Shown in pieces: positions 1 to 64,000 of a stretch of DNA of 64,000 nucleotides. This DNA comes from Alphaproteobacteria bacterium (GTDB lineage: Bacteria > Pseudomonadota > Alphaproteobacteria > CACIAM-22H2), in the NCBI GenBank assembly GCA_016124335.1, contig WGNX01000010.1, positions 1 to 64,000 of the forward strand, in the 5' to 3' direction. Position 1 is the first letter of the stretch, and each line of letters starts with the position of its first letter. The translations under genes were made by a program, and so were the position numbers. The notes beneath the pieces were generated by a model. The model was not told the DNA's origin. It made no database searches and was given only the letters and a program-made list of their open reading frames with translations.

Positions 1-192
1 GGCCTGATAGGCCTGCAGGTTGCCGCGGATGCCCTGGGCGACCGAGAAGGTCGAGGCATCGTCCGCCGCGTCGGCGACGCGGTAGCCGGTCTGCACCTGC
101 TTGGAGGCGACGTTGAGGGCCGACTGGGTCGTGCGCAGCGACGACAGTGCCACCATTGCACCGACGTTGGTATTGATCGAATTGGAGCTCAT
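1..192 (-). CDS. Flagellin, N-terminal D0/D1 region (truncated by window edge)
   Basis: Hand translation from ATG at 192: MSSNSINTNVGAMVALSSLRTTQSALNVASKQVQTGYRVADAADDASTFSVAQGIRGNLQAYQA; typical flagellin N-terminus. Confidence 0.93.
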   Translation of the reverse strand, partial: MSSNSINTNVGAMVALSSLRTTQSALNVASKQVQTGYRVADAADDASTFSVAQGIRGNLQAYQA

Positions 193-487
193 GGCTCTAT
201 CCATCCTATTCTAGGGTTAGACCCGGCTTTCTGCCGAACCACCGCCGCGTCCTTTGGACCAACGTCGGTAATCATCAAACTACACATGTGTGTCGAATGA
301 AGCAAGTGTTTTTTTAAAATTTTCTCTAATTTATCAGCAAATGCATGTTGAATTGATTGGGATACCGCGAATTTCAGACTTCGATTGTATTAAGTAATTG
401 ATACGGCAGCAAATTTTATACGACGTACAAACGCTGACTTGCACCCCACTGGCGGCGCAAGCACGCCCGCGCCTATACTGCTGACCG

Positions 488-973
488 ATGATTCGCGCCC
501 TCGCCGCCCTTTTCCTGACCCTTCTGGCCGCCGGTCCTGCGCTCGCGCAGTCCCAGCGCGAGGCGTTGCCGATCCCGCGTTTCGTCACGCTGCGCTCGGA
601 GGAAGTGAACCTGCGCGCCGGGCCCGGCGTGCGCTATCCGGTGGAATGGGTCTTCGTGCGCCGGCAGATGCCGGTCGAGATACTTCAGGAGTTCGAGAAC
701 TGGCGGCGCATCCGCGATGTCGACGGAACCGAGGGCTGGGTCCATCAGAGCATGCTGACCGGCCGGCGCGCGGTGATCGTGCAGGGACAGATGCGCGACC
801 TGCACCGGCGCGCCGAAGCCGAGTCGCCGGTGATCGCGCGCGTGGAGCCTGGCGTGATCGGCGCGTTGCTCGAATGCAAGGATGCCTGGTGCCGCATCGA
901 GACGGGCGGCTTCCGCGGCTGGCTCGCGCGCGACCAGGTCTGGGGTGTCTATTCCAACGAGACGGTGAAGTAG
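488..973 (+). CDS. SH3-domain (SH3b-like) secreted protein
   Basis: Signal peptide followed by two SH3b-like repeats (VNLRAGPGVRYPVEWVF..., DLHRRAEAESPVIARVEPG). Confidence 0.8.
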   Translation: MIRALAALFLTLLAAGPALAQSQREALPIPRFVTLRSEEVNLRAGPGVRYPVEWVFVRRQMPVEILQEFENWRRIRDVDGTEGWVHQSMLTGRRAVIVQGQMRDLHRRAEAESPVIARVEPGVIGALLECKDAWCRIETGGFRGWLARDQVWGVYSNETVK

Positions 974-977
974 CGCT

Positions 978-1574
978 TCAGGCGAAATCCGCCGACAGCG
1001 CGCCGCGCACGGTTTCCGGCAGCACGGCGAGATGGCCGTAATTGGGATGGTCGAATCCCAGCATCACGCGCGTGCCCGGCGTGCGGAACGCGGCGATCTG
1101 CGCGGGCCCGAACGGGAAGCGCAGGAAATGCACGGCCGACGTCTTGCCATCCTCCTTCGTGCGCTCGATATCCGATTCGGCCACCGCCGCGATGCGCGCG
1201 CCGTCGATCTCGAAGAACGTGTGCTTCTCGATATGGCCCAGCGTGGCGAGGATGCGCGCGCGCTGCACGGGATCGGGGATTTCCAGCATCATCGTGGCCA
1301 CAAGTTCGCTGCCCTGCGGGATCAGCGGGTTGTAGGCCGAAAGCTCGTCGGCGATCTGCGCCTCGCCGCCCTTCTCGATGAACAGCATCTCGTGAACCTG
1401 ATGCCACATCGTCTGGTAGCTCTCGAAATAGAACGTCGCGATGGGGCCGACCTCGACGCGGCGATGCTTCTTGGTCGCCACGATCGCCTCGCGCAGCGAC
1501 TTGCGCTCGCGCGCATAGTCGGAAAGCGGAAGGATGTCGGATCGCTCGATCCGGCGCTTTGTCGCGGTCGTCAT
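978..1574 (-). CDS. DUF3501 family protein
   Basis: MTTATKRRIERSDILPLSDYARERKSLREAIVATKKHRRVEVGPIATFYFES...; adjacent to Fe-S oxidoreductase and rubrerythrin as commonly seen for this family. Confidence 0.75.
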   Translation of the reverse strand: MTTATKRRIERSDILPLSDYARERKSLREAIVATKKHRRVEVGPIATFYFESYQTMWHQVHEMLFIEKGGEAQIADELSAYNPLIPQGSELVATMMLEIPDPVQRARILATLGHIEKHTFFEIDGARIAAVAESDIERTKEDGKTSAVHFLRFPFGPAQIAAFRTPGTRVMLGFDHPNYGHLAVLPETVRGALSADFA

Positions 1575-1584
1575 GGTCGGTCCC

Positions 1585-2931
1585 TCAGGAAAGGCCGTAG
1601 GCCTTCGCGAAAAGTTCGATCGGGTGTTCGGCCTGCTCGATCTTCGGCAACTCGGTTTCGCCCAGCCGCGCGATGCCCTGCACGATATGCTCGCCCGCCA
1701 GCGGGCACTCGGAAGCAAGATAGGTCTTGGCGTTCTTCGCCGCCGTGCGCGCAACCGGCTTGCCGACCTTCAGCGCCGTCTCGAAATTCTTCTTCATCAC
1801 GCCCCATGAGCCGCCGTGGCCCGAGCAGCGCTCGATGACCGCCACGTCCACCTTGGGAATGAGGCGCAGCATCTCGGCCGCCTTCGGGCCCATGTTCTGC
1901 GCGCGCGCGTGGCAGGCGAAATGCACCGACACGCCGCCATCGAGTTCGCCAAGGCCGGGCGCCAGCCCGTGCTTCTTGTGGATGTCGACCACGTACTCGG
2001 CCGCATCGAACGTCGCGTTGGCGAGCTTGGCCACCAGCGGGTCGTCGGGAACGATCAGCGGCCATTCGAATTTCAGCATCAGCGCGCAGGACGGGATCAG
2101 CGCCACGATGTCGTAGCCCTCGTCGATCAGCGCGCTCATCTCGGCGGCGACCGCGCGGGCCGTCTGGGCCACCTTCTCGATCTCGCCGTGCTCGAGCTGC
2201 GGCATGCCGCAGCATTTCGGATAGACGACCTTCGATTCGACGCCGTTCTTCGCAAGCACGGCGCGCATCGCCATGCCGATCTTCGGGTTGTTGTAGTTGA
2301 CGAAGCAGGTCGCGTAGAGCGCGGCCTTGCGCTTGCCGAAGGCGGGCGCCTTGTCGTTGAGCGCCACCGCCTCGCGCTTGGCGCGCACGGCGAAGGTGGG
2401 GCCGTGGAATTTAGGCAGCGCGGCTTCCGGATGCACGCCGGCAACCTTGTCGAGCAGGCCGCGCGTGAGGCCGTTCGTCGTGTCCGACGCCCAGTTGGCG
2501 AGCGTCGGCGCAAGGGCGGCGAGCTTGCCGTTGCGGTCGGTCTTGGTGAGTTCCTTCTCCGCGAAGGGCACCTTGCCCTTCTTCGCCTCGATGGCGCGGT
2601 AGCGCAGCATCAGATGCGGGAAATCCAGATTGAATTCGTGCGGCGGCACGTAGGGGCACTTGGTCAGGAAGCACATGTCGCAAAGCGTGCAGGCGTCGAC
2701 CACGCCCTTGAACGCTTCGGAGGGCACTTCCTCCATCACCTCGCCCGGCGTGCCGTCGATCAGATCGAAGAGCTTGGGGAAGGAGTCGCACAGATTGAAG
2801 CAGCGCCGGCAGCCGTGGCAGATGTCGAACACGCGGCGCAGCTCGGCATCGAGCTTGGCCTCGTCCCAGAAATCGGGATTCGTCCAGTCGATCTTGTGGC
2901 GGGTCGGCGCCTCGAGACTGCCTTCGCGCAT
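1585..2931 (-). CDS. Fe-S oxidoreductase (GlpC/HdrD-like, two 4Fe-4S motifs plus CCG domains)
   Basis: [11 protein letters not shown] and [13 protein letters not shown] ferredoxin motifs; CCG-type C-terminus ([17 protein letters not shown]). Start chosen at MREGSLEAP. Confidence 0.88.
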
Positions 2932-2976
2932 GGCGGATTCCTGTGCGGGCTGGATGGAGCGTGGCCGCGCGGTTCG

Positions 2977-3004
2977 CCCGCGCGGCGCCGCAGCGCCGCG
3001 CGGG
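2977..3004. other. Perfect 12-bp GC-rich inverted repeat between rubrerythrin and Fe-S oxidoreductase genes
   Basis: CCCGCGCGGCGC-CGCA-GCGCCGCGCGGG read directly; no T-tract follows on the minus strand. Confidence 0.85.
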
Positions 3005-3029
3005 AAAACCGGAACGGCCCGAAGCCTCG

Positions 3030-3452
3030 TTACGCCTTCAGCGTGTCGAGCGTCTTCTGGAACTTGCCGGCGTGCGACTTCTCGGCCTTGGCCAGCGTCT
3101 CGAACCAGTCGGCGATCTCGTCGAAGCCTTCGGCGCGCGCGTCCTTGGCCATGCCCGGGTACATGTCGGTGTACTCGTGCGTCTCGCCCGCGATCGACGC
3201 CTTGAGGTTCAGCTCGGTCGAGCCGATCGGTTCGCCCGTCGCCGGATCGCCGACTTCCTCGAGGAATTCGAGATGGCCGTGCGCGTGGCCCGTCTCGCCT
3301 TCGGCGGTCGAGCGGAACACGGCCGCGACGTCGTTGTAGCCTTCGACATCCGCCTTCTGGGCGAAATAGAGATAGCGGCGGTTGGCCTGGCTCTCGCCGG
3401 CGAACGCGTCCTTGAGATGCTTTTCGGTCTTGGTTCCCTTGAGCTTGGGCAT
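3030..3452 (-). CDS. Rubrerythrin
   Basis: [64 protein letters not shown]; ferritin-like EAxH/ExxH motifs. Confidence 0.93.
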
Positions 3453-3570
3453 GGGAGGCTCCCTTGTTCCGTCGATGGTCCGGCGCACACGTTTGTCCGG
3501 TGCGTTGCCGGCCCGGGCCCTGTGCCCGGAATGCGCAATCTATGGACCTTGGAGACGGGAGGGTCAATAC

Positions 3571-3608
3571 CCTAGAACGATTCCAAACTAATTGAGAACC
3601 GTTTGCAA
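3571..3608. promoter_or_regulatory. Two tandem Irr/ICE-type inverted repeats upstream of rubrerythrin
   Basis: 3571-3587 CCTAGAACGATTCCAAA (minus TTTGGAA-TCG-TTCTAGG) and 3592-3608 TTGAGAACCGTTTGCAA; both resemble TTTAGAA-N3-TTCTAAA; centres 21 bp apart. Confidence 0.55.
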
Positions 3609-3615
3609 AATAATA

Positions 3616-4032
3616 TTATTTCTCGGTAACACGGACCACAACATCGACGCGCGAAACACGCATTCCGGCGGGCGCGGACGGCAGGGCCGCAAGCGAAACC
3701 TGCTCGGCCGGGATGTCCTGCAGGCGACCTTCGGATTCGAAATAGAAGTGATGGTGCTCGCCGGTATTGGTGTCGAAATACGAGCGCCCGGGCTCGACCA
3801 CGACTTCGCGCAGCAGCCCGCCGCGCGTGAACTGGTTGAGCGCGTTGTAGATCGTGGCGAGCGGCACGTCGACGCCCGCCGCGCGCGCTTCGCCATGCAG
3901 CTCATCGGCCGTCAGGTGCCGGTGGCCGCCCGCTTCCAGCACGCGCAGAAGCTGCACGCGCTGGCGCGTGGGCCGGAGGCCCGCCGCCTTGAGGCGCGCG
4001 ATCGCCGACGTGTAGGGGCGCTCGTCCGTCAT
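3616..4032 (-). CDS. irr: Fur-family transcriptional regulator, Irr-like
   Basis: Fur fold (LRPTRQRVQLLRVL...HLTADELHGEARAAGVDVPLATIYNALNQF) with HHH motif GEHHHFYFESEG. Confidence 0.8.
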   Translation of the reverse strand: MTDERPYTSAIARLKAAGLRPTRQRVQLLRVLEAGGHRHLTADELHGEARAAGVDVPLATIYNALNQFTRGGLLREVVVEPGRSYFDTNTGEHHHFYFESEGRLQDIPAEQVSLAALPSAPAGMRVSRVDVVVRVTEK

Positions 4033-4107
4033 AAAAATCGTATATGCCCAAATGCGGGAAAATGAAAGGCCTGCCGGGCTTTCTGGAATCTCTCCAATCC
4101 GGCCAGT

Positions 4108-4815
4108 TCAGCCCGGAAAGCCGAAACCCTGAAGCAAGTCGTTGAGAAAATGGGCGGCGACAGCGGGCCAAACCGTGCCCGACAGGCGCACGAGCCCGCC
4201 CAGCAGAACGGCATAGAGAACGACCGAGACGAACAGGTAGGCGAACGTACCGGCGCCAAAATCAGCCAGCACGAACCAGCCCGGCGCCAGGATCGCCCCG
4301 TAGAGAAGGGCCGCAATCGCATTCGCCTTCCAGAACCCGTGGCGGCCGGCGAGCGCCTTCAGCACAAGGCCCCGGAAGACGAATTCCTCGCACAGTGCCG
4401 CGAAAAGCAGGCTGGTCGCGGCGACGGCAAAGCTCGCGACCGGTACCGGCGGGATGGCGATCCAGGCGCCGCCGGCCAGCACCTCGATCCCGCGCGAGGC
4501 AAGCGTCAACGCCGCCACCGCAGGCCAGGCGTATTTCGGCGCCGCCCCCGGCCGCAGGTCGATCGCCGCGCGCGGATCGGCGCGCTCGACCACACGCAGC
4601 CACACGAGCGGCAGCCCCAGCCAGATCGCACCCCGCCACAGCTCGGCGACGATGCGCGCGCTGGCGACGTCCGCGCTTGCCATGTCGCTGACCGGGACAA
4701 GGGCAAGCCGCACCAGCCACGCGACGGCAAGTGCCGCCACGAACGCATAGGGCTTCCTCAGGCTTTGCGGATCGTCAGAAATCGACGCAGCGCCCCGCCC
4801 GCTCCCAGTCGCCAT
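4108..4815 (-). CDS. CPBP family intramembrane metalloprotease
   Basis: Hydrophobic segments with CEEFVFRG (EExxxR) and HFLND motif. Start uncertain; overlaps the SDHAF4 gene end. Confidence 0.78.
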   Translation of the reverse strand: MATGSGRGAASISDDPQSLRKPYAFVAALAVAWLVRLALVPVSDMASADVASARIVAELWRGAIWLGLPLVWLRVVERADPRAAIDLRPGAAPKYAWPAVAALTLASRGIEVLAGGAWIAIPPVPVASFAVAATSLLFAALCEEFVFRGLVLKALAGRHGFWKANAIAALLYGAILAPGWFVLADFGAGTFAYLFVSVVLYAVLLGGLVRLSGTVWPAVAAHFLNDLLQGFGFPG

Positions 4816-4936
4816 AGCGCGTCGGCTCGGGCCCCTTGGGGCCGCCGATCTCCGGGACGGGCTTGGGTGCCGCCGGCTCGGGCGCGGGTGCCGGTGCCGG
4901 ATCGGCGGCGGGCGTTTCGGTCTTGGTCTCGGCCAT
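4775..4936 (-). CDS. DUF1674 / succinate dehydrogenase assembly factor 4-like
   Basis: C-terminus GGPKGPEPTRYGDWERAGRCVDF matches the conserved DUF1674/SDHAF4 tail. Confidence 0.82.
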   Translation of the reverse strand: MAETKTETPAADPAPAPAPEPAAPKPVPEIGGPKGPEPTRYGDWERAGRCVDF

Positions 4937-5012
4937 GAAACGAACATATGCGCGCCCGGCTTGCGCCCCGCAAGCCTTGAACGCAAGGCAGCGGACGCTT
5001 ACCTGAAAGGCC

Positions 5013-5942
5013 ATGAATTACGCCAAGACCGCCATCCTTCTTGCCGCCATGACCGGCCTTTTTCTTGCCATCGGCTACGCGCTGGCGGGCGAAGGGGGCA
5101 TGATGATCGCGCTGGTCGTCGCGGCCGGCATGAACCTTTTCGCTTACTGGAACGCCGACAAGATGGTGCTGTCGATGTATGGCGCCCACGAGGTCGGCCC
5201 CGACGAAGCGCCGGGCTTCCACCGCATCGTCGCCAACCTTGCCGCGAACGCCGGCCTGCCGATGCCCAAGGTCTATCTGATCGACGATCCGCAGCCCAAC
5301 GCGTTTGCCACCGGCCGCAATCCCGAGAATGCGGCGGTCGCCGCCACGCGCGGCCTGCTACAGATGCTCGACGAGCGCGAGGTTGCCGCCGTGATGGCGC
5401 ATGAACTTGCGCACGTGAAGAACCGCGATACGCTGACGATGACGGTGACCGCGACGATCGCGGGCGCCATCGGCATGCTCGCGCAGTTCGCGTTCTTCTT
5501 TTCCGGCTCGAACAACCGCGAGCGCGGCGGGCTTGGCCCGGTGGCGACGATCGCGCTGATGATCCTTGCGCCCATCGCGGCAAGCCTCGTCCAGATGGCG
5601 ATCAGCCGCAGCCGCGAATACGAGGCCGATCGCATCGGCGGCGAGATCTCGGGCGATCCGCTGGCCCTTGCCTCGGCACTCGAGAAGATCGCGCAGGGCG
5701 TGGCGCATTTGCCCAGCGAAACGGCCGAGCGCAACCCCGCCACCGCGCACATGTTCATCATGAACCCGCTGACCGGCGAAGGGGCCGACAACCTGTTTTC
5801 GACCCATCCCGATCCCGCCAACCGGATCGCGGCACTCGTCGAGCAGGCGCGCGCGATGGGACGAACGGGCACGGGTTCGGCCGCGCGCATGTCGGTGCCG
5901 CGCACGGGCGCAGGCGCACGCCGGCGCGGGCCGTGGGGTTGA
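5013..5942 (+). CDS. htpX: Zinc metalloprotease HtpX (M48 family)
   Basis: [64 protein letters not shown]. Confidence 0.95.
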
Positions 5943-5948
5943 GCGTTC

Positions 5949-6125
5949 TCAGTCGGGAAGTTTGAAGGGCGTCGAGCTGTCTGCCGCCGCGAGCGAGCCG
6001 GTCGAAGGCCGGTCAGCCCGCGCGATCGCCATGCCGCCGAGAATCAGGAGCACCGCCAGCACGAGCGCCTGAAGGCGGCTCATCGAGCGGGGACGCGGAC
6101 TGCGCATCGGTGCAAGATCGGTCAT
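5949..6125 (-). CDS. Small single-TM hypothetical protein (58 aa)
   Basis: Hand translation MTDLAPMRSPRPRSMSRLQALVLAVLLILGGMAIARADRPSTGSLAAADSSTPFKLPD; below ORF-track cutoff; fills the gap between htpX and rsmB. Confidence 0.5.
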   Translation of the reverse strand: MTDLAPMRSPRPRSMSRLQALVLAVLLILGGMAIARADRPSTGSLAAADSSTPFKLPD

Positions 6126-6232
6126 GGCGTTTCCCGGAAGCGGCGTATCGATTCCCTAACTGCCGGAATAACGCAAGGGCCATGCCGCTTATTCCTTGAA
6201 GCGGACGCGCACCTCCGCCAAGTTGCGCCGCC

Positions 6233-7546
6233 ATGCCCGCCCTGCCGAACAAACGCCGCACACTACCCCTAGCCACGGCGCGCGCTGTCGCCCGCGACCT
6301 GTTGGAACAGGTGCTTTCCAAGGGCCGCACGCTCGACGAGGCGGCGGGTCTTGTCGAGGGCCACGCCCGGCTTGAGGGGCGCGACCGGGCATTCGCGCGC
6401 CTTCTTGCGGCGAGCGTCTTGCGGCGGTTGGGCAGTCTCGACGCAGTTCTGGCCCGCTGTCTCGACAAGGGCGCCCCCCCGATGCCGGTTCGCGACATCC
6501 TGCGCCTTGGGGCGGCCCAGCTGCTGCTGCTCGACACGCCCGATCATGCCGCGGTCGGCGAAACCGTCGCGCTGTGCACGGGCCGCGCAGCAAGCCTCAA
6601 AGGGCTCGTCAATGCGGTGCTGCGCCGGCTGGCGCGCGACGGAAAGGCATTGCTGGCCAAATTGGATGCGGCCCGCCTCGATACGCCGCCGTGGCTGTGG
6701 CATGTGCTGTCGACGGCCTACGGCGAGGACACGGCCCGCGCGGTCGCAGGCGTGCATGCGGGCAATCCGCCGCTCGATCTTTCCGTTCGCGCCGATCCGG
6801 AATTGTGGGCAGCAAAGCTCGGCGCGCAGGTGCTGCCGACCGGCACGCTGCGCCTGCCGGACGCCGGCGGGCTCGCCGACCTGCCGGGCTATGCCGAGGG
6901 GGCGTGGTGGGTGCAGGACGCCGCCGCCGCCCTGCCCGCGCGCCTGCTTGGCGATGTTTCGGGCAGCGACGTGCTCGATCTTTGCGCAGCACCCGGCGGC
7001 AAGACGCTGCAGCTTGCCGCCGCCGGCGCAAGGGTCACGGCGGTGGACCAGTCGAAAAAACGGCTCGCACGCCTTGTGGAAAACCTGGCACGCACCGGCC
7101 TGACGGCAACCGGCATCGCGGCGGACGTCGCCGACTGGCGCCCGGCCACTCCTTTCCCTTTCGTACTTCTCGACGCCCCCTGCACGGCCAGTGGCACGCT
7201 GCGCCGGCATCCGGAAATCGCCTACCTGAAATCGCCGGCCGATGCCGACAAGCTTGTCGGCGTGCAGGACCGCCTGCTCGATGCCGCCGCCGAAATGACC
7301 GCGCCCAGCGGCACGCTTGTCTACGCCGTGTGTTCGCTCGACCCGCGCGAAGGAAAAAGCCGCGTGGCCGCCTTCCTCAAGCGCAATCCGGCATTCGCGC
7401 GCCGACGCATATCGGCCGCGGAACTTGGCGGTGCGGCCGAGTTGATCGACGCCAACGGCGACCTGATGACGCTGCCGTCCCACTGGGCCGACAAGGGCGG
7501 CATGGACGGGTTCTACGCGGCACGGCTGATTCGGACGACTGCATAG
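6233..7546 (+). CDS. rsmB: 16S rRNA m5C967 methyltransferase (NusB-like domain + Rossmann MTase)
   Basis: NusB-like N-terminus; DLCAAPGGKTLQLA; LLDAPCTASGTLRRHPEI; YAVCSLDPREG. Confidence 0.92.
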   Translation: MPALPNKRRTLPLATARAVARDLLEQVLSKGRTLDEAAGLVEGHARLEGRDRAFARLLAASVLRRLGSLDAVLARCLDKGAPPMPVRDILRLGAAQLLLLDTPDHAAVGETVALCTGRAASLKGLVNAVLRRLARDGKALLAKLDAARLDTPPWLWHVLSTAYGEDTARAVAGVHAGNPPLDLSVRADPELWAAKLGAQVLPTGTLRLPDAGGLADLPGYAEGAWWVQDAAAALPARLLGDVSGSDVLDLCAAPGGKTLQLAAAGARVTAVDQSKKRLARLVENLARTGLTATGIAADVADWRPATPFPFVLLDAPCTASGTLRRHPEIAYLKSPADADKLVGVQDRLLDAAAEMTAPSGTLVYAVCSLDPREGKSRVAAFLKRNPAFARRRISAAELGGAAELIDANGDLMTLPSHWADKGGMDGFYAARLIRTTA

Positions 7547-8832
7547 GCAGCAGCCGCAACGAATATTGGCTCAACCGGCAACCGATATTTTGCTGATGCA
7601 ACCGGTCCTTGTATTACCAAGACATATCCAATCCACAGGATCGCAAAGAGTCCTGCCCCGCGCGTTTCGCGTCGGGACAACAGAAGGACTAATCCCGCAA
7701 GCGCAATTGCCCGGACGGGCCATTCCACTGAGATACCAGCGGCAAGCCATAAAAGATATGTCCGGCTCGAGCTCAAAGTCAGGAAATTTCGAACCTTTTC
7801 GACAGGTGTCTGTCCGACAGTCGAGTAGTAACCAGTGCGTGGCAGCGCCATAACGCGCGGAATCATCAACGTTGCGGGCGATGCCAAGTTGATCGCGGCG
7901 CCGAAGAGCCATGCCTTGAGAATGCCGGCAGGTGAAGTTGCAGAAAGGCCTTCGCGCGCGATCCCGGAATAGATTGCCTCGCTGCCGAATGGGTCGGTAC
8001 CATCGCGGATCCCTCCATGTGCATCGTACGCCGCCGCGACCTCGCCAGCAGTTCTCGCATACGGCGTACCATCGGCCGCCTCCCGGGCGAGCGGATACCA
8101 CCAAAGCGCCATGTGCATGCCACCTTGCGCCGAAAGTGCCGGTTTGCCGTAGGCTATCCAGTTCCGGGTGACGACTGGCGCAGCAAAAAGAGCAATCGCA
8201 AGAACGACACAACTGGTTGCCCGCCATGCACGCACAGTGAAGCCATCCGAGATAAGCATCGCAAGCGCGAGAACCGGGACAAAGGGCCAGAGAACAGCGC
8301 GATTGAAAAGCGCAAGTCCAAACCACCATCCGGCGCGCATCGCTGTAGCAGTTCTGTCATCATGCATCTTGTGCCAGCGCGCCAATTCCAGAAATCCTGC
8401 AGCAAGACATGCCATGAAAATCGAATCGCCGAGCACAACTCCGGCGAGCACGATTTGGGTGGGATTGAGGGCGGCCATCAGGCCGGCCCAACGGCCGGCA
8501 CCCGCTTGGATGCAATCGGCCAGTCGCGCTATCGCGACGCAGGCGCACGCGTCGATTGCGAGTTGGCTAATGACAGGTGCCCAGAGCGCTCCCGTACCAA
8601 ACACTAGAAAATGGAAATGCAGGAAGATCGGATAGCCAGGCATGCGCTCGGGGCTGCCCTGCCACCATTCGGGCGAGAGCGCCATATCGATGAAAAGGCC
8701 GCTGTCTGGATGGACAAGTCCTGCCGACTCTATTCCAGTTGCCAGGAGATATGCAGCGCGAATGCCGAATGCCAGCGCAAACAGCGCAGGCGCACGAGCA
8801 AGGCGGTCTAATAAGCCTTGAGCTTGCGCCAC
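7513..8832 (-). CDS. Polytopic membrane protein, GT-C/ArnT-like glycosyltransferase
   Basis: Multi-TM with HPDSGLFIDMA and late TM block; GTG start (VAQAQGLLDRLARAPALF) overlaps the end of the GT2 gene. Confidence 0.6.
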   Translation of the reverse strand: MAQAQGLLDRLARAPALFALAFGIRAAYLLATGIESAGLVHPDSGLFIDMALSPEWWQGSPERMPGYPIFLHFHFLVFGTGALWAPVISQLAIDACACVAIARLADCIQAGAGRWAGLMAALNPTQIVLAGVVLGDSIFMACLAAGFLELARWHKMHDDRTATAMRAGWWFGLALFNRAVLWPFVPVLALAMLISDGFTVRAWRATSCVVLAIALFAAPVVTRNWIAYGKPALSAQGGMHMALWWYPLAREAADGTPYARTAGEVAAAYDAHGGIRDGTDPFGSEAIYSGIAREGLSATSPAGILKAWLFGAAINLASPATLMIPRVMALPRTGYYSTVGQTPVEKVRNFLTLSSSRTYLLWLAAGISVEWPVRAIALAGLVLLLSRRETRGAGLFAILWIGYVLVIQGPVASAKYRLPVEPIFVAAAAYAVVRISRAA

Positions 8833-10244
8833 GCGAAAACGACCATCTTGAGAAGCAGCAATCCGTGACGAAAGCGCGAGATCTGCGTTTCGCCATAGGT
8901 ACGGGCGAGATAGCGGATCGGCACTTCGACGACCTTCAGGTTCAGCTTGATCGCGCCGAATATCAGGTCGAAATCGCCGAACGGATCGAAATCGCCAAAA
9001 TAGAGGCGGTTGGCGGCGATCGCTTCGTAGTGACGTTTGCGCAGCACCTTGGTGCCGCAAAGCGTATCGGTGAAGCGCTGGTTGAGCAGCCAGGTGAAGA
9101 TCACCGAAAACGCATAATTGGCGATGCGGTTGAGCGTGCGCATCGCCTCGTCCTCCATCGGATAGACCAGACGCGTGCCGTTGATGAATTCGCCGCGCCC
9201 TTCCGCGATCTGGCGGAAGAACTTCGGCATGTCCTCGGGCGGAACCGTCAGGTCGGCGTCGAGGATCATCAGCACGTCGCCGGTCGCGGCGGCGAAACCC
9301 TTGCGCACGGCATCGCCCTTGCCCTTGCCGTCCTGGACGAGAATCTTGATGTCGCGGTCCGGATAGGCGGCCTTCACGCGGTGCATCTCGTCGAGCGTGC
9401 CGTCCTTCGAGTGGCCTTCGACGAACACGATTTCGACGCGCTCGCAGAATTGCGGCAACCGCACCACCGCAGCCTCGATGTTCCCCTTTTCGTTGCGCGC
9501 GGGAATGACGACGCTTGCCGAGGTTGGCCGTGGCTGCGCCACAGCGCGCGAGCGGGCGACCAGATAGTTGCGCAGGCACAGCTGGCGGATGCCCGGCAGC
9601 GGCGCGATCAACCGGTTGACGAGCGTGCCGAGGCCGAGGAGACGGAAAGGCACGAGCGTGCGCCATTCGCGCCGGATGACTTCGAAGCCCGCGAGATCGA
9701 GGACCGCGGCAAGCGCCGGCATCCCCAGCCAGTTCGAATCTCTCATCGGCGCCTTCAGGCCGAACCCGGCCGCCACGCGCAGCATCGGCTCCCAAAGCGG
9801 CGCGTGATAGGCGATGACGACGCGCGTATCGGCGTGGCACAGGTTGTGGAGTTTCACGAGCGTCTGCTCGATGTCATCGATCCAGCCGACCGTTTCGGCG
9901 AGCAGGATCACGTCGAACGTCTCGCCCGCCGTAGCAAGCGGCTCGCCCGCCTCGAAATCGACCGTATTGAATTCCAGATGCGGATGGGCGGCACGCGCCG
10001 CCGCGACCGCCTGTCCGCTGGGATCGATGCCGACGCCGCGCCCCGGCTCCAGCCCCGCCAGAACCGCGCCGTCTCCGCAGCCGACTGCCAGGACGCTGGC
10101 GCCGGGCGGCACCAGAAAGCGCAGCGCGCGAAGGTCTTCGGAATGATAGAAGTCGTGCCGTGCGCGCCAGCCGGCGCGTGCCGGCTCCTGCCGGTCGCGG
10201 AATTCGATTTTCCGGCGGCGGCGCTCGATTGACGCGTTGTTCAT
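8808..10244 (-). CDS. Bifunctional protein: N-terminal SAM methyltransferase + C-terminal GT2 glycosyltransferase
   Basis: N-term VLAVGCGDGAVLAGL...FDVILLAETVGW; C-term SVVIPARNEKGNIEAAV...VFVEGHSKDGT...LMILDADLTVPPEDMPKFF. Confidence 0.83.
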   Translation of the reverse strand: MNNASIERRRRKIEFRDRQEPARAGWRARHDFYHSEDLRALRFLVPPGASVLAVGCGDGAVLAGLEPGRGVGIDPSGQAVAAARAAHPHLEFNTVDFEAGEPLATAGETFDVILLAETVGWIDDIEQTLVKLHNLCHADTRVVIAYHAPLWEPMLRVAAGFGLKAPMRDSNWLGMPALAAVLDLAGFEVIRREWRTLVPFRLLGLGTLVNRLIAPLPGIRQLCLRNYLVARSRAVAQPRPTSASVVIPARNEKGNIEAAVVRLPQFCERVEIVFVEGHSKDGTLDEMHRVKAAYPDRDIKILVQDGKGKGDAVRKGFAAATGDVLMILDADLTVPPEDMPKFFRQIAEGRGEFINGTRLVYPMEDEAMRTLNRIANYAFSVIFTWLLNQRFTDTLCGTKVLRKRHYEAIAANRLYFGDFDPFGDFDLIFGAIKLNLKVVEVPIRYLARTYGETQISRFRHGLLLLKMVVFAWRKLKAY

Positions 10245-10295
10245 GGGGCGAGGGTGTAGCATCTTCGCTCGGCGCGCCGCAATTCGGGCGCGCAT

Positions 10296-11395
10296 ATGCC
10301 AAACCAGTCAATTCGGTCGCCTGCCTTGAAGAACATCGCGCTCCTCGCCGCCTCGATCCTCCTGACGCTTGCCGGTGCCGAAATCGCGCTGCGCGTGCTT
10401 GTTTCAACGAGTCTTACTGGTTTGCGGCGCGATACGGCTATGCCTCGCCGGGCGCGTTCTCGATGGCGGCGCCGGGCGTTCCCGCCCGCCCGGCAAATGC
10501 ACGTATCCACCATGTCGGCATCTACGACATCGGCGAGCCCAAGATCGAATACGACTACGTCCTGCAGACGAACAATCTCGGGTTCGCGCAGGATCGCGAC
10601 CTTGAATGCAGCCGCCCGACGACCGCGTTTCTGGGCGACTCGTTTACCGAGGGCCAGGGCGCACCTGCCTGGTTCGCCGGAATCGAACCCGATGCGCCCG
10701 CCGGCCGCCAACTGGCCAATCTCGGCTATCTGGGAACGGGGATGCTGAACTGGCAGGCTGCACTTGCCCACTATGCGCCCTGTCTCGCGCCCGACCGCCT
10801 CGTATTCGTCTTCATCTCGCACGACTGGTATCGGCCGATCTTCGAGATCTCGTCCTCGCAGATCGACTGCCTGGCCGGCACCGGCGCCTGCCGCGAGCCC
10901 GAGCATCTGTGGTATCCGCTGAAGCCCGGCGACAAGCCCAGCGACCTGATCGAACGAACGACGACGCGATACGAGGCGCGATGGAAAGGTCGCGATTCGC
11001 TGCGCGATCGCCTGTCGCGCTGGGAGATCTGGCCCAAGCGACACATCTACGTCTTCGCGCTCCTGCGCAACGCGGCGGTCGCCTATCTCGGGCTCGGCGG
11101 CATGGAGTCGCGTGCCGATACGCTGGAAACCTTCGAGCGTTCAAAGGCCGCTTTCCTGTCGATGGTCGCCAGCGTCGGCCGGGAAAATGTCCGCTTGTTG
11201 ATGATCCCCCAGGCAGACGAGGTCATCGCCAACTCGCCCAACCCGCGGTCGCGCGCGGTACGCGCCTTTCTAGATGCGCAGGGAATGCCGGTACAATCGT
11301 GCGAACTCGCGATCGGCGATTTCCTGCCCAACGACCGGCACCCGAATGCCGGCGGCTACGCCAAGATCGCGGCATGCGCGCGAAAACTGATTTGA
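10296..11395 (+). pseudogene. SGNH/GDSL-like hydrolase with apparent frameshift between signal anchor and catalytic domain
   Basis: Signal anchor MPNQSIRSPALKNIALLAASILLTLAGAEIALRV is in the 10296 frame; catalytic part FNESYWFAARYGY...FLGDSFTEGQG...NDRHPNAGGYAKIA is in the 10160 frame; switch near 10395-10405. Confidence 0.6.
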
Positions 11396-11426
11396 GCCCG
11401 GTCTCTCAAGCGCTCGCCGGGATCGT

Positions 11427-13064
11427 TCATTTTCCCGCCGCGATCGCCTTCAATGCCCATTTGACGGATATGCCTTCGGCGCCCGCGGTGCCGGCGGCAA
11501 CGAGCTGCTCGGCCCGCCTTGCGCTGCCGCGCACGGCGAACGAAACGCTCTCGCCCAGTTCCAGCATGGCACCGGCGATCTGAAGCCGCCACGCCTGGCC
11601 CGAATGCGTGCGCAGCAGCGCTGCCGCACCATTCTGGATGATCGAAGCCTGCAGATCGGGCGCCAGATGGAAGCGGATCGCGAAACGCGCCGAGGGTGCC
11701 ACCGTGGCGCCCGGCGCCGGGATCAGCGAATCCTCGCCCCGCACGTCGCGCCCGTCGCTGGCGACGAACAGCCGGCGCTGGTGCAGGAAGCCGAACAGCG
11801 GCACGTAGCCGTCGTGGCTTGCCTCCAGCCAGACATTGCCTTCGGCCTCGTCGCGGGTCGATTTCACGGCGGGCGGCCGGCGCATGACCTTGCCGGGAAC
11901 AGGCTCGGACGAACTGGTGTCTTCCAGCGTCAGCGTGGAATGCGCGGCCGTGGCGCGCAGCGCCAGCGCCCATTCCGAATCGTCGCGCGGGCCGGCACCG
12001 CAATTGGCGATGAGCCGTTCGCGGCCGGACGAAATCTCGATCGACAGCGCGCCCGCATGCCCGTGTGCATCGAAACCCGCCGGCGGCGGCGCGCCGGAAT
12101 CGAGGAAGACGAGCGTCCGGTCGGCCGCCACGCGCTCGAAATGCGCGGCACTTGCGCGCAGCGGTGGCGGTGCGGGGCACTGCGCGCGCGCCAGCGCTTC
12201 GTCGATCGCGCGCGAGTCCTCGATGTTGGAATTCTCGAACAGCGCAAGGCCGCCGTCGCCATGCCGGAAGAAGCGCAGCGCGGGCGCCAGCCCCTCGATC
12301 GCACGGTGGACAGCCTCGGGCACGCTGGCGCCGGCCGTTTCCATCGCAAGGCGCGCGTCGACGAACACCGACAGGGCCGCGAACTGCGCGTAGGCGCCAC
12401 GCTCGGCATGAAAACCGTCGGGCAGCAGTTGCGCCAGCGCTTCGCCGCCCAGCGCGCGCGCGGCACCGCCAAGTCCGGACTGCGGCAGGAGGCCGCACGA
12501 ATGCGCGTAGATCAGCCCCCGCAGCGCCGCCAGCCGCGGCAGGCCCGACGGCGCGGTCCGCCACGAGCGCGCAAGATGGCGCGCCTGCCGGCACGCCGAT
12601 TCAAGAAGCTGGGGTCCGAGCCTGTCACCCTCGCCGCGCGACAGGAACGGCGCGTTGGCAAGCCAGGCGGCGATGCGCCGGCCAGTGGGCTCGGCATCCC
12701 ATGCGCCCGCCTGCCATTTCGGATTTGCGGCGATCCAGTCCTCGACCAGCGCGCGCGCGCGCGTCTGCGCCAGTTCGCTGCCGACCGCCGAAAGATCGTC
12801 CAGCCATTCGAACGAATTGAGCTCCACGCGCGCGGCCGGCGTCAGGTCGGCGGCCGTCCAATCGGGACGTTCGGCGGCAAGGGCACGGCCCGCGCACACG
12901 AGCTTGCCGGAAACGATCGCCTCACCGCGCACGCGGTTTCCAGGCAGTGGCGGCGGCGCCAGCCGGAGCAGGCGTTTGGGCGTGCGCCCGCCAATCAGGA
13001 ACGAATAGAGGAACGAACCGTTCCAGAAATCCCGAACACGGGATCGGCGCTGGCGCGCGGGCAC
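11427..13064 (-). CDS. Heparinase II/III family protein
   Basis: FWNGSFLYSFLIGGRTPKRLLRL... with late GHADALSIEI-like segment (HGHAGALSIEISSGRERLIANCGAG). Confidence 0.85.
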   Translation of the reverse strand: MPARQRRSRVRDFWNGSFLYSFLIGGRTPKRLLRLAPPPLPGNRVRGEAIVSGKLVCAGRALAAERPDWTAADLTPAARVELNSFEWLDDLSAVGSELAQTRARALVEDWIAANPKWQAGAWDAEPTGRRIAAWLANAPFLSRGEGDRLGPQLLESACRQARHLARSWRTAPSGLPRLAALRGLIYAHSCGLLPQSGLGGAARALGGEALAQLLPDGFHAERGAYAQFAALSVFVDARLAMETAGASVPEAVHRAIEGLAPALRFFRHGDGGLALFENSNIEDSRAIDEALARAQCPAPPPLRASAAHFERVAADRTLVFLDSGAPPPAGFDAHGHAGALSIEISSGRERLIANCGAGPRDDSEWALALRATAAHSTLTLEDTSSSEPVPGKVMRRPPAVKSTRDEAEGNVWLEASHDGYVPLFGFLHQRRLFVASDGRDVRGEDSLIPAPGATVAPSARFAIRFHLAPDLQASIIQNGAAALLRTHSGQAWRLQIAGAMLELGESVSFAVRGSARRAEQLVAAGTAGAEGISVKWALKAIAAGK

Positions 13065-13067
13065 GCT

Positions 13068-13742
13068 TCAGGCCCCGCGCAGGCGCCGCAGATTGTCGGC
13101 GTATTTCGATGGGCCGCCCGCAAAACCCGCCGTGCCGGCCACGAAGACATCGGCACCCGCCGCACGCACACGCGGCGCAGTCTCGATGTTGATGCCGCCA
13201 TCGACCTCAAGATCGATCCGCCGGCCGCTGGAACCGACCAACGCGTCGATCTTCTGGCGCAGTGCGGCGATCTTGCCGAGCGCGCCCTCGATGAAGCTTT
13301 GCCCGCCGAAGCCTGGATTGACCGACATCACCAGGACGAGATCGAGATCGCCGAGCATCGGCTCGACCGCCGCGACCGGCGTGCCCGGATTGAGCGACAG
13401 ACCCGCCTTCTTGCCGAGGCTCTTGACGAGCTGCACGGTGCGATGGACATGCGGGCCGGCCTCGGGATGCACGGTAATGATATCGGCGCCCGCGTCGGCG
13501 AATTCCTTCACGAACGGATCGACCGGCGAGATCATCAGATGGACGTCGAGCGGCAGCTTCGTGTGCGGCCGAATCGCCTTCACGATCGACGGACCAAGCG
13601 TGATGTTGGGAACGAAATGGCCGTCCATCACGTCGACATGGATATAGTCGGCCCCGGCCGCCTCCATCGCGCGCACTTCCGCGCCAAGGGCCGCGAAATC
13701 GGCCGACAATATCGACGGAGCGATGCGAAGAGGCTGCTGCAA
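13068..13742 (-). CDS. rpe: Ribulose-phosphate 3-epimerase
   Basis: LRIAPSILSADFAALGAEV...YIHVDVMDGHFVPNITLGP...MSVNPGFGGQSFI...VDGGIN. TTG start chosen; alternative upstream ATG exists. Confidence 0.94.
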   Translation of the reverse strand: MQQPLRIAPSILSADFAALGAEVRAMEAAGADYIHVDVMDGHFVPNITLGPSIVKAIRPHTKLPLDVHLMISPVDPFVKEFADAGADIITVHPEAGPHVHRTVQLVKSLGKKAGLSLNPGTPVAAVEPMLGDLDLVLVMSVNPGFGGQSFIEGALGKIAALRQKIDALVGSSGRRIDLEVDGGINIETAPRVRAAGADVFVAGTAGFAGGPSKYADNLRRLRGA

Positions 13743-13900
13743 AGCGACTCCCGGTGTTGGGCGGCGATTCCGGCTCATGTAACAGGTTGCGGGGCGCAGC
13801 GGCAAGGGATGGTAGCCCGCATCGCCGATTGCCCCGAAATGCGCGATTTGGCCGCCGATTCGGCGCGAATTTATCCAATGGAAAGCGGAAGGTTCGTCGT

Positions 13901-13906
13901 TATAAT
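13901..13906 (+). promoter_or_regulatory. Candidate -10 element TATAAT upstream of lptD
   Basis: Perfect TATAAT 75 nt upstream of lptD ATG; matching -35 weak. Confidence 0.35.
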
Positions 13907-13980
13907 CCGCCTCCTTCACGGCCCCAAAGCCGCGAAAGTCCACGGAATTTCGGCACTCACGGCCCAAGCACAAGCGACGA

Positions 13981-16194
13981 ATGGCACTGCCGACCATCCT
14001 CGACACGATTGGCGGCGCCTTTGCCGCCCGCGTTTGCGCACTCGTTCTTTTTGCGGGTGCAACGACGATGGGTTCGGCCGCCTGCGCCCAGTCGAATTCC
14101 GGGACTGAAATCCCCGCCCTCGTCCATGCGGACGAGATTGTCGTCGACGAGGATCTCGGCCTCGTCACGGCGCAGGGCAATGTCGAAATTGCCCAGGGCG
14201 ACCGGCTGCTCAAGGCCGACGCGCTCACCTACAACCGGCGGACGAACACGGTGACCGCGACGGGCAACGTTTCGCTGCTCGAGCCGACGGGCGAGGTCGT
14301 GTTCGCCGAATTCGTCGAGTTGACCGACGACATGCGCGAGGGTGCGATCCGCAACCTGCGCCTGATCATCGCCGACCAGTCGCGCTTTGCCGCCGTCACG
14401 GCGCGGCGCGCCGATGGCAGCAAGACGGTCATGCGCCGTGCGACCTACACGCCTTGCGAACCCTGCCGCGACGACCCCACGCGCGCGCCCGTCTGGCAGA
14501 TCCGTGCCTCGCGCATCACGCACGACCAGGAGAAGAAGGAAGTCGTCTACGACAACGCGCGCCTAGAGATCGCCGGCGTACCCGTGATGTACACGCCGTA
14601 TTTTTCGCATCCGGACGGGACGGAAAGGCGAAAGAGCGGCTTCCTTGTCCCCGATATTTCGACGTCTTCGCGCAACGGCACGATGGTCGCTGCCCCTTAT
14701 TTCTGGGCGCTAAGTCCGACTGCCGATACGACCCTCACGCCGGTCCTCATATCAAACGACAGGCCGATGCTTATAGGGGAAGTCCGCGAGCGTACGCGCG
14801 CGGGTGAATATTCGCTCGACGGCTCGTTTCTTAATACGAATCGCGAAGGTGAAGGGTTTCCGGCCTGGCGTGGACATGCACGCGGAATGGGCCGCTTTGA
14901 CATCGACGACACTTGGCGTTGGGGCTACGACCTTTCGCGCGCGTCGGACAAAACCTATATCGACCGATATCGGATTCGGCAGCGCTTTCGAATTCTTGAT
15001 CAGGATGCGCTGCAAAGTCGACTCTATACCGAGGGATTCCGGGATCGCGGCTATGCCTCGCTGAATGCACTCGCGTTTCAGGGCTTGCGTCCCGAGGACG
15101 ATCCATCCTTGACGCCAACCGTTTTGCCGGCTGCCAACTACAGTTGGTTCAGCGAGCCGGGCACGGTCGGTGGCCGCTACACGTTCGATGCGGCCGCCTA
15201 CTCCATATATCGCGACCGCGGCGTTCACTCGCAGCATACAACAATGATCGGTGGCTGGTCGCTGCCGTACACGACAAGATCTGGCGAAATCTACACGCTT
15301 ACTGCGAATCTGCAGACTGACATGTTCAACGTCAGCAATCTTCATCCTGGCCGTGACAGCTTTCAGCCATCCGACGACGGCACGTCTTTCCGCGCGATGC
15401 CAGAAGTCGGCCTGTCGTGGCGCTTCCCGCTGGTAAGGCAATCGCCGACGTTGCGCACGATCATCGAGCCGGTCGTTGCAGTATATGCGGCGCCCAACAT
15501 GGGCAGCCAACGGGACCTGCCAAACGAAGACAGCCGAGGCCTGACATTTGACGATACAAACCTTTTTCGCATGAACCGTTTCACGGGCTACGACCGTATC
15601 GATTCCGGCCAACGTGTGGTACTCGGCGCCAATGCCGATTTCGCTCCTTCCACCGGCGAGCGGCTGTCCGTGTTTTTGGGGCAGCAATACCGGTTCAAAT
15701 CGGATGCGGCGCTTCCGCGGGGCTCCGGTGCGGATACGCGCCTGTCGGATCTCGTCGGCCGCGTGCTGTTTGTTCCGTATTCACTCGTGCGCGCGACGTA
15801 TCGATACCAGGTCGACAGCAATGACCGTAAACTGCTGCGCTCCGTCACGGGTCTGTCGATGGGACCAAGTGCGCTCAGCTACGGCCTGCAGCACGCGCGC
15901 ATTGACAAGTCCGTCCAAACGACAGCACAACGTTCGATCAACCAGATTTCGCAATCGCTCTCAAGCCGACTGAGCGAGAATTGGCGTGTCAGCGGCCGCA
16001 TCGTTAATTCGCTTGGCGAGGACAACGGAATCCTGCTCGCCGGCGCGACGTTAATTTACGAAGACGACTGTTTCGTTGCGGGTGCGGACCTCACCCGCCG
16101 CAATATTGGCCGGGCCGACCTTCCTCCAGATACAGCGATACTTTTTCGCATCGGGTTCCGCAATCTCGGCGATTTCTCGCTGCGCGGGCTCTAA
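13981..16194 (+). CDS. lptD: LPS assembly outer membrane protein LptD
   Basis: OstA-like N-terminus (ALVHADEIVVDEDLGLVTAQGNVEIAQGDRLLKADALTYNRRTNTVTATGNVSLLEPTG) then beta-barrel; KSGFLVPDIS; YEDDCFVAG. Confidence 0.93.
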   Translation: MALPTILDTIGGAFAARVCALVLFAGATTMGSAACAQSNSGTEIPALVHADEIVVDEDLGLVTAQGNVEIAQGDRLLKADALTYNRRTNTVTATGNVSLLEPTGEVVFAEFVELTDDMREGAIRNLRLIIADQSRFAAVTARRADGSKTVMRRATYTPCEPCRDDPTRAPVWQIRASRITHDQEKKEVVYDNARLEIAGVPVMYTPYFSHPDGTERRKSGFLVPDISTSSRNGTMVAAPYFWALSPTADTTLTPVLISNDRPMLIGEVRERTRAGEYSLDGSFLNTNREGEGFPAWRGHARGMGRFDIDDTWRWGYDLSRASDKTYIDRYRIRQRFRILDQDALQSRLYTEGFRDRGYASLNALAFQGLRPEDDPSLTPTVLPAANYSWFSEPGTVGGRYTFDAAAYSIYRDRGVHSQHTTMIGGWSLPYTTRSGEIYTLTANLQTDMFNVSNLHPGRDSFQPSDDGTSFRAMPEVGLSWRFPLVRQSPTLRTIIEPVVAVYAAPNMGSQRDLPNEDSRGLTFDDTNLFRMNRFTGYDRIDSGQRVVLGANADFAPSTGERLSVFLGQQYRFKSDAALPRGSGADTRLSDLVGRVLFVPYSLVRATYRYQVDSNDRKLLRSVTGLSMGPSALSYGLQHARIDKSVQTTAQRSINQISQSLSSRLSENWRVSGRIVNSLGEDNGILLAGATLIYEDDCFVAGADLTRRNIGRADLPPDTAILFRIGFRNLGDFSLRGL

Positions 16195-16689
16195 TCAGCG
16201 CGCGCGCAGAAACACTGCGAGCTGCGAACGGATATCGTCGCTAACAAGTTCAAGAACACGCTCGCGGGCACTCTGGATTGAGGCCAGAGTCGCATATTCC
16301 GAATTCGTAATTTCGTAGTCCGTCGTAAAACTCGATGTGCCACTCATTAACCGCTTCCCGCCCGAATCGACAAGGTTGAATGAGGCTGTCGCGGAATAAC
16401 TCGCCCGACTAATTACATCATCTCGGCGCAGCGCCAGCGTCTGTCGCGGCTCGGACAACTCCACTTGCAACGAATAGCGTGACGCGAGCGCGGTGCCTTG
16501 CGGCGTGAGGCGATCGAGAAGATAATTTCTGAGTATCTGACCAGAACGCTCCGCAATCGGCGCGATCCTTACGGCAGCAAGCTCTGAGTTCACGACTGTA
16601 CTGCCGTGAGTTGCATGGAGCGGCTCGAATCCGCAAGCAGCAAGAGAAAACAGAAGAATTAAGGCTGTGAAGTGCCGAATGCTTTTCAT
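16195..16689 (-). CDS. lptE: LPS assembly lipoprotein LptE-like
   Basis: Lipobox LAACGFEPLHA; about 165 aa; NYLLDRLTPQG; next to lptD. Confidence 0.75.
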   Translation of the reverse strand: MKSIRHFTALILLFSLAACGFEPLHATHGSTVVNSELAAVRIAPIAERSGQILRNYLLDRLTPQGTALASRYSLQVELSEPRQTLALRRDDVISRASYSATASFNLVDSGGKRLMSGTSSFTTDYEITNSEYATLASIQSARERVLELVSDDIRSQLAVFLRAR

Positions 16690-16744
16690 GGTTCGAGAAC
16701 TTAGCAGGCCAATAGCGTGAAGGCCAAGTGCTCACGACACTTCC

Positions 16745-17584
16745 TTAGAAGCGACGCCGAACAATAAAAGCCCAGAACAAAGCGGCTGACGGCGTTGCTC
16801 GAACGTCAGATTCAATCGCCGCAGAAAGCGCAGCGCGATATCCAACCGGATCGACTTCGCGTTGGTCGGGTTGCCTAGAAAGCAAAGGACGAGTGATCCA
16901 GCGCCAATGCAATTCGATCGCGGCGGGGCCACCCAGCGCGACGGCTGCGCACTTTGCGTCCGACGCCTGAAGAGCCGCAAGTCGCGCCAAAGCACCGATC
17001 GGATATTGACGAAAGCCGTGAAAAAGATAGAGCCGTAGGCAGGACGCTGCCGGAAGATAGTGCATTTGCAGTGTCGGGCCTGAAGCAGTGTCACATGCAC
17101 GCGCTACTGCGGAAAAATATTCAAGATCGGACGGAATATGCTCGGCAGCGGACTGCGAAAAGAACAAGTTGTCGCCGGGCCTGATCGTCCCGGCGAAATC
17201 GACGCCGTCGAACACCGTCATTTCCGATCCCGCCCTTGATGCCTCCCAAGCAGGATCCTTTCGCACATCAAACCCACGATATCGAATTGAAGATCCTGCG
17301 GCGGCGGCAACAAGCCGACCAGCACGGCCTGAGCCGCAACCCATGTCGTGCATCCGGATGCCGCCCGCTGATTGCGAGAATTTAGCCCATTCGATGCTGG
17401 CAAGATGCCTTTCACATAAGAGACGGGATGGTGAAGGCGTACCAGCGATGGTTGCCTGGTCTGCGCCACCAAAGCGCTCGAGGCTAAGCCCCCCCGAACG
17501 ACCCAAAGCGCGATTGCGAACCGCATTTGCGCCTAGATAAGCGAGCTTGGCGAGATGGCCAAGTGGCCGATCTCCATCGATCAT
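16745..17584 (-). CDS. Class I SAM-dependent methyltransferase-like protein
   Basis: MHDMGCGSGRAGRLVAAAAG motif I; FFSQSAAEHIPSDLEYF. Confidence 0.6.
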   Translation of the reverse strand: MIDGDRPLGHLAKLAYLGANAVRNRALGRSGGLSLERFGGADQATIAGTPSPSRLLCERHLASIEWAKFSQSAGGIRMHDMGCGSGRAGRLVAAAAGSSIRYRGFDVRKDPAWEASRAGSEMTVFDGVDFAGTIRPGDNLFFSQSAAEHIPSDLEYFSAVARACDTASGPTLQMHYLPAASCLRLYLFHGFRQYPIGALARLAALQASDAKCAAVALGGPAAIELHWRWITRPLLSRQPDQREVDPVGYRAALSAAIESDVRATPSAALFWAFIVRRRF

Positions 17585-17615
17585 TATCGGCGAAGTGGAG
17601 CGCAACCGTGCCATT

Positions 17616-18653
17616 CTACTTACCGAGCGCGCGGCGTATGAGACCTGCCGTCTGGGGAACGAGAAGCCGTATCGCCCCAATCATCGCAGAAGGTGACAGT
17701 CGCAAGATCCGATCGAGCAAAACTAAGCGCTTTGCCCCCATGGAGCGCACAAGCCAGGTGCGCAGCGCAAGCGCACCCGCCAGACGGCGCACCGACACAG
17801 CTTCGTGATGCCGCGCGAGATAGGCGTCTGTCAGGTCAAGAAGGACGGAGAGGGCCCGGGCTGGCGGCGAAGGCGCGACCCCGCAGACGATGCATGATCC
17901 GTGCACTGCGGCGTAGATTCCAGCGAGATCGTTTGGCGCGACAACTATCCCAGTTTCCGCCGCGATTCGCCGCGCACCAAAACGCAGGCTCATTGCCTGC
18001 TGCTCACCCAGCCGCAGAACCGAAATGTTGTTGCCGTGCACGCGGTAGGCGACCACATCTTCAGCAAGATTAGCGATCTGAGTGTGCGGGAGCAGGCGGT
18101 CCCAAAGGTCGTAATCCTGGTTTGCGCCATACTGCTCATCGAAATAATGCCCCGTGCGCTCGATCAGGTCATGTCGCAGCGTTACCGCCGGATGATGGAA
18201 CGGATTGCGCGTCATGCTCAGCCAGCGCAGGGCCGCGTCGTCGGTCGGCAAGGGTGAACGCTCGCCCGGACGCCCCTCGCCGTCAATCACAGTCACGCTG
18301 CCGCCGAGGATGCCAATATCGGGGTGCGCGTCGAGGAACGCGACCTGGCGCCGGAACCGGCCCGGCAGGCACAGATCGTCGGCATCGAGACGCGCGATAA
18401 AGGCGCCGCGGCACAAGCGCAGGCCGATATTAAGCGACGGCGTCTGTCCGCGATTGCGGTCGTTGACGTGCAGCCGTATGCGCGGATCGCCAACCGCGCG
18501 CACGACATCGACGCTGCCGTCGGTCGAGCCGTCGTCGACGATGATGAATTCGAAGTCGGAGAAATCCTGCGCGAGCACGCTGTCGATCGCCGGGCGCAGA
18601 TACCGCCCGCCGTTGTAGACCGTCATCAGGACGCTGAGGCGGGGCGCGCTCAT
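17616..18653 (-). CDS. Glycosyltransferase family 2
   Basis: LSVLMTVYNGGRYLRPAIDSVLAQDFSDFEFIIVDDGSTDGS...IARLDADDLCLPGR. Confidence 0.92.
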   Translation of the reverse strand: MSAPRLSVLMTVYNGGRYLRPAIDSVLAQDFSDFEFIIVDDGSTDGSVDVVRAVGDPRIRLHVNDRNRGQTPSLNIGLRLCRGAFIARLDADDLCLPGRFRRQVAFLDAHPDIGILGGSVTVIDGEGRPGERSPLPTDDAALRWLSMTRNPFHHPAVTLRHDLIERTGHYFDEQYGANQDYDLWDRLLPHTQIANLAEDVVAYRVHGNNISVLRLGEQQAMSLRFGARRIAAETGIVVAPNDLAGIYAAVHGSCIVCGVAPSPPARALSVLLDLTDAYLARHHEAVSVRRLAGALALRTWLVRSMGAKRLVLLDRILRLSPSAMIGAIRLLVPQTAGLIRRALGK

Positions 18654-19381
18654 CGCGGTTCCACCACGGCCCAGATCTCACCCCAGCCGAGAAGGCATTC
18701 GCGCACCAAGAGGCCCGCGGCGTCGATCTCCGCCTCGAACTCGGCGGACGTGTGCTCGGTCTCGTGCGTCGAATCCGAACGCCAGTCGATGCCCAGCTCC
18801 TTCTTCAGCGGTACGGTCCAGTCGCGCTCGAAATTTGGCACTCGGATCAGAAAGCGGCGCGCGCCCGTCGCTTCCGCAAGCCGGCGCAGCAGTTCCGGGC
18901 GACCGGGCAGATGCTCGAGCACATTCGACATCGCGATCACATCGAAGCCGCCTGCGGGAATCTCGCGCAGGATGTCGCCGATGCGGAATTCGACACGCTC
19001 GTGCGCGTGCAGCCGGCACGCCTTCTCGATGTTGGCCGCAACGATATCGACACCGACGACCGCGGCACCCGCGTCGGCCGCGATACGTCGTGCCAGATAG
19101 CCGTTGCCGCAGCCGACATCGAGCACGCGCTGGCCGGCGGTGATGCGCGTGACGAAAAAATCATGGTAGCGCATGTGGCGGTGCTTTGGATGCACGCCCA
19201 GTCCGTAACGCACCGCCTCTTCAGCCAGCGCGTTGTCGAGACGCGCCTGCACGGCGAAAAGGAAGCGCAGGCCTTCATCGGGTGCGAGGCCCCGCGCACG
19301 CGCCGCCGCGGCAAGTCCGATCAGCCGCGCCAGCAGACCCGCCGGGACCAGACGCAGGAAGATCTCGACAAGACGGATCAT
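18650..19381 (-). CDS. SAM-dependent methyltransferase
   Basis: RVLDVGCGNGYLARRIAADAGAAVVGVDI...FDVIAMSNVLEHL. Confidence 0.85.
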   Translation of the reverse strand: MIRLVEIFLRLVPAGLLARLIGLAAAARARGLAPDEGLRFLFAVQARLDNALAEEAVRYGLGVHPKHRHMRYHDFFVTRITAGQRVLDVGCGNGYLARRIAADAGAAVVGVDIVAANIEKACRLHAHERVEFRIGDILREIPAGGFDVIAMSNVLEHLPGRPELLRRLAEATGARRFLIRVPNFERDWTVPLKKELGIDWRSDSTHETEHTSAEFEAEIDAAGLLVRECLLGWGEIWAVVEPR

Positions 19382-20559
19382 GCGGCGACTTTCGACAGGA
19401 TGCGGAGCTCGCGCTCGACCGTCAGGTCGAGGGAGTCGTTGGCGACGATATAGGCGCGCGCGGCGGCGCCCAGCGTCGCCGCAAGCGAGCGATCGGCGAA
19501 CAGCCGGTCGATCGCGGCGCGGATCGAAACCGAATCCGTCCCACACAGCAGGCCTGTCCGTCCGTCTTCGATCACCTCGCGGATGCCCGGCACGTCCGCG
19601 CCCACCACCGGAAGACCGCAGGACATCGCTTCGAGCAGGGCCTTGGGATGGCCTTCGAATAGCGACGGCAGCACGAAAAGATCGGCGGCGGCAAACACAG
19701 CGGGCAAATCCCGGTGCGGCACGTTCCCGGCAAAAATCGCGTCGACGCCGGACACGGTCGCGGCCGCAGCGAGTTCGGCACGTTGGCTGCCCTCGCCCAC
19801 AATCGTCAGACGCGCCTTGCTGCCGACGAGTGCTTCGATCAGCGCGTGCACATTTTTCTGTGATTCGAGTCGGCCGAGAAAGAGCACGTTGGGCCGCTCT
19901 CCTGCGTCGCGGCGCGCATCCTGTGGCCGCAGCAGGTCGGTATCGACATAGTTCGGCACAACTGAGCAGTTGGCCGGCGAGACGCCGTGCGTCGTCACCG
20001 CAAGGTCCCGTATCTCCGGCGTCGAGCCGACGACATGCGCGGCTCCCCGGAACGCGGCGCGCTCCGTGCGCAGCGCCTTGCGCGTGCGCGGATCGTCGGG
20101 GCCGTATTCACGCGCGCAGAATATCGACCACGGATAGCCGCAACGAGCAATCAGAGGGGCGCGTACGCGACGGGCCAGCGCCAGGATATGGCGCGCACCG
20201 CTCATTTGGTTGGTCTTGACGATGCACCGGCCGGGAAAGGCGAACGGAAAGGCGAAGAAGAGCCACGCCATCCAGACCGGCCACGACCAGCCGCGCGCGT
20301 TGAAGACGAGACCGATGTTACCTAGCCGTGCGCGATAGGCCTCGTCGCCGCCGCGCGACCACGTGACGATGGTGATCCGCGCGAAACTGCCTGCCAGCCT
20401 CCGGTAGAGCGCAAGCTCCCGGTCGAGCACACCGACCTTGTCGTAGATCTCCAGCGTGGACGCGTACTCGAGGAACAGCACGAGATGGCGCTGGCGCAGC
20501 CGCGCAAGATCGGCGGGCGGCAACGCGTTCTCAGGCAGGTACTCGGGCGGAACGGACAT
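19378..20559 (-). CDS. Glycosyltransferase family 4
   Basis: NVLFLGRLESQKNVHALIEA...DLFVLPSLFEGHPKALLEAMSCGLPVVGADVPGIREVI. Confidence 0.92.
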   Translation of the reverse strand: MSVPPEYLPENALPPADLARLRQRHLVLFLEYASTLEIYDKVGVLDRELALYRRLAGSFARITIVTWSRGGDEAYRARLGNIGLVFNARGWSWPVWMAWLFFAFPFAFPGRCIVKTNQMSGARHILALARRVRAPLIARCGYPWSIFCAREYGPDDPRTRKALRTERAAFRGAAHVVGSTPEIRDLAVTTHGVSPANCSVVPNYVDTDLLRPQDARRDAGERPNVLFLGRLESQKNVHALIEALVGSKARLTIVGEGSQRAELAAAATVSGVDAIFAGNVPHRDLPAVFAAADLFVLPSLFEGHPKALLEAMSCGLPVVGADVPGIREVIEDGRTGLLCGTDSVSIRAAIDRLFADRSLAATLGAAARAYIVANDSLDLTVERELRILSKVAA

Positions 20560-20561
20560 GC

Positions 20562-21545
20562 TCAACCGACATTCCGGCGTGCGCGGTACCAGCGCCACGC
20601 GGTGGAAACGATCGTGTCGATGTCGGAGAATTTCGGTGCGAAGCCGAGTTCCGCACGCGCGCGCGCCGCATCCGCGACGAGTGCGGGCGGATCGCCCGGC
20701 CGACGCGGCCCGACCCGCGTGGGAACCTTGCGGGCGGTGACGCGCGCCACGGCATCGACTATCTCGCGCACCGACAGCCCGCTGCCGGTCCCGAGATTGA
20801 ACGGGCCGGGTTCGCCGCCCTTCTCCAGCCGCCGCAGGGCCGCGACGTGCGCGGCCGCGAGATCGGCGACGTGGATATAGTCGCGCACGCAGGTGCCGTC
20901 GGGCGTGGGCCAGTCCTCGCCAAATACGTCGAGCAGCGGGATCTCGCCCGTCGCCGCCATCAGCGCACGCGGGATGAGATGCGGTTCCGGATCATGCAGT
21001 TCGCCCGTCTCGCCGTCAGGATCAGCGCCGCAGGCATTGAAATAGCGCAGCGCGGTCCAGCGCAGGCCGTAGGCGCGTGCCGCGTCGGCAAGCATGCGTT
21101 CGACCATCAGCTTCGATTCGCCGTAGGCGTTGACGGGCGCCGTCGGCGTCGTTTCCGGGATCGACGTCTTCGTCACGCTGCCATAGACCGCGCAAGTACT
21201 GGAAAAGACGAGCCGGTCAACCCCGGCGCCACGCATCGCCTCGAGCAGCGTCAATGTGCCGGCCATGTTGTTGCGGTAGTAGAGATAAGGATCGGCGACC
21301 GACTCGGGCACGAACGCGAACGCCGCGAAATGCATCACGGCGATGGGCTTGTGCGCGCCAAAGGCCGCGTCGAGCGCCACGCGATCGCCAAGATCGCCCT
21401 GCACCAATGGCCCCCACTTCACCAGCTCGGCAAAGCCGCGCGACAGGTTGTCGTAGACGACCGGCCGGTAACCGGCAGCCGCCAGCGCCTTGCAGGCATG
21501 GCTGCCGACATAGCCGGCTCCGCCCGTGACGAGAATTGTTGCCAT
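20562..21545 (-). CDS. galE: UDP-glucose 4-epimerase
   Basis: MATILVTGGAGYVGSHACKALAAAGYRPVVYDNLSRG...YGESKLMVERML...RDYIHVADLAAAHV. Confidence 0.93.
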   Translation of the reverse strand: MATILVTGGAGYVGSHACKALAAAGYRPVVYDNLSRGFAELVKWGPLVQGDLGDRVALDAAFGAHKPIAVMHFAAFAFVPESVADPYLYYRNNMAGTLTLLEAMRGAGVDRLVFSSTCAVYGSVTKTSIPETTPTAPVNAYGESKLMVERMLADAARAYGLRWTALRYFNACGADPDGETGELHDPEPHLIPRALMAATGEIPLLDVFGEDWPTPDGTCVRDYIHVADLAAAHVAALRRLEKGGEPGPFNLGTGSGLSVREIVDAVARVTARKVPTRVGPRRPGDPPALVADAARARAELGFAPKFSDIDTIVSTAWRWYRARRNVG

Positions 21546-21546
21546 G

Positions 21547-22095
21547 TCAGCCACCATCTTTCGGACGCGGTTGCGCCGGCCGGGCAGCGAGCACCAGATC
21601 CGCCGGTTGGCCGTCGAGAAGGAAACGTCCCTGCAGCCGTCCGTATTCTTGCATACCGCTTGCCCGCATCAACCTGAGCATCGCCGCATTCGCGGCCATC
21701 GTGCCGGCCGTGACAAGCCGCACTCCGCCGGCCGGAGAGACAAGCCAGTCCAGGGCAAGGCACCACGCGCGCCTGCCCAGGCCGCGCCCGCGCGCCGCCG
21801 GTTCGCCGACGAGGATGCTCAAGTCGGCGCATGAATTCGGACGATCCAGATATGCCACGACATTTCCGATATGCCCCAATTCAGCGTCCTTCACCTCGAT
21901 CGCCCAGAAATGGCCGTCGCGGGCCATGCGCGCCATGAACTCGCCTGCCGAATGCAGGTCATGGACGCGATGGCGTTGCTCGCTGTAGCGCATCGTCCCC
22001 CGGTCGCCCAGCCATGACAGATACCGGGCGGTCAGATGCGCCGGACCGAACGGCACCAAACGCAAGCTATCGGTTTCCAGGACCGGCGCGCTCAT
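21547..22095 (-). CDS. GNAT-family N-acetyltransferase
   Basis: TDSLRLVPFGPAHLTARYLSWLGD...VGEPAARGRGLGRRAWCLALDWL. Confidence 0.85.
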   Translation of the reverse strand: MSAPVLETDSLRLVPFGPAHLTARYLSWLGDRGTMRYSEQRHRVHDLHSAGEFMARMARDGHFWAIEVKDAELGHIGNVVAYLDRPNSCADLSILVGEPAARGRGLGRRAWCLALDWLVSPAGGVRLVTAGTMAANAAMLRLMRASGMQEYGRLQGRFLLDGQPADLVLAARPAQPRPKDGG

Positions 22096-23345
22096 TGCGT
22101 ATCCTCCGGATCGAACCATCCCTTCCCGATCAGCACGTAGGCGTCGTCGCGCTGGCCGGGCGCGCGCGTCGGTGTGATGCGGAAGCTGCAATCCGGTTCG
22201 ACCTGCGGAAGGCGTGCAGCCTCGACGGCATCCTTTCCGGGTGGCTGAGGCTGGATCGGGACCCCGCCGGAATAGGCCGCAGGATTGCGGTGCGCGTCGG
22301 CAGAACCGAGGATATCCGGCAGATCCATCCCAAGCCATTCCGCCAGCAGCGCCCCGTCCGGGGCCGGCCGGTTCATGTGCTCGGCCACCAGCGCCGCACC
22401 GGCCTCGCGGGTCATCCGGCGCAGACGGATTTCGCGGCAGGCGTGATCGAGGACCTTCGCATAGCCGTGCTTGCGGAAGCGGATGACGTCGTGGATGCCG
22501 GAGTAATGATGGCAGTCGACGTCGTTGTACGCATCGAACGTGCGCGACGCCGCACGCGTCTCGTAGCCGTAGGTCTCGATCATGGATTCGTGCTGCGCCT
22601 TCGTGTCCCACCGCAGGTAGTTGGAAAGATAGATGCCGCGTATGCCGATCCGGGCGATATCGCCGGCGTCCGGATAGCGCCAGGGCGAGAGATTTAGCGC
22701 GTCGAGCCGGGGATCGGCGGCCGCAAGGTCGTCGATCTCCCAGCCCATGAGATCGTGCTCCTTCCGGTAGCGCCGGCTCATCTCGATCTCGTCGAAGTGC
22801 GAATACATGCCGACCTGATCGACACCCTGATGGACGCCCCAGACAATCAGCGGAATGCCCATCCGGACTGCGACCTGGACGGGCCAGGCCGTCTGCCCGG
22901 CAAGCGTGTGCCAGTGCATGCTGCCGATCGCCTGAAGGGCCGCCCGCGTCACGGCCTTGGCCGATTGCGGCTGCACCGTGTTCTCGAGGAGATCCACATC
23001 GAACGCCATCCGCAGGTTCGCGAGATTGCGTATGCCGAGATCGGTGTTGTAGTGGCGGTTGTAGCTTACCAGCAGCGGGTTGAGGCCGAGCCGGTGCTTC
23101 ACGACGTGGACGATGAAATGGGAATCGCGTGCACCGCTTACTGGCACGATGCAGTCATAATGCCCGGACACTCGCGTGCGGAACTCGCCGACGAGTGATT
23201 CGAGGCGACGCCAGCGCTCGCTCCAGTCGATCGAATCCTTTTCCTCGTGGACCCGACAGCCGCTGCAAACGAACTCGGAATCGAGGACGAGGTGCAGCGG
23301 GTGCGCCTCGGTATAGAGGCAGCGGGCGCACGTCCTGGGACTCAC
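22092..23345 (-). CDS. WbpG/PseA-type N-acetyl sugar amidotransferase (copy 1; variant PP-loop)
   Basis: CARCLYTEAHP...CSGCR zinc-binding-like Cys, PVSGARDSHFIVHVVKHRLGLNPLLVSYN; coupled to HisF-like gene. Confidence 0.82.
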   Translation of the reverse strand: MSPRTCARCLYTEAHPLHLVLDSEFVCSGCRVHEEKDSIDWSERWRRLESLVGEFRTRVSGHYDCIVPVSGARDSHFIVHVVKHRLGLNPLLVSYNRHYNTDLGIRNLANLRMAFDVDLLENTVQPQSAKAVTRAALQAIGSMHWHTLAGQTAWPVQVAVRMGIPLIVWGVHQGVDQVGMYSHFDEIEMSRRYRKEHDLMGWEIDDLAAADPRLDALNLSPWRYPDAGDIARIGIRGIYLSNYLRWDTKAQHESMIETYGYETRAASRTFDAYNDVDCHHYSGIHDVIRFRKHGYAKVLDHACREIRLRRMTREAGAALVAEHMNRPAPDGALLAEWLGMDLPDILGSADAHRNPAAYSGGVPIQPQPPGKDAVEAARLPQVEPDCSFRITPTRAPGQRDDAYVLIGKGWFDPEDTQ

Positions 23346-24175
23346 CGCCCACCTACCGGCCGGGGCGGCAGCGGACGGCCTCGCGAATCGAAATCGCCGC
23401 CGAGATAGTCGTGGGCGGTATCGAGCCTGACATCGACGCCGTTGCTGCGAAGCCAGGATTTGAGTGTCGTCACGCTCTGCTCGCTATGCGACAGGATGTT
23501 CGCGATCGCGACGGCCGCAACGCCGGGCACGCGCAGCGCCGCGGCAACATGGCCGGGATGGCCCGTGCCGGAAGCGACGATCAGCGGGAGCGCCGGAAGG
23601 GCCGCGCCTTCGCGCAGATACGATACGTCGATGCCGCCGCCCCGTCCGTCGTCGTCGGTCACCTGGGCGAGGATTTCGCCGGCCCCCGCACCGGCCATCA
23701 TGGCCATGGCTTCCAGCGGATCGCCCGGCATCGTGCTGCCGGGTGTCTGCCGCACCGCTGGCGGCGCGGCGCCCGCCCGATGCAGATCCATGGCGACCAC
23801 GACGCACTGGTCGCCGAAAAAAGTGGCAATTTCCCCGACGAGACCGGGCCGCGCGGCAGCTGTGGAACGCAGGACGATCTTGTCCGCGCCGGAGGCAAGC
23901 AGCCGGTGGGCATCCTCGACGCTCCGCACGCCACCGCCGACCGCCAGCGGGACACGTGCCGCACCGGACGCGCGCTCCACAAGCGCCGGATCGATCGTGC
24001 GGTTCTCGCGTGTGGCGTCAATATCAACGACGACGATCTCGTCGACACCCCATTCGTCAAGGAACTCGATGGCAATCTCAAGTCGCCCCACCGGAAGGTA
24101 TCGCGCGAAGCAAAAGCTCTGGATGACGATCCCGCGTCGGACCGGCAGCAGGGCGACGATGCGCTTACGAAGCAT
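23342..24175 (-). CDS. hisF: HisF-like cyclase subunit (surface-glycan paralog)
   Basis: KRIVALLPVRRGIVIQSFCFARYLPVGRLEIAIEFLDEWGVDEIVVVDIDATR...VPLAVGGGVRSVEDAHRLLASGADKIVLRS. Confidence 0.88.
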   Translation of the reverse strand: MLRKRIVALLPVRRGIVIQSFCFARYLPVGRLEIAIEFLDEWGVDEIVVVDIDATRENRTIDPALVERASGAARVPLAVGGGVRSVEDAHRLLASGADKIVLRSTAAARPGLVGEIATFFGDQCVVVAMDLHRAGAAPPAVRQTPGSTMPGDPLEAMAMMAGAGAGEILAQVTDDDGRGGGIDVSYLREGAALPALPLIVASGTGHPGHVAAALRVPGVAAVAIANILSHSEQSVTTLKSWLRSNGVDVRLDTAHDYLGGDFDSRGRPLPPRPVGGR

Positions 24176-24253
24176 GGCTACCCGCAATCCATGGCTCCGG
24201 CACGAAGCCGGTTCGTCCGCAGCATCCAGTCCCTGCCGTCATCATGAGGCGAA

Positions 24254-25066
24254 TCAGATCTTGAGCTGATCGAGCGGTTTCTGGGCGGGATCATGCTTGC
24301 GCGCCCCGAACAGATGGGAGGTCTGCCGACGGCCATGCGCGTTCGTCTTGTCGACGGGTATATAGAAATAGACCCCTAGCCCCGCACGTTTCAGCGCTTC
24401 GAGGACCGCAGCACCCGACACGCGGTCGGCCTTGCCGAAAGTGTCCGCGCCGGGATCGTAGACATGGTTGAAAACGAACCTGCCACCCGGCCGGAGGATC
24501 CGGGCGATCCCGGCGATCGTCGCTAGGGGATCGATGGCATAGCCGAGGGTGTTGATCATCGTAATCGCATCGAACCTTTCGTCGGCGTACTCGAGCGCCT
24601 CCATGTTCATGACCCGGATTTTCGGATTTGTCGCGAACAGGTCGATCGCCTCGATGTTCTCCCAGCTATAGCCGTAGAGCTTTGCCACCCACAGCTCGTG
24701 GAAATTCCGGCCGCCGATCACGAGGAGGCGCTCCTGGGACAGGTCCCGCCAGGGTGTCGTCAGGACCTGGTAATAGATCTCGACCCGGCGTGTGCTGCTC
24801 ACGAGCTTGCGCCGCAACTGCCCTAGATTGTGCTGGATAGTTTCGCTGACGACCCGCTTGCTTTCGTCTCCCGCAACCGTGGAAGACCCACTCTCCCCGG
24901 AAAGGGCCTGCATCCGGTACATGTCGCGCAGCTGGAGCAGTGTCGACACGAAGTCATGGACCCGCGCCTTCAGCAGGAAACGGCGCCACAATCCGGTATC
25001 CGCTGGACAAGACGCCGGATGACGCAGCGATCGCCAAATGAAATTCAGGTATGTCGAAAACATCAA
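24254..25066 (-). CDS. SAM-dependent methyltransferase-like protein
   Basis: LLVIGGRNFHELWVAKLYGYSWENIEAIDLFATNPKIRVMNMEALEYADERFDAITMINTLGYAIDP; MTase fold without canonical GxGxG. Confidence 0.65.
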   Translation of the reverse strand: MMFSTYLNFIWRSLRHPASCPADTGLWRRFLLKARVHDFVSTLLQLRDMYRMQALSGESGSSTVAGDESKRVVSETIQHNLGQLRRKLVSSTRRVEIYYQVLTTPWRDLSQERLLVIGGRNFHELWVAKLYGYSWENIEAIDLFATNPKIRVMNMEALEYADERFDAITMINTLGYAIDPLATIAGIARILRPGGRFVFNHVYDPGADTFGKADRVSGAAVLEALKRAGLGVYFYIPVDKTNAHGRRQTSHLFGARKHDPAQKPLDQLKI

Positions 25067-25096
25067 TTTTTCCCCGGTTGACGAGAAGCGGTTGGG

Positions 25097-26020
25097 CTAG
25101 AAATCCGGGCCGGCCGGCATGCCGGCCGTTTTCGGGATTCCATCACGCGCATAGCGTTCAAAGGGCGTGGGCTCGCATGACGGATAGACGTGCAGCAACG
25201 CAACCATGCGCTCCTGCCCCGGCATCGGATGCCCGCCGCGATGGATGAGGTTGTTCGAGAAACTGAAGATCGTGCCGGGCGGGCCGCTGGCCTGCACGAT
25301 CGATTCCTTGTAGGCCCGCTCGATGGATTCCCCGTAGAAATCGCAGATCACGCTGCGCAGCTGCAGCTTCGTCGCCTTTTCCCCGAGCGCGCGCTTGCGC
25401 TCCGAGAGCACGGCGCTGTTGCGCCGCTCTTCGCGCATCAGCTCGACCGATCGCGGCCAGGGAAGCACCTCCGTGCCGCCGTTGTGCGCGCCAATATCGG
25501 TCAGCGCGATGGCGGAAATGATGCAGGTCCCCGGGCCGCCGTCGGCATGCCAGATCTGGGAATTGACGGCGTTTTCCTGGCGTCGGATGGAGCGGAAAAT
25601 CATGCCGTAGAAAATCTTGAAATGGGCGCCGAAGGCAGCCCGATAGAAGGCGCCGATCTCGCCGGCCAGGAGTTCGCGGATTTCCGGAAAGTCGCGATAT
25701 ACGTCGCCGGCCGTGAAGCGGTCGTCCTGCCAAGCCGTTTCGCCCGCGGCTTCCGCCAGCTTCGACACCCGGTCGCGCATCCGGGCGGCAAGATCGGGTG
25801 CACCCGACGGATGGAAAATCGAATAACCGTCGGATCCATACGCGGCAGCGGCGGCGGCGATCCGATCCTGCGGCGGCTGGGGTATCCCGCCCATCCGGCG
25901 CGCCCTCTCGAGATAGTCGACATATCGCTGCCCTTCGACATACGGCAGTCGCGAGCGCGTGCGCTGGATCATGCGCTCCCATCGCCAGTCGCTCAGCCGT
26001 TTGCGGATCATCGACAGCAT
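25097..26020 (-). CDS. Phytanoyl-CoA dioxygenase-like Fe(II)/2OG oxygenase
   Basis: SQIWHADGGPGTCIISAIALTDIGAHNGGTEVLPWP (HxD) and LIHRGGHPMPGQERMVALLHVYP. Confidence 0.75.
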   Translation of the reverse strand: MLSMIRKRLSDWRWERMIQRTRSRLPYVEGQRYVDYLERARRMGGIPQPPQDRIAAAAAAYGSDGYSIFHPSGAPDLAARMRDRVSKLAEAAGETAWQDDRFTAGDVYRDFPEIRELLAGEIGAFYRAAFGAHFKIFYGMIFRSIRRQENAVNSQIWHADGGPGTCIISAIALTDIGAHNGGTEVLPWPRSVELMREERRNSAVLSERKRALGEKATKLQLRSVICDFYGESIERAYKESIVQASGPPGTIFSFSNNLIHRGGHPMPGQERMVALLHVYPSCEPTPFERYARDGIPKTAGMPAGPDF

Positions 26021-26032
26021 TCCGTCACTCCA

Positions 26033-26797
26033 TCATGGCCGGCGGTCCGCCGCCCAGCCGGCGAAGTTCGCAAGCAGGCGCTGGCCCGCATTCTGGCTCT
26101 TCTCCGGATGGAACTGGGTCGCGAAGATGTTGGCGCTGCGCGCCACGGCAACGAACCGGCCGCCATACTCGCATGTGGCGACCTCCGAAGGTCCGCCCGT
26201 CGAAAGCGCGGCATAGCCGTGATCGAAGTAGAAACTGGTCCCCGGCGAAATCCCCTCGGCGAAGCCGTCGTCCCGGACCGGAACGATCTGGTTCCAGCCG
26301 ACATGCGGCAGCGGCGTGGCCCGCAGGCGCGCGACATCCATCTCGAGCCACCCGAGCCCGGCGTGGTGGCCGTGCTCGTCGGAGCTGCGGGCCATAATCT
26401 GCATCCCGAGACAGATCCCTAGCACCGGAACTCGCCGTTCTTCCACGGCGCGGCGCAACGGCGCCTCGAGACGGAGCCGGCGCAGATTGTCCATGGCCTT
26501 GGCAAACGCGCCGACGCCCGGAAGCACGAGTGCATGCGCGCCCGCGATCGCATCGGGATCGCGCGAGATGGTTGCCCTTACGCCGACACGCCGCAGCGCC
26601 GTCGCGATCGACAGCACGTTCCCGAGCTCGTAGTCGACGATCACGCACCGCTCCAGACGCGGACGATCGGCCTCGACCGGCGGAAGCTCGATCGGGGTCC
26701 AGGTCGATTTGCGCAGCTCGATCTGCGCCAGCGCATCGGTCCCGAACCACGACGCCTGGTCGATCCGACGCGCGAAATGGCCGGCGGCTTCCATCAT
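26033..26797 (-). CDS. hisH: HisH-like glutamine amidotransferase subunit (surface-glycan paralog)
   Basis: CVIVDYELGNVLSIATALRRVG...LPGVGAFAKAMDNL...VLGICLGMQIM...ATQFHPEKS; ATGA overlap with upstream gene suggests start at 26797 (alternative 26821). Confidence 0.9.
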   Translation of the reverse strand: MMEAAGHFARRIDQASWFGTDALAQIELRKSTWTPIELPPVEADRPRLERCVIVDYELGNVLSIATALRRVGVRATISRDPDAIAGAHALVLPGVGAFAKAMDNLRRLRLEAPLRRAVEERRVPVLGICLGMQIMARSSDEHGHHAGLGWLEMDVARLRATPLPHVGWNQIVPVRDDGFAEGISPGTSFYFDHGYAALSTGGPSEVATCEYGGRFVAVARSANIFATQFHPEKSQNAGQRLLANFAGWAADRRP

Positions 26798-27945
26798 GCC
26801 GGGGGATGTTTCAGACGCCATTCGCCGTTCCCCTCCTTGGTCCAGAGTTCCGGATTCCGGAAGCGCTCGACCGCCGCATCGAAATCGGCGCGCGATATGC
26901 CCAGATACGCGCAGAACCGGCGGATATAGTACTCGTCGCACTTTCCATCATACCGCCTGACGAGATCGAGCGCCTCTTCGCGCGTCATCAGGCTGTCGCG
27001 GATGCGCAGCGAGCAATCCTGACTGACAAGACCGAAGCCGAGCTTGAGGTACTTGAAGTACTGGTTGACGATCACGAAATCGTCGTCGAGCGCGGAGAAA
27101 TTGTAGATCGACCCCGTTCGCGCCGGATCGGCGTGCGGCCCGGTACGTGTCCGCAGGCCGTGCTCGATGGCGATCTTCGCGTTCACGAGATCGTGGAAAT
27201 CTTCCATGTAGTAGCCGAGAAATATCATCCGGCCGGCCCAGCGCGCGAGCGCGTCCGGCGTCGGATACTCGTACCAGTGGAGCTGCTTGCGCGCGATGCC
27301 GGCCGACAGATAGGGCGTCAGGTCGCCGCCACCGAGCGTGTGCATCGTCGTGAGCCGCTCCGCGTTTCCGTCGCGCGATTCGATGCCCGTCCCGAGACGC
27401 AGGTACGGGTTCTCGCCGTAGCAGACGAGCGGGATTCCCCAATCGATCGCGATCTTGACCACGCTTGAATAGAGGGCGAGCTCGCTGGGCCGCGCCCAGT
27501 TCCCCTGCTCAAGAAATGCCTTCTTCTGCGCATCGCGATAGATGCCGGGCGCGATGTTCACCGTGATCGTATCGAATCCGAGCGAAACGAGATTGGAAAG
27601 ATTGTACGCGCCGCGCGTCGTCATCTGGTGGGGTGGGTACGTGCAGCAGACGAGCAGCGGCGTGAGCCCGATCTCGCGCGCGAACAGCGCAAGCCGGGTG
27701 GAATCCTTGCCGCCGCTCACGCCGATGATCGAATCGTAGCCAGACCTCGCCCGCTCCCTCGACCACGCGACGATTCCGCGCAGTTCGGTGCGTCTGGCAT
27801 CCCAGTCCGCCGGCTTCATGTCGGCGAGCAGGGCACACGGCACGCAAAGCCCGCGGGCATCGAAGTTCTGCCCCGGCCGCGTGCTGGGCTCGAGGCACTT
27901 CGCGCAATAACGGATCGGATTGGGTCTAGATATGGAGGAATTCAT
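26794..27945 (-). CDS. WbpG/PseA-type N-acetyl sugar amidotransferase (copy 2; canonical PP-loop)
   Basis: CAKCLEPSTRPGQNFDARGLCVPC; IIGVSGGKDSTRLALFAREIGLTPLLVCCTYPP. Confidence 0.88.
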   Translation of the reverse strand: MNSSISRPNPIRYCAKCLEPSTRPGQNFDARGLCVPCALLADMKPADWDARRTELRGIVAWSRERARSGYDSIIGVSGGKDSTRLALFAREIGLTPLLVCCTYPPHQMTTRGAYNLSNLVSLGFDTITVNIAPGIYRDAQKKAFLEQGNWARPSELALYSSVVKIAIDWGIPLVCYGENPYLRLGTGIESRDGNAERLTTMHTLGGGDLTPYLSAGIARKQLHWYEYPTPDALARWAGRMIFLGYYMEDFHDLVNAKIAIEHGLRTRTGPHADPARTGSIYNFSALDDDFVIVNQYFKYLKLGFGLVSQDCSLRIRDSLMTREEALDLVRRYDGKCDEYYIRRFCAYLGISRADFDAAVERFRNPELWTKEGNGEWRLKHPPA

Positions 27946-29566
27946 CGCACTCGGCCATTTTGAAGCGATGGTACAGATGGTCGCCGGAACCGATCCAGCG
28001 CCGCAGCGTCTCGAGCTCGCGGACGACGGCGGGGCGGTTCCCGGCAAGCTTGTCCGGGATACGGGCATAGATCTCTTCGCGTGCGACCGCGTTGTCGTCG
28101 TCGATCCGCCACGCTGCCTGCCAGGCCGGGTAACCCAGGCGCATCGCCTGGACGATGCTCGCGGCGCGCATCGAATCGTTCCGCTCGGCCTCCGTCTTAC
28201 CCGGCTCCATCCACCATCTCCGCCCGACCAGATCGAGATAGTCCGCGCGCGACCCTGCAAAGCGCACGAAGGAATGGCGGTGATACCAGCCCACGTCTGG
28301 CACCAGCACCGGCTTTCCCTTGATCGCGTATTCGATGCCGGCACTTCCGTAATAGGTGATCAGGCCGTCGGATGCGCGCATGATCCCTTCGCCGTCGATG
28401 CCGTATGGAAGCACGCCAATATTGGGTGCCGTCAAGCCTTTCAAGACATCGCCGATGAACAGGTCGTTGTACCAGCGGTCCGCCGGATGCCCGCGGACAA
28501 CGAAGTTGATCCCGTCCGCTCCGGCCGCACGCGTCAGCGTCGCGCTCACCCAGTCGACGAAGTCCCGGAACCGCAGATTTCCGAACAGATGCGGGAAATC
28601 GAACCACGTCGAGGCGAGGAAAGCCACGATCGGACGCGCGGGATCCCAGCCGAAGGTGCTGCATATCCGTTCGCGCGACCAGGTCTGCTTGTCGGATCCG
28701 AACGCGAGATTGCCGGCAAATTCGGTCGATCGGCCGGTCATCCTGTGATGGAGCGCGCGCTGGCCCAGGTCCGCCAGTCGGGATGCCCGTTCCGGAGGCA
28801 GGGCGGAAATGTCGTCAGGCTCGATCGCGTCGAAAAAGCCGTACATGTCGCTCTCGTTGCGGACATGCACGAAATGGAGATTCTCGAAGAACCCGTTCGG
28901 CAGGACGAACGGGACGCCGTGGCGAAGCAGCGCATGGGCGAGAGCGCCGTAGAAGTCGTTGCCGCTCTGCGCGTGGCTCAGGACGGCGAAGCCCGGGCGC
29001 AGATTCCGCACGAGCGCATCGGAATCGTGCGCGGCCGCCATCCATGCGGCCACATACCGCTCGCAGTCCGGATGTCCGAGATCGACGACGGCGTTGCGTT
29101 GCGTACGCAACAATCCGTCGTAGAGATCGAACGCGGGAATATCGAATGGCAGCTTCGCGCGGAAAAGCCCGTCGGCATCGCCGGCTTCGGCCAGCAGCTT
29201 GCGCGCCTGAGGGCGGAACGAATCGACCTGTGCGCTTGCAGCGACGGCCGGCAGGCGTTCCCGGATGCCGAGCCTGTCCAAGGTTCCCGACAGGGCCGGC
29301 CGGCTGAACCGTCCGTAGAGCGCGACGCGACGCATGTGCCCCAGACCCAGCGCCGCCGAGAGCAGGCCGTGGCGAAGCCAGAAGTTGGGATGCTGGTAGG
29401 CGACATCCATGAGCACCGGCCCCCGGACAACCGGCGGTCCCTGATCGGGAAGCGCCGCGATCGCGAGTTCGGCCGCACGGCGCGCCGGGAGATGGCGCAG
29501 GTCGCGCAGCATCGCCTGCGCTCGGCCCAGCTTCGAGAACACCAGGCGCTTGATCGCCGGGATCAT
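27926..29566 (-). CDS. Capsule/surface polysaccharide biosynthesis protein, GT-B-like
   Basis: Long ORF with GHPADRWYNDL, GLITYYGSAGIEYAIKGKPVLVPDVGWYH typical of capsule-type GT-B proteins. Confidence 0.55.
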   Translation of the reverse strand: MIPAIKRLVFSKLGRAQAMLRDLRHLPARRAAELAIAALPDQGPPVVRGPVLMDVAYQHPNFWLRHGLLSAALGLGHMRRVALYGRFSRPALSGTLDRLGIRERLPAVAASAQVDSFRPQARKLLAEAGDADGLFRAKLPFDIPAFDLYDGLLRTQRNAVVDLGHPDCERYVAAWMAAAHDSDALVRNLRPGFAVLSHAQSGNDFYGALAHALLRHGVPFVLPNGFFENLHFVHVRNESDMYGFFDAIEPDDISALPPERASRLADLGQRALHHRMTGRSTEFAGNLAFGSDKQTWSRERICSTFGWDPARPIVAFLASTWFDFPHLFGNLRFRDFVDWVSATLTRAAGADGINFVVRGHPADRWYNDLFIGDVLKGLTAPNIGVLPYGIDGEGIMRASDGLITYYGSAGIEYAIKGKPVLVPDVGWYHRHSFVRFAGSRADYLDLVGRRWWMEPGKTEAERNDSMRAASIVQAMRLGYPAWQAAWRIDDDNAVAREEIYARIPDKLAGNRPAVVRELETLRRWIGSGDHLYHRFKMAECDEFLHI

Positions 29567-30477
29567 TTCACGTCGTCCGGACGGTATGCGGATCGGCCGA
29601 GAACCCGCGCTTCGTCAAGAATCGCTTCGGAGAGGCTTACGATGACGTCGGCCCCCAGCAGCGCCTCGACCGAAGTCCCGGCATCGCTTTCCAGCATGCC
29701 GATGCGTGACGCATGCGCGCCCGCGTACTTGCCGGCTGGATCGCGGGGATGCGGGCGAACGACAAGCCACAGGTCCGGATCGCCGCGCGCATCGAGCTTC
29801 GCGGACAAGGCGCGCAGGGCCTCGACCTCATCTTCCTTTCCGATCTCGCGGAGCCCGCGGAGCTCCTGGCGGACGACGCCGGCATAGAGCCACACGCTCG
29901 CCTCTGGATCGATGCCCCAGCGCGCGCGCATCGACGCGCGCAGCGCCGCGGGGTCGCGCGGCCGGGTGGCAAGCGCATACAGATGCAGGTTCGCGATGAC
30001 CGGAACCCGGTCGCGGGAAACGCCGGCATTGACGATCTCATCGCGGGCGACGTCGCCGAGCGCGAAAACGAGATCCGGCGCGATCGGCCCCAGTTCGTCC
30101 TTCAGGCGGATTCCGAGATTAATGTTGTTGTCGCAGAAGGCGGCGCTCGGCACGCCGAGTTCGCGCGCGCGACGCCAGAGCGGACGCGGGATCGGATCAT
30201 CGACGTCGTCGAGACCGGTAACCAGACCCGCGGCGGCCGGCAGCGCCCGGAAGACATCCGCGGGATCGCGCGGCATTGCGCCGGCCTTGGTCCAGGCCAT
30301 ATGCGCGGGGCCACTGGCATAGATGTCGAATGCCGGCGTCTCCGGCCCGACCAGACCGAAGAGCGCGCGTGCCGGTCCGAGATCGTCGCACGGCTGACGC
30401 CCCGCAAGCGCGGCACATGCGGCGATCGTCATGTTCGCCGAGCCCGGATCCCGGGCGTATGCGATGATCCGCTTCAA
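29563..30477 (-). CDS. Uncharacterised surface-carbohydrate biosynthesis protein (GT-B-like)
   Basis: IIAYARDPGSANMTIAACAAL...VVRPHPRDPAGKYAGAH...DVIVSLSEAILDEARVLG; ATGA overlap with the next gene. Confidence 0.5.
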   Translation of the reverse strand: MKRIIAYARDPGSANMTIAACAALAGRQPCDDLGPARALFGLVGPETPAFDIYASGPAHMAWTKAGAMPRDPADVFRALPAAAGLVTGLDDVDDPIPRPLWRRARELGVPSAAFCDNNINLGIRLKDELGPIAPDLVFALGDVARDEIVNAGVSRDRVPVIANLHLYALATRPRDPAALRASMRARWGIDPEASVWLYAGVVRQELRGLREIGKEDEVEALRALSAKLDARGDPDLWLVVRPHPRDPAGKYAGAHASRIGMLESDAGTSVEALLGADVIVSLSEAILDEARVLGRSAYRPDDVK

Positions 30478-31802
30478 GTCCCGTTGCGCTTTTCATGGGC
30501 CCGCAGCTCGGGCAGCATCGACCAGACCTTGGCGAAGACGTCGGCCACGTCGTCGAGATCGGCGCGGGACATGCCCGGGCGCATCAGTTCGTGCGTGATC
30601 AGGCCTTCGAAATGCGCGCGCTCCGCTTCCGGGCACGATCCCAGCGTATAGTCGGGATTGCCCGCATAATGCGGGCACTTGAACGGGCACTGGACCGTCC
30701 CGTAACCGATCATCTGCTGGTACATAGGCTGCAGGTACAGCGGCTTGACGTAGCCTTGGCCGAGAAGCGGACCTTCGTCTTCGCGAAGGGTCGTGTGCGG
30801 CAGCTCCGCCTTGAGCGCACGCACGACGAGATCGCGGGAAACGCCCGTCACCTTCCTGTCGTACGACAGGGCGTGAATGTAATAGGCGTGCGAGGCGCCC
30901 GGTCCCACTGCCGGCATCGCAAGGCCGGGCAACCCGGCCAGACGGCCTTCGAGATACCTGACGTTTTCCTGCCGCCGCTCGACGAGGTCCTTGCTCTTCG
31001 CGAGCTGGATGCGGCCGATCGCGGACTCGATCTCGCCGAGCCGGAAATTGAAGCCGATCATGTTCACCAGATCGGTCGTGCCCTTGCCCGCAACCACAGC
31101 CTCGGCATGGTTGCGGATCAGGGCGATGCGGTCGGCGAAGCGCTCGTCGTTTGTCGTGACGACGCCGCCTTCACCGGTATGGACGTGCTTGTGGTAGTTG
31201 AGGCTGAAGATCCCCATATGCGCGAGCGTTCCGACCTTCCGGCCGCGATAGGTGCCGGAGGGCGACTGGGCGCAGTCCTCGATGACCACGAGCCCGCGTT
31301 CGCGCGCGAGTTCCATGATCGGATCCATGTCCGCGACCTGCCCGAAGATATGGACGACGACTATGGCGCGGGTGCGCGGCGTCAGGCGCGCCCTGATCGT
31401 TTCAGCGGAGAGGCAGTAGTTCTTCGGATCGATGTCGGCGAAAATCGGTACCGCGTTGAAGATCAGCGCGGCGGCGGCCGACGCGCTCATCGTGTAGGGA
31501 GAAACGATCACCTCGTCGCCGGGCCCCACGCCGGCGGCCCCGACTGCCGCATAGAGCCCGCTGGTCGCCGAATTGACGCTAAGCGCGAACTTTGCGTCGT
31601 ATGCTGCGGCCCATTCCGATTCGAATGCCTTGACCTCCGGGCCGCCCCAGAAGTCCGGGTGCCAGGTGCCGAGGAACTTCGACAGCACGCCGGTCTCGAC
31701 GACGCGCTTTGCCGCCTCGGCTTCTTCGGAACTCATGACCCGGTAGGCCGGAAACGGCTGCGAGCGCAGCTTTTTGCCGCCGAGGAGCGCTAGTTCGGAC
31801 AT
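30474..31802 (-). CDS. DegT/DnrJ/EryC1/StrS aminotransferase
   Basis: ALSVNSATSGLYAAVGAAGVGPGDEVIVSPYT...VIEDCAQSPSGTYRGRKVG...FSLNYHKHVHTGEGG. Confidence 0.9.
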   Translation of the reverse strand: MSELALLGGKKLRSQPFPAYRVMSSEEAEAAKRVVETGVLSKFLGTWHPDFWGGPEVKAFESEWAAAYDAKFALSVNSATSGLYAAVGAAGVGPGDEVIVSPYTMSASAAAALIFNAVPIFADIDPKNYCLSAETIRARLTPRTRAIVVVHIFGQVADMDPIMELARERGLVVIEDCAQSPSGTYRGRKVGTLAHMGIFSLNYHKHVHTGEGGVVTTNDERFADRIALIRNHAEAVVAGKGTTDLVNMIGFNFRLGEIESAIGRIQLAKSKDLVERRQENVRYLEGRLAGLPGLAMPAVGPGASHAYYIHALSYDRKVTGVSRDLVVRALKAELPHTTLREDEGPLLGQGYVKPLYLQPMYQQMIGYGTVQCPFKCPHYAGNPDYTLGSCPEAERAHFEGLITHELMRPGMSRADLDDVADVFAKVWSMLPELRAHEKRNGT

Positions 31803-32789
31803 TCAGTGTTCCTTCCCGACTGAGTCGCGCAAGGTGGAGCAGACCTGCAGCGTTTCGAGTGCCGTTTCTCCGTCGCAGGCGAGCGCTTCGCCATGGCGGA
31901 CATGCGCGATGAGGTTGTCGATCGCCCAGCCCATGGATTCAGGCTGGCGCACCGGCATCTCCACACCCGTATCGGGGCGGAAATGGCCTGCAAATCCCGG
32001 CGTCGGCGCGATCGGCCGCACGGTGATTCGTCCCGCACCTTCGCGCAACTCCACGACAGCGCGCTCGAAGACGAGGGTGACTTCGAAAAGATCGTAGAGG
32101 CCGTGATCGGTCGCGAACAGATGGATGGGTGCGCCGCCCGAGGCCTCGAGGACCGCATCGAGCGTCGGATCGGTCGCCCAAGGGCCGGCGAAGCGTGCGC
32201 TCGCGCCAACCGGCCGGATCGGACCAAGCATTAGGCGCAGAAGGTCGATCATATGGCTGCCGTTGTGCATCAGACCCTTGCCGTAAAAGGCCGTGGCACG
32301 GCAGGGCGCGCCGAATTCGCCGGACGCGATGCGCGAGGCGACATTCCGCACGCTCGGATCCCATCGGCGCAGATACGCGACGGCCAGCGCGCGCCCGGCC
32401 GCGCGATAGCGCGTTACGACCCGCGCGGCGTCGCCGGCATCGATCGCGAGAGGCTTTTCCGCAAGGACGGCGCGGACGGGTACGTCGAGCAGCGCTTCCA
32501 GATCCGCCGCGTGGCGGTCGTCGGGCGTGCAGAGCGATGCAACGTCGAATGCCAGGCCGGATGCGCGCAGATCCGCGATTCCTTCAAAGGCGTGCGCCAC
32601 ATTCCAGCGCGATGCGAAGGCCTTGCGCCGTTCCGGATCCGGCTCGACGCAGGCGAGCAGGCGCACGTCGCCCCGCGCCGCATATGCGCCCGCATGCGTG
32701 CGCGGCGGCATTCCTTCGCTGGCCTTGTCGTAGCCGCCGGCGATCCGGCCACATCCCAGGATCAGGGCATCGATCAACGCTTGACCCAT
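31803..32789 (-). CDS. Gfo/Idh/MocA-family oxidoreductase
   Basis: ALILGCGRIAGGYDKA...RAVLAEKPLAIDAGDA. Confidence 0.85.
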   Translation of the reverse strand: MGQALIDALILGCGRIAGGYDKASEGMPPRTHAGAYAARGDVRLLACVEPDPERRKAFASRWNVAHAFEGIADLRASGLAFDVASLCTPDDRHAADLEALLDVPVRAVLAEKPLAIDAGDAARVVTRYRAAGRALAVAYLRRWDPSVRNVASRIASGEFGAPCRATAFYGKGLMHNGSHMIDLLRLMLGPIRPVGASARFAGPWATDPTLDAVLEASGGAPIHLFATDHGLYDLFEVTLVFERAVVELREGAGRITVRPIAPTPGFAGHFRPDTGVEMPVRQPESMGWAIDNLIAHVRHGEALACDGETALETLQVCSTLRDSVGKEH

Positions 32790-33523
32790 CGATGCTGGAT
32801 ATCGGCGTTTATCGCGACCCAGTCCGGATTCCTGTCGAGGAGTGCCAGCATGTCGTCCAGTCCGAAATCGGGCCGGACGGGATAGAGCGCCTCGAATATG
32901 CGACGGATGAGATCCAGGTCCTCCGGCGTATCGAGGGTCAGGCGCTGTTTCGGGCGATGGCGGCTGGCGGGCGCCGGCACGTGGCGCAGTGAATAGATCT
33001 CGGGATGCCTGTAGATATAGAGACTGACGTGCTCGCGATCTTCGGGGTCGGAAGTGCGCCGCGCCACGTCGGCAAGCACCGCAGTCGAGAAAACCTGCGT
33101 GTCCATGCCGATCGGGAAGCAGCGCTTGAGGATGTTCGAGCAATAGTCGACCGGCGATGCGCGATAGGCATCGATCACATCGTCGATGAGGACGGGGTCG
33201 ATGAGCGGGCAATCCCCTGTCGTCTCGATGATGGTCCGGACGCCGAACGCCTGCGCCGCACCAAGAACCCGCGAAAGCACGTCGTTCTCGCTGCCGCGGT
33301 GGCATCCGATCCCGAGTTCGGCCGCGAGCGCGACAAGCACGTCGTCTGTCGCGTTCGTAGTGGTGCACAGGATGATGCCGTCGGCGCCGCGCACCCGGCG
33401 CAGGCGCTCGACCATCATCGACAGGGCGGGCTTCCCCAGAATCGGCGCGATGACCTTCCCCGGCAGCCGGGTCGAGGTCATTCGGGCCTGGATCGTGATC
33501 GCCGTCTGCATCGGATCAGGCAC
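32774..33523 (-). CDS. SpsF-like cytidylyltransferase (candidate nonulosonate CMP-transferase)
   Basis: MQTAITIQARMTSTRLPGKVIAPILGKPALSMMVERLRRV...TGDCPLIDPVLIDDVI...LTLDTPEDLDLI. Confidence 0.85.
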   Translation of the reverse strand: MPDPMQTAITIQARMTSTRLPGKVIAPILGKPALSMMVERLRRVRGADGIILCTTTNATDDVLVALAAELGIGCHRGSENDVLSRVLGAAQAFGVRTIIETTGDCPLIDPVLIDDVIDAYRASPVDYCSNILKRCFPIGMDTQVFSTAVLADVARRTSDPEDREHVSLYIYRHPEIYSLRHVPAPASRHRPKQRLTLDTPEDLDLIRRIFEALYPVRPDFGLDDMLALLDRNPDWVAINADIQHRWVKR

Positions 33524-34175
33524 CCGGCTTTTCGAAGAGCCACCAGTTCATGCTGTCGGCACCGCCGGCCCGTCGCCAGAAGAAGCCGTAGTCGCGCAGC
33601 ACGAGCTGCGGACACGTGTCCATCCACAGGCTGCCGAAATCCCGCAGGAACAGCGCGCCGGAGTGGCCCCGATACGGAATCTCCCGCGGCAGGTCCGAGA
33701 AATACTCAACGCAGGCGATATAGCGGCGCGCGACCCGGTGCATCTCCCGGCACACGGCCACGTGATCGTCGAGATGGATGTGGATCATCACGCCCGACGT
33801 GAACACGAGGTCGGCTGCACCGTCGGCGAACGGGATCGCGGCGCCATGCCCAATCTTCGCGTCGGCCGCATCGACGACTCCGTCGTCAATCAGCCGCTTG
33901 ACCGCCCCGTCGTTCGGCTCGACCGCAAGCAGCCGCGCATCGGTCAGCGAGCGCAACGCACGAAGATTGAGCCCGAGATTTGCGCCGACCTCGAGGATCG
34001 AATCGGCCGGCCGGGTCGCGAGACCGGACAGGATCTTCGCCCACTGGCCGCGGAGCATGCGCAGGATCGCCTCTTGCGGCGCGTTGCGCTCGCGATAGGC
34101 GTTGCCGAATTCGCCGCGCCAGAGATCGAGGCGGTTTTCGGCGGTTTCAAGATTCTTGAGTGCCATCGGATTCAT
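33516..34175 (-). CDS. Pseudaminic-acid-biosynthesis-associated methylase-like
   Basis: SILEVGANLGLNLRALRSL...DLVFTSGVMIHIHLDD...YIACVEYFSDLPREIPYRGHSGALFLRDFGSLW; next to PseI. Confidence 0.8.
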   Translation of the reverse strand: MNPMALKNLETAENRLDLWRGEFGNAYRERNAPQEAILRMLRGQWAKILSGLATRPADSILEVGANLGLNLRALRSLTDARLLAVEPNDGAVKRLIDDGVVDAADAKIGHGAAIPFADGAADLVFTSGVMIHIHLDDHVAVCREMHRVARRYIACVEYFSDLPREIPYRGHSGALFLRDFGSLWMDTCPQLVLRDYGFFWRRAGGADSMNWWLFEKPGA

Positions 34176-34181
34176 TCCCTT

Positions 34182-35234
34182 CTATTCGATATCTCGCCAA
34201 TCGAGCGGCGTCCCGCGGCACAAACTGTTCCGGGCGCGGCGTCCGAGCACGCGCGGCAGATACTTAGGCGGCATCCCGTAACCCGGCCGGATCGATCGCA
34301 CGTTCGTTTCGGTCAGGACATCGCCGGCTGCGACGTCCGCGACGACGTAGAGCGACCGCCGGAAGATCGCGTTGCCCGCTTCCGAACTCGTCCGCTCGAA
34401 ATCGATCCGCCCGACGGCGGCGGCGGCGATCCGGCAATCGTCGACGAGGCGGCGCAGCTCGTCTGGTTCGAGCGAGAAAGCCGAATCGGGGCCGCCGTCG
34501 GCGCGCCGCAGCGTCACGTGCTTTTCGATCGCGACCGCGCCGAGCGCCACGCTTGCAGATGCGACGACGGTGCCGAGCGTGTGATCGGACAGGCCCACGG
34601 GCACGCCGAATGTCGAGGCCAGGTGCGGAATCGCGGCGAGGTTCATCTCGTCGGCCGGCGCGGGATAGGCGCTGATGCAATGGAGCAGGACCAGCTGCGA
34701 ACCGCCGGCTGACCGGAAAGCCGCGACGGCCTCCTCGATCTCGCCCAGCGAAGCAAGGCCGGTTGAAAGGATCGTCGGCTTTCCGGTGCGGGCGACCTTC
34801 GCGATCAGCGGAAGGTCGATCGCCTCGAACGAAGCGATCTTGTAGGCCGGCGCGCCGAGCGATTCGAGGAAGTCGACGGCCGTCGGATCAAACGGCGTGC
34901 TGAAGACCGTGATGCCGAGTTCGCGGCCACGCGCGAACAGGGCTGGATGCCAGTCCCAGGGCGTATGCGCCCAGTCATAGAGCTCGTATAGCCGCTTTCC
35001 GTCCCACAAGCCGCCGGAAACGCGGAACTCGGGCGCATCGTGATCGATCGTGATCGTGTCGGCGGTATAGGTCTGCAGCTTGACCGCGTCAGCGCCAGCC
35101 TGCTTGGCCGCATCGAGGATCGCCAGCGCGCGGCTGATATCCCCGTTGTGATTGCCAGAGAGTTCGGCAATCACATAAGGCAGCTGGCCGACACCGATAT
35201 TGCGGCCGTCGATCGCGACCGTTCCTTGGCTCAT
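34182..35234 (-). CDS. pseI: Pseudaminic acid synthase (PseI/NeuB family)
   Basis: [41 protein letters not shown]...[21 protein letters not shown]... SAF domain C-term. Confidence 0.93.
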
Positions 35235-35911
35235 GATTTCGGCTCCGACTTTCGAATGGTCAGCATGTAACGATGGCCTCTATGCTCGAAGAAGGCGGGA
35301 TAACGCTCGTTGTCGACGACCCGCAGGAGATCGAACTGTTCTGCAAGCGGCAGCGTCGGGTCGATGCGGCTGTCCTCGGGACCGCGCCGCCGAAGCAGGG
35401 TCGGCTCGCCGGACTGGGGAACTCCGGGAAGCGGCGAGGGTTCCGACATGAAACGCGCGCACAGATCGACATGGGCGTTGCCGATCCGGTCGCGGATCTC
35501 GTCGACGAGCTCGTGGCCGTCGAACTCGATCCATTCCTTGTAGACGATGTCGCCGCTGTCCACCGCCTGCGCCGCCTCGAGAAGGCACACGGGCACGCGG
35601 TTCTGGCCGCGCAGGATCGACCATGTCCAGGGCGAAAATCCCTTGTCCCGGGGCAGGTCGCCGGCATGGATCACGAGGTTCCGGAAATTGCGCGCAATGA
35701 TCTCGGGGCGGGTCAGGCGCAGGCATCCGAGGAAGAAGGCGATACCGCCGCTGCGCACATCTTCCTGCCGCATGACAAGAAGCGCGTCGTCGCCGGCCTG
35801 CACCAGAACGTCGCGAAGCCGCTCGGCATAGGGCAACACCCAGCTCGGGTTATCGACCAGGATGCTGACGCATCGCGGCCGTTGCCCCCAGGCGAGTTGG
35901 CCGCCCGTCAT
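35231..35911 (-). CDS. Formyltransferase-like protein (Formyl_trans_N-like)
   Basis: [33 protein letters not shown]...[23 protein letters not shown] resembles the HxSxLP formyl-THF motif. Confidence 0.72.
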
Positions 35912-36861
35912 CGGCCGATCAACGCGTTGACGAGCCGGCGCGCGCCCAATCCGTCGCACACGGCTCGGGCGTTGTCGGCCATGCCTGCGAGCATCTCCGG
36001 CGTCAGGCGCGCAAGCCCGGCCTCGAGGCGTGACTCGAACCCGGCGTCCAGCGATCCAAGATCGATCGCGGCGCCCACGCGCGCCAGCGCCGCAGCGATG
36101 TCGCGCTGATTCGGCGCGACGGAAACGACAAGCGACGGCAGGCCCAGAACGCAGCGTTCCCAGCTCGCCGATCCGGCGGCGGCGACGGCAAAATCGCTCC
36201 GGTCCAGCAGTCCGACGAGATCGGACGGATTTTCGTGCGTGCGCGCCATTGCTTTCACGTGGGCAAGCGCCTCTGGATCGCGCCCGACAACCACATCGAC
36301 ATCGAAACCGAGGCGGGCCAGTACCGGCACGCAGCGTGCAGCAAGCCCCGCGAAATCCGAATAGCCCGGCGCGACGAGCGCTCGCCGGATCTGCCGGGTC
36401 CGCGGCGCCAGCGTCGCGCGCGCACGGGCAAACGATTCGCGCAACGGCGCATAGTCCGTGCCGGTAAAGACGCGGGCCGCAGGCGGCACGAGTCCGGCAT
36501 AGGCACCGGCCTGGCGACCGAAAGTGGGGTCGAGCAACACATCGCAATTGTGGACGCGGACCGGCAGATCGTCGATGGCCAAAAGCCGGTCTGCATTGAC
36601 CCGCGCCGCCGTTTCCCAATCCGCATCGAAACCGTACCCGTCAACGACAAGCCAGTCGCGGCGCGGCCCAGCTTCCTTCGGCGTACCAACGATCCCGAAT
36701 TCGTTTCCGACGACGGCTTCGATCCATGGAGCCGCATCCGCGCCCGCATGAAACGTGCAGCGGGCGCCGATCGCCGCGAAAGCCTGCGCCAGCGCGAAAC
36801 ATCGGACGGCGTGGCCGCCGCCCACGCGCCCGCCTGCCTCGCAGTGGAAGGCGACATTCAA
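35908..36861 (-). CDS. pseG: UDP-sugar hydrolase PseG
   Basis: NVAFHCEAGGRVGGGHAVRCFALAQAFAAIGARCTF...WLVVDGYGFDADWE...AAAGSASWERCVLGLPSL; TTG start in a TTGA overlap with pseC. Confidence 0.88.
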   Translation of the reverse strand: MNVAFHCEAGGRVGGGHAVRCFALAQAFAAIGARCTFHAGADAAPWIEAVVGNEFGIVGTPKEAGPRRDWLVVDGYGFDADWETAARVNADRLLAIDDLPVRVHNCDVLLDPTFGRQAGAYAGLVPPAARVFTGTDYAPLRESFARARATLAPRTRQIRRALVAPGYSDFAGLAARCVPVLARLGFDVDVVVGRDPEALAHVKAMARTHENPSDLVGLLDRSDFAVAAAGSASWERCVLGLPSLVVSVAPNQRDIAAALARVGAAIDLGSLDAGFESRLEAGLARLTPEMLAGMADNARAVCDGLGARRLVNALIGR

Positions 36862-38078
36862 CCTCGGCCCGCTTGCCGGACGAGGCCCGCAAGCGCGGCC
36901 ACGACCCGCTCGACATCGCCGTCGTTCATGCCCACGAACAGCGGCAGGGTCAGGCACGAATCGTAGAAGGCGTCCGCGCCCGGAAGTTCGATTTGCCCAT
37001 AGAGGCGACGGTAATAGGGCTGGCGATGGACCGGAACATAGTGAACCTGCGTGCCGACGCCGGCCTTCTTGAGCGCCGTCATCGCTGCCGCGCGATCGAT
37101 GCCGAGCGCCGGAAAATCGATGCGCGCGACATAGAGATGCCAGACCGGATCGCAGGCCGACACGCGGGCCAGCGGCCGGATCAGGGGTGCGAGCGGCGCG
37201 AGCAGCCGTTCGTACAGCTCGCCCAGCCGCCGCCGCTCGGCGGCATACCGGGCCAACTTGGAAAGCTGGCTCGTCGCCAGCGCGCAGTTGATATCGCTCG
37301 CCCGATAATTGAATCCCGGATCGGGCAGCTCGTGGTACCAGGGATTGACGCTCCCGTCGGCGGCCAGCGCCGCGGCGCGATCCTCGAAATTCTCCGCCCG
37401 ACGTTCGATGCCGTGACTGCGGTAGCGCCGCAACCTCTCGGCGAGCGCGCCGTCGCGCGTGGTGATCGCCCCGCCCTCGCCCATCGCGATCGTCTTCACG
37501 GGATGGAAGGAAAACGCGCACATCGCCGAATGCCGCGCGGAACCCACGAAATTCGTCTCGTTGCCGACGCCATAGCGGGTCCCGAGCGCATGGCAGGCAT
37601 CCTCGATGACGGTGAAATCCCGCGCCGCGGCGATCTTCGCCATTTCTTCGGGGGCTGCGCACTGGCCGGCATAGTGGACGGGGATTGCCGCGCGCACGCG
37701 TCCCTTGCGCGCACGCGCGAAGGCCGCCTCGAAATGGTGCGGCAGGGAAAGTCCCGTCGCCCAATCCACATCGACGAACTCGACGTCGGCGCCGACGTAA
37801 CGGGCCGCGTTGGCCGATGCCATGAAGGTGATCGACGGGACGAGGACGACGTCGCCCGGCCCGAGGCCGATGGCAAGGGCCGCCAGATGCAGGGCGGCCG
37901 TGCCGCTGTTGCAGACTATCGCGTGCGGCGCATCGACTGCCGCAGCCAGCGAGGCTTCGAATTTCTCGACCGCCGGACCGGTCGTCAGCCAATCGCTACG
38001 CAGCACTGCCGCGACGGCGGCGATATCATCGTCGTCGATGGACTGACGCCCGTACGGCAAGAAAGGCGCGGCCGTCAT
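36858..38078 (-). CDS. pseC: UDP-4-amino-4,6-dideoxy-N-acetyl-altrosamine transaminase PseC
   Basis: LPYGRQSIDDDDIAAVAAVLRSDWLTTGPAVEKFE...CAFSFHPVKTIAMGEGG. Confidence 0.92.
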   Translation of the reverse strand: MTAAPFLPYGRQSIDDDDIAAVAAVLRSDWLTTGPAVEKFEASLAAAVDAPHAIVCNSGTAALHLAALAIGLGPGDVVLVPSITFMASANAARYVGADVEFVDVDWATGLSLPHHFEAAFARARKGRVRAAIPVHYAGQCAAPEEMAKIAAARDFTVIEDACHALGTRYGVGNETNFVGSARHSAMCAFSFHPVKTIAMGEGGAITTRDGALAERLRRYRSHGIERRAENFEDRAAALAADGSVNPWYHELPDPGFNYRASDINCALATSQLSKLARYAAERRRLGELYERLLAPLAPLIRPLARVSACDPVWHLYVARIDFPALGIDRAAAMTALKKAGVGTQVHYVPVHRQPYYRRLYGQIELPGADAFYDSCLTLPLFVGMNDGDVERVVAALAGLVRQAGRG

Positions 38079-39091
38079 TTGCCCTTGTCCAGGATATTGC
38101 GCAGGTCCTCGAGGCTGTAGCGCAACGGATTGCTGTCGCTCGAATAGCGGAAGCGTTCCGGCACGCGCCGGCCGCCTGCGGCCATGTAGGGATCGGCATA
38201 GGACGACCAGAACTCGAGATCCGGCTCGATGACGTAGCGATCATCGAGATCAACCGTGTTGCGCGCGTCGTCTTCGGTGATCATCACCTCGTGCAGCTTC
38301 TCGCCGGGCCGGATGCCGACGACGTCGAGCGGAAGATGCGGCGCCATCGCCTTGGCGAGGTCGACGATCGACATGCTGGCGATTTTCGGCACGAAGATCT
38401 CGCCGCCGCGCATCATGCGCAGGGTCGAAACGACGAAGTCGATTCCCTCGTCGAGCGTGATCCAGAACCGGGTCATGCGTGGATCCGTGATCGGCAGCCG
38501 TTTGGCGCCGCCGTCGATCAGCTTCTGGAAGAACGGAACGACGCTCCCGCGCGATCCGATCACGTTCCCGTAGCGGACGACGGCAAAGTTGGTTCGGCCG
38601 GCGCTTAGGTTGTTCGCGGCGACAAAGATCTTGTCGGAAGCGAGCTTCGACGCGCCGTACAGATTGATCGGATTTGCCGCCTTGTCGGTCGACAGCGCCA
38701 CCACGCGCTTGACCCCTTCGGCCAATGCCGCCTGGACGACGTTCTCGGCGCCGTGGACGTTGGTCTGGATGCATTCGAAGGGATTGTATTCGGCCGCCGG
38801 CACCTGCTTGAGCGCCGCCGCGTGCACGACGACGTCGACGCCGTGGAAGGCCATGCGCAGGCGGTCGCGATCCCGCACGTCGCCGAGGAAATAGCGCATG
38901 CACGGGAACCGAGAGGTCGGGAAATCGAGCTGCATTTCCGACTGTTTGAGTTCATCGCGCGAGAAGACGATCAGGCGCCGCGGTCGCCCGATCGAAAGTA
39001 GCCTGCGCATGAAAGCCCGGCCAAATGAGCCTGTCCCTCCCGTCACGAGGATGGAAAGGTCAGCGAGATCGTTCTTGAATTCGGTGGCCAT
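38075..39091 (-). CDS. pseB: UDP-GlcNAc 4,6-dehydratase (inverting) PseB
   Basis: LSILVTGGTGSFGRAFMRRLL...AALKQVPAAEYNPFECIQTNVHGAENVV...STDKAANPINLYGASKLASDK...MTRFWITLDEGIDFV. Confidence 0.95.
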   Translation of the reverse strand: MATEFKNDLADLSILVTGGTGSFGRAFMRRLLSIGRPRRLIVFSRDELKQSEMQLDFPTSRFPCMRYFLGDVRDRDRLRMAFHGVDVVVHAAALKQVPAAEYNPFECIQTNVHGAENVVQAALAEGVKRVVALSTDKAANPINLYGASKLASDKIFVAANNLSAGRTNFAVVRYGNVIGSRGSVVPFFQKLIDGGAKRLPITDPRMTRFWITLDEGIDFVVSTLRMMRGGEIFVPKIASMSIVDLAKAMAPHLPLDVVGIRPGEKLHEVMITEDDARNTVDLDDRYVIEPDLEFWSSYADPYMAAGGRRVPERFRYSSDSNPLRYSLEDLRNILDKGK

Positions 39092-39104
39092 CGACGGGTT
39101 CCAC

Positions 39105-40910
39105 TCAGAGATTGGACTGGGTTTCAAAAAGCTGGCGATAGCGACCATCGCGCGACAGAAGGTCTTCGTGCCGGCCGACATCTGCGACGCGGCCCTTCTC
39201 GATCACGACGATCGTATCGGCACGCCGGATCGTCGAAAGCCGGTGCGCGACGACGACGATCGTCGTACGCCCGTGCAGTTCGGCGAGCGAGCGCTGGATC
39301 GCAGCCTCCGATTCGGCATCGAGAGCGCTTGTCGGCTCGTCGAGAATCAGGATGTCCGGATCCGCAGCGAGCGCCCGCGCCAGCGCCAGACGCTGGCGCT
39401 GGCCGCCCGAAAGGCGCGCGCCGCTTTCCCCGATGCGACTGTCGAGGCCTTCTGCGAGACCGTCGACGAACTCGAGGCAATAAGCCTGCTTGAGCGCCGC
39501 GCGCACGCCCGCGTCATCGAGTGGCGGCACGAGGCCATAGTTCACGTTGGCGCGAATCGTGTCGTCGAACAGGACGGTCTCCTGCGACACGACCTCGATC
39601 CGCCGGCGGTAGGACGGCAGCGCGATGTCCCGGATGTCCCGACCGTCATAGAGGATCCGGCCGATGCTCGGATCATAAAACCGCGCGAGGATGTCCACCA
39701 TCGTCGACTTCCCGGCACCCGAACGCCCGACGAGCGCTAGGAGGGTGCCCCGGCGGATCTCCAGATCGATGCCGAGCAGGGCAGGCACGTCGCCGGCTGC
39801 CGAATGATGCGCGAAATGCACGTTCTCGAACGCAATCGAATGCTTGAGCCGGTGAGCCGCGGCCGTCCCCGAGATCAAAGGCTTCCAAACCCGGGCGCCT
39901 TCCACCAACTGCGTATAGCTATCCACGGCCGCGCGGTTGGTGACAATGGAGATCCAAGAATTGTTGATCTGGTTCACCGCAGGCACCAGCCGCAGGCCGG
40001 CAAAGGCGACGAGCCCGAGTTCGGCGAGACTCAAGCCGAGATAGATTTTCGCAAGGCAAACGACGGTCAGTACAGAAATGAGGACGACGGGCTGGACCGT
40101 GGCACCAAGCCGCGCGTTGAGCCTTCCCATCGCGAGAAAATTCTCTGCCAACCGCAACGATAGGCCGTTTAGCTCGCGGATGGCCTCGGTCTCGCCTGTA
40201 CGCAATTTGACGATCCGGATCGCCTGCAACGTCGAAAGGAGGCGGACGGAGATCGCATTGCTGGCGCTTGTCGCCTCACGACCGACCTTCGATCCGCGCG
40301 CGACGATGGGACGGAAAGCCATGAACCCGAGAATCGTTAGCGGCACGCCGATGATCGCGACTTGGGGGGCAACCGACAGGATAAAGGCGGCATAGAGCAT
40401 CGCCTGAACAGAGCCCGCGCACAGATAAGCGAGCGACGACACGACGATGCCGATCCTTTTCGTCTCGCCGAACAGGGCGTTGTAGATCACGGCCCGCTGG
40501 CGGTTGAGATGGAACGGCATCTCGGCCGTGACGAACGCTGACACCCCTTCCCCCCGCAGCTTCACCTGCACATCTGACGACAGCTGTTGGGCCCGTAGAA
40601 TGACGAAATATTCCACAAGGGCGCGCAGAACGATCATGCCGATCAGGACGAGCAGGAGACTGACGAGACCGACCGGAAGACCTGCCCGTTCCAGACCCTG
40701 GATGAGCGTGCCAACCCGGCTGCCGGACCCGGTGACGGCCGCCTCACCGCCTTCGAGGTACAGCAAGACGGGATAGACGGATCCAACCGTTGCAAGCTCA
40801 CAAAAGGGGAGCGCCAAAAGGATGGCGCCGGTCGGCAGCCAATGACGCCAGCCGAGCCCGAGGCGCGACGTGCTCCGGATCGCCGAAGCGACGCCCAGCA
40901 GCGGGCTCAT
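39105..40910 (-). CDS. ABC transporter, fused permease/ATPase (MsbA/PglK-like)
   Basis: LLALVGRSGAGKSTMVDIL (Walker A), RLSGGQRQRLALARAL, ILILDEPTSALD; N-terminal TM domain. Confidence 0.92.
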   Translation of the reverse strand: MSPLLGVASAIRSTSRLGLGWRHWLPTGAILLALPFCELATVGSVYPVLLYLEGGEAAVTGSGSRVGTLIQGLERAGLPVGLVSLLLVLIGMIVLRALVEYFVILRAQQLSSDVQVKLRGEGVSAFVTAEMPFHLNRQRAVIYNALFGETKRIGIVVSSLAYLCAGSVQAMLYAAFILSVAPQVAIIGVPLTILGFMAFRPIVARGSKVGREATSASNAISVRLLSTLQAIRIVKLRTGETEAIRELNGLSLRLAENFLAMGRLNARLGATVQPVVLISVLTVVCLAKIYLGLSLAELGLVAFAGLRLVPAVNQINNSWISIVTNRAAVDSYTQLVEGARVWKPLISGTAAAHRLKHSIAFENVHFAHHSAAGDVPALLGIDLEIRRGTLLALVGRSGAGKSTMVDILARFYDPSIGRILYDGRDIRDIALPSYRRRIEVVSQETVLFDDTIRANVNYGLVPPLDDAGVRAALKQAYCLEFVDGLAEGLDSRIGESGARLSGGQRQRLALARALAADPDILILDEPTSALDAESEAAIQRSLAELHGRTTIVVVAHRLSTIRRADTIVVIEKGRVADVGRHEDLLSRDGRYRQLFETQSNL

Positions 40911-42274
40911 GCGCGCGCCTCGCCGAGTGCGGCGACATAGTCGGCGAGCCGTCGGGCATAGGGGGCTTCGAACCGCGTGACGAAACGTTCGCAGGCCCGC
41001 ACCAGCGCCGCACGCGTCACCGGATCGCGCGCGCGCGCGATTGCGTCGGCCACACCCGCGACGAGCATGGTCCGGCCCCGCGTCACCGGAAACGCCGGCT
41101 CCTCGAAGAATTCCTTGAAATGGGCAAGCTCGGAATTGATCGTCATGAACCAGTTTTCCACATCCGAATCGTCAACGAAACAGAGCGGCTGCTTGGCATT
41201 GAGAGCCGCTTCGAGAAGAATCGTGGACAGCGGCGACACGACAACATCAACATTCGCCAGAACGTCGCGCGTGTTCTCGTAGGCCGGTGTCGTGATCGCC
41301 CGTTCACCGCCGCCCGCCTGGCGGACGTAGTCCGCCATCGTGCTTTCGAAGGCGACGTGACGCCAAGGCCGCGTGGCGATCCGCTTGCCATCCCGGCCGC
41401 AATTGCCCCAGGGATGCGGGCGATAGACGATCGAAGCGCCGGCAAGCCGGCCGTCTTCGATCGCCGATTCCAGCGCATCGAGATCGGCATATTCGTCGGT
41501 GCCTTTGCTCGATCCGGCATAGAGCACGACCGTGCGCGCAGGATCGATTCCATGACGCGCGCAGAACGCCGCGCGGTCGAGTGACGGCGGCGTGCGGTAG
41601 ATGTCGAACTGGGCAGCGCCGAACGGCACGACGGATTCGGGCGGCAGCCCGGCGAAGCGGATCGCGTGTGCACGTGTCTGCTCGCCCCAGACGAGCAGAC
41701 GATCCGGATGCCCGACCATCGCGCGCTTCGTCGACGGATTGTCCCACGAGTTCATGATCGCCAAGAGCGGCACGCGGCGGCGGCGTGTAGCCTCGACAAG
41801 ATCGTTGAGATACGGTCCGGCCATCACGGTCGGATGCAGGATCGCATCCGGCCGCTCGGCGTCAAGCAGCGCGTCGAGCGGCGCGTTTTCGAGGCGCGCG
41901 GCCCGCGCCAACAGAATCCGCCGGTAGACCGACCAGACACCCGGGAGTCCGAAAAGGCGGTAGATCCGCGCGGTCCACGTGCCGATGGCCTTCTCATGGT
42001 GACGGGCGAGCGCACGCGCCTGCTCGCCCTTGCCGCCACGCAAGTTCTCGATCTGGAACATCCGCTGCCAGATCACGGAGCGTTCGACCATTTCCGGCAG
42101 CCGGAGCAGCTTGTCCGGCGCGATCGCCGAGAAGTCGGCGTCCTTGATACGCTTGTGACCCGGCGGCAGCGTGACATATCGCACGTTATGGCGCGCCTCG
42201 AGTTCCGAGAACGCGCCCGACGACACGAAATGCCGGACCATAATCGGATGGTCTAGAAAGATCAGGATCTTCAC
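40907..42274 (-). CDS. Capsule/CDP-glycerol-glycerophosphotransferase-like GT-B protein
   Basis: VKILIFLDHPIMVRHFVSSGAFSEL...RPHPWGNC...VVSPLSTILLEAALNAKQPLCF; GTG start in GTGA overlap. Confidence 0.6.
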   Translation of the reverse strand: MKILIFLDHPIMVRHFVSSGAFSELEARHNVRYVTLPPGHKRIKDADFSAIAPDKLLRLPEMVERSVIWQRMFQIENLRGGKGEQARALARHHEKAIGTWTARIYRLFGLPGVWSVYRRILLARAARLENAPLDALLDAERPDAILHPTVMAGPYLNDLVEATRRRRVPLLAIMNSWDNPSTKRAMVGHPDRLLVWGEQTRAHAIRFAGLPPESVVPFGAAQFDIYRTPPSLDRAAFCARHGIDPARTVVLYAGSSKGTDEYADLDALESAIEDGRLAGASIVYRPHPWGNCGRDGKRIATRPWRHVAFESTMADYVRQAGGGERAITTPAYENTRDVLANVDVVVSPLSTILLEAALNAKQPLCFVDDSDVENWFMTINSELAHFKEFFEEPAFPVTRGRTMLVAGVADAIARARDPVTRAALVRACERFVTRFEAPYARRLADYVAALGEARA

Positions 42275-42990
42275 GCCGGCGTCCCGCTCCGGGCGGACAT
42301 CGCACGCTCGACGGCGGCGAAATCCTCTTCGGTATCGATGCTGATCGCCGGCCCTTCGGTCACGACCGCGCCGTTGCGCGCGCCCATGATGGTGCCGCGC
42401 CCGAGCAGGCAGTCGCGCGAGAATGCATAGGAAAGGCCCGTCCGGTAGTAGACGGGCACAAGCTGCTGGCGCGCGACAATCTTTCCGCCATCGGGATCGT
42501 AATAGGAAAGCGACCCGCCCTCGCCGACGACCAGCGCCTTGCGTGGATGATATTTGAGATCGGCCGGCGACACCGTCCACACGGCGTCGAGCTTTTCGTC
42601 CACGAGCTTGACGTAGGTTGCGCGGACCTGCTCCGCTGTGCGCAGAGGCGAAGTGGGCTGGAGCATCAGCACGACGTCGTAAGTCGTGGCGTCGATGCGC
42701 TCCATCTCGCGCAGCGCATGGCACAGCACGTCGATGTCGCCGATCCGGTCGCCCGCCAGTGATTCCGGCCGCCGGAACGGCGCCGCAAGGCCCGACTCTT
42801 CTGCCACTTGCGCGATCTCGTCATGATCGGTCGATACGACGGCCCGGTCGATTTCCGGCAATGTGCGGACCAGATGTCCGACACGCGCGACGATCGGTAC
42901 GCCCATCACCGGACGCAGGTTCTTGAGCTTGACGCCCTTGCTGCCGCCGCGCGCGGGGCAGACAGCAAGGATTCGTGCGCTGGCGTACAT
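42271..42990 (-). CDS. neuA: Acylneuraminate cytidylyltransferase (NeuA-like)
   Basis: ILAVCPARGGSKGVKLKNLRPVMGVPIVA...VVLMLQPTSPLRTAEQVRA. Confidence 0.9.
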   Translation of the reverse strand: MYASARILAVCPARGGSKGVKLKNLRPVMGVPIVARVGHLVRTLPEIDRAVVSTDHDEIAQVAEESGLAAPFRRPESLAGDRIGDIDVLCHALREMERIDATTYDVVLMLQPTSPLRTAEQVRATYVKLVDEKLDAVWTVSPADLKYHPRKALVVGEGGSLSYYDPDGGKIVARQQLVPVYYRTGLSYAFSRDCLLGRGTIMGARNGAVVTEGPAISIDTEEDFAAVERAMSARSGTPA

Positions 42991-43003
42991 GACGCTCCGG
43001 AAC

Positions 43004-43759
43004 CTATCGGGATTTGCCGATGCGGAAATCGTGACCGCCGACGCCGTAGTAGCTGCCGGGCACGGTACCGCGTTCGGCAATGAATGCCGCGCGGTCGCGC
43101 GCGAGCGCACGGCTCTGCAGACGAAGCGCCGCCGAGGTGCGAATGTCGATGAAGCCGGACATCGCCATCCAGCTTTCGATCGCCTTGCGCGACGGAAGAT
43201 GGGTCACGTTCGAGCTTATGTGATACTTGCGCTTCACGGCGCCCTGCGGCGACGGATACCAGATCTCGACACAATTCTCGTTGGCGAGGAAGCGCCGGCG
43301 GGCGGTCGCGCTTTCGAGAACGAGCAACCCGCCCGGCCGCGTCAAGTCAAACAGGCGCGCGACCATCCGGAGTTGCTCGGGATTGTGGTAGAGCACGCCC
43401 GTGCACCAGACGAGATCGAACGGTTCGAGATCGTCGACCCACGGCTCGTACATGAGATTGCCGTAGCGGATCTCAAGACCGGGTCGCGCAAGCTTCGGGA
43501 GCCAAACGTCGTTCTCGGCCCGCTTGTCTTCGAGATCGACGAGCAGCATCTGCTCGGGCGCAAGTGTCAGGAGACGCGCAGTGTCGAGCCCGTCCTTCGG
43601 GCCGATCTCGAGTATGCGCAAGGGCCGCTTGCCAGCCAGACGCGCCACAAGTTCGTCGAAGAGATGGCCGCGATAGTCTTTTGCCGGTGCACCGAACAGG
43701 CGGCGCGCGACGTTCTTGACGGATTCTGGCGTGTGCGCGCGAAGGAGGCGGGCGATCAT
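43004..43759 (-). CDS. SAM-dependent methyltransferase
   Basis: RILEIGPKDGLDTARLLTLAPEQMLLVDLEDKR...FDLVWCTGVLYHNPEQLRM. Confidence 0.8.
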   Translation of the reverse strand: MIARLLRAHTPESVKNVARRLFGAPAKDYRGHLFDELVARLAGKRPLRILEIGPKDGLDTARLLTLAPEQMLLVDLEDKRAENDVWLPKLARPGLEIRYGNLMYEPWVDDLEPFDLVWCTGVLYHNPEQLRMVARLFDLTRPGGLLVLESATARRRFLANENCVEIWYPSPQGAVKRKYHISSNVTHLPSRKAIESWMAMSGFIDIRTSAALRLQSRALARDRAAFIAERGTVPGSYYGVGGHDFRIGKSR

Positions 43760-43771
43760 TGACGCTGCTAT

Positions 43772-44386
43772 CTAGGCCTGCGGGGAAAGACGGGATTCGA
43801 GCCACGCGACGGCTTCGGCCGGGCTGCGGCGGAAGAGCGCATTCGCGCTGTCATCGACGGGAATATGGCGGCAGCCAAGGGCGGCAGCGGATTGCGCATC
43901 GTCCGCACCATCGCCGATGACGATCGCATCACGCGTGCCTTCGGCCGCCAGGATGCGCTCCAGATTGGCGATCTTCACGCCGAAGCCGCCAAACTGTCCA
44001 GCGAGCAGCGGAGCAAGCCCCGACTGCACGAGAATGGCCGACAGTGCGTCCGGCGGCGTGGCCGAACTGACATAGAGGCGATGGCCGCGCGCACCCAGCA
44101 GGTGCAGGAACGACCGCGCCCAACCGTCTTCCAAGCGCCCGACGATCCCGGTCCGCGTCACGGTCTCGTAGCGATCGAGAAGCGTTGCCGCCATCTCCGG
44201 CCTGCCGATGGCTTCGGCGAGAGCGGCGAACAGCCATGCGCGGTCACCCTTCACAGGCGGCTTCAGCAGCCGGTCAAGATGCACGGAGGCATCCGGCAGC
44301 CCGTCGGCGACTATACGGAAAGCCTCGCGCTTGAGTGCATTCGAATCGACGAGCGTGCCGTCGAAATCGAAAACCAGAAGCGCCAA
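43772..44386 (-). CDS. HAD-family phosphatase
   Basis: LLVFDFDGTLVDSNALKREAF...YVSSATPPDALSAIL...AIVIGDGADDAQSAAALG. Confidence 0.9.
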   Translation of the reverse strand: MALLVFDFDGTLVDSNALKREAFRIVADGLPDASVHLDRLLKPPVKGDRAWLFAALAEAIGRPEMAATLLDRYETVTRTGIVGRLEDGWARSFLHLLGARGHRLYVSSATPPDALSAILVQSGLAPLLAGQFGGFGVKIANLERILAAEGTRDAIVIGDGADDAQSAAALGCRHIPVDDSANALFRRSPAEAVAWLESRLSPQA

Positions 44387-44398
44387 GGCGACCCTATC

Positions 44399-45937
44399 TC
44401 AGATCTGGTAGCGGCCCCAGTGATCGACCACCGTCTTGCGCTGCTCGCGCGTCAACGACTGGATGTTCGGGTCCTGGTAGACGGAGTCGTTGTTGTAATG
44501 CGTCGTCGACAGTTCCTCGACGACGGCACCCGCCTCGCTCCAGAAACGGTGCCAAACGCCCGGCAGCACAAGCTGCGTTTCGCCCGGCCCGAGATTACGC
44601 ACCCGGCCGTCGACTTCGACCGTCAGCTCGCCCGAAAGGACCTGGAAAGTCTCTTCCTTACGCTTGTGGAAATGCAGCGGATGGCGTTGGCCGGGCAGCT
44701 GCACGAGCAGCTTCTTGCAGTATTCGCGGTTGACGCAGGTGATCAGCGTCGTGCCGATCTCGCGGAACCGTTCCATTCCGAAGTGATGCGAGAACTCGAC
44801 CTGGAAACCGGTGTCGAGCACGACATGAGATTCGGCGAGCATCGCCTTGACGTCGTGGATGGCGCGCTTGAGTACCAGCGCACCCGGATCGCTCGGCAGC
44901 TTGAGCCCCGCGAGTTGCAGCGGCGCATCGGGCGCTAGTGCGGCAATCGAAACCGTCCCTTCGCGCCAGTGGCCGCTGTCGAGCTGGCCTTCGGCGCACG
45001 GCATCGCGAAATAGACCATCTCGCGCGTGACCGGCGTGCCAGCCTTGATCGGCGTACGGGCAAAAACGCCGCGACGCAGCGACAGGATCGAGTCCGCCTC
45101 GACTTTCGCCGCCGGCGGGCGCTCTAACGCGCCGCACATCGCCTTGGCCTTGCCATAGGCGACGATCCACTTGTCGACCTGGGCCGGCGTCGAGGAATAG
45201 GCGTTGAGCTTGATCTTGTCGGTCGTCACACCAACATGGCGTTCGTACATGCGGGCACCCTTGGCCACAGCGATCGCCACGGGCATCGTGTCGTCCGGGT
45301 CTTCGTGCGTCGACCAGCCGATTGTCACGCCCGGGAAGCGGCGGCGCAGCGCATCGACCTGGTTGAGCTGCATGTCGGCGTCGGGCGTGGGGTAGATCGA
45401 AACGCAGTGCATTAGCGCGAAGCGCACGGCGCGGTGCGAGAAGAAACTGACCAGATTGTCTATGTCGGCGATCGTCAGGCCTCCGGTCGAAGCGATGATC
45501 GGCAGGCCCGCCGCCGCGGCGTGCTCGAGCAGCGGCCAGTCGGCAGCCGAGCAGCTCGCGATCTTGAGCACATCGAAGCGCATCTCGCGAATGAGGTCGA
45601 CCGACGCTTCGTCGAACGGCGTGCAGATCGAAACGAGGCCCTGCGCGCGGACTTCGTCGAGCAGCGCCTGGAAACTCTGGCGGTCGAGGCGGGTCGAGAG
45701 GAACCGGCCGACATGTTTGTTGTCGGAAGTCTTGCGATGCGCGGGATGGATGAAGCTGTCGAGTTCGCGGAACTGGAACTTGATCCCGGCGCGCACGCCG
45801 TGCCGGCGCACCACTTCTGCGCATTCGCGCACAATGCGCTTGCCGTGTGCCACGTCGCCCTGGTGGTTGTTGGCGAGGTCGAGGACAAACAGGTCCTCGA
45901 AGCTGAACTGGGCATCCATCTGGATCGTATCAGGCAT
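44399..45937 (-). CDS. neuB: NeuB-family nonulosonate synthase with SAF domain and C-terminal cupin
   Basis: LFVLDLANNHQGDVAHGKRIV...CTPFDEASVDLIREMRFDVLKIASCSAADWPLL...SLRRGVFARTPIKAGTPVT; C-term HPLHFHKRKEETFQVLSGELTVEVDG cupin. Confidence 0.88.
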   Translation of the reverse strand: MPDTIQMDAQFSFEDLFVLDLANNHQGDVAHGKRIVRECAEVVRRHGVRAGIKFQFRELDSFIHPAHRKTSDNKHVGRFLSTRLDRQSFQALLDEVRAQGLVSICTPFDEASVDLIREMRFDVLKIASCSAADWPLLEHAAAAGLPIIASTGGLTIADIDNLVSFFSHRAVRFALMHCVSIYPTPDADMQLNQVDALRRRFPGVTIGWSTHEDPDDTMPVAIAVAKGARMYERHVGVTTDKIKLNAYSSTPAQVDKWIVAYGKAKAMCGALERPPAAKVEADSILSLRRGVFARTPIKAGTPVTREMVYFAMPCAEGQLDSGHWREGTVSIAALAPDAPLQLAGLKLPSDPGALVLKRAIHDVKAMLAESHVVLDTGFQVEFSHHFGMERFREIGTTLITCVNREYCKKLLVQLPGQRHPLHFHKRKEETFQVLSGELTVEVDGRVRNLGPGETQLVLPGVWHRFWSEAGAVVEELSTTHYNNDSVYQDPNIQSLTREQRKTVVDHWGRYQI

Positions 45938-45965
45938 TTTCTGGGGCTCGCGTATCGGGGAAGGG

Positions 45966-47060
45966 TCAGCTCTGGAGGGCATCGAGGTCCGGCGGGCGGG
46001 AATGGTCGAGACGCACGCGGCGGCCTGTGCGGGCCGATTCGTGCGCGGCGGCGATCACCAGCATCGTCTCGATGCCGCGCGCGAGCGCGAGCGGCGAGGC
46101 ATCGGGTGACCCCGACGCGAGAGCGGCTTCGATGTGCTGGAGTTCGCGGATGAAATCGTCGGGGCGGGTCTTGGCCACCTCCTCGAAGCCTTCACGGCCC
46201 GGGTTCGTCCACCAGCGTACCGCGTCGAAGCCGGGACGCACGCCGCATGTCCATTCGATCGACCCGGTGGAACCCTGCACGCGGGCCCATTTGCGGTGCG
46301 GCACCGTCACGACATCCTGCACGACGCGGCCGGCAATGCCGCCTTCGGTGCGCAGGTTGAGAAGCGCGATCCGGTCATAGTCAACTTTGCCGTCGCTCAC
46401 GTAATCGAGCGTCGCCTGCACTTCGGCCACTCGGCCTGTGCCGGCCTCGTGCGCGAGGAACTGCCAGAAGTTGATCGCGTGCGAATGCTCGCCAGTGGCG
46501 CCGCCGCCGCGCCTCCAGAAGCCGAGATAACTGTCGTGCGGACCCGCGAGCCAAGGATGGGCGGCGAAGATGCCGCCCCAGTGCTCGCGGAACTCGACAT
46601 CGATCGTCTGCACTTTGCCGATGTCGCCTGTCTTCAGGCGCTTCTGCGCGAGTTCGGCCGCGAGGCCGACGACATGGTCGTAGCCGACGAACACGGCCGT
46701 GCCCTGCGCCTTCGCTTTGGCTACCAGCTGGGCGAGGCCCGCGAGATCAGGCATGCAGAGCGGTTTCTCGATCTGCAGGGCGCGCGGCTTCTCGTCGAGA
46801 GCGGCGAGCGCAAGCGCCAGATGATGGTCGGGCGGCGTGCCCACGCAGATCAGGTCGTATCCGGACTTGGGCGCCTTGGCGGATTCGTGCAGACCGATCT
46901 CCGCATCCCACTTGCCATAGCGGCCAGGGTAAAGGCTCGTGCGCGTACGCTCGAGCGCCGCCGAGTCGACGTCGCAGATGTCGACCTGCCAGCCGAGACG
47001 GCGCGAGGCATTGGCAAGGTGGTTGCCGATCGAGCCGGCGCCGTGGATCTTTACGCGCAT
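45966..47060 (-). CDS. Gfo/Idh/MocA-family oxidoreductase
   Basis: MRVKIHGAGSIGNHLANASRRLGWQVDICDVDSAAL...RALQIEKPLCMPDLAGLAQLV. Confidence 0.87.
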   Translation of the reverse strand: MRVKIHGAGSIGNHLANASRRLGWQVDICDVDSAALERTRTSLYPGRYGKWDAEIGLHESAKAPKSGYDLICVGTPPDHHLALALAALDEKPRALQIEKPLCMPDLAGLAQLVAKAKAQGTAVFVGYDHVVGLAAELAQKRLKTGDIGKVQTIDVEFREHWGGIFAAHPWLAGPHDSYLGFWRRGGGATGEHSHAINFWQFLAHEAGTGRVAEVQATLDYVSDGKVDYDRIALLNLRTEGGIAGRVVQDVVTVPHRKWARVQGSTGSIEWTCGVRPGFDAVRWWTNPGREGFEEVAKTRPDDFIRELQHIEAALASGSPDASPLALARGIETMLVIAAAHESARTGRRVRLDHSRPPDLDALQS

Positions 47061-47115
47061 CGTGGGGTGTCCATGCAAACTGGGAATGGAGGCGTTCGGT
47101 CGTCGTTTCGAACCA

Positions 47116-47126
47116 ATGCTACCGCA
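47116..47126 (-). promoter_or_regulatory. ops/JUMPstart-like element in leader of the long minus-strand operon
   Basis: Minus strand GTGCGGTAGCATTGG; TGCGGTAGCAT vs GGCGGTAGNNT: one mismatch at fixed positions; 56 nt upstream of first CDS, on the transcribed strand. Confidence 0.4.
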
Positions 47127-47195
47127 CAGCGGGTGACCCGAAGGCCGCCCATGATCCCTGCCAGAGCCTTGCGAATCGGAGGCACAGGGATGTTT

Positions 47196-47210
47196 GTTCA
47201 CGTCGTGAAC
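47196..47210. promoter_or_regulatory. Perfect palindromic operator candidate GTTCACGTCGTGAAC
   Basis: Direct reading; recurs with 13/15 identity at 54439-54453. Confidence 0.7.
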
Positions 47211-47236
47211 ATAGTGCCGTCCCCTATACCGGTCAA
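47208..47236 (-). promoter_or_regulatory. Sigma70-like promoter for the minus-strand operon
   Basis: Minus strand -35 TTGACC (47231-47236), 17-bp spacer, -10 TATGTT (47208-47213); -10 overlaps the palindrome. Confidence 0.5.
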
Positions 47237-47368
47237 GCGACGCTTCCGAAGCCCAAGTCGGGTCACGGTCAAAAACCAAACCATTGTAATTGGACAATAA
47301 TTCGGCAATTCTGAGACCCTAGGGCGGTTGGCTATTGAACGGCATCTACCGGCCGACGAGGACCTAAG

Positions 47369-48370
47369 ATGGGATTGGGCGGCAATCTTATGTGGACGGG
47401 CGTCATCGCTGCACTCGCGCGCGATCGCCGGCCCTTGGTGCTGGCCATGCAGCCGAAGCTGACCGACCTTTTGGCGGGGCGCGACCATGATCGTTCGGCA
47501 AACCTGTCGGCCGATCCAGTGTTCCGCGGGAATCCGCATATCGCCTTCACGCCTTATCGTCCCAAGGGCACATTCGCCCGCAGGGTCGACAATCTGTTCA
47601 TGGCAGTGCTCGAACGCCTTGGCCTGCGCAGGCGCTTCGAGCGCATGCTTGCCGCCCGTGCACACGCCCGGCCCGGCCCGCTGATGCTGCATGTCGATAT
47701 GGAAATCCATTCATATGCCGACGCACAAGTCGGCCCGCCGGAGCGTCGCCACTTCCGCTGGAAGGACGGCGGCCACGCGATCCGGACCATGCTTGCGGGC
47801 TTCGCGCCCGGACGCGCAGAAGCACCGCCGGAGATCCATCTCGACGATACCGACTGCGCACGCGCGAAGACATTGCTCGACGAGATGCGGATCGACGACG
47901 GGTTCATTGCGATCGAGCCTGAAACCAACCCCGAGTTCTTCGGCGACCTGCGGGCCTGGCCGTTCGAACGCTGGCAGGCGGTCGTGACCGCACTTGCCGG
48001 CGAAGGGCATCGCGTCGCGCAAGTCGGACTGCCCGGCGGACGGGCGCTTGAAGGTGCGGTTGATCTGCGCGGCCGGACCGATTTCAGGGCGGCCTGCGCG
48101 ATCCTGGCCCGCGCGCGGCTGTTCCTTGGAACGGAAAGCGGGCTCATGCATGCCGCGCGCGCCGTCGACACCGATGCCGTCATCGTGTGGGGCGGCGTGA
48201 CGCTGCCCGAATTTGCTGGCTATCCCGACCAGCACGACATCGTGTGCCATCGCGTGGCCTGCGCACCCTGCGGCAATCTCGGCTGGTGCGACAACAAACG
48301 CATCTGCATGCTGGACATCGACACCGCCGAGGTCCTCGCGCGCATACGCGCGCGGCTCGCAAAAAGCTAG
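47369..48370 (+). CDS. Glycosyltransferase family 9 (heptosyltransferase-like)
   Basis: MGLGGNLMWTGVIAALARD...GFIAIEPETNPEFFGDLRAWPFERWQAVV...LGTESGLMHAARAVDTDAVIVWGG. Confidence 0.82.
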   Translation: MGLGGNLMWTGVIAALARDRRPLVLAMQPKLTDLLAGRDHDRSANLSADPVFRGNPHIAFTPYRPKGTFARRVDNLFMAVLERLGLRRRFERMLAARAHARPGPLMLHVDMEIHSYADAQVGPPERRHFRWKDGGHAIRTMLAGFAPGRAEAPPEIHLDDTDCARAKTLLDEMRIDDGFIAIEPETNPEFFGDLRAWPFERWQAVVTALAGEGHRVAQVGLPGGRALEGAVDLRGRTDFRAACAILARARLFLGTESGLMHAARAVDTDAVIVWGGVTLPEFAGYPDQHDIVCHRVACAPCGNLGWCDNKRICMLDIDTAEVLARIRARLAKS

Positions 48371-49137
48371 ACGGGCTTGCGCGCCAGCGCTACCAGCATG
48401 TGCCCGACGACGGCCGCCGGCAGGACCGGTGCAGCCAGGCGCGCAAGCGGTGCGGCAAACCGGCCGAAGCCGGACAGCGCGCGCTGCGTTCCGCTCAATT
48501 TTCCGATTGGCTTGATGCGCTCGACAGAAAAGCCCGCGATCGCAAGTTCGCGCGCAAGCTCGTTGCGAGTCAGCCGCCACTGGTAGAAGCGCAGCGACTC
48601 GCCGGGCGACGGCGCAGGCGTCGTGCACGCCGCAGTGATCGCGTGGCGCAGATTGTCATAGGGGACCGAAATCGCGAGTAAAGCACCGGGCTTGAGAAGC
48701 CGAAACGCCTCGCGCAGACAACCCTGCAGCCCGTCCTCGAAATGCTCGAACACGCCCCAGGAGAAATAGAAGTCCGTGCTGTCGCCGGGCAGGCCCGTGG
48801 CGCGAATATCAGCCACGCGGAAGGCCTGCGCACCGAACAGGCGATTGAGTTCGGCGACCGTCAGATCGGCGATGTCGATGCCTGTCGCCTCGAAGCCTTG
48901 CGCGCGCAGATGCGCCGTCCAGGCGCCGAGCCCGCAACCGCCGTCAAGGATGCGGGCACCCTTGGGCAGACGCGAAATCTCTTCGGCAATCGCCGCGTAT
49001 TCCTCGGTGCGGGTGACGTCGGCAAGCGCGGCTGCCGGGCCGCCTTCCCGCTTCCAGATCGCTGCCCAGTGATCGGCGATGAAACGCGTCTCGTCCCGCG
49101 TCTCGTCGCTCCGCACGCTCATATAGTCCTTGCGCAT
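48367..49137 (-). CDS. SAM-dependent methyltransferase
   Basis: ARILDGGCGLGAWTAHLRAQGFEATGIDIADLTV...FYFSWGVFEHFEDG. Confidence 0.88.
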   Translation of the reverse strand: MRKDYMSVRSDETRDETRFIADHWAAIWKREGGPAAALADVTRTEEYAAIAEEISRLPKGARILDGGCGLGAWTAHLRAQGFEATGIDIADLTVAELNRLFGAQAFRVADIRATGLPGDSTDFYFSWGVFEHFEDGLQGCLREAFRLLKPGALLAISVPYDNLRHAITAACTTPAPSPGESLRFYQWRLTRNELARELAIAGFSVERIKPIGKLSGTQRALSGFGRFAAPLARLAAPVLPAAVVGHMLVALARKPV

Positions 49138-49142
49138 GCCGT

Positions 49143-50132
49143 CTATCGCCCTCGGAACTGGAATTGCACGCGCAATGCCGCAAGCGTGCCGGGAATTCTG
49201 GGTGCAAGACGCCCTGCCCTGCGCAGGTCCGCCATCTCGCGCGCGAACGTCTCGTAGCGATCCGCGATCTCCGCAATCGTCGGCACGCGGATCGCGGACC
49301 TGAACGCATCGTAGCGTGCCGCCACCTCCGCTAGAAGCGCCGGGACATCAGCATGGTTCTCGAACAGGAGACCGCCCTCGCCCACGAGTTCGGGATGCCC
49401 GCCGTCGGCCCGCGCGACGACCGGCAGGCCGACCGTAAGCGCTTCGATCACGCTGTTCGAGCAGGGATCCTTGCGTGAAGCCGTGAGGAAGACGTCATGC
49501 GCCGCAAGCTCGCGGGCGAGCGCGGCACTGTCGAGCGGACCGGTGGCGCGGACATAGGTGAAGGGGGACGGCGTATTTCCGACAAACGTCATCGCGAATT
49601 TCGCCGGATCGAGATTCGAATCGAGCCATGCATAGGCGTCGAACCCCTTGTTCGGGTTGCTCGACCAGCTGGACGCGATGATGCGCAGCGGCACGCCAGG
49701 GCCGCGCCCGTCGCGCGGCCGGAACATGCCATGATCGGCAGCGTTGCCGATCACGGCCTCGGGCCGATCCGTCGGCCAGCCCAGCTCGCGGTTCGCGCGG
49801 CGGGACCATTCTGTCTGGAAAACGGTCGCGTCGGCGACGAGTCCGTTGGCGCGCATGGCCAGCTCGTCTCGGGGATCGTCGGGCCGGTTGTAGAGGCGCA
49901 TTGGGCCGTCGACGCGATGGATAAAGATCGCGTCCGGATTCCTGCGCCGTAACGCAAGCACCGGCAGGAAATTCTGGTAGCTGTTGAAAAGGACGACCCC
50001 TGCCGCACGTCTGTCGTCGGTATGGCGGCCCCGGCGCACGAGCTCCGCACGCAGCGCACGCAGGAACTGGTTTCCACCGCCCGTGGGTGCATCGACAACC
50101 GGAAAGGCGACGTGGAAGGATGCTGGTTTCAT
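49143..50132 (-). CDS. Glycosyltransferase family 4
   Basis: VVDAPTGGGNQFLRALRAEL...VFLTASRKDPCSNSVIEALTVGLPVVARADGGHPELVGEGG. Confidence 0.85.
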   Translation of the reverse strand: MKPASFHVAFPVVDAPTGGGNQFLRALRAELVRRGRHTDDRRAAGVVLFNSYQNFLPVLALRRRNPDAIFIHRVDGPMRLYNRPDDPRDELAMRANGLVADATVFQTEWSRRANRELGWPTDRPEAVIGNAADHGMFRPRDGRGPGVPLRIIASSWSSNPNKGFDAYAWLDSNLDPAKFAMTFVGNTPSPFTYVRATGPLDSAALARELAAHDVFLTASRKDPCSNSVIEALTVGLPVVARADGGHPELVGEGGLLFENHADVPALLAEVAARYDAFRSAIRVPTIAEIADRYETFAREMADLRRAGRLAPRIPGTLAALRVQFQFRGR

Positions 50133-50878
50133 CGCGGCTTGCGCAGCACGACTGCCTGCTGCGTATGAAGCGACCAGACCGGGCGGCGCCACAGGAACGG
50201 ATTGGATCCTCGTGCAGCAGCAGCGTTGATCGCGAGGCGGACAAGCCACCCGAACCGCCCGCCCGCCCAGCGGTAGAGTTCATACCAGAATACCGGATGG
50301 GTCTGCCGGTGTACCTCGACCGGACCGAAATGCGTCGCGCACATCTGCGCAAATTCTTCGGGGAACCACTCCTGGACATGCAGCGGATCGAGCGGGCGTT
50401 CGGATACCCGTTGCGGCGTCGTCACGACGAATACGCCGCCCGGCTTCAGGATCCGGCGCGCCTCCGCAAGCAGACGATCGGGGTGGCGGACATGCTCGAT
50501 CACGTCGGCGGAGATGGCGGCATCGAACGACGCGTCTGGCAGGCCAGTGGCATAGGCATCGCCGACGACGAACTCACCCCGCCAACTGCGGCGCGCGAAT
50601 TCGGCGCGGGCGTGTCCGATCGCAGCGGCGCTCGGATCAATGCCGACCACTTCGGCATCGAGCTCGCGGCTCAGCATTCCGGCAAGCGCACCGTCACCAC
50701 AGCCAATGTCGGCGACGCGCGCGCCACGCGACACACCGGCTGCACGCAGGCAATCGACCGCAAGCATATATCGGCCGAGCGTGTAGGCGTTCAGCTGGCC
50801 GCGCGATCCTTCGATCTCCGACCAGTGATAGGCGCCCTTCTTTTCGTACTTGTCGAACTCGATCTCAGCCTCGGTCAT
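50129..50878 (-). CDS. SAM-dependent methyltransferase
   Basis: ARVADIGCGDGALAGMLSRELDAEVVGIDPS...FDAAISADVIEHVRHPDRLLAEARRILKPGG. Confidence 0.9.
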   Translation of the reverse strand: MTEAEIEFDKYEKKGAYHWSEIEGSRGQLNAYTLGRYMLAVDCLRAAGVSRGARVADIGCGDGALAGMLSRELDAEVVGIDPSAAAIGHARAEFARRSWRGEFVVGDAYATGLPDASFDAAISADVIEHVRHPDRLLAEARRILKPGGVFVVTTPQRVSERPLDPLHVQEWFPEEFAQMCATHFGPVEVHRQTHPVFWYELYRWAGGRFGWLVRLAINAAAARGSNPFLWRRPVWSLHTQQAVVLRKPR

Positions 50879-51996
50879 GCCGGCACTGCCTCTTTCCCCG
50901 AAATCAGCCGATCGATGGCGGAGGCCATCGCGCCCGAATCGAATTGCGTCTCGACCAGACGGCGGGCGCGAGCGCCCATGCTCACGGCATCGGAAGGATT
51001 CGCCAGGATCTCCGCTACGGCCGACGTCAGGGCCGCCACATCGCCCGGCGGCACCAGCCGGCACGTGTCACCGTCGAGGATGGATTCAGGGTCCCAGAAA
51101 CCGTCGACCCGAGTGATTACGACGGCACATCCGCAGGCCATCGCCTGCAGGCAGGCACTCTGCCCTGAGGGTTGGCCTGTCTGGCGGATCGGCAAGACGA
51201 CGAGTGCGGCACCGCGATAGATTTCGCGCACCTCGACGTCGGACAGCGCCCGTTCGTGCCAATCGCCGCGCGTGACTTCGACATTGGCCGGCGGGCCGGA
51301 AATCCGGTGGTTCGTGACGATCCGCAGGACCGGGAACTCCGGACGCCACGCAGCCAGCAACGTCGCATAGTCGCGGTTGCGATCGTTGCCAATCGACAGG
51401 ACGTAGGGCGAAGCTCTGTTGGCTGGGACACCCGGCGTCCAGAAGCGCGTATCGACGCCGAAGGCGAGATAGTGGAGATCGAGACGGGGTGCCGTCGTTC
51501 TCAGGAACGCAAATTCAAGCTTCGATATGGACGCGACCCGCGCGATGCCGAGCAGCCAGACAAACAGTCTGAGCTGGATGCCCGGCGACACGTCCGCGAG
51601 AATCCCCATCGCCAGCACGAAAGCCTGCGCTCGAAGTAGGCCCGCGCGCTTGAGCGCACACAATGCAATGGCCTGACCCGTCGTCGTCGCGACGATCACA
51701 TCGGCAGAGTCGAATCGTCGACGCGCAGCGGGCGACCACATGTGCGAGGCGATGACCGACGGAAAGGCCGGAACAAGAAACCGCAGGAAGAACGCCAACA
51801 GCTTCCAAAGGGCGCCGGAAATCTGATCCGGTGCCGGCACGCCTGCGAGGGCGCCCAAAGCCGCGGCATCGAGCTCGTCGACCTCGTGTCCGAGCGCGCC
51901 GAGGCCGGCCGCTCCGTAGAAGAACTCGTCCGGCGAATCAGCCAGCGTCCGCCGTTCGGCCCGGCCTGCCTTGTAGAGATATAGGATGTGGGTCAA
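50875..51996 (-). CDS. Glycosyltransferase family 4
   Basis: PYVLSIGNDRNRDYATLLAAW...GAALVVLPIRQTGQPSGQSACLQAMACGCAVVITRVDGFWD. Confidence 0.82.
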   Translation of the reverse strand: MTHILYLYKAGRAERRTLADSPDEFFYGAAGLGALGHEVDELDAAALGALAGVPAPDQISGALWKLLAFFLRFLVPAFPSVIASHMWSPAARRRFDSADVIVATTTGQAIALCALKRAGLLRAQAFVLAMGILADVSPGIQLRLFVWLLGIARVASISKLEFAFLRTTAPRLDLHYLAFGVDTRFWTPGVPANRASPYVLSIGNDRNRDYATLLAAWRPEFPVLRIVTNHRISGPPANVEVTRGDWHERALSDVEVREIYRGAALVVLPIRQTGQPSGQSACLQAMACGCAVVITRVDGFWDPESILDGDTCRLVPPGDVAALTSAVAEILANPSDAVSMGARARRLVETQFDSGAMASAIDRLISGKEAVPA

Positions 51997-52015
51997 AATC
52001 GTACGCTGGACGCGA

Positions 52016-53161
52016 TCAGCGCGCGATGGCAGCGCGCAGCGCGCCGGTCACGCGGTCGATCGACGCGTCGTCGAGATAGGCGTGCATCGGCAGGCTGAGC
52101 ACCTCGCCCGCCAGCCTGTCGCTTACCGGCAAGCCGTTACTGGCGACCGGATACTGCGCGTAGGCCGTCTGGCGGTGCATCGGGCGCACATAGTAGATGG
52201 CAGTAGGTACGCCGGCTGCCTTCAGCTTCGCGACGATGGATTCGCGCTGGCCTGCCGGAACGCGCACCGTGTACTGCGCCCAAGTCGAGACGCAGTCCTT
52301 CGAGACTTGCGGCGTGCCGCAGACATCGCGCAGCGCTTCGTCGTATCGCCGGGCCACACGCTGGCGCGCCACAATCTCGTCCTCGTAGATCGCGAGCTTG
52401 TGCAGCAGCACGGCCGCCTGGATCGTGTCCATGCGGCCATTCATGCCGATCCGCACATTGTCGTACTTGTCTTCGCCCTGGCCGTGGACGCGCAGGCTTT
52501 CGAGCACGGCGAGCTGCGCCTTGTCATGCACGAACACCGCTCCGCCGTCGCCGTAGCAGCCCAGCGGCTTGGCTGGGAAGAAGCTCGTGGCCGCGAAATC
52601 GCCGAGCGAGCCGACGCGGCGACCTTTGTAGGTGCCGCCGAAGCCCTGCGCGCAGTCCGACATCAGCCACATTCCGTTCCGGCGCGTGATCGGCTGAAGC
52701 GCGTCGTAGTCGACGGGATGGCCGAACAGGTCGACTGCGATCAGGCCGACAGGCTTGAGCCCGAGCTTCTTGGCGGTGGCAATGCCCGCTTCGACCGATG
52801 CCGGATCGACGCAGAATGTCGCGGCATCGACATCGACGAACACTGGCGTCGCGCCGAACCAGGCGACGACCTCACCCGTCGCCGCGAACGTGAAGGACGG
52901 CACGAGCACCGCTTCGCCCGGCTCCAGGTCCTTGAGCATCAGCAGAAGGGCGAGCGCGTCAGTGCCGTTGGCGCAGGAGAGCACATGCGGAACGCCGCAG
53001 AATGCCGCGAGCTTTGACTCAAGCTCCGCGATCTCGGGTCCCATGATGTAGCGGCCCGAACGCACGACCGACAGGATCGCCTGTTCGAGCGCCGGGCCCA
53101 ACCGCTCGCGCTGCGTCTGGAGATCTATGAAGGGGAGTGGTGCGGCGGACAGACTGTTCAT
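52016..53161 (-). CDS. DegT/DnrJ/EryC1/StrS aminotransferase
   Basis: LPFIDLQTQRERLGPALEQAILSVVRSGRYIMGPEIAELE...CANGTDALALLL...SFFPAKPLGCYGDGGAVF. Confidence 0.93.
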   Translation of the reverse strand: MNSLSAAPLPFIDLQTQRERLGPALEQAILSVVRSGRYIMGPEIAELESKLAAFCGVPHVLSCANGTDALALLLMLKDLEPGEAVLVPSFTFAATGEVVAWFGATPVFVDVDAATFCVDPASVEAGIATAKKLGLKPVGLIAVDLFGHPVDYDALQPITRRNGMWLMSDCAQGFGGTYKGRRVGSLGDFAATSFFPAKPLGCYGDGGAVFVHDKAQLAVLESLRVHGQGEDKYDNVRIGMNGRMDTIQAAVLLHKLAIYEDEIVARQRVARRYDEALRDVCGTPQVSKDCVSTWAQYTVRVPAGQRESIVAKLKAAGVPTAIYYVRPMHRQTAYAQYPVASNGLPVSDRLAGEVLSLPMHAYLDDASIDRVTGALRAAIAR

Positions 53162-53208
53162 GGCAACGGGAATCCTGAAAGCAGGGAAGGAACGGACGAC
53201 AGTACCCG

Positions 53209-53709
53209 TCAGGCGAGTGCCACCGCATGGCGCGGCATGCACATGCAGACTTCTCGGCCGAGCAGATCGAGCAGCAGCACAACCCGTTCGCTTTCTGCTG
53301 CCGACTGGAGCCGCCCGACGAGGTCGGCGAAGGGTCCGGACAGGATGCGTACCGCCGAACCCGCGCCGGCACCGGCGAGTGGATCGACCGCGTCAAACGA
53401 ATGGCTTTCTTCCCCGGCGCGGATTTCTTCGACGACGCCGGCGGGCACGGGCGCCGGCTGATCGCCGTTGCGCACCACATCGCAAACGCCGAAGGTCGAG
53501 AGGATTGGACGCCAGCGCGCGCGCATCAAGTCGAGCGCCACAAAAAGATAGCGCGGAAAAAGGGGGCGTTCGACGATATCGGTTTTTCGTGCATGCGTGC
53601 GCCGGCGGCGGTAGCGCGGCAAATATGCTTCGTAACCCTGACGCCGCAGGTTGGCGAGCGCGCGCGCTTCGCCGTTGGGCTGCGTATAGACGACGTACCA
53701 GTCGCTCAC
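53209..53709 (-). CDS. NusG-paralog / RfaH-like transcription antiterminator
   Basis: MSDWYVVYTQPNGEARALANLRRQGYEAYLPRYRRRRTHARKTDIVERPLFPRYLFVALD; KOW-like C-term VRILSGPFADLVGRLQS. Confidence 0.9.
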   Translation of the reverse strand: MSDWYVVYTQPNGEARALANLRRQGYEAYLPRYRRRRTHARKTDIVERPLFPRYLFVALDLMRARWRPILSTFGVCDVVRNGDQPAPVPAGVVEEIRAGEESHSFDAVDPLAGAGAGSAVRILSGPFADLVGRLQSAAESERVVLLLDLLGREVCMCMPRHAVALA

Positions 53710-54374
53710 GCGGTCTCCACCGTGCGCAGCGCGGCCCTCCGGCTCAGGCGCAGCAGTTCGGGCGCAACAACGTCGTTGCGCTCGAGTTTCATCGTAGGAG
53801 CCGATTCGAGTGCGGCTTCGTAGCTGGCCAGCGGATTGCGCATGTCGCAGATCGCGAGCGCGTCGGCCCGACCCGCAAAATCCCGCAGGCTGGCGGCGAC
53901 CAACAAACCAAGGAAATTTTCACCCGCGCGCGCCGGATCGGCGAGCCCGACGACATCGATGCCGACTTCACGTGCGGAAAGCGTCGCCGCCTCAGCGAGT
54001 TCGGATACGCCGACCAGCACTAGACGCGAGCGGCCGCGTTCGCGCAGCGTTGCGAACAGTTCGCTGTATTGGCGTCGCGCATCACGGAACAGATCGAACG
54101 AGAATCGAAGATACTCAACCGTCAGCCGGCTCTTTTCGGCAAAGCCCGACGGCGTCAGATAATAGGCGTAGCGATTGAGCGGCGCGTTGGAGATCTTGAT
54201 GAGCCCCTTGCGCACGCAGCGGCGCAGCACGGCATTGGCCAGACCCAGCGCAATGCCAAGCTGGCTCGACAGGCCACGCTGGGTGACGCGCGCATCCTCG
54301 TCGACGACCGACAGCACGCCCAGAAGCAGTGCGGTATCATCGCGGTCGATCTTCGAGGTCTGGACGTCGGTCAT
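53706..54374 (-). CDS. Winged-helix transcriptional regulator with C-terminal Rossmann-like domain
   Basis: wHTH VTQRGLSSQLGIALGLANAVLRRCVRKGLIKISNAPLNRYAYYLTPSGFAEKSRL; C-term SRLVLVGVSELAEAATLSAREVGIDVVGLADP. Confidence 0.82.
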   Translation of the reverse strand: MTDVQTSKIDRDDTALLLGVLSVVDEDARVTQRGLSSQLGIALGLANAVLRRCVRKGLIKISNAPLNRYAYYLTPSGFAEKSRLTVEYLRFSFDLFRDARRQYSELFATLRERGRSRLVLVGVSELAEAATLSAREVGIDVVGLADPARAGENFLGLLVAASLRDFAGRADALAICDMRNPLASYEAALESAPTMKLERNDVVAPELLRLSRRAALRTVETA

Positions 54375-54438
54375 CGGCAGGCTCAAAGGCTGGCCGGGCG
54401 GATAGGGGTTGCCTCGCCCGTGAAAGATGTTCTAGCTT

Positions 54439-54453
54439 GTTCACGCGGTGAAC
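54439..54453. promoter_or_regulatory. Second palindromic operator candidate GTTCACGCGGTGAAC
   Basis: 13/15 identical to 47196-47210; lies within a minus-strand promoter (-35 TTGACG 54453-54458; -10 TAGAAC 54429-54434 or CTAGAA 54430-54435). Confidence 0.65.
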
Positions 54454-54541
54454 GTCAACTCTCATCCGCATCGGCTTTTTAAGTTAAATCAACTCGATAA
54501 GTCGATCCCGAGCTTCCCTCCATTGCCGGATAGGCCATCCC

Positions 54542-56455
54542 ATGTGCGGTATCGCCGGTCTTCTCGATCGTCGCGCCCAGCTCGCCCCAGACACGCTGAC
54601 CCGCACCGTCCGCGCGATGACAGACGCGATCGCCCATCGCGGGCCCGACGGTGACGGCATCTGGACCGACCCCGAAGCCGGCATCGGATTCGGCCACCGG
54701 CGCCTTGCAATCATCGACGTCTCCCCGCTCGGCGCCCAGCCGATGGAATCGGCCTGCGGGCGCTATGTCGCGACCTATAACGGCGAGATCTACAATTTCG
54801 CCGAGTTGCGTGCGAAGCTCGCCGCTGCTGGAGCCCGCTTCCGCGGCGGCTCTGACACCGAGGTTGTCCTCGAAGGCTTCGTGCGCTGGGGCGTGGAAGC
54901 CACGATCGCGCGCTGCGTGGGCATGTTCGCCTTCGCGCTCTGGGACCGGCAGACGCGCACGCTGCGGCTGATCCGCGACCGGCTCGGCGTCAAGCCGCTC
55001 TACTACGCACACTTAGACACGCGCCTGCTGTTCGCCTCCGAACTCAAGGCGATGCGCGCCGTCGCCGACTGGCAGCCCACGCTCGATCGCGACGCGCTCG
55101 CTGGCTACGTGCGTCATGGCTATGTCGCCGCGCCGAACACGATCTACGCGCAGGCGAAGAAGCTGCCGCCTAGCCACATCCTCGAATGGACGCTAGGAGC
55201 CGAACCGTGCATCGCGCCCTATTGGGACGCGCGCGCGCAGGCATCGGCGGGCCGCGCGCAATGGGCGCAGCCGCGCGACGACAAGACCACGATCGACCGA
55301 CTCGAAGCGCTGCTAAAGGACGCTGTCGCCAAACGCATGGTTTCCGACGTTCCGCTCGGCGCGTTCCTGTCGGGCGGAATCGATTCGTCTCTGGTCGTGG
55401 CCTTGATGCAGGCGCAGAGCGCGCGACCGGTTAAGACATTCACGATCGGCTTCGGCGAAGCCGACTACGACGAAGCACGGCACGCCAAGGCCATCGCCGC
55501 CCATCTGGGGACCGAACATACCGAGCTCTATGTTGAACCGCGCCACGCGCTCGACGTCGTGCCGAGGCTCGCCGACATGTACGACGAGCCCTTCGCCGAT
55601 TCCTCGCAGATTCCTACTTTCCTCGTCTCGGAGATGACGCGCCGGAACGTAACGGTCGCGCTGTCAGGCGACGGCGGCGACGAGCTGTTTGCCGGCTACA
55701 ACCGATATGTCTGGGCCGAGACATTGTGGTCCTGGATCGCGCGCATGCCCGCACCGCTGCGCCGTGCCGCCGCGACAGTGGCAGAGCGAGTTCCGGGCGG
55801 GCTCGCCCGCCTGCTTCCCGTGGTTCGTCCGCACGAGAAACTCGCCAAACTTGCCGAGATTCTGCGTCTCGACGGAATCGATTCTGTCTATAGGCGGCTC
55901 GTCAGCCAATGGCCTGATCCTGCTCGGCTCGTGCGTGGCGGACGGGAGCCCTCCGGTGCGCTATGGAATGCCGGATTGACGAAGGATTTCCCCGAGCCGA
56001 TCGCCCGCATGCAGATGATCGACACGCTGACCTATTTGCCCGACGACATCCTTGCCAAGGTGGATCGCGCGACGATGGCGGTCGGCCTCGAGGGTCGCGA
56101 ACCCCTCCTCGACCATCGGCTTCTTGAGTTTGCCTGGACCCTGCCGCCGTCGTTCAAGCTGCGCGGCGGCCAAGGCAAATGGCCGCTGCGCCGCGTGCTC
56201 GAGCGCTATGTTCCCCAGGCACTGTTCGAACGGCCGAAGATGGGTTTCGGCGTGCCGATCGATTCGTGGCTGCGCGGTCCGCTGCGCGATTGGGCGGAAG
56301 ACCTGCTCGACGCGAAGGCACTTGCCGCCGACGGTCTGTTTGATCCTGCCCCGGTGCGAAGCGCCTGGGCCGCCCATCTCGCGGGGACACGCGAGATGCA
56401 ATATCCGCTCTGGGTCGTACTGATGTTCCAGGCGTGGAAGCGGCGCTGGGCCTAG
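54542..56455 (+). CDS. asnB: Asparagine synthase (glutamine-hydrolysing), surface-glycan type
   Basis: MCGIAGLLDRRAQLAPDTLTRTVRAMTDAIAHRGPDGDG...LGAFLSGGIDSSLVVALM. Confidence 0.95.
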   Translation: MCGIAGLLDRRAQLAPDTLTRTVRAMTDAIAHRGPDGDGIWTDPEAGIGFGHRRLAIIDVSPLGAQPMESACGRYVATYNGEIYNFAELRAKLAAAGARFRGGSDTEVVLEGFVRWGVEATIARCVGMFAFALWDRQTRTLRLIRDRLGVKPLYYAHLDTRLLFASELKAMRAVADWQPTLDRDALAGYVRHGYVAAPNTIYAQAKKLPPSHILEWTLGAEPCIAPYWDARAQASAGRAQWAQPRDDKTTIDRLEALLKDAVAKRMVSDVPLGAFLSGGIDSSLVVALMQAQSARPVKTFTIGFGEADYDEARHAKAIAAHLGTEHTELYVEPRHALDVVPRLADMYDEPFADSSQIPTFLVSEMTRRNVTVALSGDGGDELFAGYNRYVWAETLWSWIARMPAPLRRAAATVAERVPGGLARLLPVVRPHEKLAKLAEILRLDGIDSVYRRLVSQWPDPARLVRGGREPSGALWNAGLTKDFPEPIARMQMIDTLTYLPDDILAKVDRATMAVGLEGREPLLDHRLLEFAWTLPPSFKLRGGQGKWPLRRVLERYVPQALFERPKMGFGVPIDSWLRGPLRDWAEDLLDAKALAADGLFDPAPVRSAWAAHLAGTREMQYPLWVVLMFQAWKRRWA

Positions 56456-56523
56456 CCGACTTGCTGGCCGTCGGGCCGGGCGATATAAGGGCGAAAATTC
56501 TTACAGACAATCCGGAGTCCTAC

Positions 56524-57573
56524 ATGCGCGTCATGATCACCGGCCATCTCGGCTATATCGGGCCCGTGCTGATCCGTCTGCTTCGCGCGCACGGCCACCA
56601 GACGATCGGGTTCGACAGCGGATTCTTCGCCGAGTGCCTCGACCAGTGGTCGACTGACGAGCGTCCGGATTCCGAGATACGCAAGGACATCCGCGATATC
56701 GACGCTTCGGATTTCGACCGGATCGATGCGGTCGTGCATCTGGCGGCCCTCTCCAACGACCCGCTCGGCGAGATCGTCGCAGCGCAGACCCACGACATCA
56801 ATTCGCTCGGCACCGAGCGTTGCGCCGCAATGGCCAAGCGCGCCGGCGTGCGCCGCTTCATCTTCTCATCGTCGTGCTCGATCTACGGCGCGGCCGGTGG
56901 TGCGGCTAAGCCGCTCGACGAAGGCGCGCCGTTCGCGCCGGTTTCGGCCTACGGCAAGTCCAAGGCCTTCGGCGAAGGCGCTCTCGAAACGCTTCGGGAC
57001 GAGAAGTTTATGCCGATCTTCCTGCGCAACGCCACCTGCTATGGCGTCAGCCCGCGCATGCGGCTCGATCTCGTCGTCGGGAACCTGATGGCATTCGGGC
57101 ACGCGACCGGTTCGATCCGCGTGATGTCCGACGGCACGCCGTGGCGGCCCCTCGTGCATATCGAAGACGTCGCGCGCGCAGCCGTCGCCGCGATCGAAGC
57201 GGACGCCAAGGATCTCGCGCACACGATCTTCAACATCGGCCGGTCGGACGCCAACTATCAGGTCAAGGATATCGCCCAGATGGTAGCGGACCTGTTAACC
57301 GGTTGTGCGATCGAGATCACCGGCGAGACGGGCGGCGATCCGCGGTCCTATCGAGTCGATTTCAGCCGCGCCGCGCGAGACCTGCCGGGTTTCAAGCCCG
57401 TCTGGACGCTGGAACGCGGCGTCGCCGAACTCGCCGAATGGCTCAAGCTGCGGCCGAAATCGCGCGAAGCACTGTTCTCCAGCACGTATATCCGGCTCGA
57501 GCACATGAAGTCGCTGCGCAAGCGCGAACTGCTCGACGACGCGTTCCGCTGGACGCGCGCGGCGGCCGAGTAA
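56524..57573 (+). CDS. NAD-dependent epimerase/dehydratase (SDR)
   Basis: MRVMITGHLGYIGPVLIRLLRAHGHQTIGFDSGFF...FSSSCSIYGAA...YGKSKAFGE. Confidence 0.9.
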   Translation: MRVMITGHLGYIGPVLIRLLRAHGHQTIGFDSGFFAECLDQWSTDERPDSEIRKDIRDIDASDFDRIDAVVHLAALSNDPLGEIVAAQTHDINSLGTERCAAMAKRAGVRRFIFSSSCSIYGAAGGAAKPLDEGAPFAPVSAYGKSKAFGEGALETLRDEKFMPIFLRNATCYGVSPRMRLDLVVGNLMAFGHATGSIRVMSDGTPWRPLVHIEDVARAAVAAIEADAKDLAHTIFNIGRSDANYQVKDIAQMVADLLTGCAIEITGETGGDPRSYRVDFSRAARDLPGFKPVWTLERGVAELAEWLKLRPKSREALFSSTYIRLEHMKSLRKRELLDDAFRWTRAAAE

Positions 57574-57576
57574 GCG

Positions 57577-58563
57577 TCAAGCGCCTTCGCGGTTCCAGTT
57601 CCGGTACCAGTCGATCGTCTGCGCAAGCGCCTGATCGAGGTCGCGCTCGGGTCGCCAGCCGAGCATGTTGCGCGCCTTGGTCGTATCGACGCGCATGTGG
57701 CGGATTTCGGCTTGCGCGGTGTTATCGACGCGGATCCCCGGATTAGTTCCGGCCAGCGCGAAGATCATCTCGGCCAGCGCAATGATGTCGATCTCGACTT
57801 CGTAGGAGAAGTTGAAAGCCTCGCCCTTGACGTCGCCTGTCTCGATCAGGCGGCGCGCGAGATCGATCTGGATCTTGGCGCCTTCCTCGACATGGATGAA
57901 ATCGCGCGTGAACCGGCCGTCGGAGCGCAGCACCAGCGGCCGGCCGTCGAGCGCACACAGAATCGCATCCGGCACGATCCGCGTGAGGTTCAGCTCCCAG
58001 CCGCCGAAATAGTTGGCGCAGCGCGTCACGCAGACCGGCAGCTTGAAGACCTTGCCGTAGCTCTGGGTCATCATGTCCTGCGCGGCCTTGGCGACCTCGT
58101 AGGGATGGTTCGGACGAAGGCCGGCCTCTTCGCGATAGGGCGTGGGCTGCGGCCCATAGGCCTTGTCCGATGAACTCGTGACCATCGCGGTCGAGGGCGA
58201 GCGGGTCCGAATCTGCTCGAGGAAATACATCGTCGAATCGATGGCGCTGCGGAAACAGGCGACCGGATCCTGCAGCGCCACGCGGACATCGGCGACCGCC
58301 GCGGTGTGGAAAATCGCCGCATAGGGCGCGCCCTCGAACAGCGAGGCGACGAAACGCGCGTCGCTGAGATCGCCCATCGGAACTTCGCATCGCGCGGCAA
58401 GGCCGGTTTTCGAAAACTGGCTCGGCCGGACGAGGCTGCGCGCGGGCGCCACGACCCGGGCACCTTCGTCGAGAAGGCGGCGGACGAGCCAGCCGCCGAG
58501 AAATCCCGTCGCACCGGTCACGAGAACGCGCCGTCCGGACCAGAATCCCTTCGAATCAGCCAT
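57577..58563 (-). CDS. rfbG: CDP-glucose 4,6-dehydratase-like SDR
   Basis: GRRVLVTGATGFLGGWLVRRLLDEGARVVAPARS...TSSSDKAYG...CANYFGGWELNLTRIVPD; adjacent to glucose-1-P cytidylyltransferase. Confidence 0.83.
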   Translation of the reverse strand: MADSKGFWSGRRVLVTGATGFLGGWLVRRLLDEGARVVAPARSLVRPSQFSKTGLAARCEVPMGDLSDARFVASLFEGAPYAAIFHTAAVADVRVALQDPVACFRSAIDSTMYFLEQIRTRSPSTAMVTSSSDKAYGPQPTPYREEAGLRPNHPYEVAKAAQDMMTQSYGKVFKLPVCVTRCANYFGGWELNLTRIVPDAILCALDGRPLVLRSDGRFTRDFIHVEEGAKIQIDLARRLIETGDVKGEAFNFSYEVEIDIIALAEMIFALAGTNPGIRVDNTAQAEIRHMRVDTTKARNMLGWRPERDLDQALAQTIDWYRNWNREGA

Positions 58564-58581
58564 TGGAATCCCGTTTCCCCT

Positions 58582-59364
58582 TTATTTGGCGGCTTCGCCG
58601 AAACCCTCGAGCGCCGTACGCAGGTGGCGCGCACCCGTCGCACGCCAGCCGATGCTGGCGTTGATCAGGTCGAGATCCTTGGGCGTATCGATCGCGTGCC
58701 AGTAGCCCTTGATCGCGAACCGGCGCAGCGCGTTGCGCCCGATCATGCCGCGGAAAAGCTCGATCTCGAAATCGAGTGCGTTCTCGATGTCTTCGGAGTC
58801 CAGCGCATCGGTACGCAGCGCGGCGATGCCGGCATACACATAGCCTGTCGTCGTCTCGCCATGCTCCGACGTGCTGATCGACTGGATGTGCGAATCCCGC
58901 GAGAAATCCATGATCCGCCCGCCGGTTTCGATCAGCAGCCCGAACTGCGAGATGACCGGGCTGGTGGCAAGAGTGGCGAGAGAACCGGCGGATTCATGCT
59001 CCGCGATCATTCGCTCGATGTCGAAATCGAACAGCGCGTCGCCATTGGCGAGCAGGAAGCTCTCGCCCTCGGGCAGCAGGTGGCGGACCATCGCAAGGCG
59101 CCGGCCAACTTCCGTGTTCGCGCCCGTGTCGAGCGCTTCGAACTTGCAGTCCGGCGCCGACAGCTTGCCGATCCACTCAACGATGTCGTGGCCGCGATGG
59201 CCGATCGGAAAGATGAAGTGCCGGATGCCGGCCCGATAAAGTCGCCCGACGATGTACCAGAGGATCGGCTTGCCATGCACCGACAGCAGGGCCTTGGGCA
59301 GATGGGCCGCCCGCGAACCCATCCGGGTCGCGCGTCCGCCGCACAGGATCAGCGCGCAGCGCAT
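58582..59364 (-). CDS. rfbF: Glucose-1-phosphate cytidylyltransferase-like nucleotidyltransferase
   Basis: MRCALILCGGRATRMGSRAAHLPKALLSVHGKPILWYIVGRLYRAGIRHFIFPIGHRG. Confidence 0.83.
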   Translation of the reverse strand: MRCALILCGGRATRMGSRAAHLPKALLSVHGKPILWYIVGRLYRAGIRHFIFPIGHRGHDIVEWIGKLSAPDCKFEALDTGANTEVGRRLAMVRHLLPEGESFLLANGDALFDFDIERMIAEHESAGSLATLATSPVISQFGLLIETGGRIMDFSRDSHIQSISTSEHGETTTGYVYAGIAALRTDALDSEDIENALDFEIELFRGMIGRNALRRFAIKGYWHAIDTPKDLDLINASIGWRATGARHLRTALEGFGEAAK

Positions 59365-59400
59365 GTCGCTCCGGCCTTTCGCATCGCGTTGGCGCCAATG

Positions 59401-60672
59401 TCAGACATCGAGCACATGCACCTCGGGCAGCGGCACCACCAGCTTCGAGCGCACGCCGCGCTCGCGCAGATACTTGGCGATCGGTGCGGCGTAATGCCAG
59501 GCAAGAAGCAGTACGTACTCGGGCTGGGTGCGCGCAAGGATCTCGTTGTTGACGACCGGAATGTGCTTGCCCGGAAGATGCAGGCCAAGCTTCAGCGATG
59601 TCGGCTGTTCGGCGATATACGGCATCATGCTGCGGTCGATGCCTGTCGAGTTGATGAGCGTGGCGCAGCGGCCCGGGCACGAATTCCCGACGAAGGGGAT
59701 ACCCTTCTTCAGGCAATCGAAAGCGAGATCGAGCAGGTCGACGCGAGCCTTGGCGACGCGGGCGGCGAACCGCTCCCACACGTCGTCGCCAGCAAGGCCG
59801 GCATCGGCTTCCTCGGCAAGCAGTGCGGAGCCCTGCGCCGAGATCGGCAGATCCTTCTTTGGCGACACGACGACGCGGATCGAACCGCCATAGCTCGACA
59901 CACGATGCGCGTCGACGACGCTCATGCCGTAGAACCCGAAGAGGACGATCAGCGAGCGGATCGAGTATGAACGCAGATGCTCATGATAGATCGAATCGTA
60001 CTGAAGCGTCTTCATGATATCGAGAAGGTAGTGGTTCTCGAGGACGAACAGGCCGTCGTCGGCAAGCATGGCGCGTACACCCCGGATTGTCGAGCCGAGC
60101 CCGGCCATGTGCGCGAACATGTTCGTCGCTGTCACCAGACGCGCACGCCCGCGTTCGGCCGCGATGCGCTTTGCGAGATCCTCGCCGAAGAACGCCTTCT
60201 CCGTGTCCACGCCGTCGGCCCGCGCGATCTCGGAAATGTTCGTCGGCTCGACACCGAGCACACGCATCCCCATCGCCTTGAAGCCCTTGAGCAGCGTGCC
60301 GTCGTTCGAGCCGATGTCGACGACGAGGTCGCCCGCCTTGAGCGAGGCGAGCTTGCCCAGATCGCGGGACAGGTTCTCGAGATGGGACGCGAGCTCGCGC
60401 GTGATGCCGCTGCGATAGGGATATGCCGGATGGTAGACCGTCGAGCCGTCAACGACATGGTCGATCTGGCCGGCCGTGCAGCTGCGGCACACGAGGAAGC
60501 GCAGCGGGAATGTCGGCTCGGGATGGTTCAGGCGTTCGGTCGTCAGCAGCGAGTCGCACAGCGGCTGGTGACCGAGATCGACGACGAGCTTTAGATCCTT
60601 CGAGCCGCAGACCTGGCAGCGGTCAAGATGACCCGGCGCGAAATCGTGATCGGGAATGCCGGCCATGGTCAT
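59401..60672 (-). CDS. Class I SAM C-methyltransferase (TylC3/NovU-type)
   Basis: CQVCGSKDLKLVVDLGHQPLCDSLL Zn-binding N-term; VVDIGSNDGTLLKGFKAMGMRVLGVEPT; YDSIYHEHLRSYSIRSL; GNSCPGRC. Confidence 0.9.
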   Translation of the reverse strand: MTMAGIPDHDFAPGHLDRCQVCGSKDLKLVVDLGHQPLCDSLLTTERLNHPEPTFPLRFLVCRSCTAGQIDHVVDGSTVYHPAYPYRSGITRELASHLENLSRDLGKLASLKAGDLVVDIGSNDGTLLKGFKAMGMRVLGVEPTNISEIARADGVDTEKAFFGEDLAKRIAAERGRARLVTATNMFAHMAGLGSTIRGVRAMLADDGLFVLENHYLLDIMKTLQYDSIYHEHLRSYSIRSLIVLFGFYGMSVVDAHRVSSYGGSIRVVVSPKKDLPISAQGSALLAEEADAGLAGDDVWERFAARVAKARVDLLDLAFDCLKKGIPFVGNSCPGRCATLINSTGIDRSMMPYIAEQPTSLKLGLHLPGKHIPVVNNEILARTQPEYVLLLAWHYAAPIAKYLRERGVRSKLVVPLPEVHVLDV

Positions 60673-60707
60673 CGAGAAATGTCCTTAAGACTCTGAAAGT
60701 GAGGCGC

Positions 60708-61748
60708 TTATATCAAAACCCTAGTTCCCGATCTATTGGAACTTTGGGCACTGTCGATCAACATCTGGACGCGGGCGCCATCGGCGAAAGTCGGTCCCGC
60801 GGCTTTCCCGCCGCCGATCCATTCCGCAAACCGGTCGAGCAGGGCCGCAAGCGGAACGCAGCGCGGGTCTTCGCCTGCGGCAAGCGGTGGCGACAATTGC
60901 GGAACAGCAATCTCACCGATCGTGCCGGCCGAACGGCGGCCGACCAGAAGGCGAAAGCCGACCGGATCGGGCCCTTGCGCAGAAAGCTCGAGCGAGCCGT
61001 CGCTGCCGTAGAACGTCACCGAATGCGATGCCGCAAGCGGCATGGATGTCGAGACGGTCATGTTCGCCGTCGCACCCGAAGCGAACGCGAGCGCCACGAA
61101 CGCCGCCGTCTCGGAATTCGGAATCTCGTCCAATCCCGACAGATGCGCATGCAGCGTACCGACGGGACCGCAGAACCGCTCGAGATAGTGGAAGGCGTGC
61201 GACGCCATGTGGGCGAGCGCGCCGCCGCCAAGCCGGGGATCGGTCTTCCAGCTCGATATCCGGTTGCGCACGTCGTGGCTTTCGCTGCGCCAGTCGACGA
61301 CGACGTGCCGGATCGCGCCGATCTCGCCGGCGGCAAGCATCGTCTCGGCGTGACGCCAGGCTGCGATTTCCGGAAACAGAAAATCGACCATGTTCGGAAC
61401 GGCGCGTGCCGCCGCCGCCATTCGGCGTGCGGTCGCGAGATCCGTCGCCAGCGGCTTTTCCGCAAGAACCGGCTTACCCGCCGCGAAGGCCGCGAGTGCC
61501 AGCGCCTTCTGGGCCGGCGGCGGAACGGCGATCGCAATGGCCTCGATATCGGGAGACGCGATCAGCGCCTGCGCATCGCCGAGGATGCGCGAAATGCCGC
61601 TGCGTTCCGCGACCGCTTTCGCCTTGGCAAGATCGCGCACCGCAATCGCGACAGGGTCGAAGGCGCCCGAGCGGCGACAGGCGGCGGCAATTCCATAGGC
61701 GCCAAAACCGCCGCCGACGATCCCCAGGCGGATCGGCTTGCGGGCCAT
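60708..61748 (-). CDS. Gfo/Idh/MocA-family oxidoreductase
   Basis: RLGIVGGGFGAYGIAAACRRSG...KPVLAEKPLATDLATARRM. Confidence 0.9.
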   Translation of the reverse strand: MARKPIRLGIVGGGFGAYGIAAACRRSGAFDPVAIAVRDLAKAKAVAERSGISRILGDAQALIASPDIEAIAIAVPPPAQKALALAAFAAGKPVLAEKPLATDLATARRMAAAARAVPNMVDFLFPEIAAWRHAETMLAAGEIGAIRHVVVDWRSESHDVRNRISSWKTDPRLGGGALAHMASHAFHYLERFCGPVGTLHAHLSGLDEIPNSETAAFVALAFASGATANMTVSTSMPLAASHSVTFYGSDGSLELSAQGPDPVGFRLLVGRRSAGTIGEIAVPQLSPPLAAGEDPRCVPLAALLDRFAEWIGGGKAAGPTFADGARVQMLIDSAQSSNRSGTRVLI

Positions 61749-61755
61749 ATTGCGG

Positions 61756-62694
61756 TCAGACCTGCGGACCGAAATTTAGCCGGCCCCGTTCAGGCACAGC
61801 GCCGCCATGGCGGACTTGCGCATGGGTCATAAGCACATACTCGCCGACGATCGCCACAAGGATCATGTTGAGCCCGCCGACCAGCGAAATTAGACCGCCA
61901 AGGAGCCAAGCCGATCCGCCGACGAGCGAGGCGACCATCGCGAGCGGCCCACATGCGGCGAAGAGCCCGCCCAACGGCGCAAAAATACGGATCGGAAGCC
62001 GGGAGAAAGTGAGGACCGCATTCGTCGCGATGCCGAACAACCCGACGAGCCGATTCTTCGAGAACCCGCGACGGCGCGCGACGTACTGGTAAGGAACGCC
62101 TGCAGCCGTGAATCCCGCCGACGCGATCAGACCACGGATATACGGATTGTGGTCGTCGCGTGCGCAGACGAAGGTTCGTACCTTGCGATCGATGAGCTGG
62201 AATTCACCGGCATCGACCGGCACGGGGAATTCCGCCATAGCCCGCATGATCCGGTAAAACGCCCGGCGCAGCCACAACACCGGTCCGGAATCGTCGCGTT
62301 TCTCGCGTACACCGTAGACTACATGCGCGCCGCCCTCCCAGCGACGGACAAACTCGGCGATCACCTCGGGCGGATCCTGCAGGTCGACCGCGAGCATCGG
62401 CACGCAGGCATCGCCCGAAGCCGCACGCATCGCATTAAAGGTCGACCGCAGCACGCCGACATTCCGCGCATTGAAGATGACTCGAACATCTGGGTCCGAA
62501 GCCGCAAGTTCGGCAAGCAGCTCGGGCGAGCCGTCGGTCGAGTTGTTGTCAGCGAAGATGTGCTCGCGATGATAGGACGCGAGATCGGTCTCGAAGAGAC
62601 GACGAACCCGCGCATGGCACTCGCGCAGGTTTTCGGCGTCGTTGTAGCAAGGCGAAACGATCGAGATTGTCCGGCGGCCATCTGTCGCGGGCAT
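61756..62694 (-). CDS. Membrane-anchored GT2 glycosyltransferase (GtrB/DPM-like)
   Basis: ISIVSPCYNDAENLRECHARVRRLFE...EHIFADNNSTDGSPELL...MLAVDLQDPPEVIAEFV; C-terminal TM helices. Confidence 0.92.
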   Translation of the reverse strand: MPATDGRRTISIVSPCYNDAENLRECHARVRRLFETDLASYHREHIFADNNSTDGSPELLAELAASDPDVRVIFNARNVGVLRSTFNAMRAASGDACVPMLAVDLQDPPEVIAEFVRRWEGGAHVVYGVREKRDDSGPVLWLRRAFYRIMRAMAEFPVPVDAGEFQLIDRKVRTFVCARDDHNPYIRGLIASAGFTAAGVPYQYVARRRGFSKNRLVGLFGIATNAVLTFSRLPIRIFAPLGGLFAACGPLAMVASLVGGSAWLLGGLISLVGGLNMILVAIVGEYVLMTHAQVRHGGAVPERGRLNFGPQV

Positions 62695-62700
62695 ATCCTG

Positions 62701-63627
62701 CTACTCCAGTCCGGCGAGAGCATACGACCAGCGTATGATCTCGGTGGTCAGTTGGTCATACTCGGCCAACGGGCTGCCGGAACGCAAGGCTCGGTCGAAG
62801 ACGTCGAACATCGTTTCAAGTGGATTCGGCACCTCGACCCGGCGTCCGTCGGCGAACGTCAGCGCCACCGCCATCCGTTCGCCGACAGCGTTCTGGTCGC
62901 GGCGCGCGACGACGCCGTCGCATTCGATTTCGATCGCCGAGGGCCCGGGCTTCCGACGCAGCTCGAAGCGGCAGGCCACGCCGCTCCAGTTGAATCCGAT
63001 ATCGAATCGATCCGGCGCCACCGTCCGCCTGATGCCGCGCGCCTCCCCCGGACCGAGGACGGCAATCAGCACCGAAAGCGCGTGCGGCAGCAGGTCGATC
63101 GCGATCTCCTGGCCCTCTGACTCCCGGGCGGCCGCATACGCGAAGCGGAAGCTGCCTGGCCGACGCAGGAGCGTACGCGCATAGGCGTGACCCAGAACGG
63201 TGTTGAGGTGATTGACAACTAGCCGGCCGGAAAACCGGGCGAGCAGATCCTGCGCGATGCGGACGGCAGCGGCAGGATCAATCGCGGGATCCCAGAACAT
63301 CGGCTTTTCGCACAGGACATAGGCCGGCGATCGCGACAGCTCGCGCAGCAGATTCAGGTGCGTTGGCGGCGGCGTGCAGATCGTCGCGGCCACGGGCCCG
63401 GTCGAAAGGCCCATCGCGACGTCGGAACACGCGATCAACTTCACAGGATGCAGCGGCTGCAGCCGCTCGACCGTCGCAGCTGCGCTGCGCGCACCGCTGC
63501 CGACAATTGCGATGGGGCCGTAACCGAGGCGAACGAGTTCGCGGACGTGGAAACGGCCAAAGGCAGACGCGCCGACGACGAGCGCCGGCAGCAGGCCTTT
63601 AGATCGCGAAGCGCCGCTTGGCCGCAT
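62701..63627 (-). CDS. Gfo/Idh/MocA-like oxidoreductase
   Basis: PALVVGASAFGRFHVRELVRLGYGPIAIVGSG...YVLCEKPMFWDPAIDPAAAV. Confidence 0.75.
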   Translation of the reverse strand: MRPSGASRSKGLLPALVVGASAFGRFHVRELVRLGYGPIAIVGSGARSAAATVERLQPLHPVKLIACSDVAMGLSTGPVAATICTPPPTHLNLLRELSRSPAYVLCEKPMFWDPAIDPAAAVRIAQDLLARFSGRLVVNHLNTVLGHAYARTLLRRPGSFRFAYAAARESEGQEIAIDLLPHALSVLIAVLGPGEARGIRRTVAPDRFDIGFNWSGVACRFELRRKPGPSAIEIECDGVVARRDQNAVGERMAVALTFADGRRVEVPNPLETMFDVFDRALRSGSPLAEYDQLTTEIIRWSYALAGLE

Positions 63628-64000
63628 CGCGCAGCTGCAGGTTCACGGTGTGCTCCTTGCGGTCACAGCGGCAATCGGAAGCATTCATCTTGGCGTGCTG
63701 ACGCTCGAGGAACGCGCCAAAATGGGCCGTATCGTAGTCGTAAAATGCATCCCAGAAATCGCGCGTCGCGAGATTTCCCAGCGCCATGCCGCGGAAATGC
63801 GGAGCCGCCGACTGGGAACAGTTCGAAAGGAAGCCGTCATAAGCGATTGTCGGATAGAGGTAGCGCGCGAAGCAAGGCAATGTCCGGCGCTCTTCGATAT
63901 GCAGATCTCCCTCGACGTCGAGGATCATCACCTTCGTCGATCCGCCCTGATGCGCGTCGATGACGGGTTTCAACGTCGCATAATACTGCTGGACCTCGGC
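63599..64000 (-). CDS. Radical SAM protein, C-terminal SPASM-like region (truncated by window edge)
   Basis: CFARYLYPTIAYDGFLSNCSQSAAPHFRGMALGNLATRDFWDAF...DCRCDRKEHTVN. Confidence 0.6.
   Translation of the reverse strand, partial: AEVQQYYATLKPVIDAHQGGSTKVMILDVEGDLHIEERRTLPCFARYLYPTIAYDGFLSNCSQSAAPHFRGMALGNLATRDFWDAFYDYDTAHFGAFLERQHAKMNASDCRCDRKEHTVNLQLRDAAKRRFAI

Follow-up and report, generated by a model that had tools for sequence, protein, structure and literature searches.

A 64,000-nucleotide stretch of an alphaproteobacterial contig (GCA_016124335.1, WGNX01000010.1; hereafter the window) holds two nearly identical palindromes, each lying between divergent genes of a glycan locus, and a regulator gene starts beside one of them. 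This arrangement raises the question of whether one regulator acts at both places and, if so, how it might control the long gene clusters on either side.

Two palindromes in a glycan locus

The original prediction had named the genes around each palindrome, and all four are present: a Gfo/Idh gene and a heptosyltransferase-like gene flank site 1, while a winged-helix (wHTH) regulator gene and an asnB-type gene flank site 2. The locus is laid out as follows.

36858..45982, minus strand: remainder of the long glycan operon (ORFs, PseB and ABC profiles; extent and some gene names predicted)
45966..47060, minus strand: Gfo/Idh/MocA oxidoreductase, gene 1 of the long operon (Pfam)
47196..47210, no strand: candidate operator site 1, GTTCACGTCGTGAAC, pattern YGTTCA-N5-TGAACR; overlaps the -10 end of the long-operon promoter
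47369..48370, plus strand: GT9 heptosyltransferase-like gene, pointing away from the long operon
48367..53161, minus strand: remainder of the regulator operon, with a DegT aminotransferase, glycosyltransferases and methyltransferases (DegT Pfam, ORFs; extent predicted)
53209..53709, minus strand: RfaH-like specialised NusG paralog (NusG domain, TIGR01955, PDB RfaH matches)
53706..54374, minus strand: regulator, MarR_EPS-like winged helix with a Rossmann-like C-terminal domain (HTH_24, TIGR04176, AF2 and Foldseek)
54439..54453, no strand: candidate operator site 2, GTTCACGCGGTGAAC; between -35 and -10 of the regulator promoter (18-bp spacer), conserved in relatives
54542..56455, plus strand: asnB-type amidotransferase, divergent from the regulator

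Beyond its first gene, the long operon encodes a NeuB-like synthase with a cupin tail, a HAD phosphatase, a methyltransferase and a CMP-sugar synthetase, followed by a glycan-transfer-like protein, an ABC exporter, PseB and a DegT aminotransferase.

Both palindromes lie where they had been predicted, and re-computing their identity gave the expected 13 of 15 positions. Only the centre base keeps site 1 from perfect symmetry; in site 2, arms of 6 bp enclose a 3-bp spacer. TT precedes both (TTGTTCACG). Comparison with relatives refined the candidate operator consensus to YGTTCA-N5-TGAACR. LexA-type sites were considered and rejected: LexA boxes in Alphaproteobacteria are built as direct repeats (GTTC-N7-GTTC), whereas the palindromes here are inverted repeats.

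No third full copy had been expected, and the exact motif indeed occurs at two places in the source genome (2.9 Mb, about 75% complete) and nowhere in its reversed control. With two or three mismatches allowed, counts matched chance in genome and window alike, and the relaxed motif showed no enrichment within the window alone, so we claim no additional weak sites. Because the source-genome counts are near chance, the pair of sites is by itself only suggestive, and its significance rests on other genomes.

Each site coincides with a predicted minus-strand promoter.

47208..47236, minus strand: long-operon promoter, sigma70-like TTGACC-17-TATGTT; the final three bases of its -10 are the first three of the operator
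54429..54458, minus strand: regulator promoter, TTGACG-18-TAGAAC; conserved core TTGACGTTCA-N5-TGAAC

The first of these, proposed earlier, is the sole sigma70-like match that a promoter scan returned in its intergenic region. The second, likewise proposed, was missed by the consensus scan and seen by eye, and it is strongly conserved in relatives. Scanning both intergenic regions of the window uncovered no plus-strand promoter for asnB or the GT9 gene, and we therefore do not claim control of either.

The regulator belongs near the MarR_EPS family

The regulator matches the TIGR04176 (MarR_EPS) model over residues 18-101 with 60.2 bits, below the curated cut-off of 88. Its wHTH is near-invariant among orthologs, HTH_24 was detected in 45 of 45 of them, and the regulator and its orthologs combine the homologous winged helix with glycan neighbours, the context typical of MarR_EPS. 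In the AF2 model the wHTH is poor; for the C-terminal domain, Foldseek ranked Rossmann domains that bind CoA or NAD highest, at low TM-scores. Pfam gave scattered weak Rossmann-type matches to this domain and nothing stronger, and a solved-structure profile search with the regulator returned no match. The protein is probably a dimer.

The operator tracks the regulator across genomes

Scanning the DNA alone of 386 alphaproteobacterial genomes for TTGACGTTCA-N5-TGAAC yielded 44 sites in 38 genomes, against a single control match. All 38 site-bearing genomes encode the regulator, compared with 87 of 386 overall (log10 P -27.9), and for 37 of the 44 sites the regulator gene follows at a distance of no more than 250 bp. 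As near relatives were the first source of the motif, its co-occurrence with the regulator inside close lineages is only partly independent. Most orthologs are preceded by the motif followed by a -10-like TA, set in upstream DNA that has otherwise diverged. Among 40 regulator upstream regions that lack the exact motif, 30 contain TTCA-N5-TGAA, where 0.3 would be expected, and the remaining 10 have 8/10 or 9/10 versions. Nearly every ortholog keeps the palindrome in its own promoter.

The association extends beyond this class. Outside Alphaproteobacteria, GTTCA-N5-TGAAC lies no more than about 200 nt upstream of 16 of 16 assessable short TIGR04176 genes, where 0.003 would be expected for the whole set (n=19). 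Within Alphaproteobacteria, none of three TIGR04176 members above the cut-off has it upstream. Copies are few, with two in the source genome and zero to five in each relative; relatives' copies total 35 against five in the reversed control and often share the regulator's contig.

Phylogenetic footprinting gave a similar picture. One relative, G017, has the full syntenic locus with both sites: its copy of site 1 is syntenic with unchanged geometry, the equivalent long-operon promoter reads TTGACG-17-TACGTT, and the gene order of the long operon is mostly preserved. The gene set at 48367..53161 is preserved in G017 and G011, and the GT9 gene adjoins an operator site in G014 and G017 too. In most same-genus relatives asnB diverges from the regulator, and in several it has an extra operator copy of its own, 20-46 nt upstream of its start. 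We conclude from these comparisons that both palindromes are copies of a conserved candidate docking site that precedes the genes of one regulator family. The predicted autoregulation and control of the long operon are well supported by sequence evidence through promoter conservation, low copy number and the synteny of G017.

An RfaH paralog and an ops-like element

The gene next to the regulator, probably co-transcribed with it, encodes an RfaH-like paralog that scores 122.9 bits against TIGR01955, below the RfaH cut-off of 144.5. E. coli RfaH residues K10, R73 and E48 are replaced by Q10, F73 and R48; with these missing, the details of recruitment may not be the same. An ops-like element lies in the long-operon leader, as would be expected of an RfaH target.

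47116..47136, minus strand: extended ops-like element, TCACCCGCTGTGCGGTAGCAT, some 70 nt past the operator in the long-operon leader

The element has the extended form TCACCC-N4-TGCGGTAGCAT, and GCGGTAGCNT occurs once in the window, at this position. The original prediction had overlooked the adjacent paralog, the ops-like element and the wider MarR_EPS family that the operator marks.

In many relatives the extended element TCACCC-N4-TGCGGTAGC recurs past rfaH or behind operator promoters. It was found in 34 of 382 genomes and in none of the control, and 28 of the 34 are regulator-positive (P 7e-15); mostly it lies about 600 bp beyond the regulator, that is, past rfaH. The core GCGGTAGC follows rfaH by 48-101 nt in 18 of 42 regulator-rfaH loci and never on the opposite strand. 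The arrangement Operator-N65-95-GCGGTAGC gave 10 matches in eight genomes, seven of them regulator-positive, with none in the control, and the first genes behind it are glycan genes (e.g. PseB, epimerase, RmlD- and NeuD-like). Some operator sites in relatives have no ops.

A model for joint control

We consider it very probable that an autoregulated MarR_EPS-type repressor gates initiation at both operons and that the ops-loaded RfaH paralog carries polymerase through the long one. Site 2 overlaps core promoter elements and is conserved alongside the regulator gene, as expected of an autoregulated promoter. Repression is most likely the regulator's action at two promoters: at its own, the operator fills the spacer between -35 and -10, and at that of the long operon it overlaps the -10 and start region. 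Binding or loss of a ligand, which may be a nucleotide-sugar, NAD(H) or a CoA-type metabolite, would open both promoters together. The first operon would then yield the regulator and the RfaH paralog, which would load onto RNA polymerase within the long-operon leader and carry it along the 10 kb of glycan genes.

The sign of regulation allows another reading. In relatives, TTGAC positions relative to the operator fall into several classes, and the offsets cluster at fixed values that include +22 and +19, which leaves 7 or 4 nt between the operator and the -35 downstream of it; this geometry is seen at some ops-bearing targets (e.g. loci L125 and L131). A regulator that activates, or whose action depends on position (activation from sites just ahead of the -35, self-repression from the spacer site), would fit such positions. 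We regard this as unlikely: the commonest offset is -5, with the operator in the spacer, in many +19 cases the operator is the second copy in a tandem autoregulatory arrangement, and both window sites occupy classic repressor positions. Doubtful to a slightly greater degree is the idea that GCGGTAGC simply pauses RNA polymerase or serves as a leader signal, with the paralog acting independently of ops. Its unretained ops-contact and autoinhibition residues are compatible with that idea, and monomorphic RfaH homologs without some ops-binding residues are reported to be ops-independent (2026 preprint, PMC13015549), but the core is identical to that of E. coli ops and recurs specifically past rfaH or behind operator promoters.

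Were the palindrome bound by some other conserved factor, co-occurrence with the regulator would reflect shared glycan clusters, and sites do also precede glycan operons distant from the regulator. The sequence comparisons make this very improbable, as the sites follow the regulator gene in every site-bearing genome, at its own promoter, and the association reaches distant TIGR04176 proteins of other classes, in which the wHTH is the common part. That the two palindromes resemble each other by chance has a negligible probability. The unenriched relaxed motif in the window would agree with it, but all comparative tests oppose it, and G017 and the class-wide conservation refute it.

The MarR_EPS family gains a candidate operator, where the literature searched describes none, and its regulons become predictable from sequence alone. 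We also lean towards a broader proposal, in which the operator, an RfaH-like antiterminator at extended ops and a metabolite-sensing Rossmann domain form a widespread two-tier module. Across surface-glycan operons of Pseudomonadota, MarR_EPS-family regulators would share YGTTCA-N5-TGAACR to gate initiation; in Alphaproteobacteria they would be coupled to the antiterminator, with a sugar-nucleotide or redox metabolite as the Rossmann ligand. A joint switch of initiation and elongation, if true, would account for the silencing or expression of long glycan clusters as units.

Relation to known systems

Like NCBIfam TIGR04176 (MarR family EPS-associated transcriptional regulator), the window protein has a homologous winged helix and sits in a glycan cluster, and members in other classes have the identical GTTCA-N5-TGAAC upstream. 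It differs in falling under the family cut-off and in its additional Rossmann-like C-terminal domain. Rex-type regulators also join a winged helix to a Rossmann domain; the domain order is the same, whereas the window protein gave no sequence match to Rex.

Our literature search for a MarR protein paired with RfaH in glycan loci returned nothing relevant except one remark: RfaH genes of cluster CL4 adjoin an HTH transcriptional regulator gene (Wang et al. 2020 survey, PMC7593976). This is possibly the pairing seen here, though the parts of the survey on which we draw describe neither an operator nor a regulon or ops for CL4. In those same parts, recruitment is known in detail for E. coli RfaH alone (PMC7593976), a gap for which the extended ops offers alphaproteobacterial RfaH-like proteins a concrete candidate signal. 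The paralog resembles E. coli RfaH in its NusG-type NGN domain and TIGR01955 similarity, and the leader of a long envelope operon again contains the ops core. It departs from E. coli RfaH in its lower score and replaced residues and in being encoded beside its targets with a MarR-type partner, while the alphaproteobacterial element is set apart from E. coli ops by its conserved TCACCC extension.

Two palindromes and the operons they precede

The two palindromes lie exactly where the original prediction had placed them, and a scan of the source genome (2.9 Mb, ~75% complete) returned exact matches at these positions only, with none in the reversed control, so that the noted lack of a third copy extends from the window to the available assembly. 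The features concerned are:

45966-47060 (-), Gfo/Idh gene, first gene of the long operon
47116-47125 (-), GCGGTAGCNT, leader of the long operon
47196-47210, site 1, between Gfo/Idh (-) and GT9 (+)
53209-53709 (-), RfaH-like NusG paralog
53706-54374 (-), winged-helix regulator
54439-54453, site 2, between the regulator (-) and asnB (+)

The proposed minus-strand promoters also held up. TTGACC-17-TATGTT is the sole sigma70-like match in its intergenic region, with its -10 overlapped by site 1, and site 2 occupies the -35/-10 spacer of TTGACG-18-TAGAAC. By itself the palindrome pair is only suggestive, because mismatch-tolerant scans of the window and genome gave counts equal to chance.

Both site-bearing operons are glycan operons, one with PseB above its profile cut-off plus NeuB- and CMP-sugar-synthetase-like genes. 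The regulator carries an HTH_24 winged helix (Pfam) and scores 60 bits against MarR_EPS (TIGR04176), thus below the cut-off of 88. The second gene of its operon encodes the NusG paralog (TIGR01955, 122.9 bits versus a cut-off of 144.5), which has PDB matches to RfaH. An AlphaFold2 model of the regulator is poor in the winged-helix region and highly confident over residues ~101-210 (block means above 90), which form an alpha/beta Rossmann-like domain. In Foldseek the top matches were Rossmann domains that bind CoA or NAD, among them succinyl-CoA synthetase alpha (E 0.003, low TM-scores). A metabolite is a plausible putative ligand.

The operator accompanies the regulator

TTGACGTTCA-N5-TGAAC occurs at 44 sites in 38 of 386 alphaproteobacterial genomes (control, 1 match), and the regulator profile matches 87 of the 386. 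All 38 operator-bearing genomes are regulator-positive (log10 P = -27.9); near relatives are not independent in this count, yet the matches come from many families. Most sites (37/44) lie within 250 bp upstream of a regulator gene. Among 40 regulator upstream regions lacking the exact string, 30 contain TTCA-N5-TGAA (0.3 expected) and the other 10 have 8/10 or 9/10 versions.

We also searched 399 genomes of the phylum with TIGR04176 and assessed short above-cut-off members for an upstream operator. GTTCA-N5-TGAAC lies within ~200 nt upstream of all 16 assessable members outside Alphaproteobacteria and of none of three alphaproteobacterial ones (0.003 expected from shuffling over all 19). The operator therefore probably belongs to the MarR_EPS family. 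Separately, in one alphaproteobacterial family (f23, L202-L211), a TIGR04176-like domain sits inside ~700-residue open frames with no upstream operator; these could be a fusion protein or an unrelated winged-helix protein.

The regulator is present in 20 of the 23 genomes of the source family. Phylogenetic footprinting across this family and named genomes bore out the palindrome as a conserved element: almost every ortholog is preceded, at close range and amid diverged DNA, by TTGACGTTCA-N5-TGAAC and then a -10-like TA. Extra copies are common there, mostly spaced 23-24 bp apart. GTTCAY-N3-RTGAAC occurs 35 times in the 23 genomes and 5 times in the reversed control; many of the sites share a contig with the regulator, and genome G014 has five inside 37 kb. 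Alignment of 168 distinct sites yielded the consensus YGTTCA-N5-TGAACR. One relative (G017) keeps the complete syntenic locus and both sites, in this order:

asnB, site, regulator, rfaH, DegT, glycosyltransferases, GT9, site, ops, Gfo/Idh, NeuB-like and so on

Several relatives carry an additional operator copy in front of the divergent asnB, 20-46 nt before its start (L073:9642, L082:7650, L083:6640), which suggests that asnB is co-regulated there.

An ops-like element downstream of the operator

GCGGTAGCNT, present once in the window, is the core of the RfaH-loading ops element. Across 386 genomes, the arrangement operator-N65-95-GCGGTAGC was found at 10 places in 8 genomes (controls, 0), and seven of these 8 encode the regulator. 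The first genes that follow include PseB (three times) and epimerase, RmlD-, formyltransferase- and NeuD-like genes, with Gfo/Idh in the window. GCGGTAGC also lies 48-101 nt past the rfaH stop in 18 of 42 regulator-rfaH loci (opposite strand, 0). These post-rfaH elements share an extended form, TCACCC-N4-TGCGGTAGC, as does the window copy. It is found in 34 of 382 genomes (control, 0). The regulator occurs in 28 of these (P = 7e-15), and the element typically lies ~600 bp beyond the regulator gene, just after rfaH. The regulator was not detected in the other six (G037, G025, G149, G153, G181, G280), which may have an RfaH paralog without a MarR_EPS partner. Three short alphaproteobacterial MarR_EPS-like genes (L175, L176, L178) have ops-like GTGCGGTAGC directly upstream and only half an operator (CAATTATGAAC), so these regulators may themselves be RfaH targets.

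Proposed control and comparison with RfaH

Most likely, the regulator represses both promoters and a ligand would relieve repression at both. The co-produced RfaH paralog would load at ops in the long operon leader and prevent premature termination. Where relatives have ops after rfaH in one operon, the regulator and paralog genes would be transcribed ahead of the ops point. Activation is conceivable in some relatives, where the operator lies upstream of the -35 (offset +22). At four loci (L081:8340, L090:5499, L125:1501, L131:1501) the distance from the operator to a downstream TTGAC -35 is always 7 nt and ops follows, a geometry that could mean activation. Repression remains our favored reading for the window.

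The literature searched, mostly outside subscription journals, contained no description of MarR_EPS or its operator, and any novelty is therefore provisional. According to the 2020 RfaH survey (PMC7593976), RfaH cluster CL4 neighbors an HTH regulator, and recruitment is known in detail for E. coli RfaH only. The window paralog has Q, F and R in place of K10, R73 and E48 of that protein; it is therefore RfaH-like rather than RfaH, and its recruitment may differ in detail from that of E. coli RfaH.
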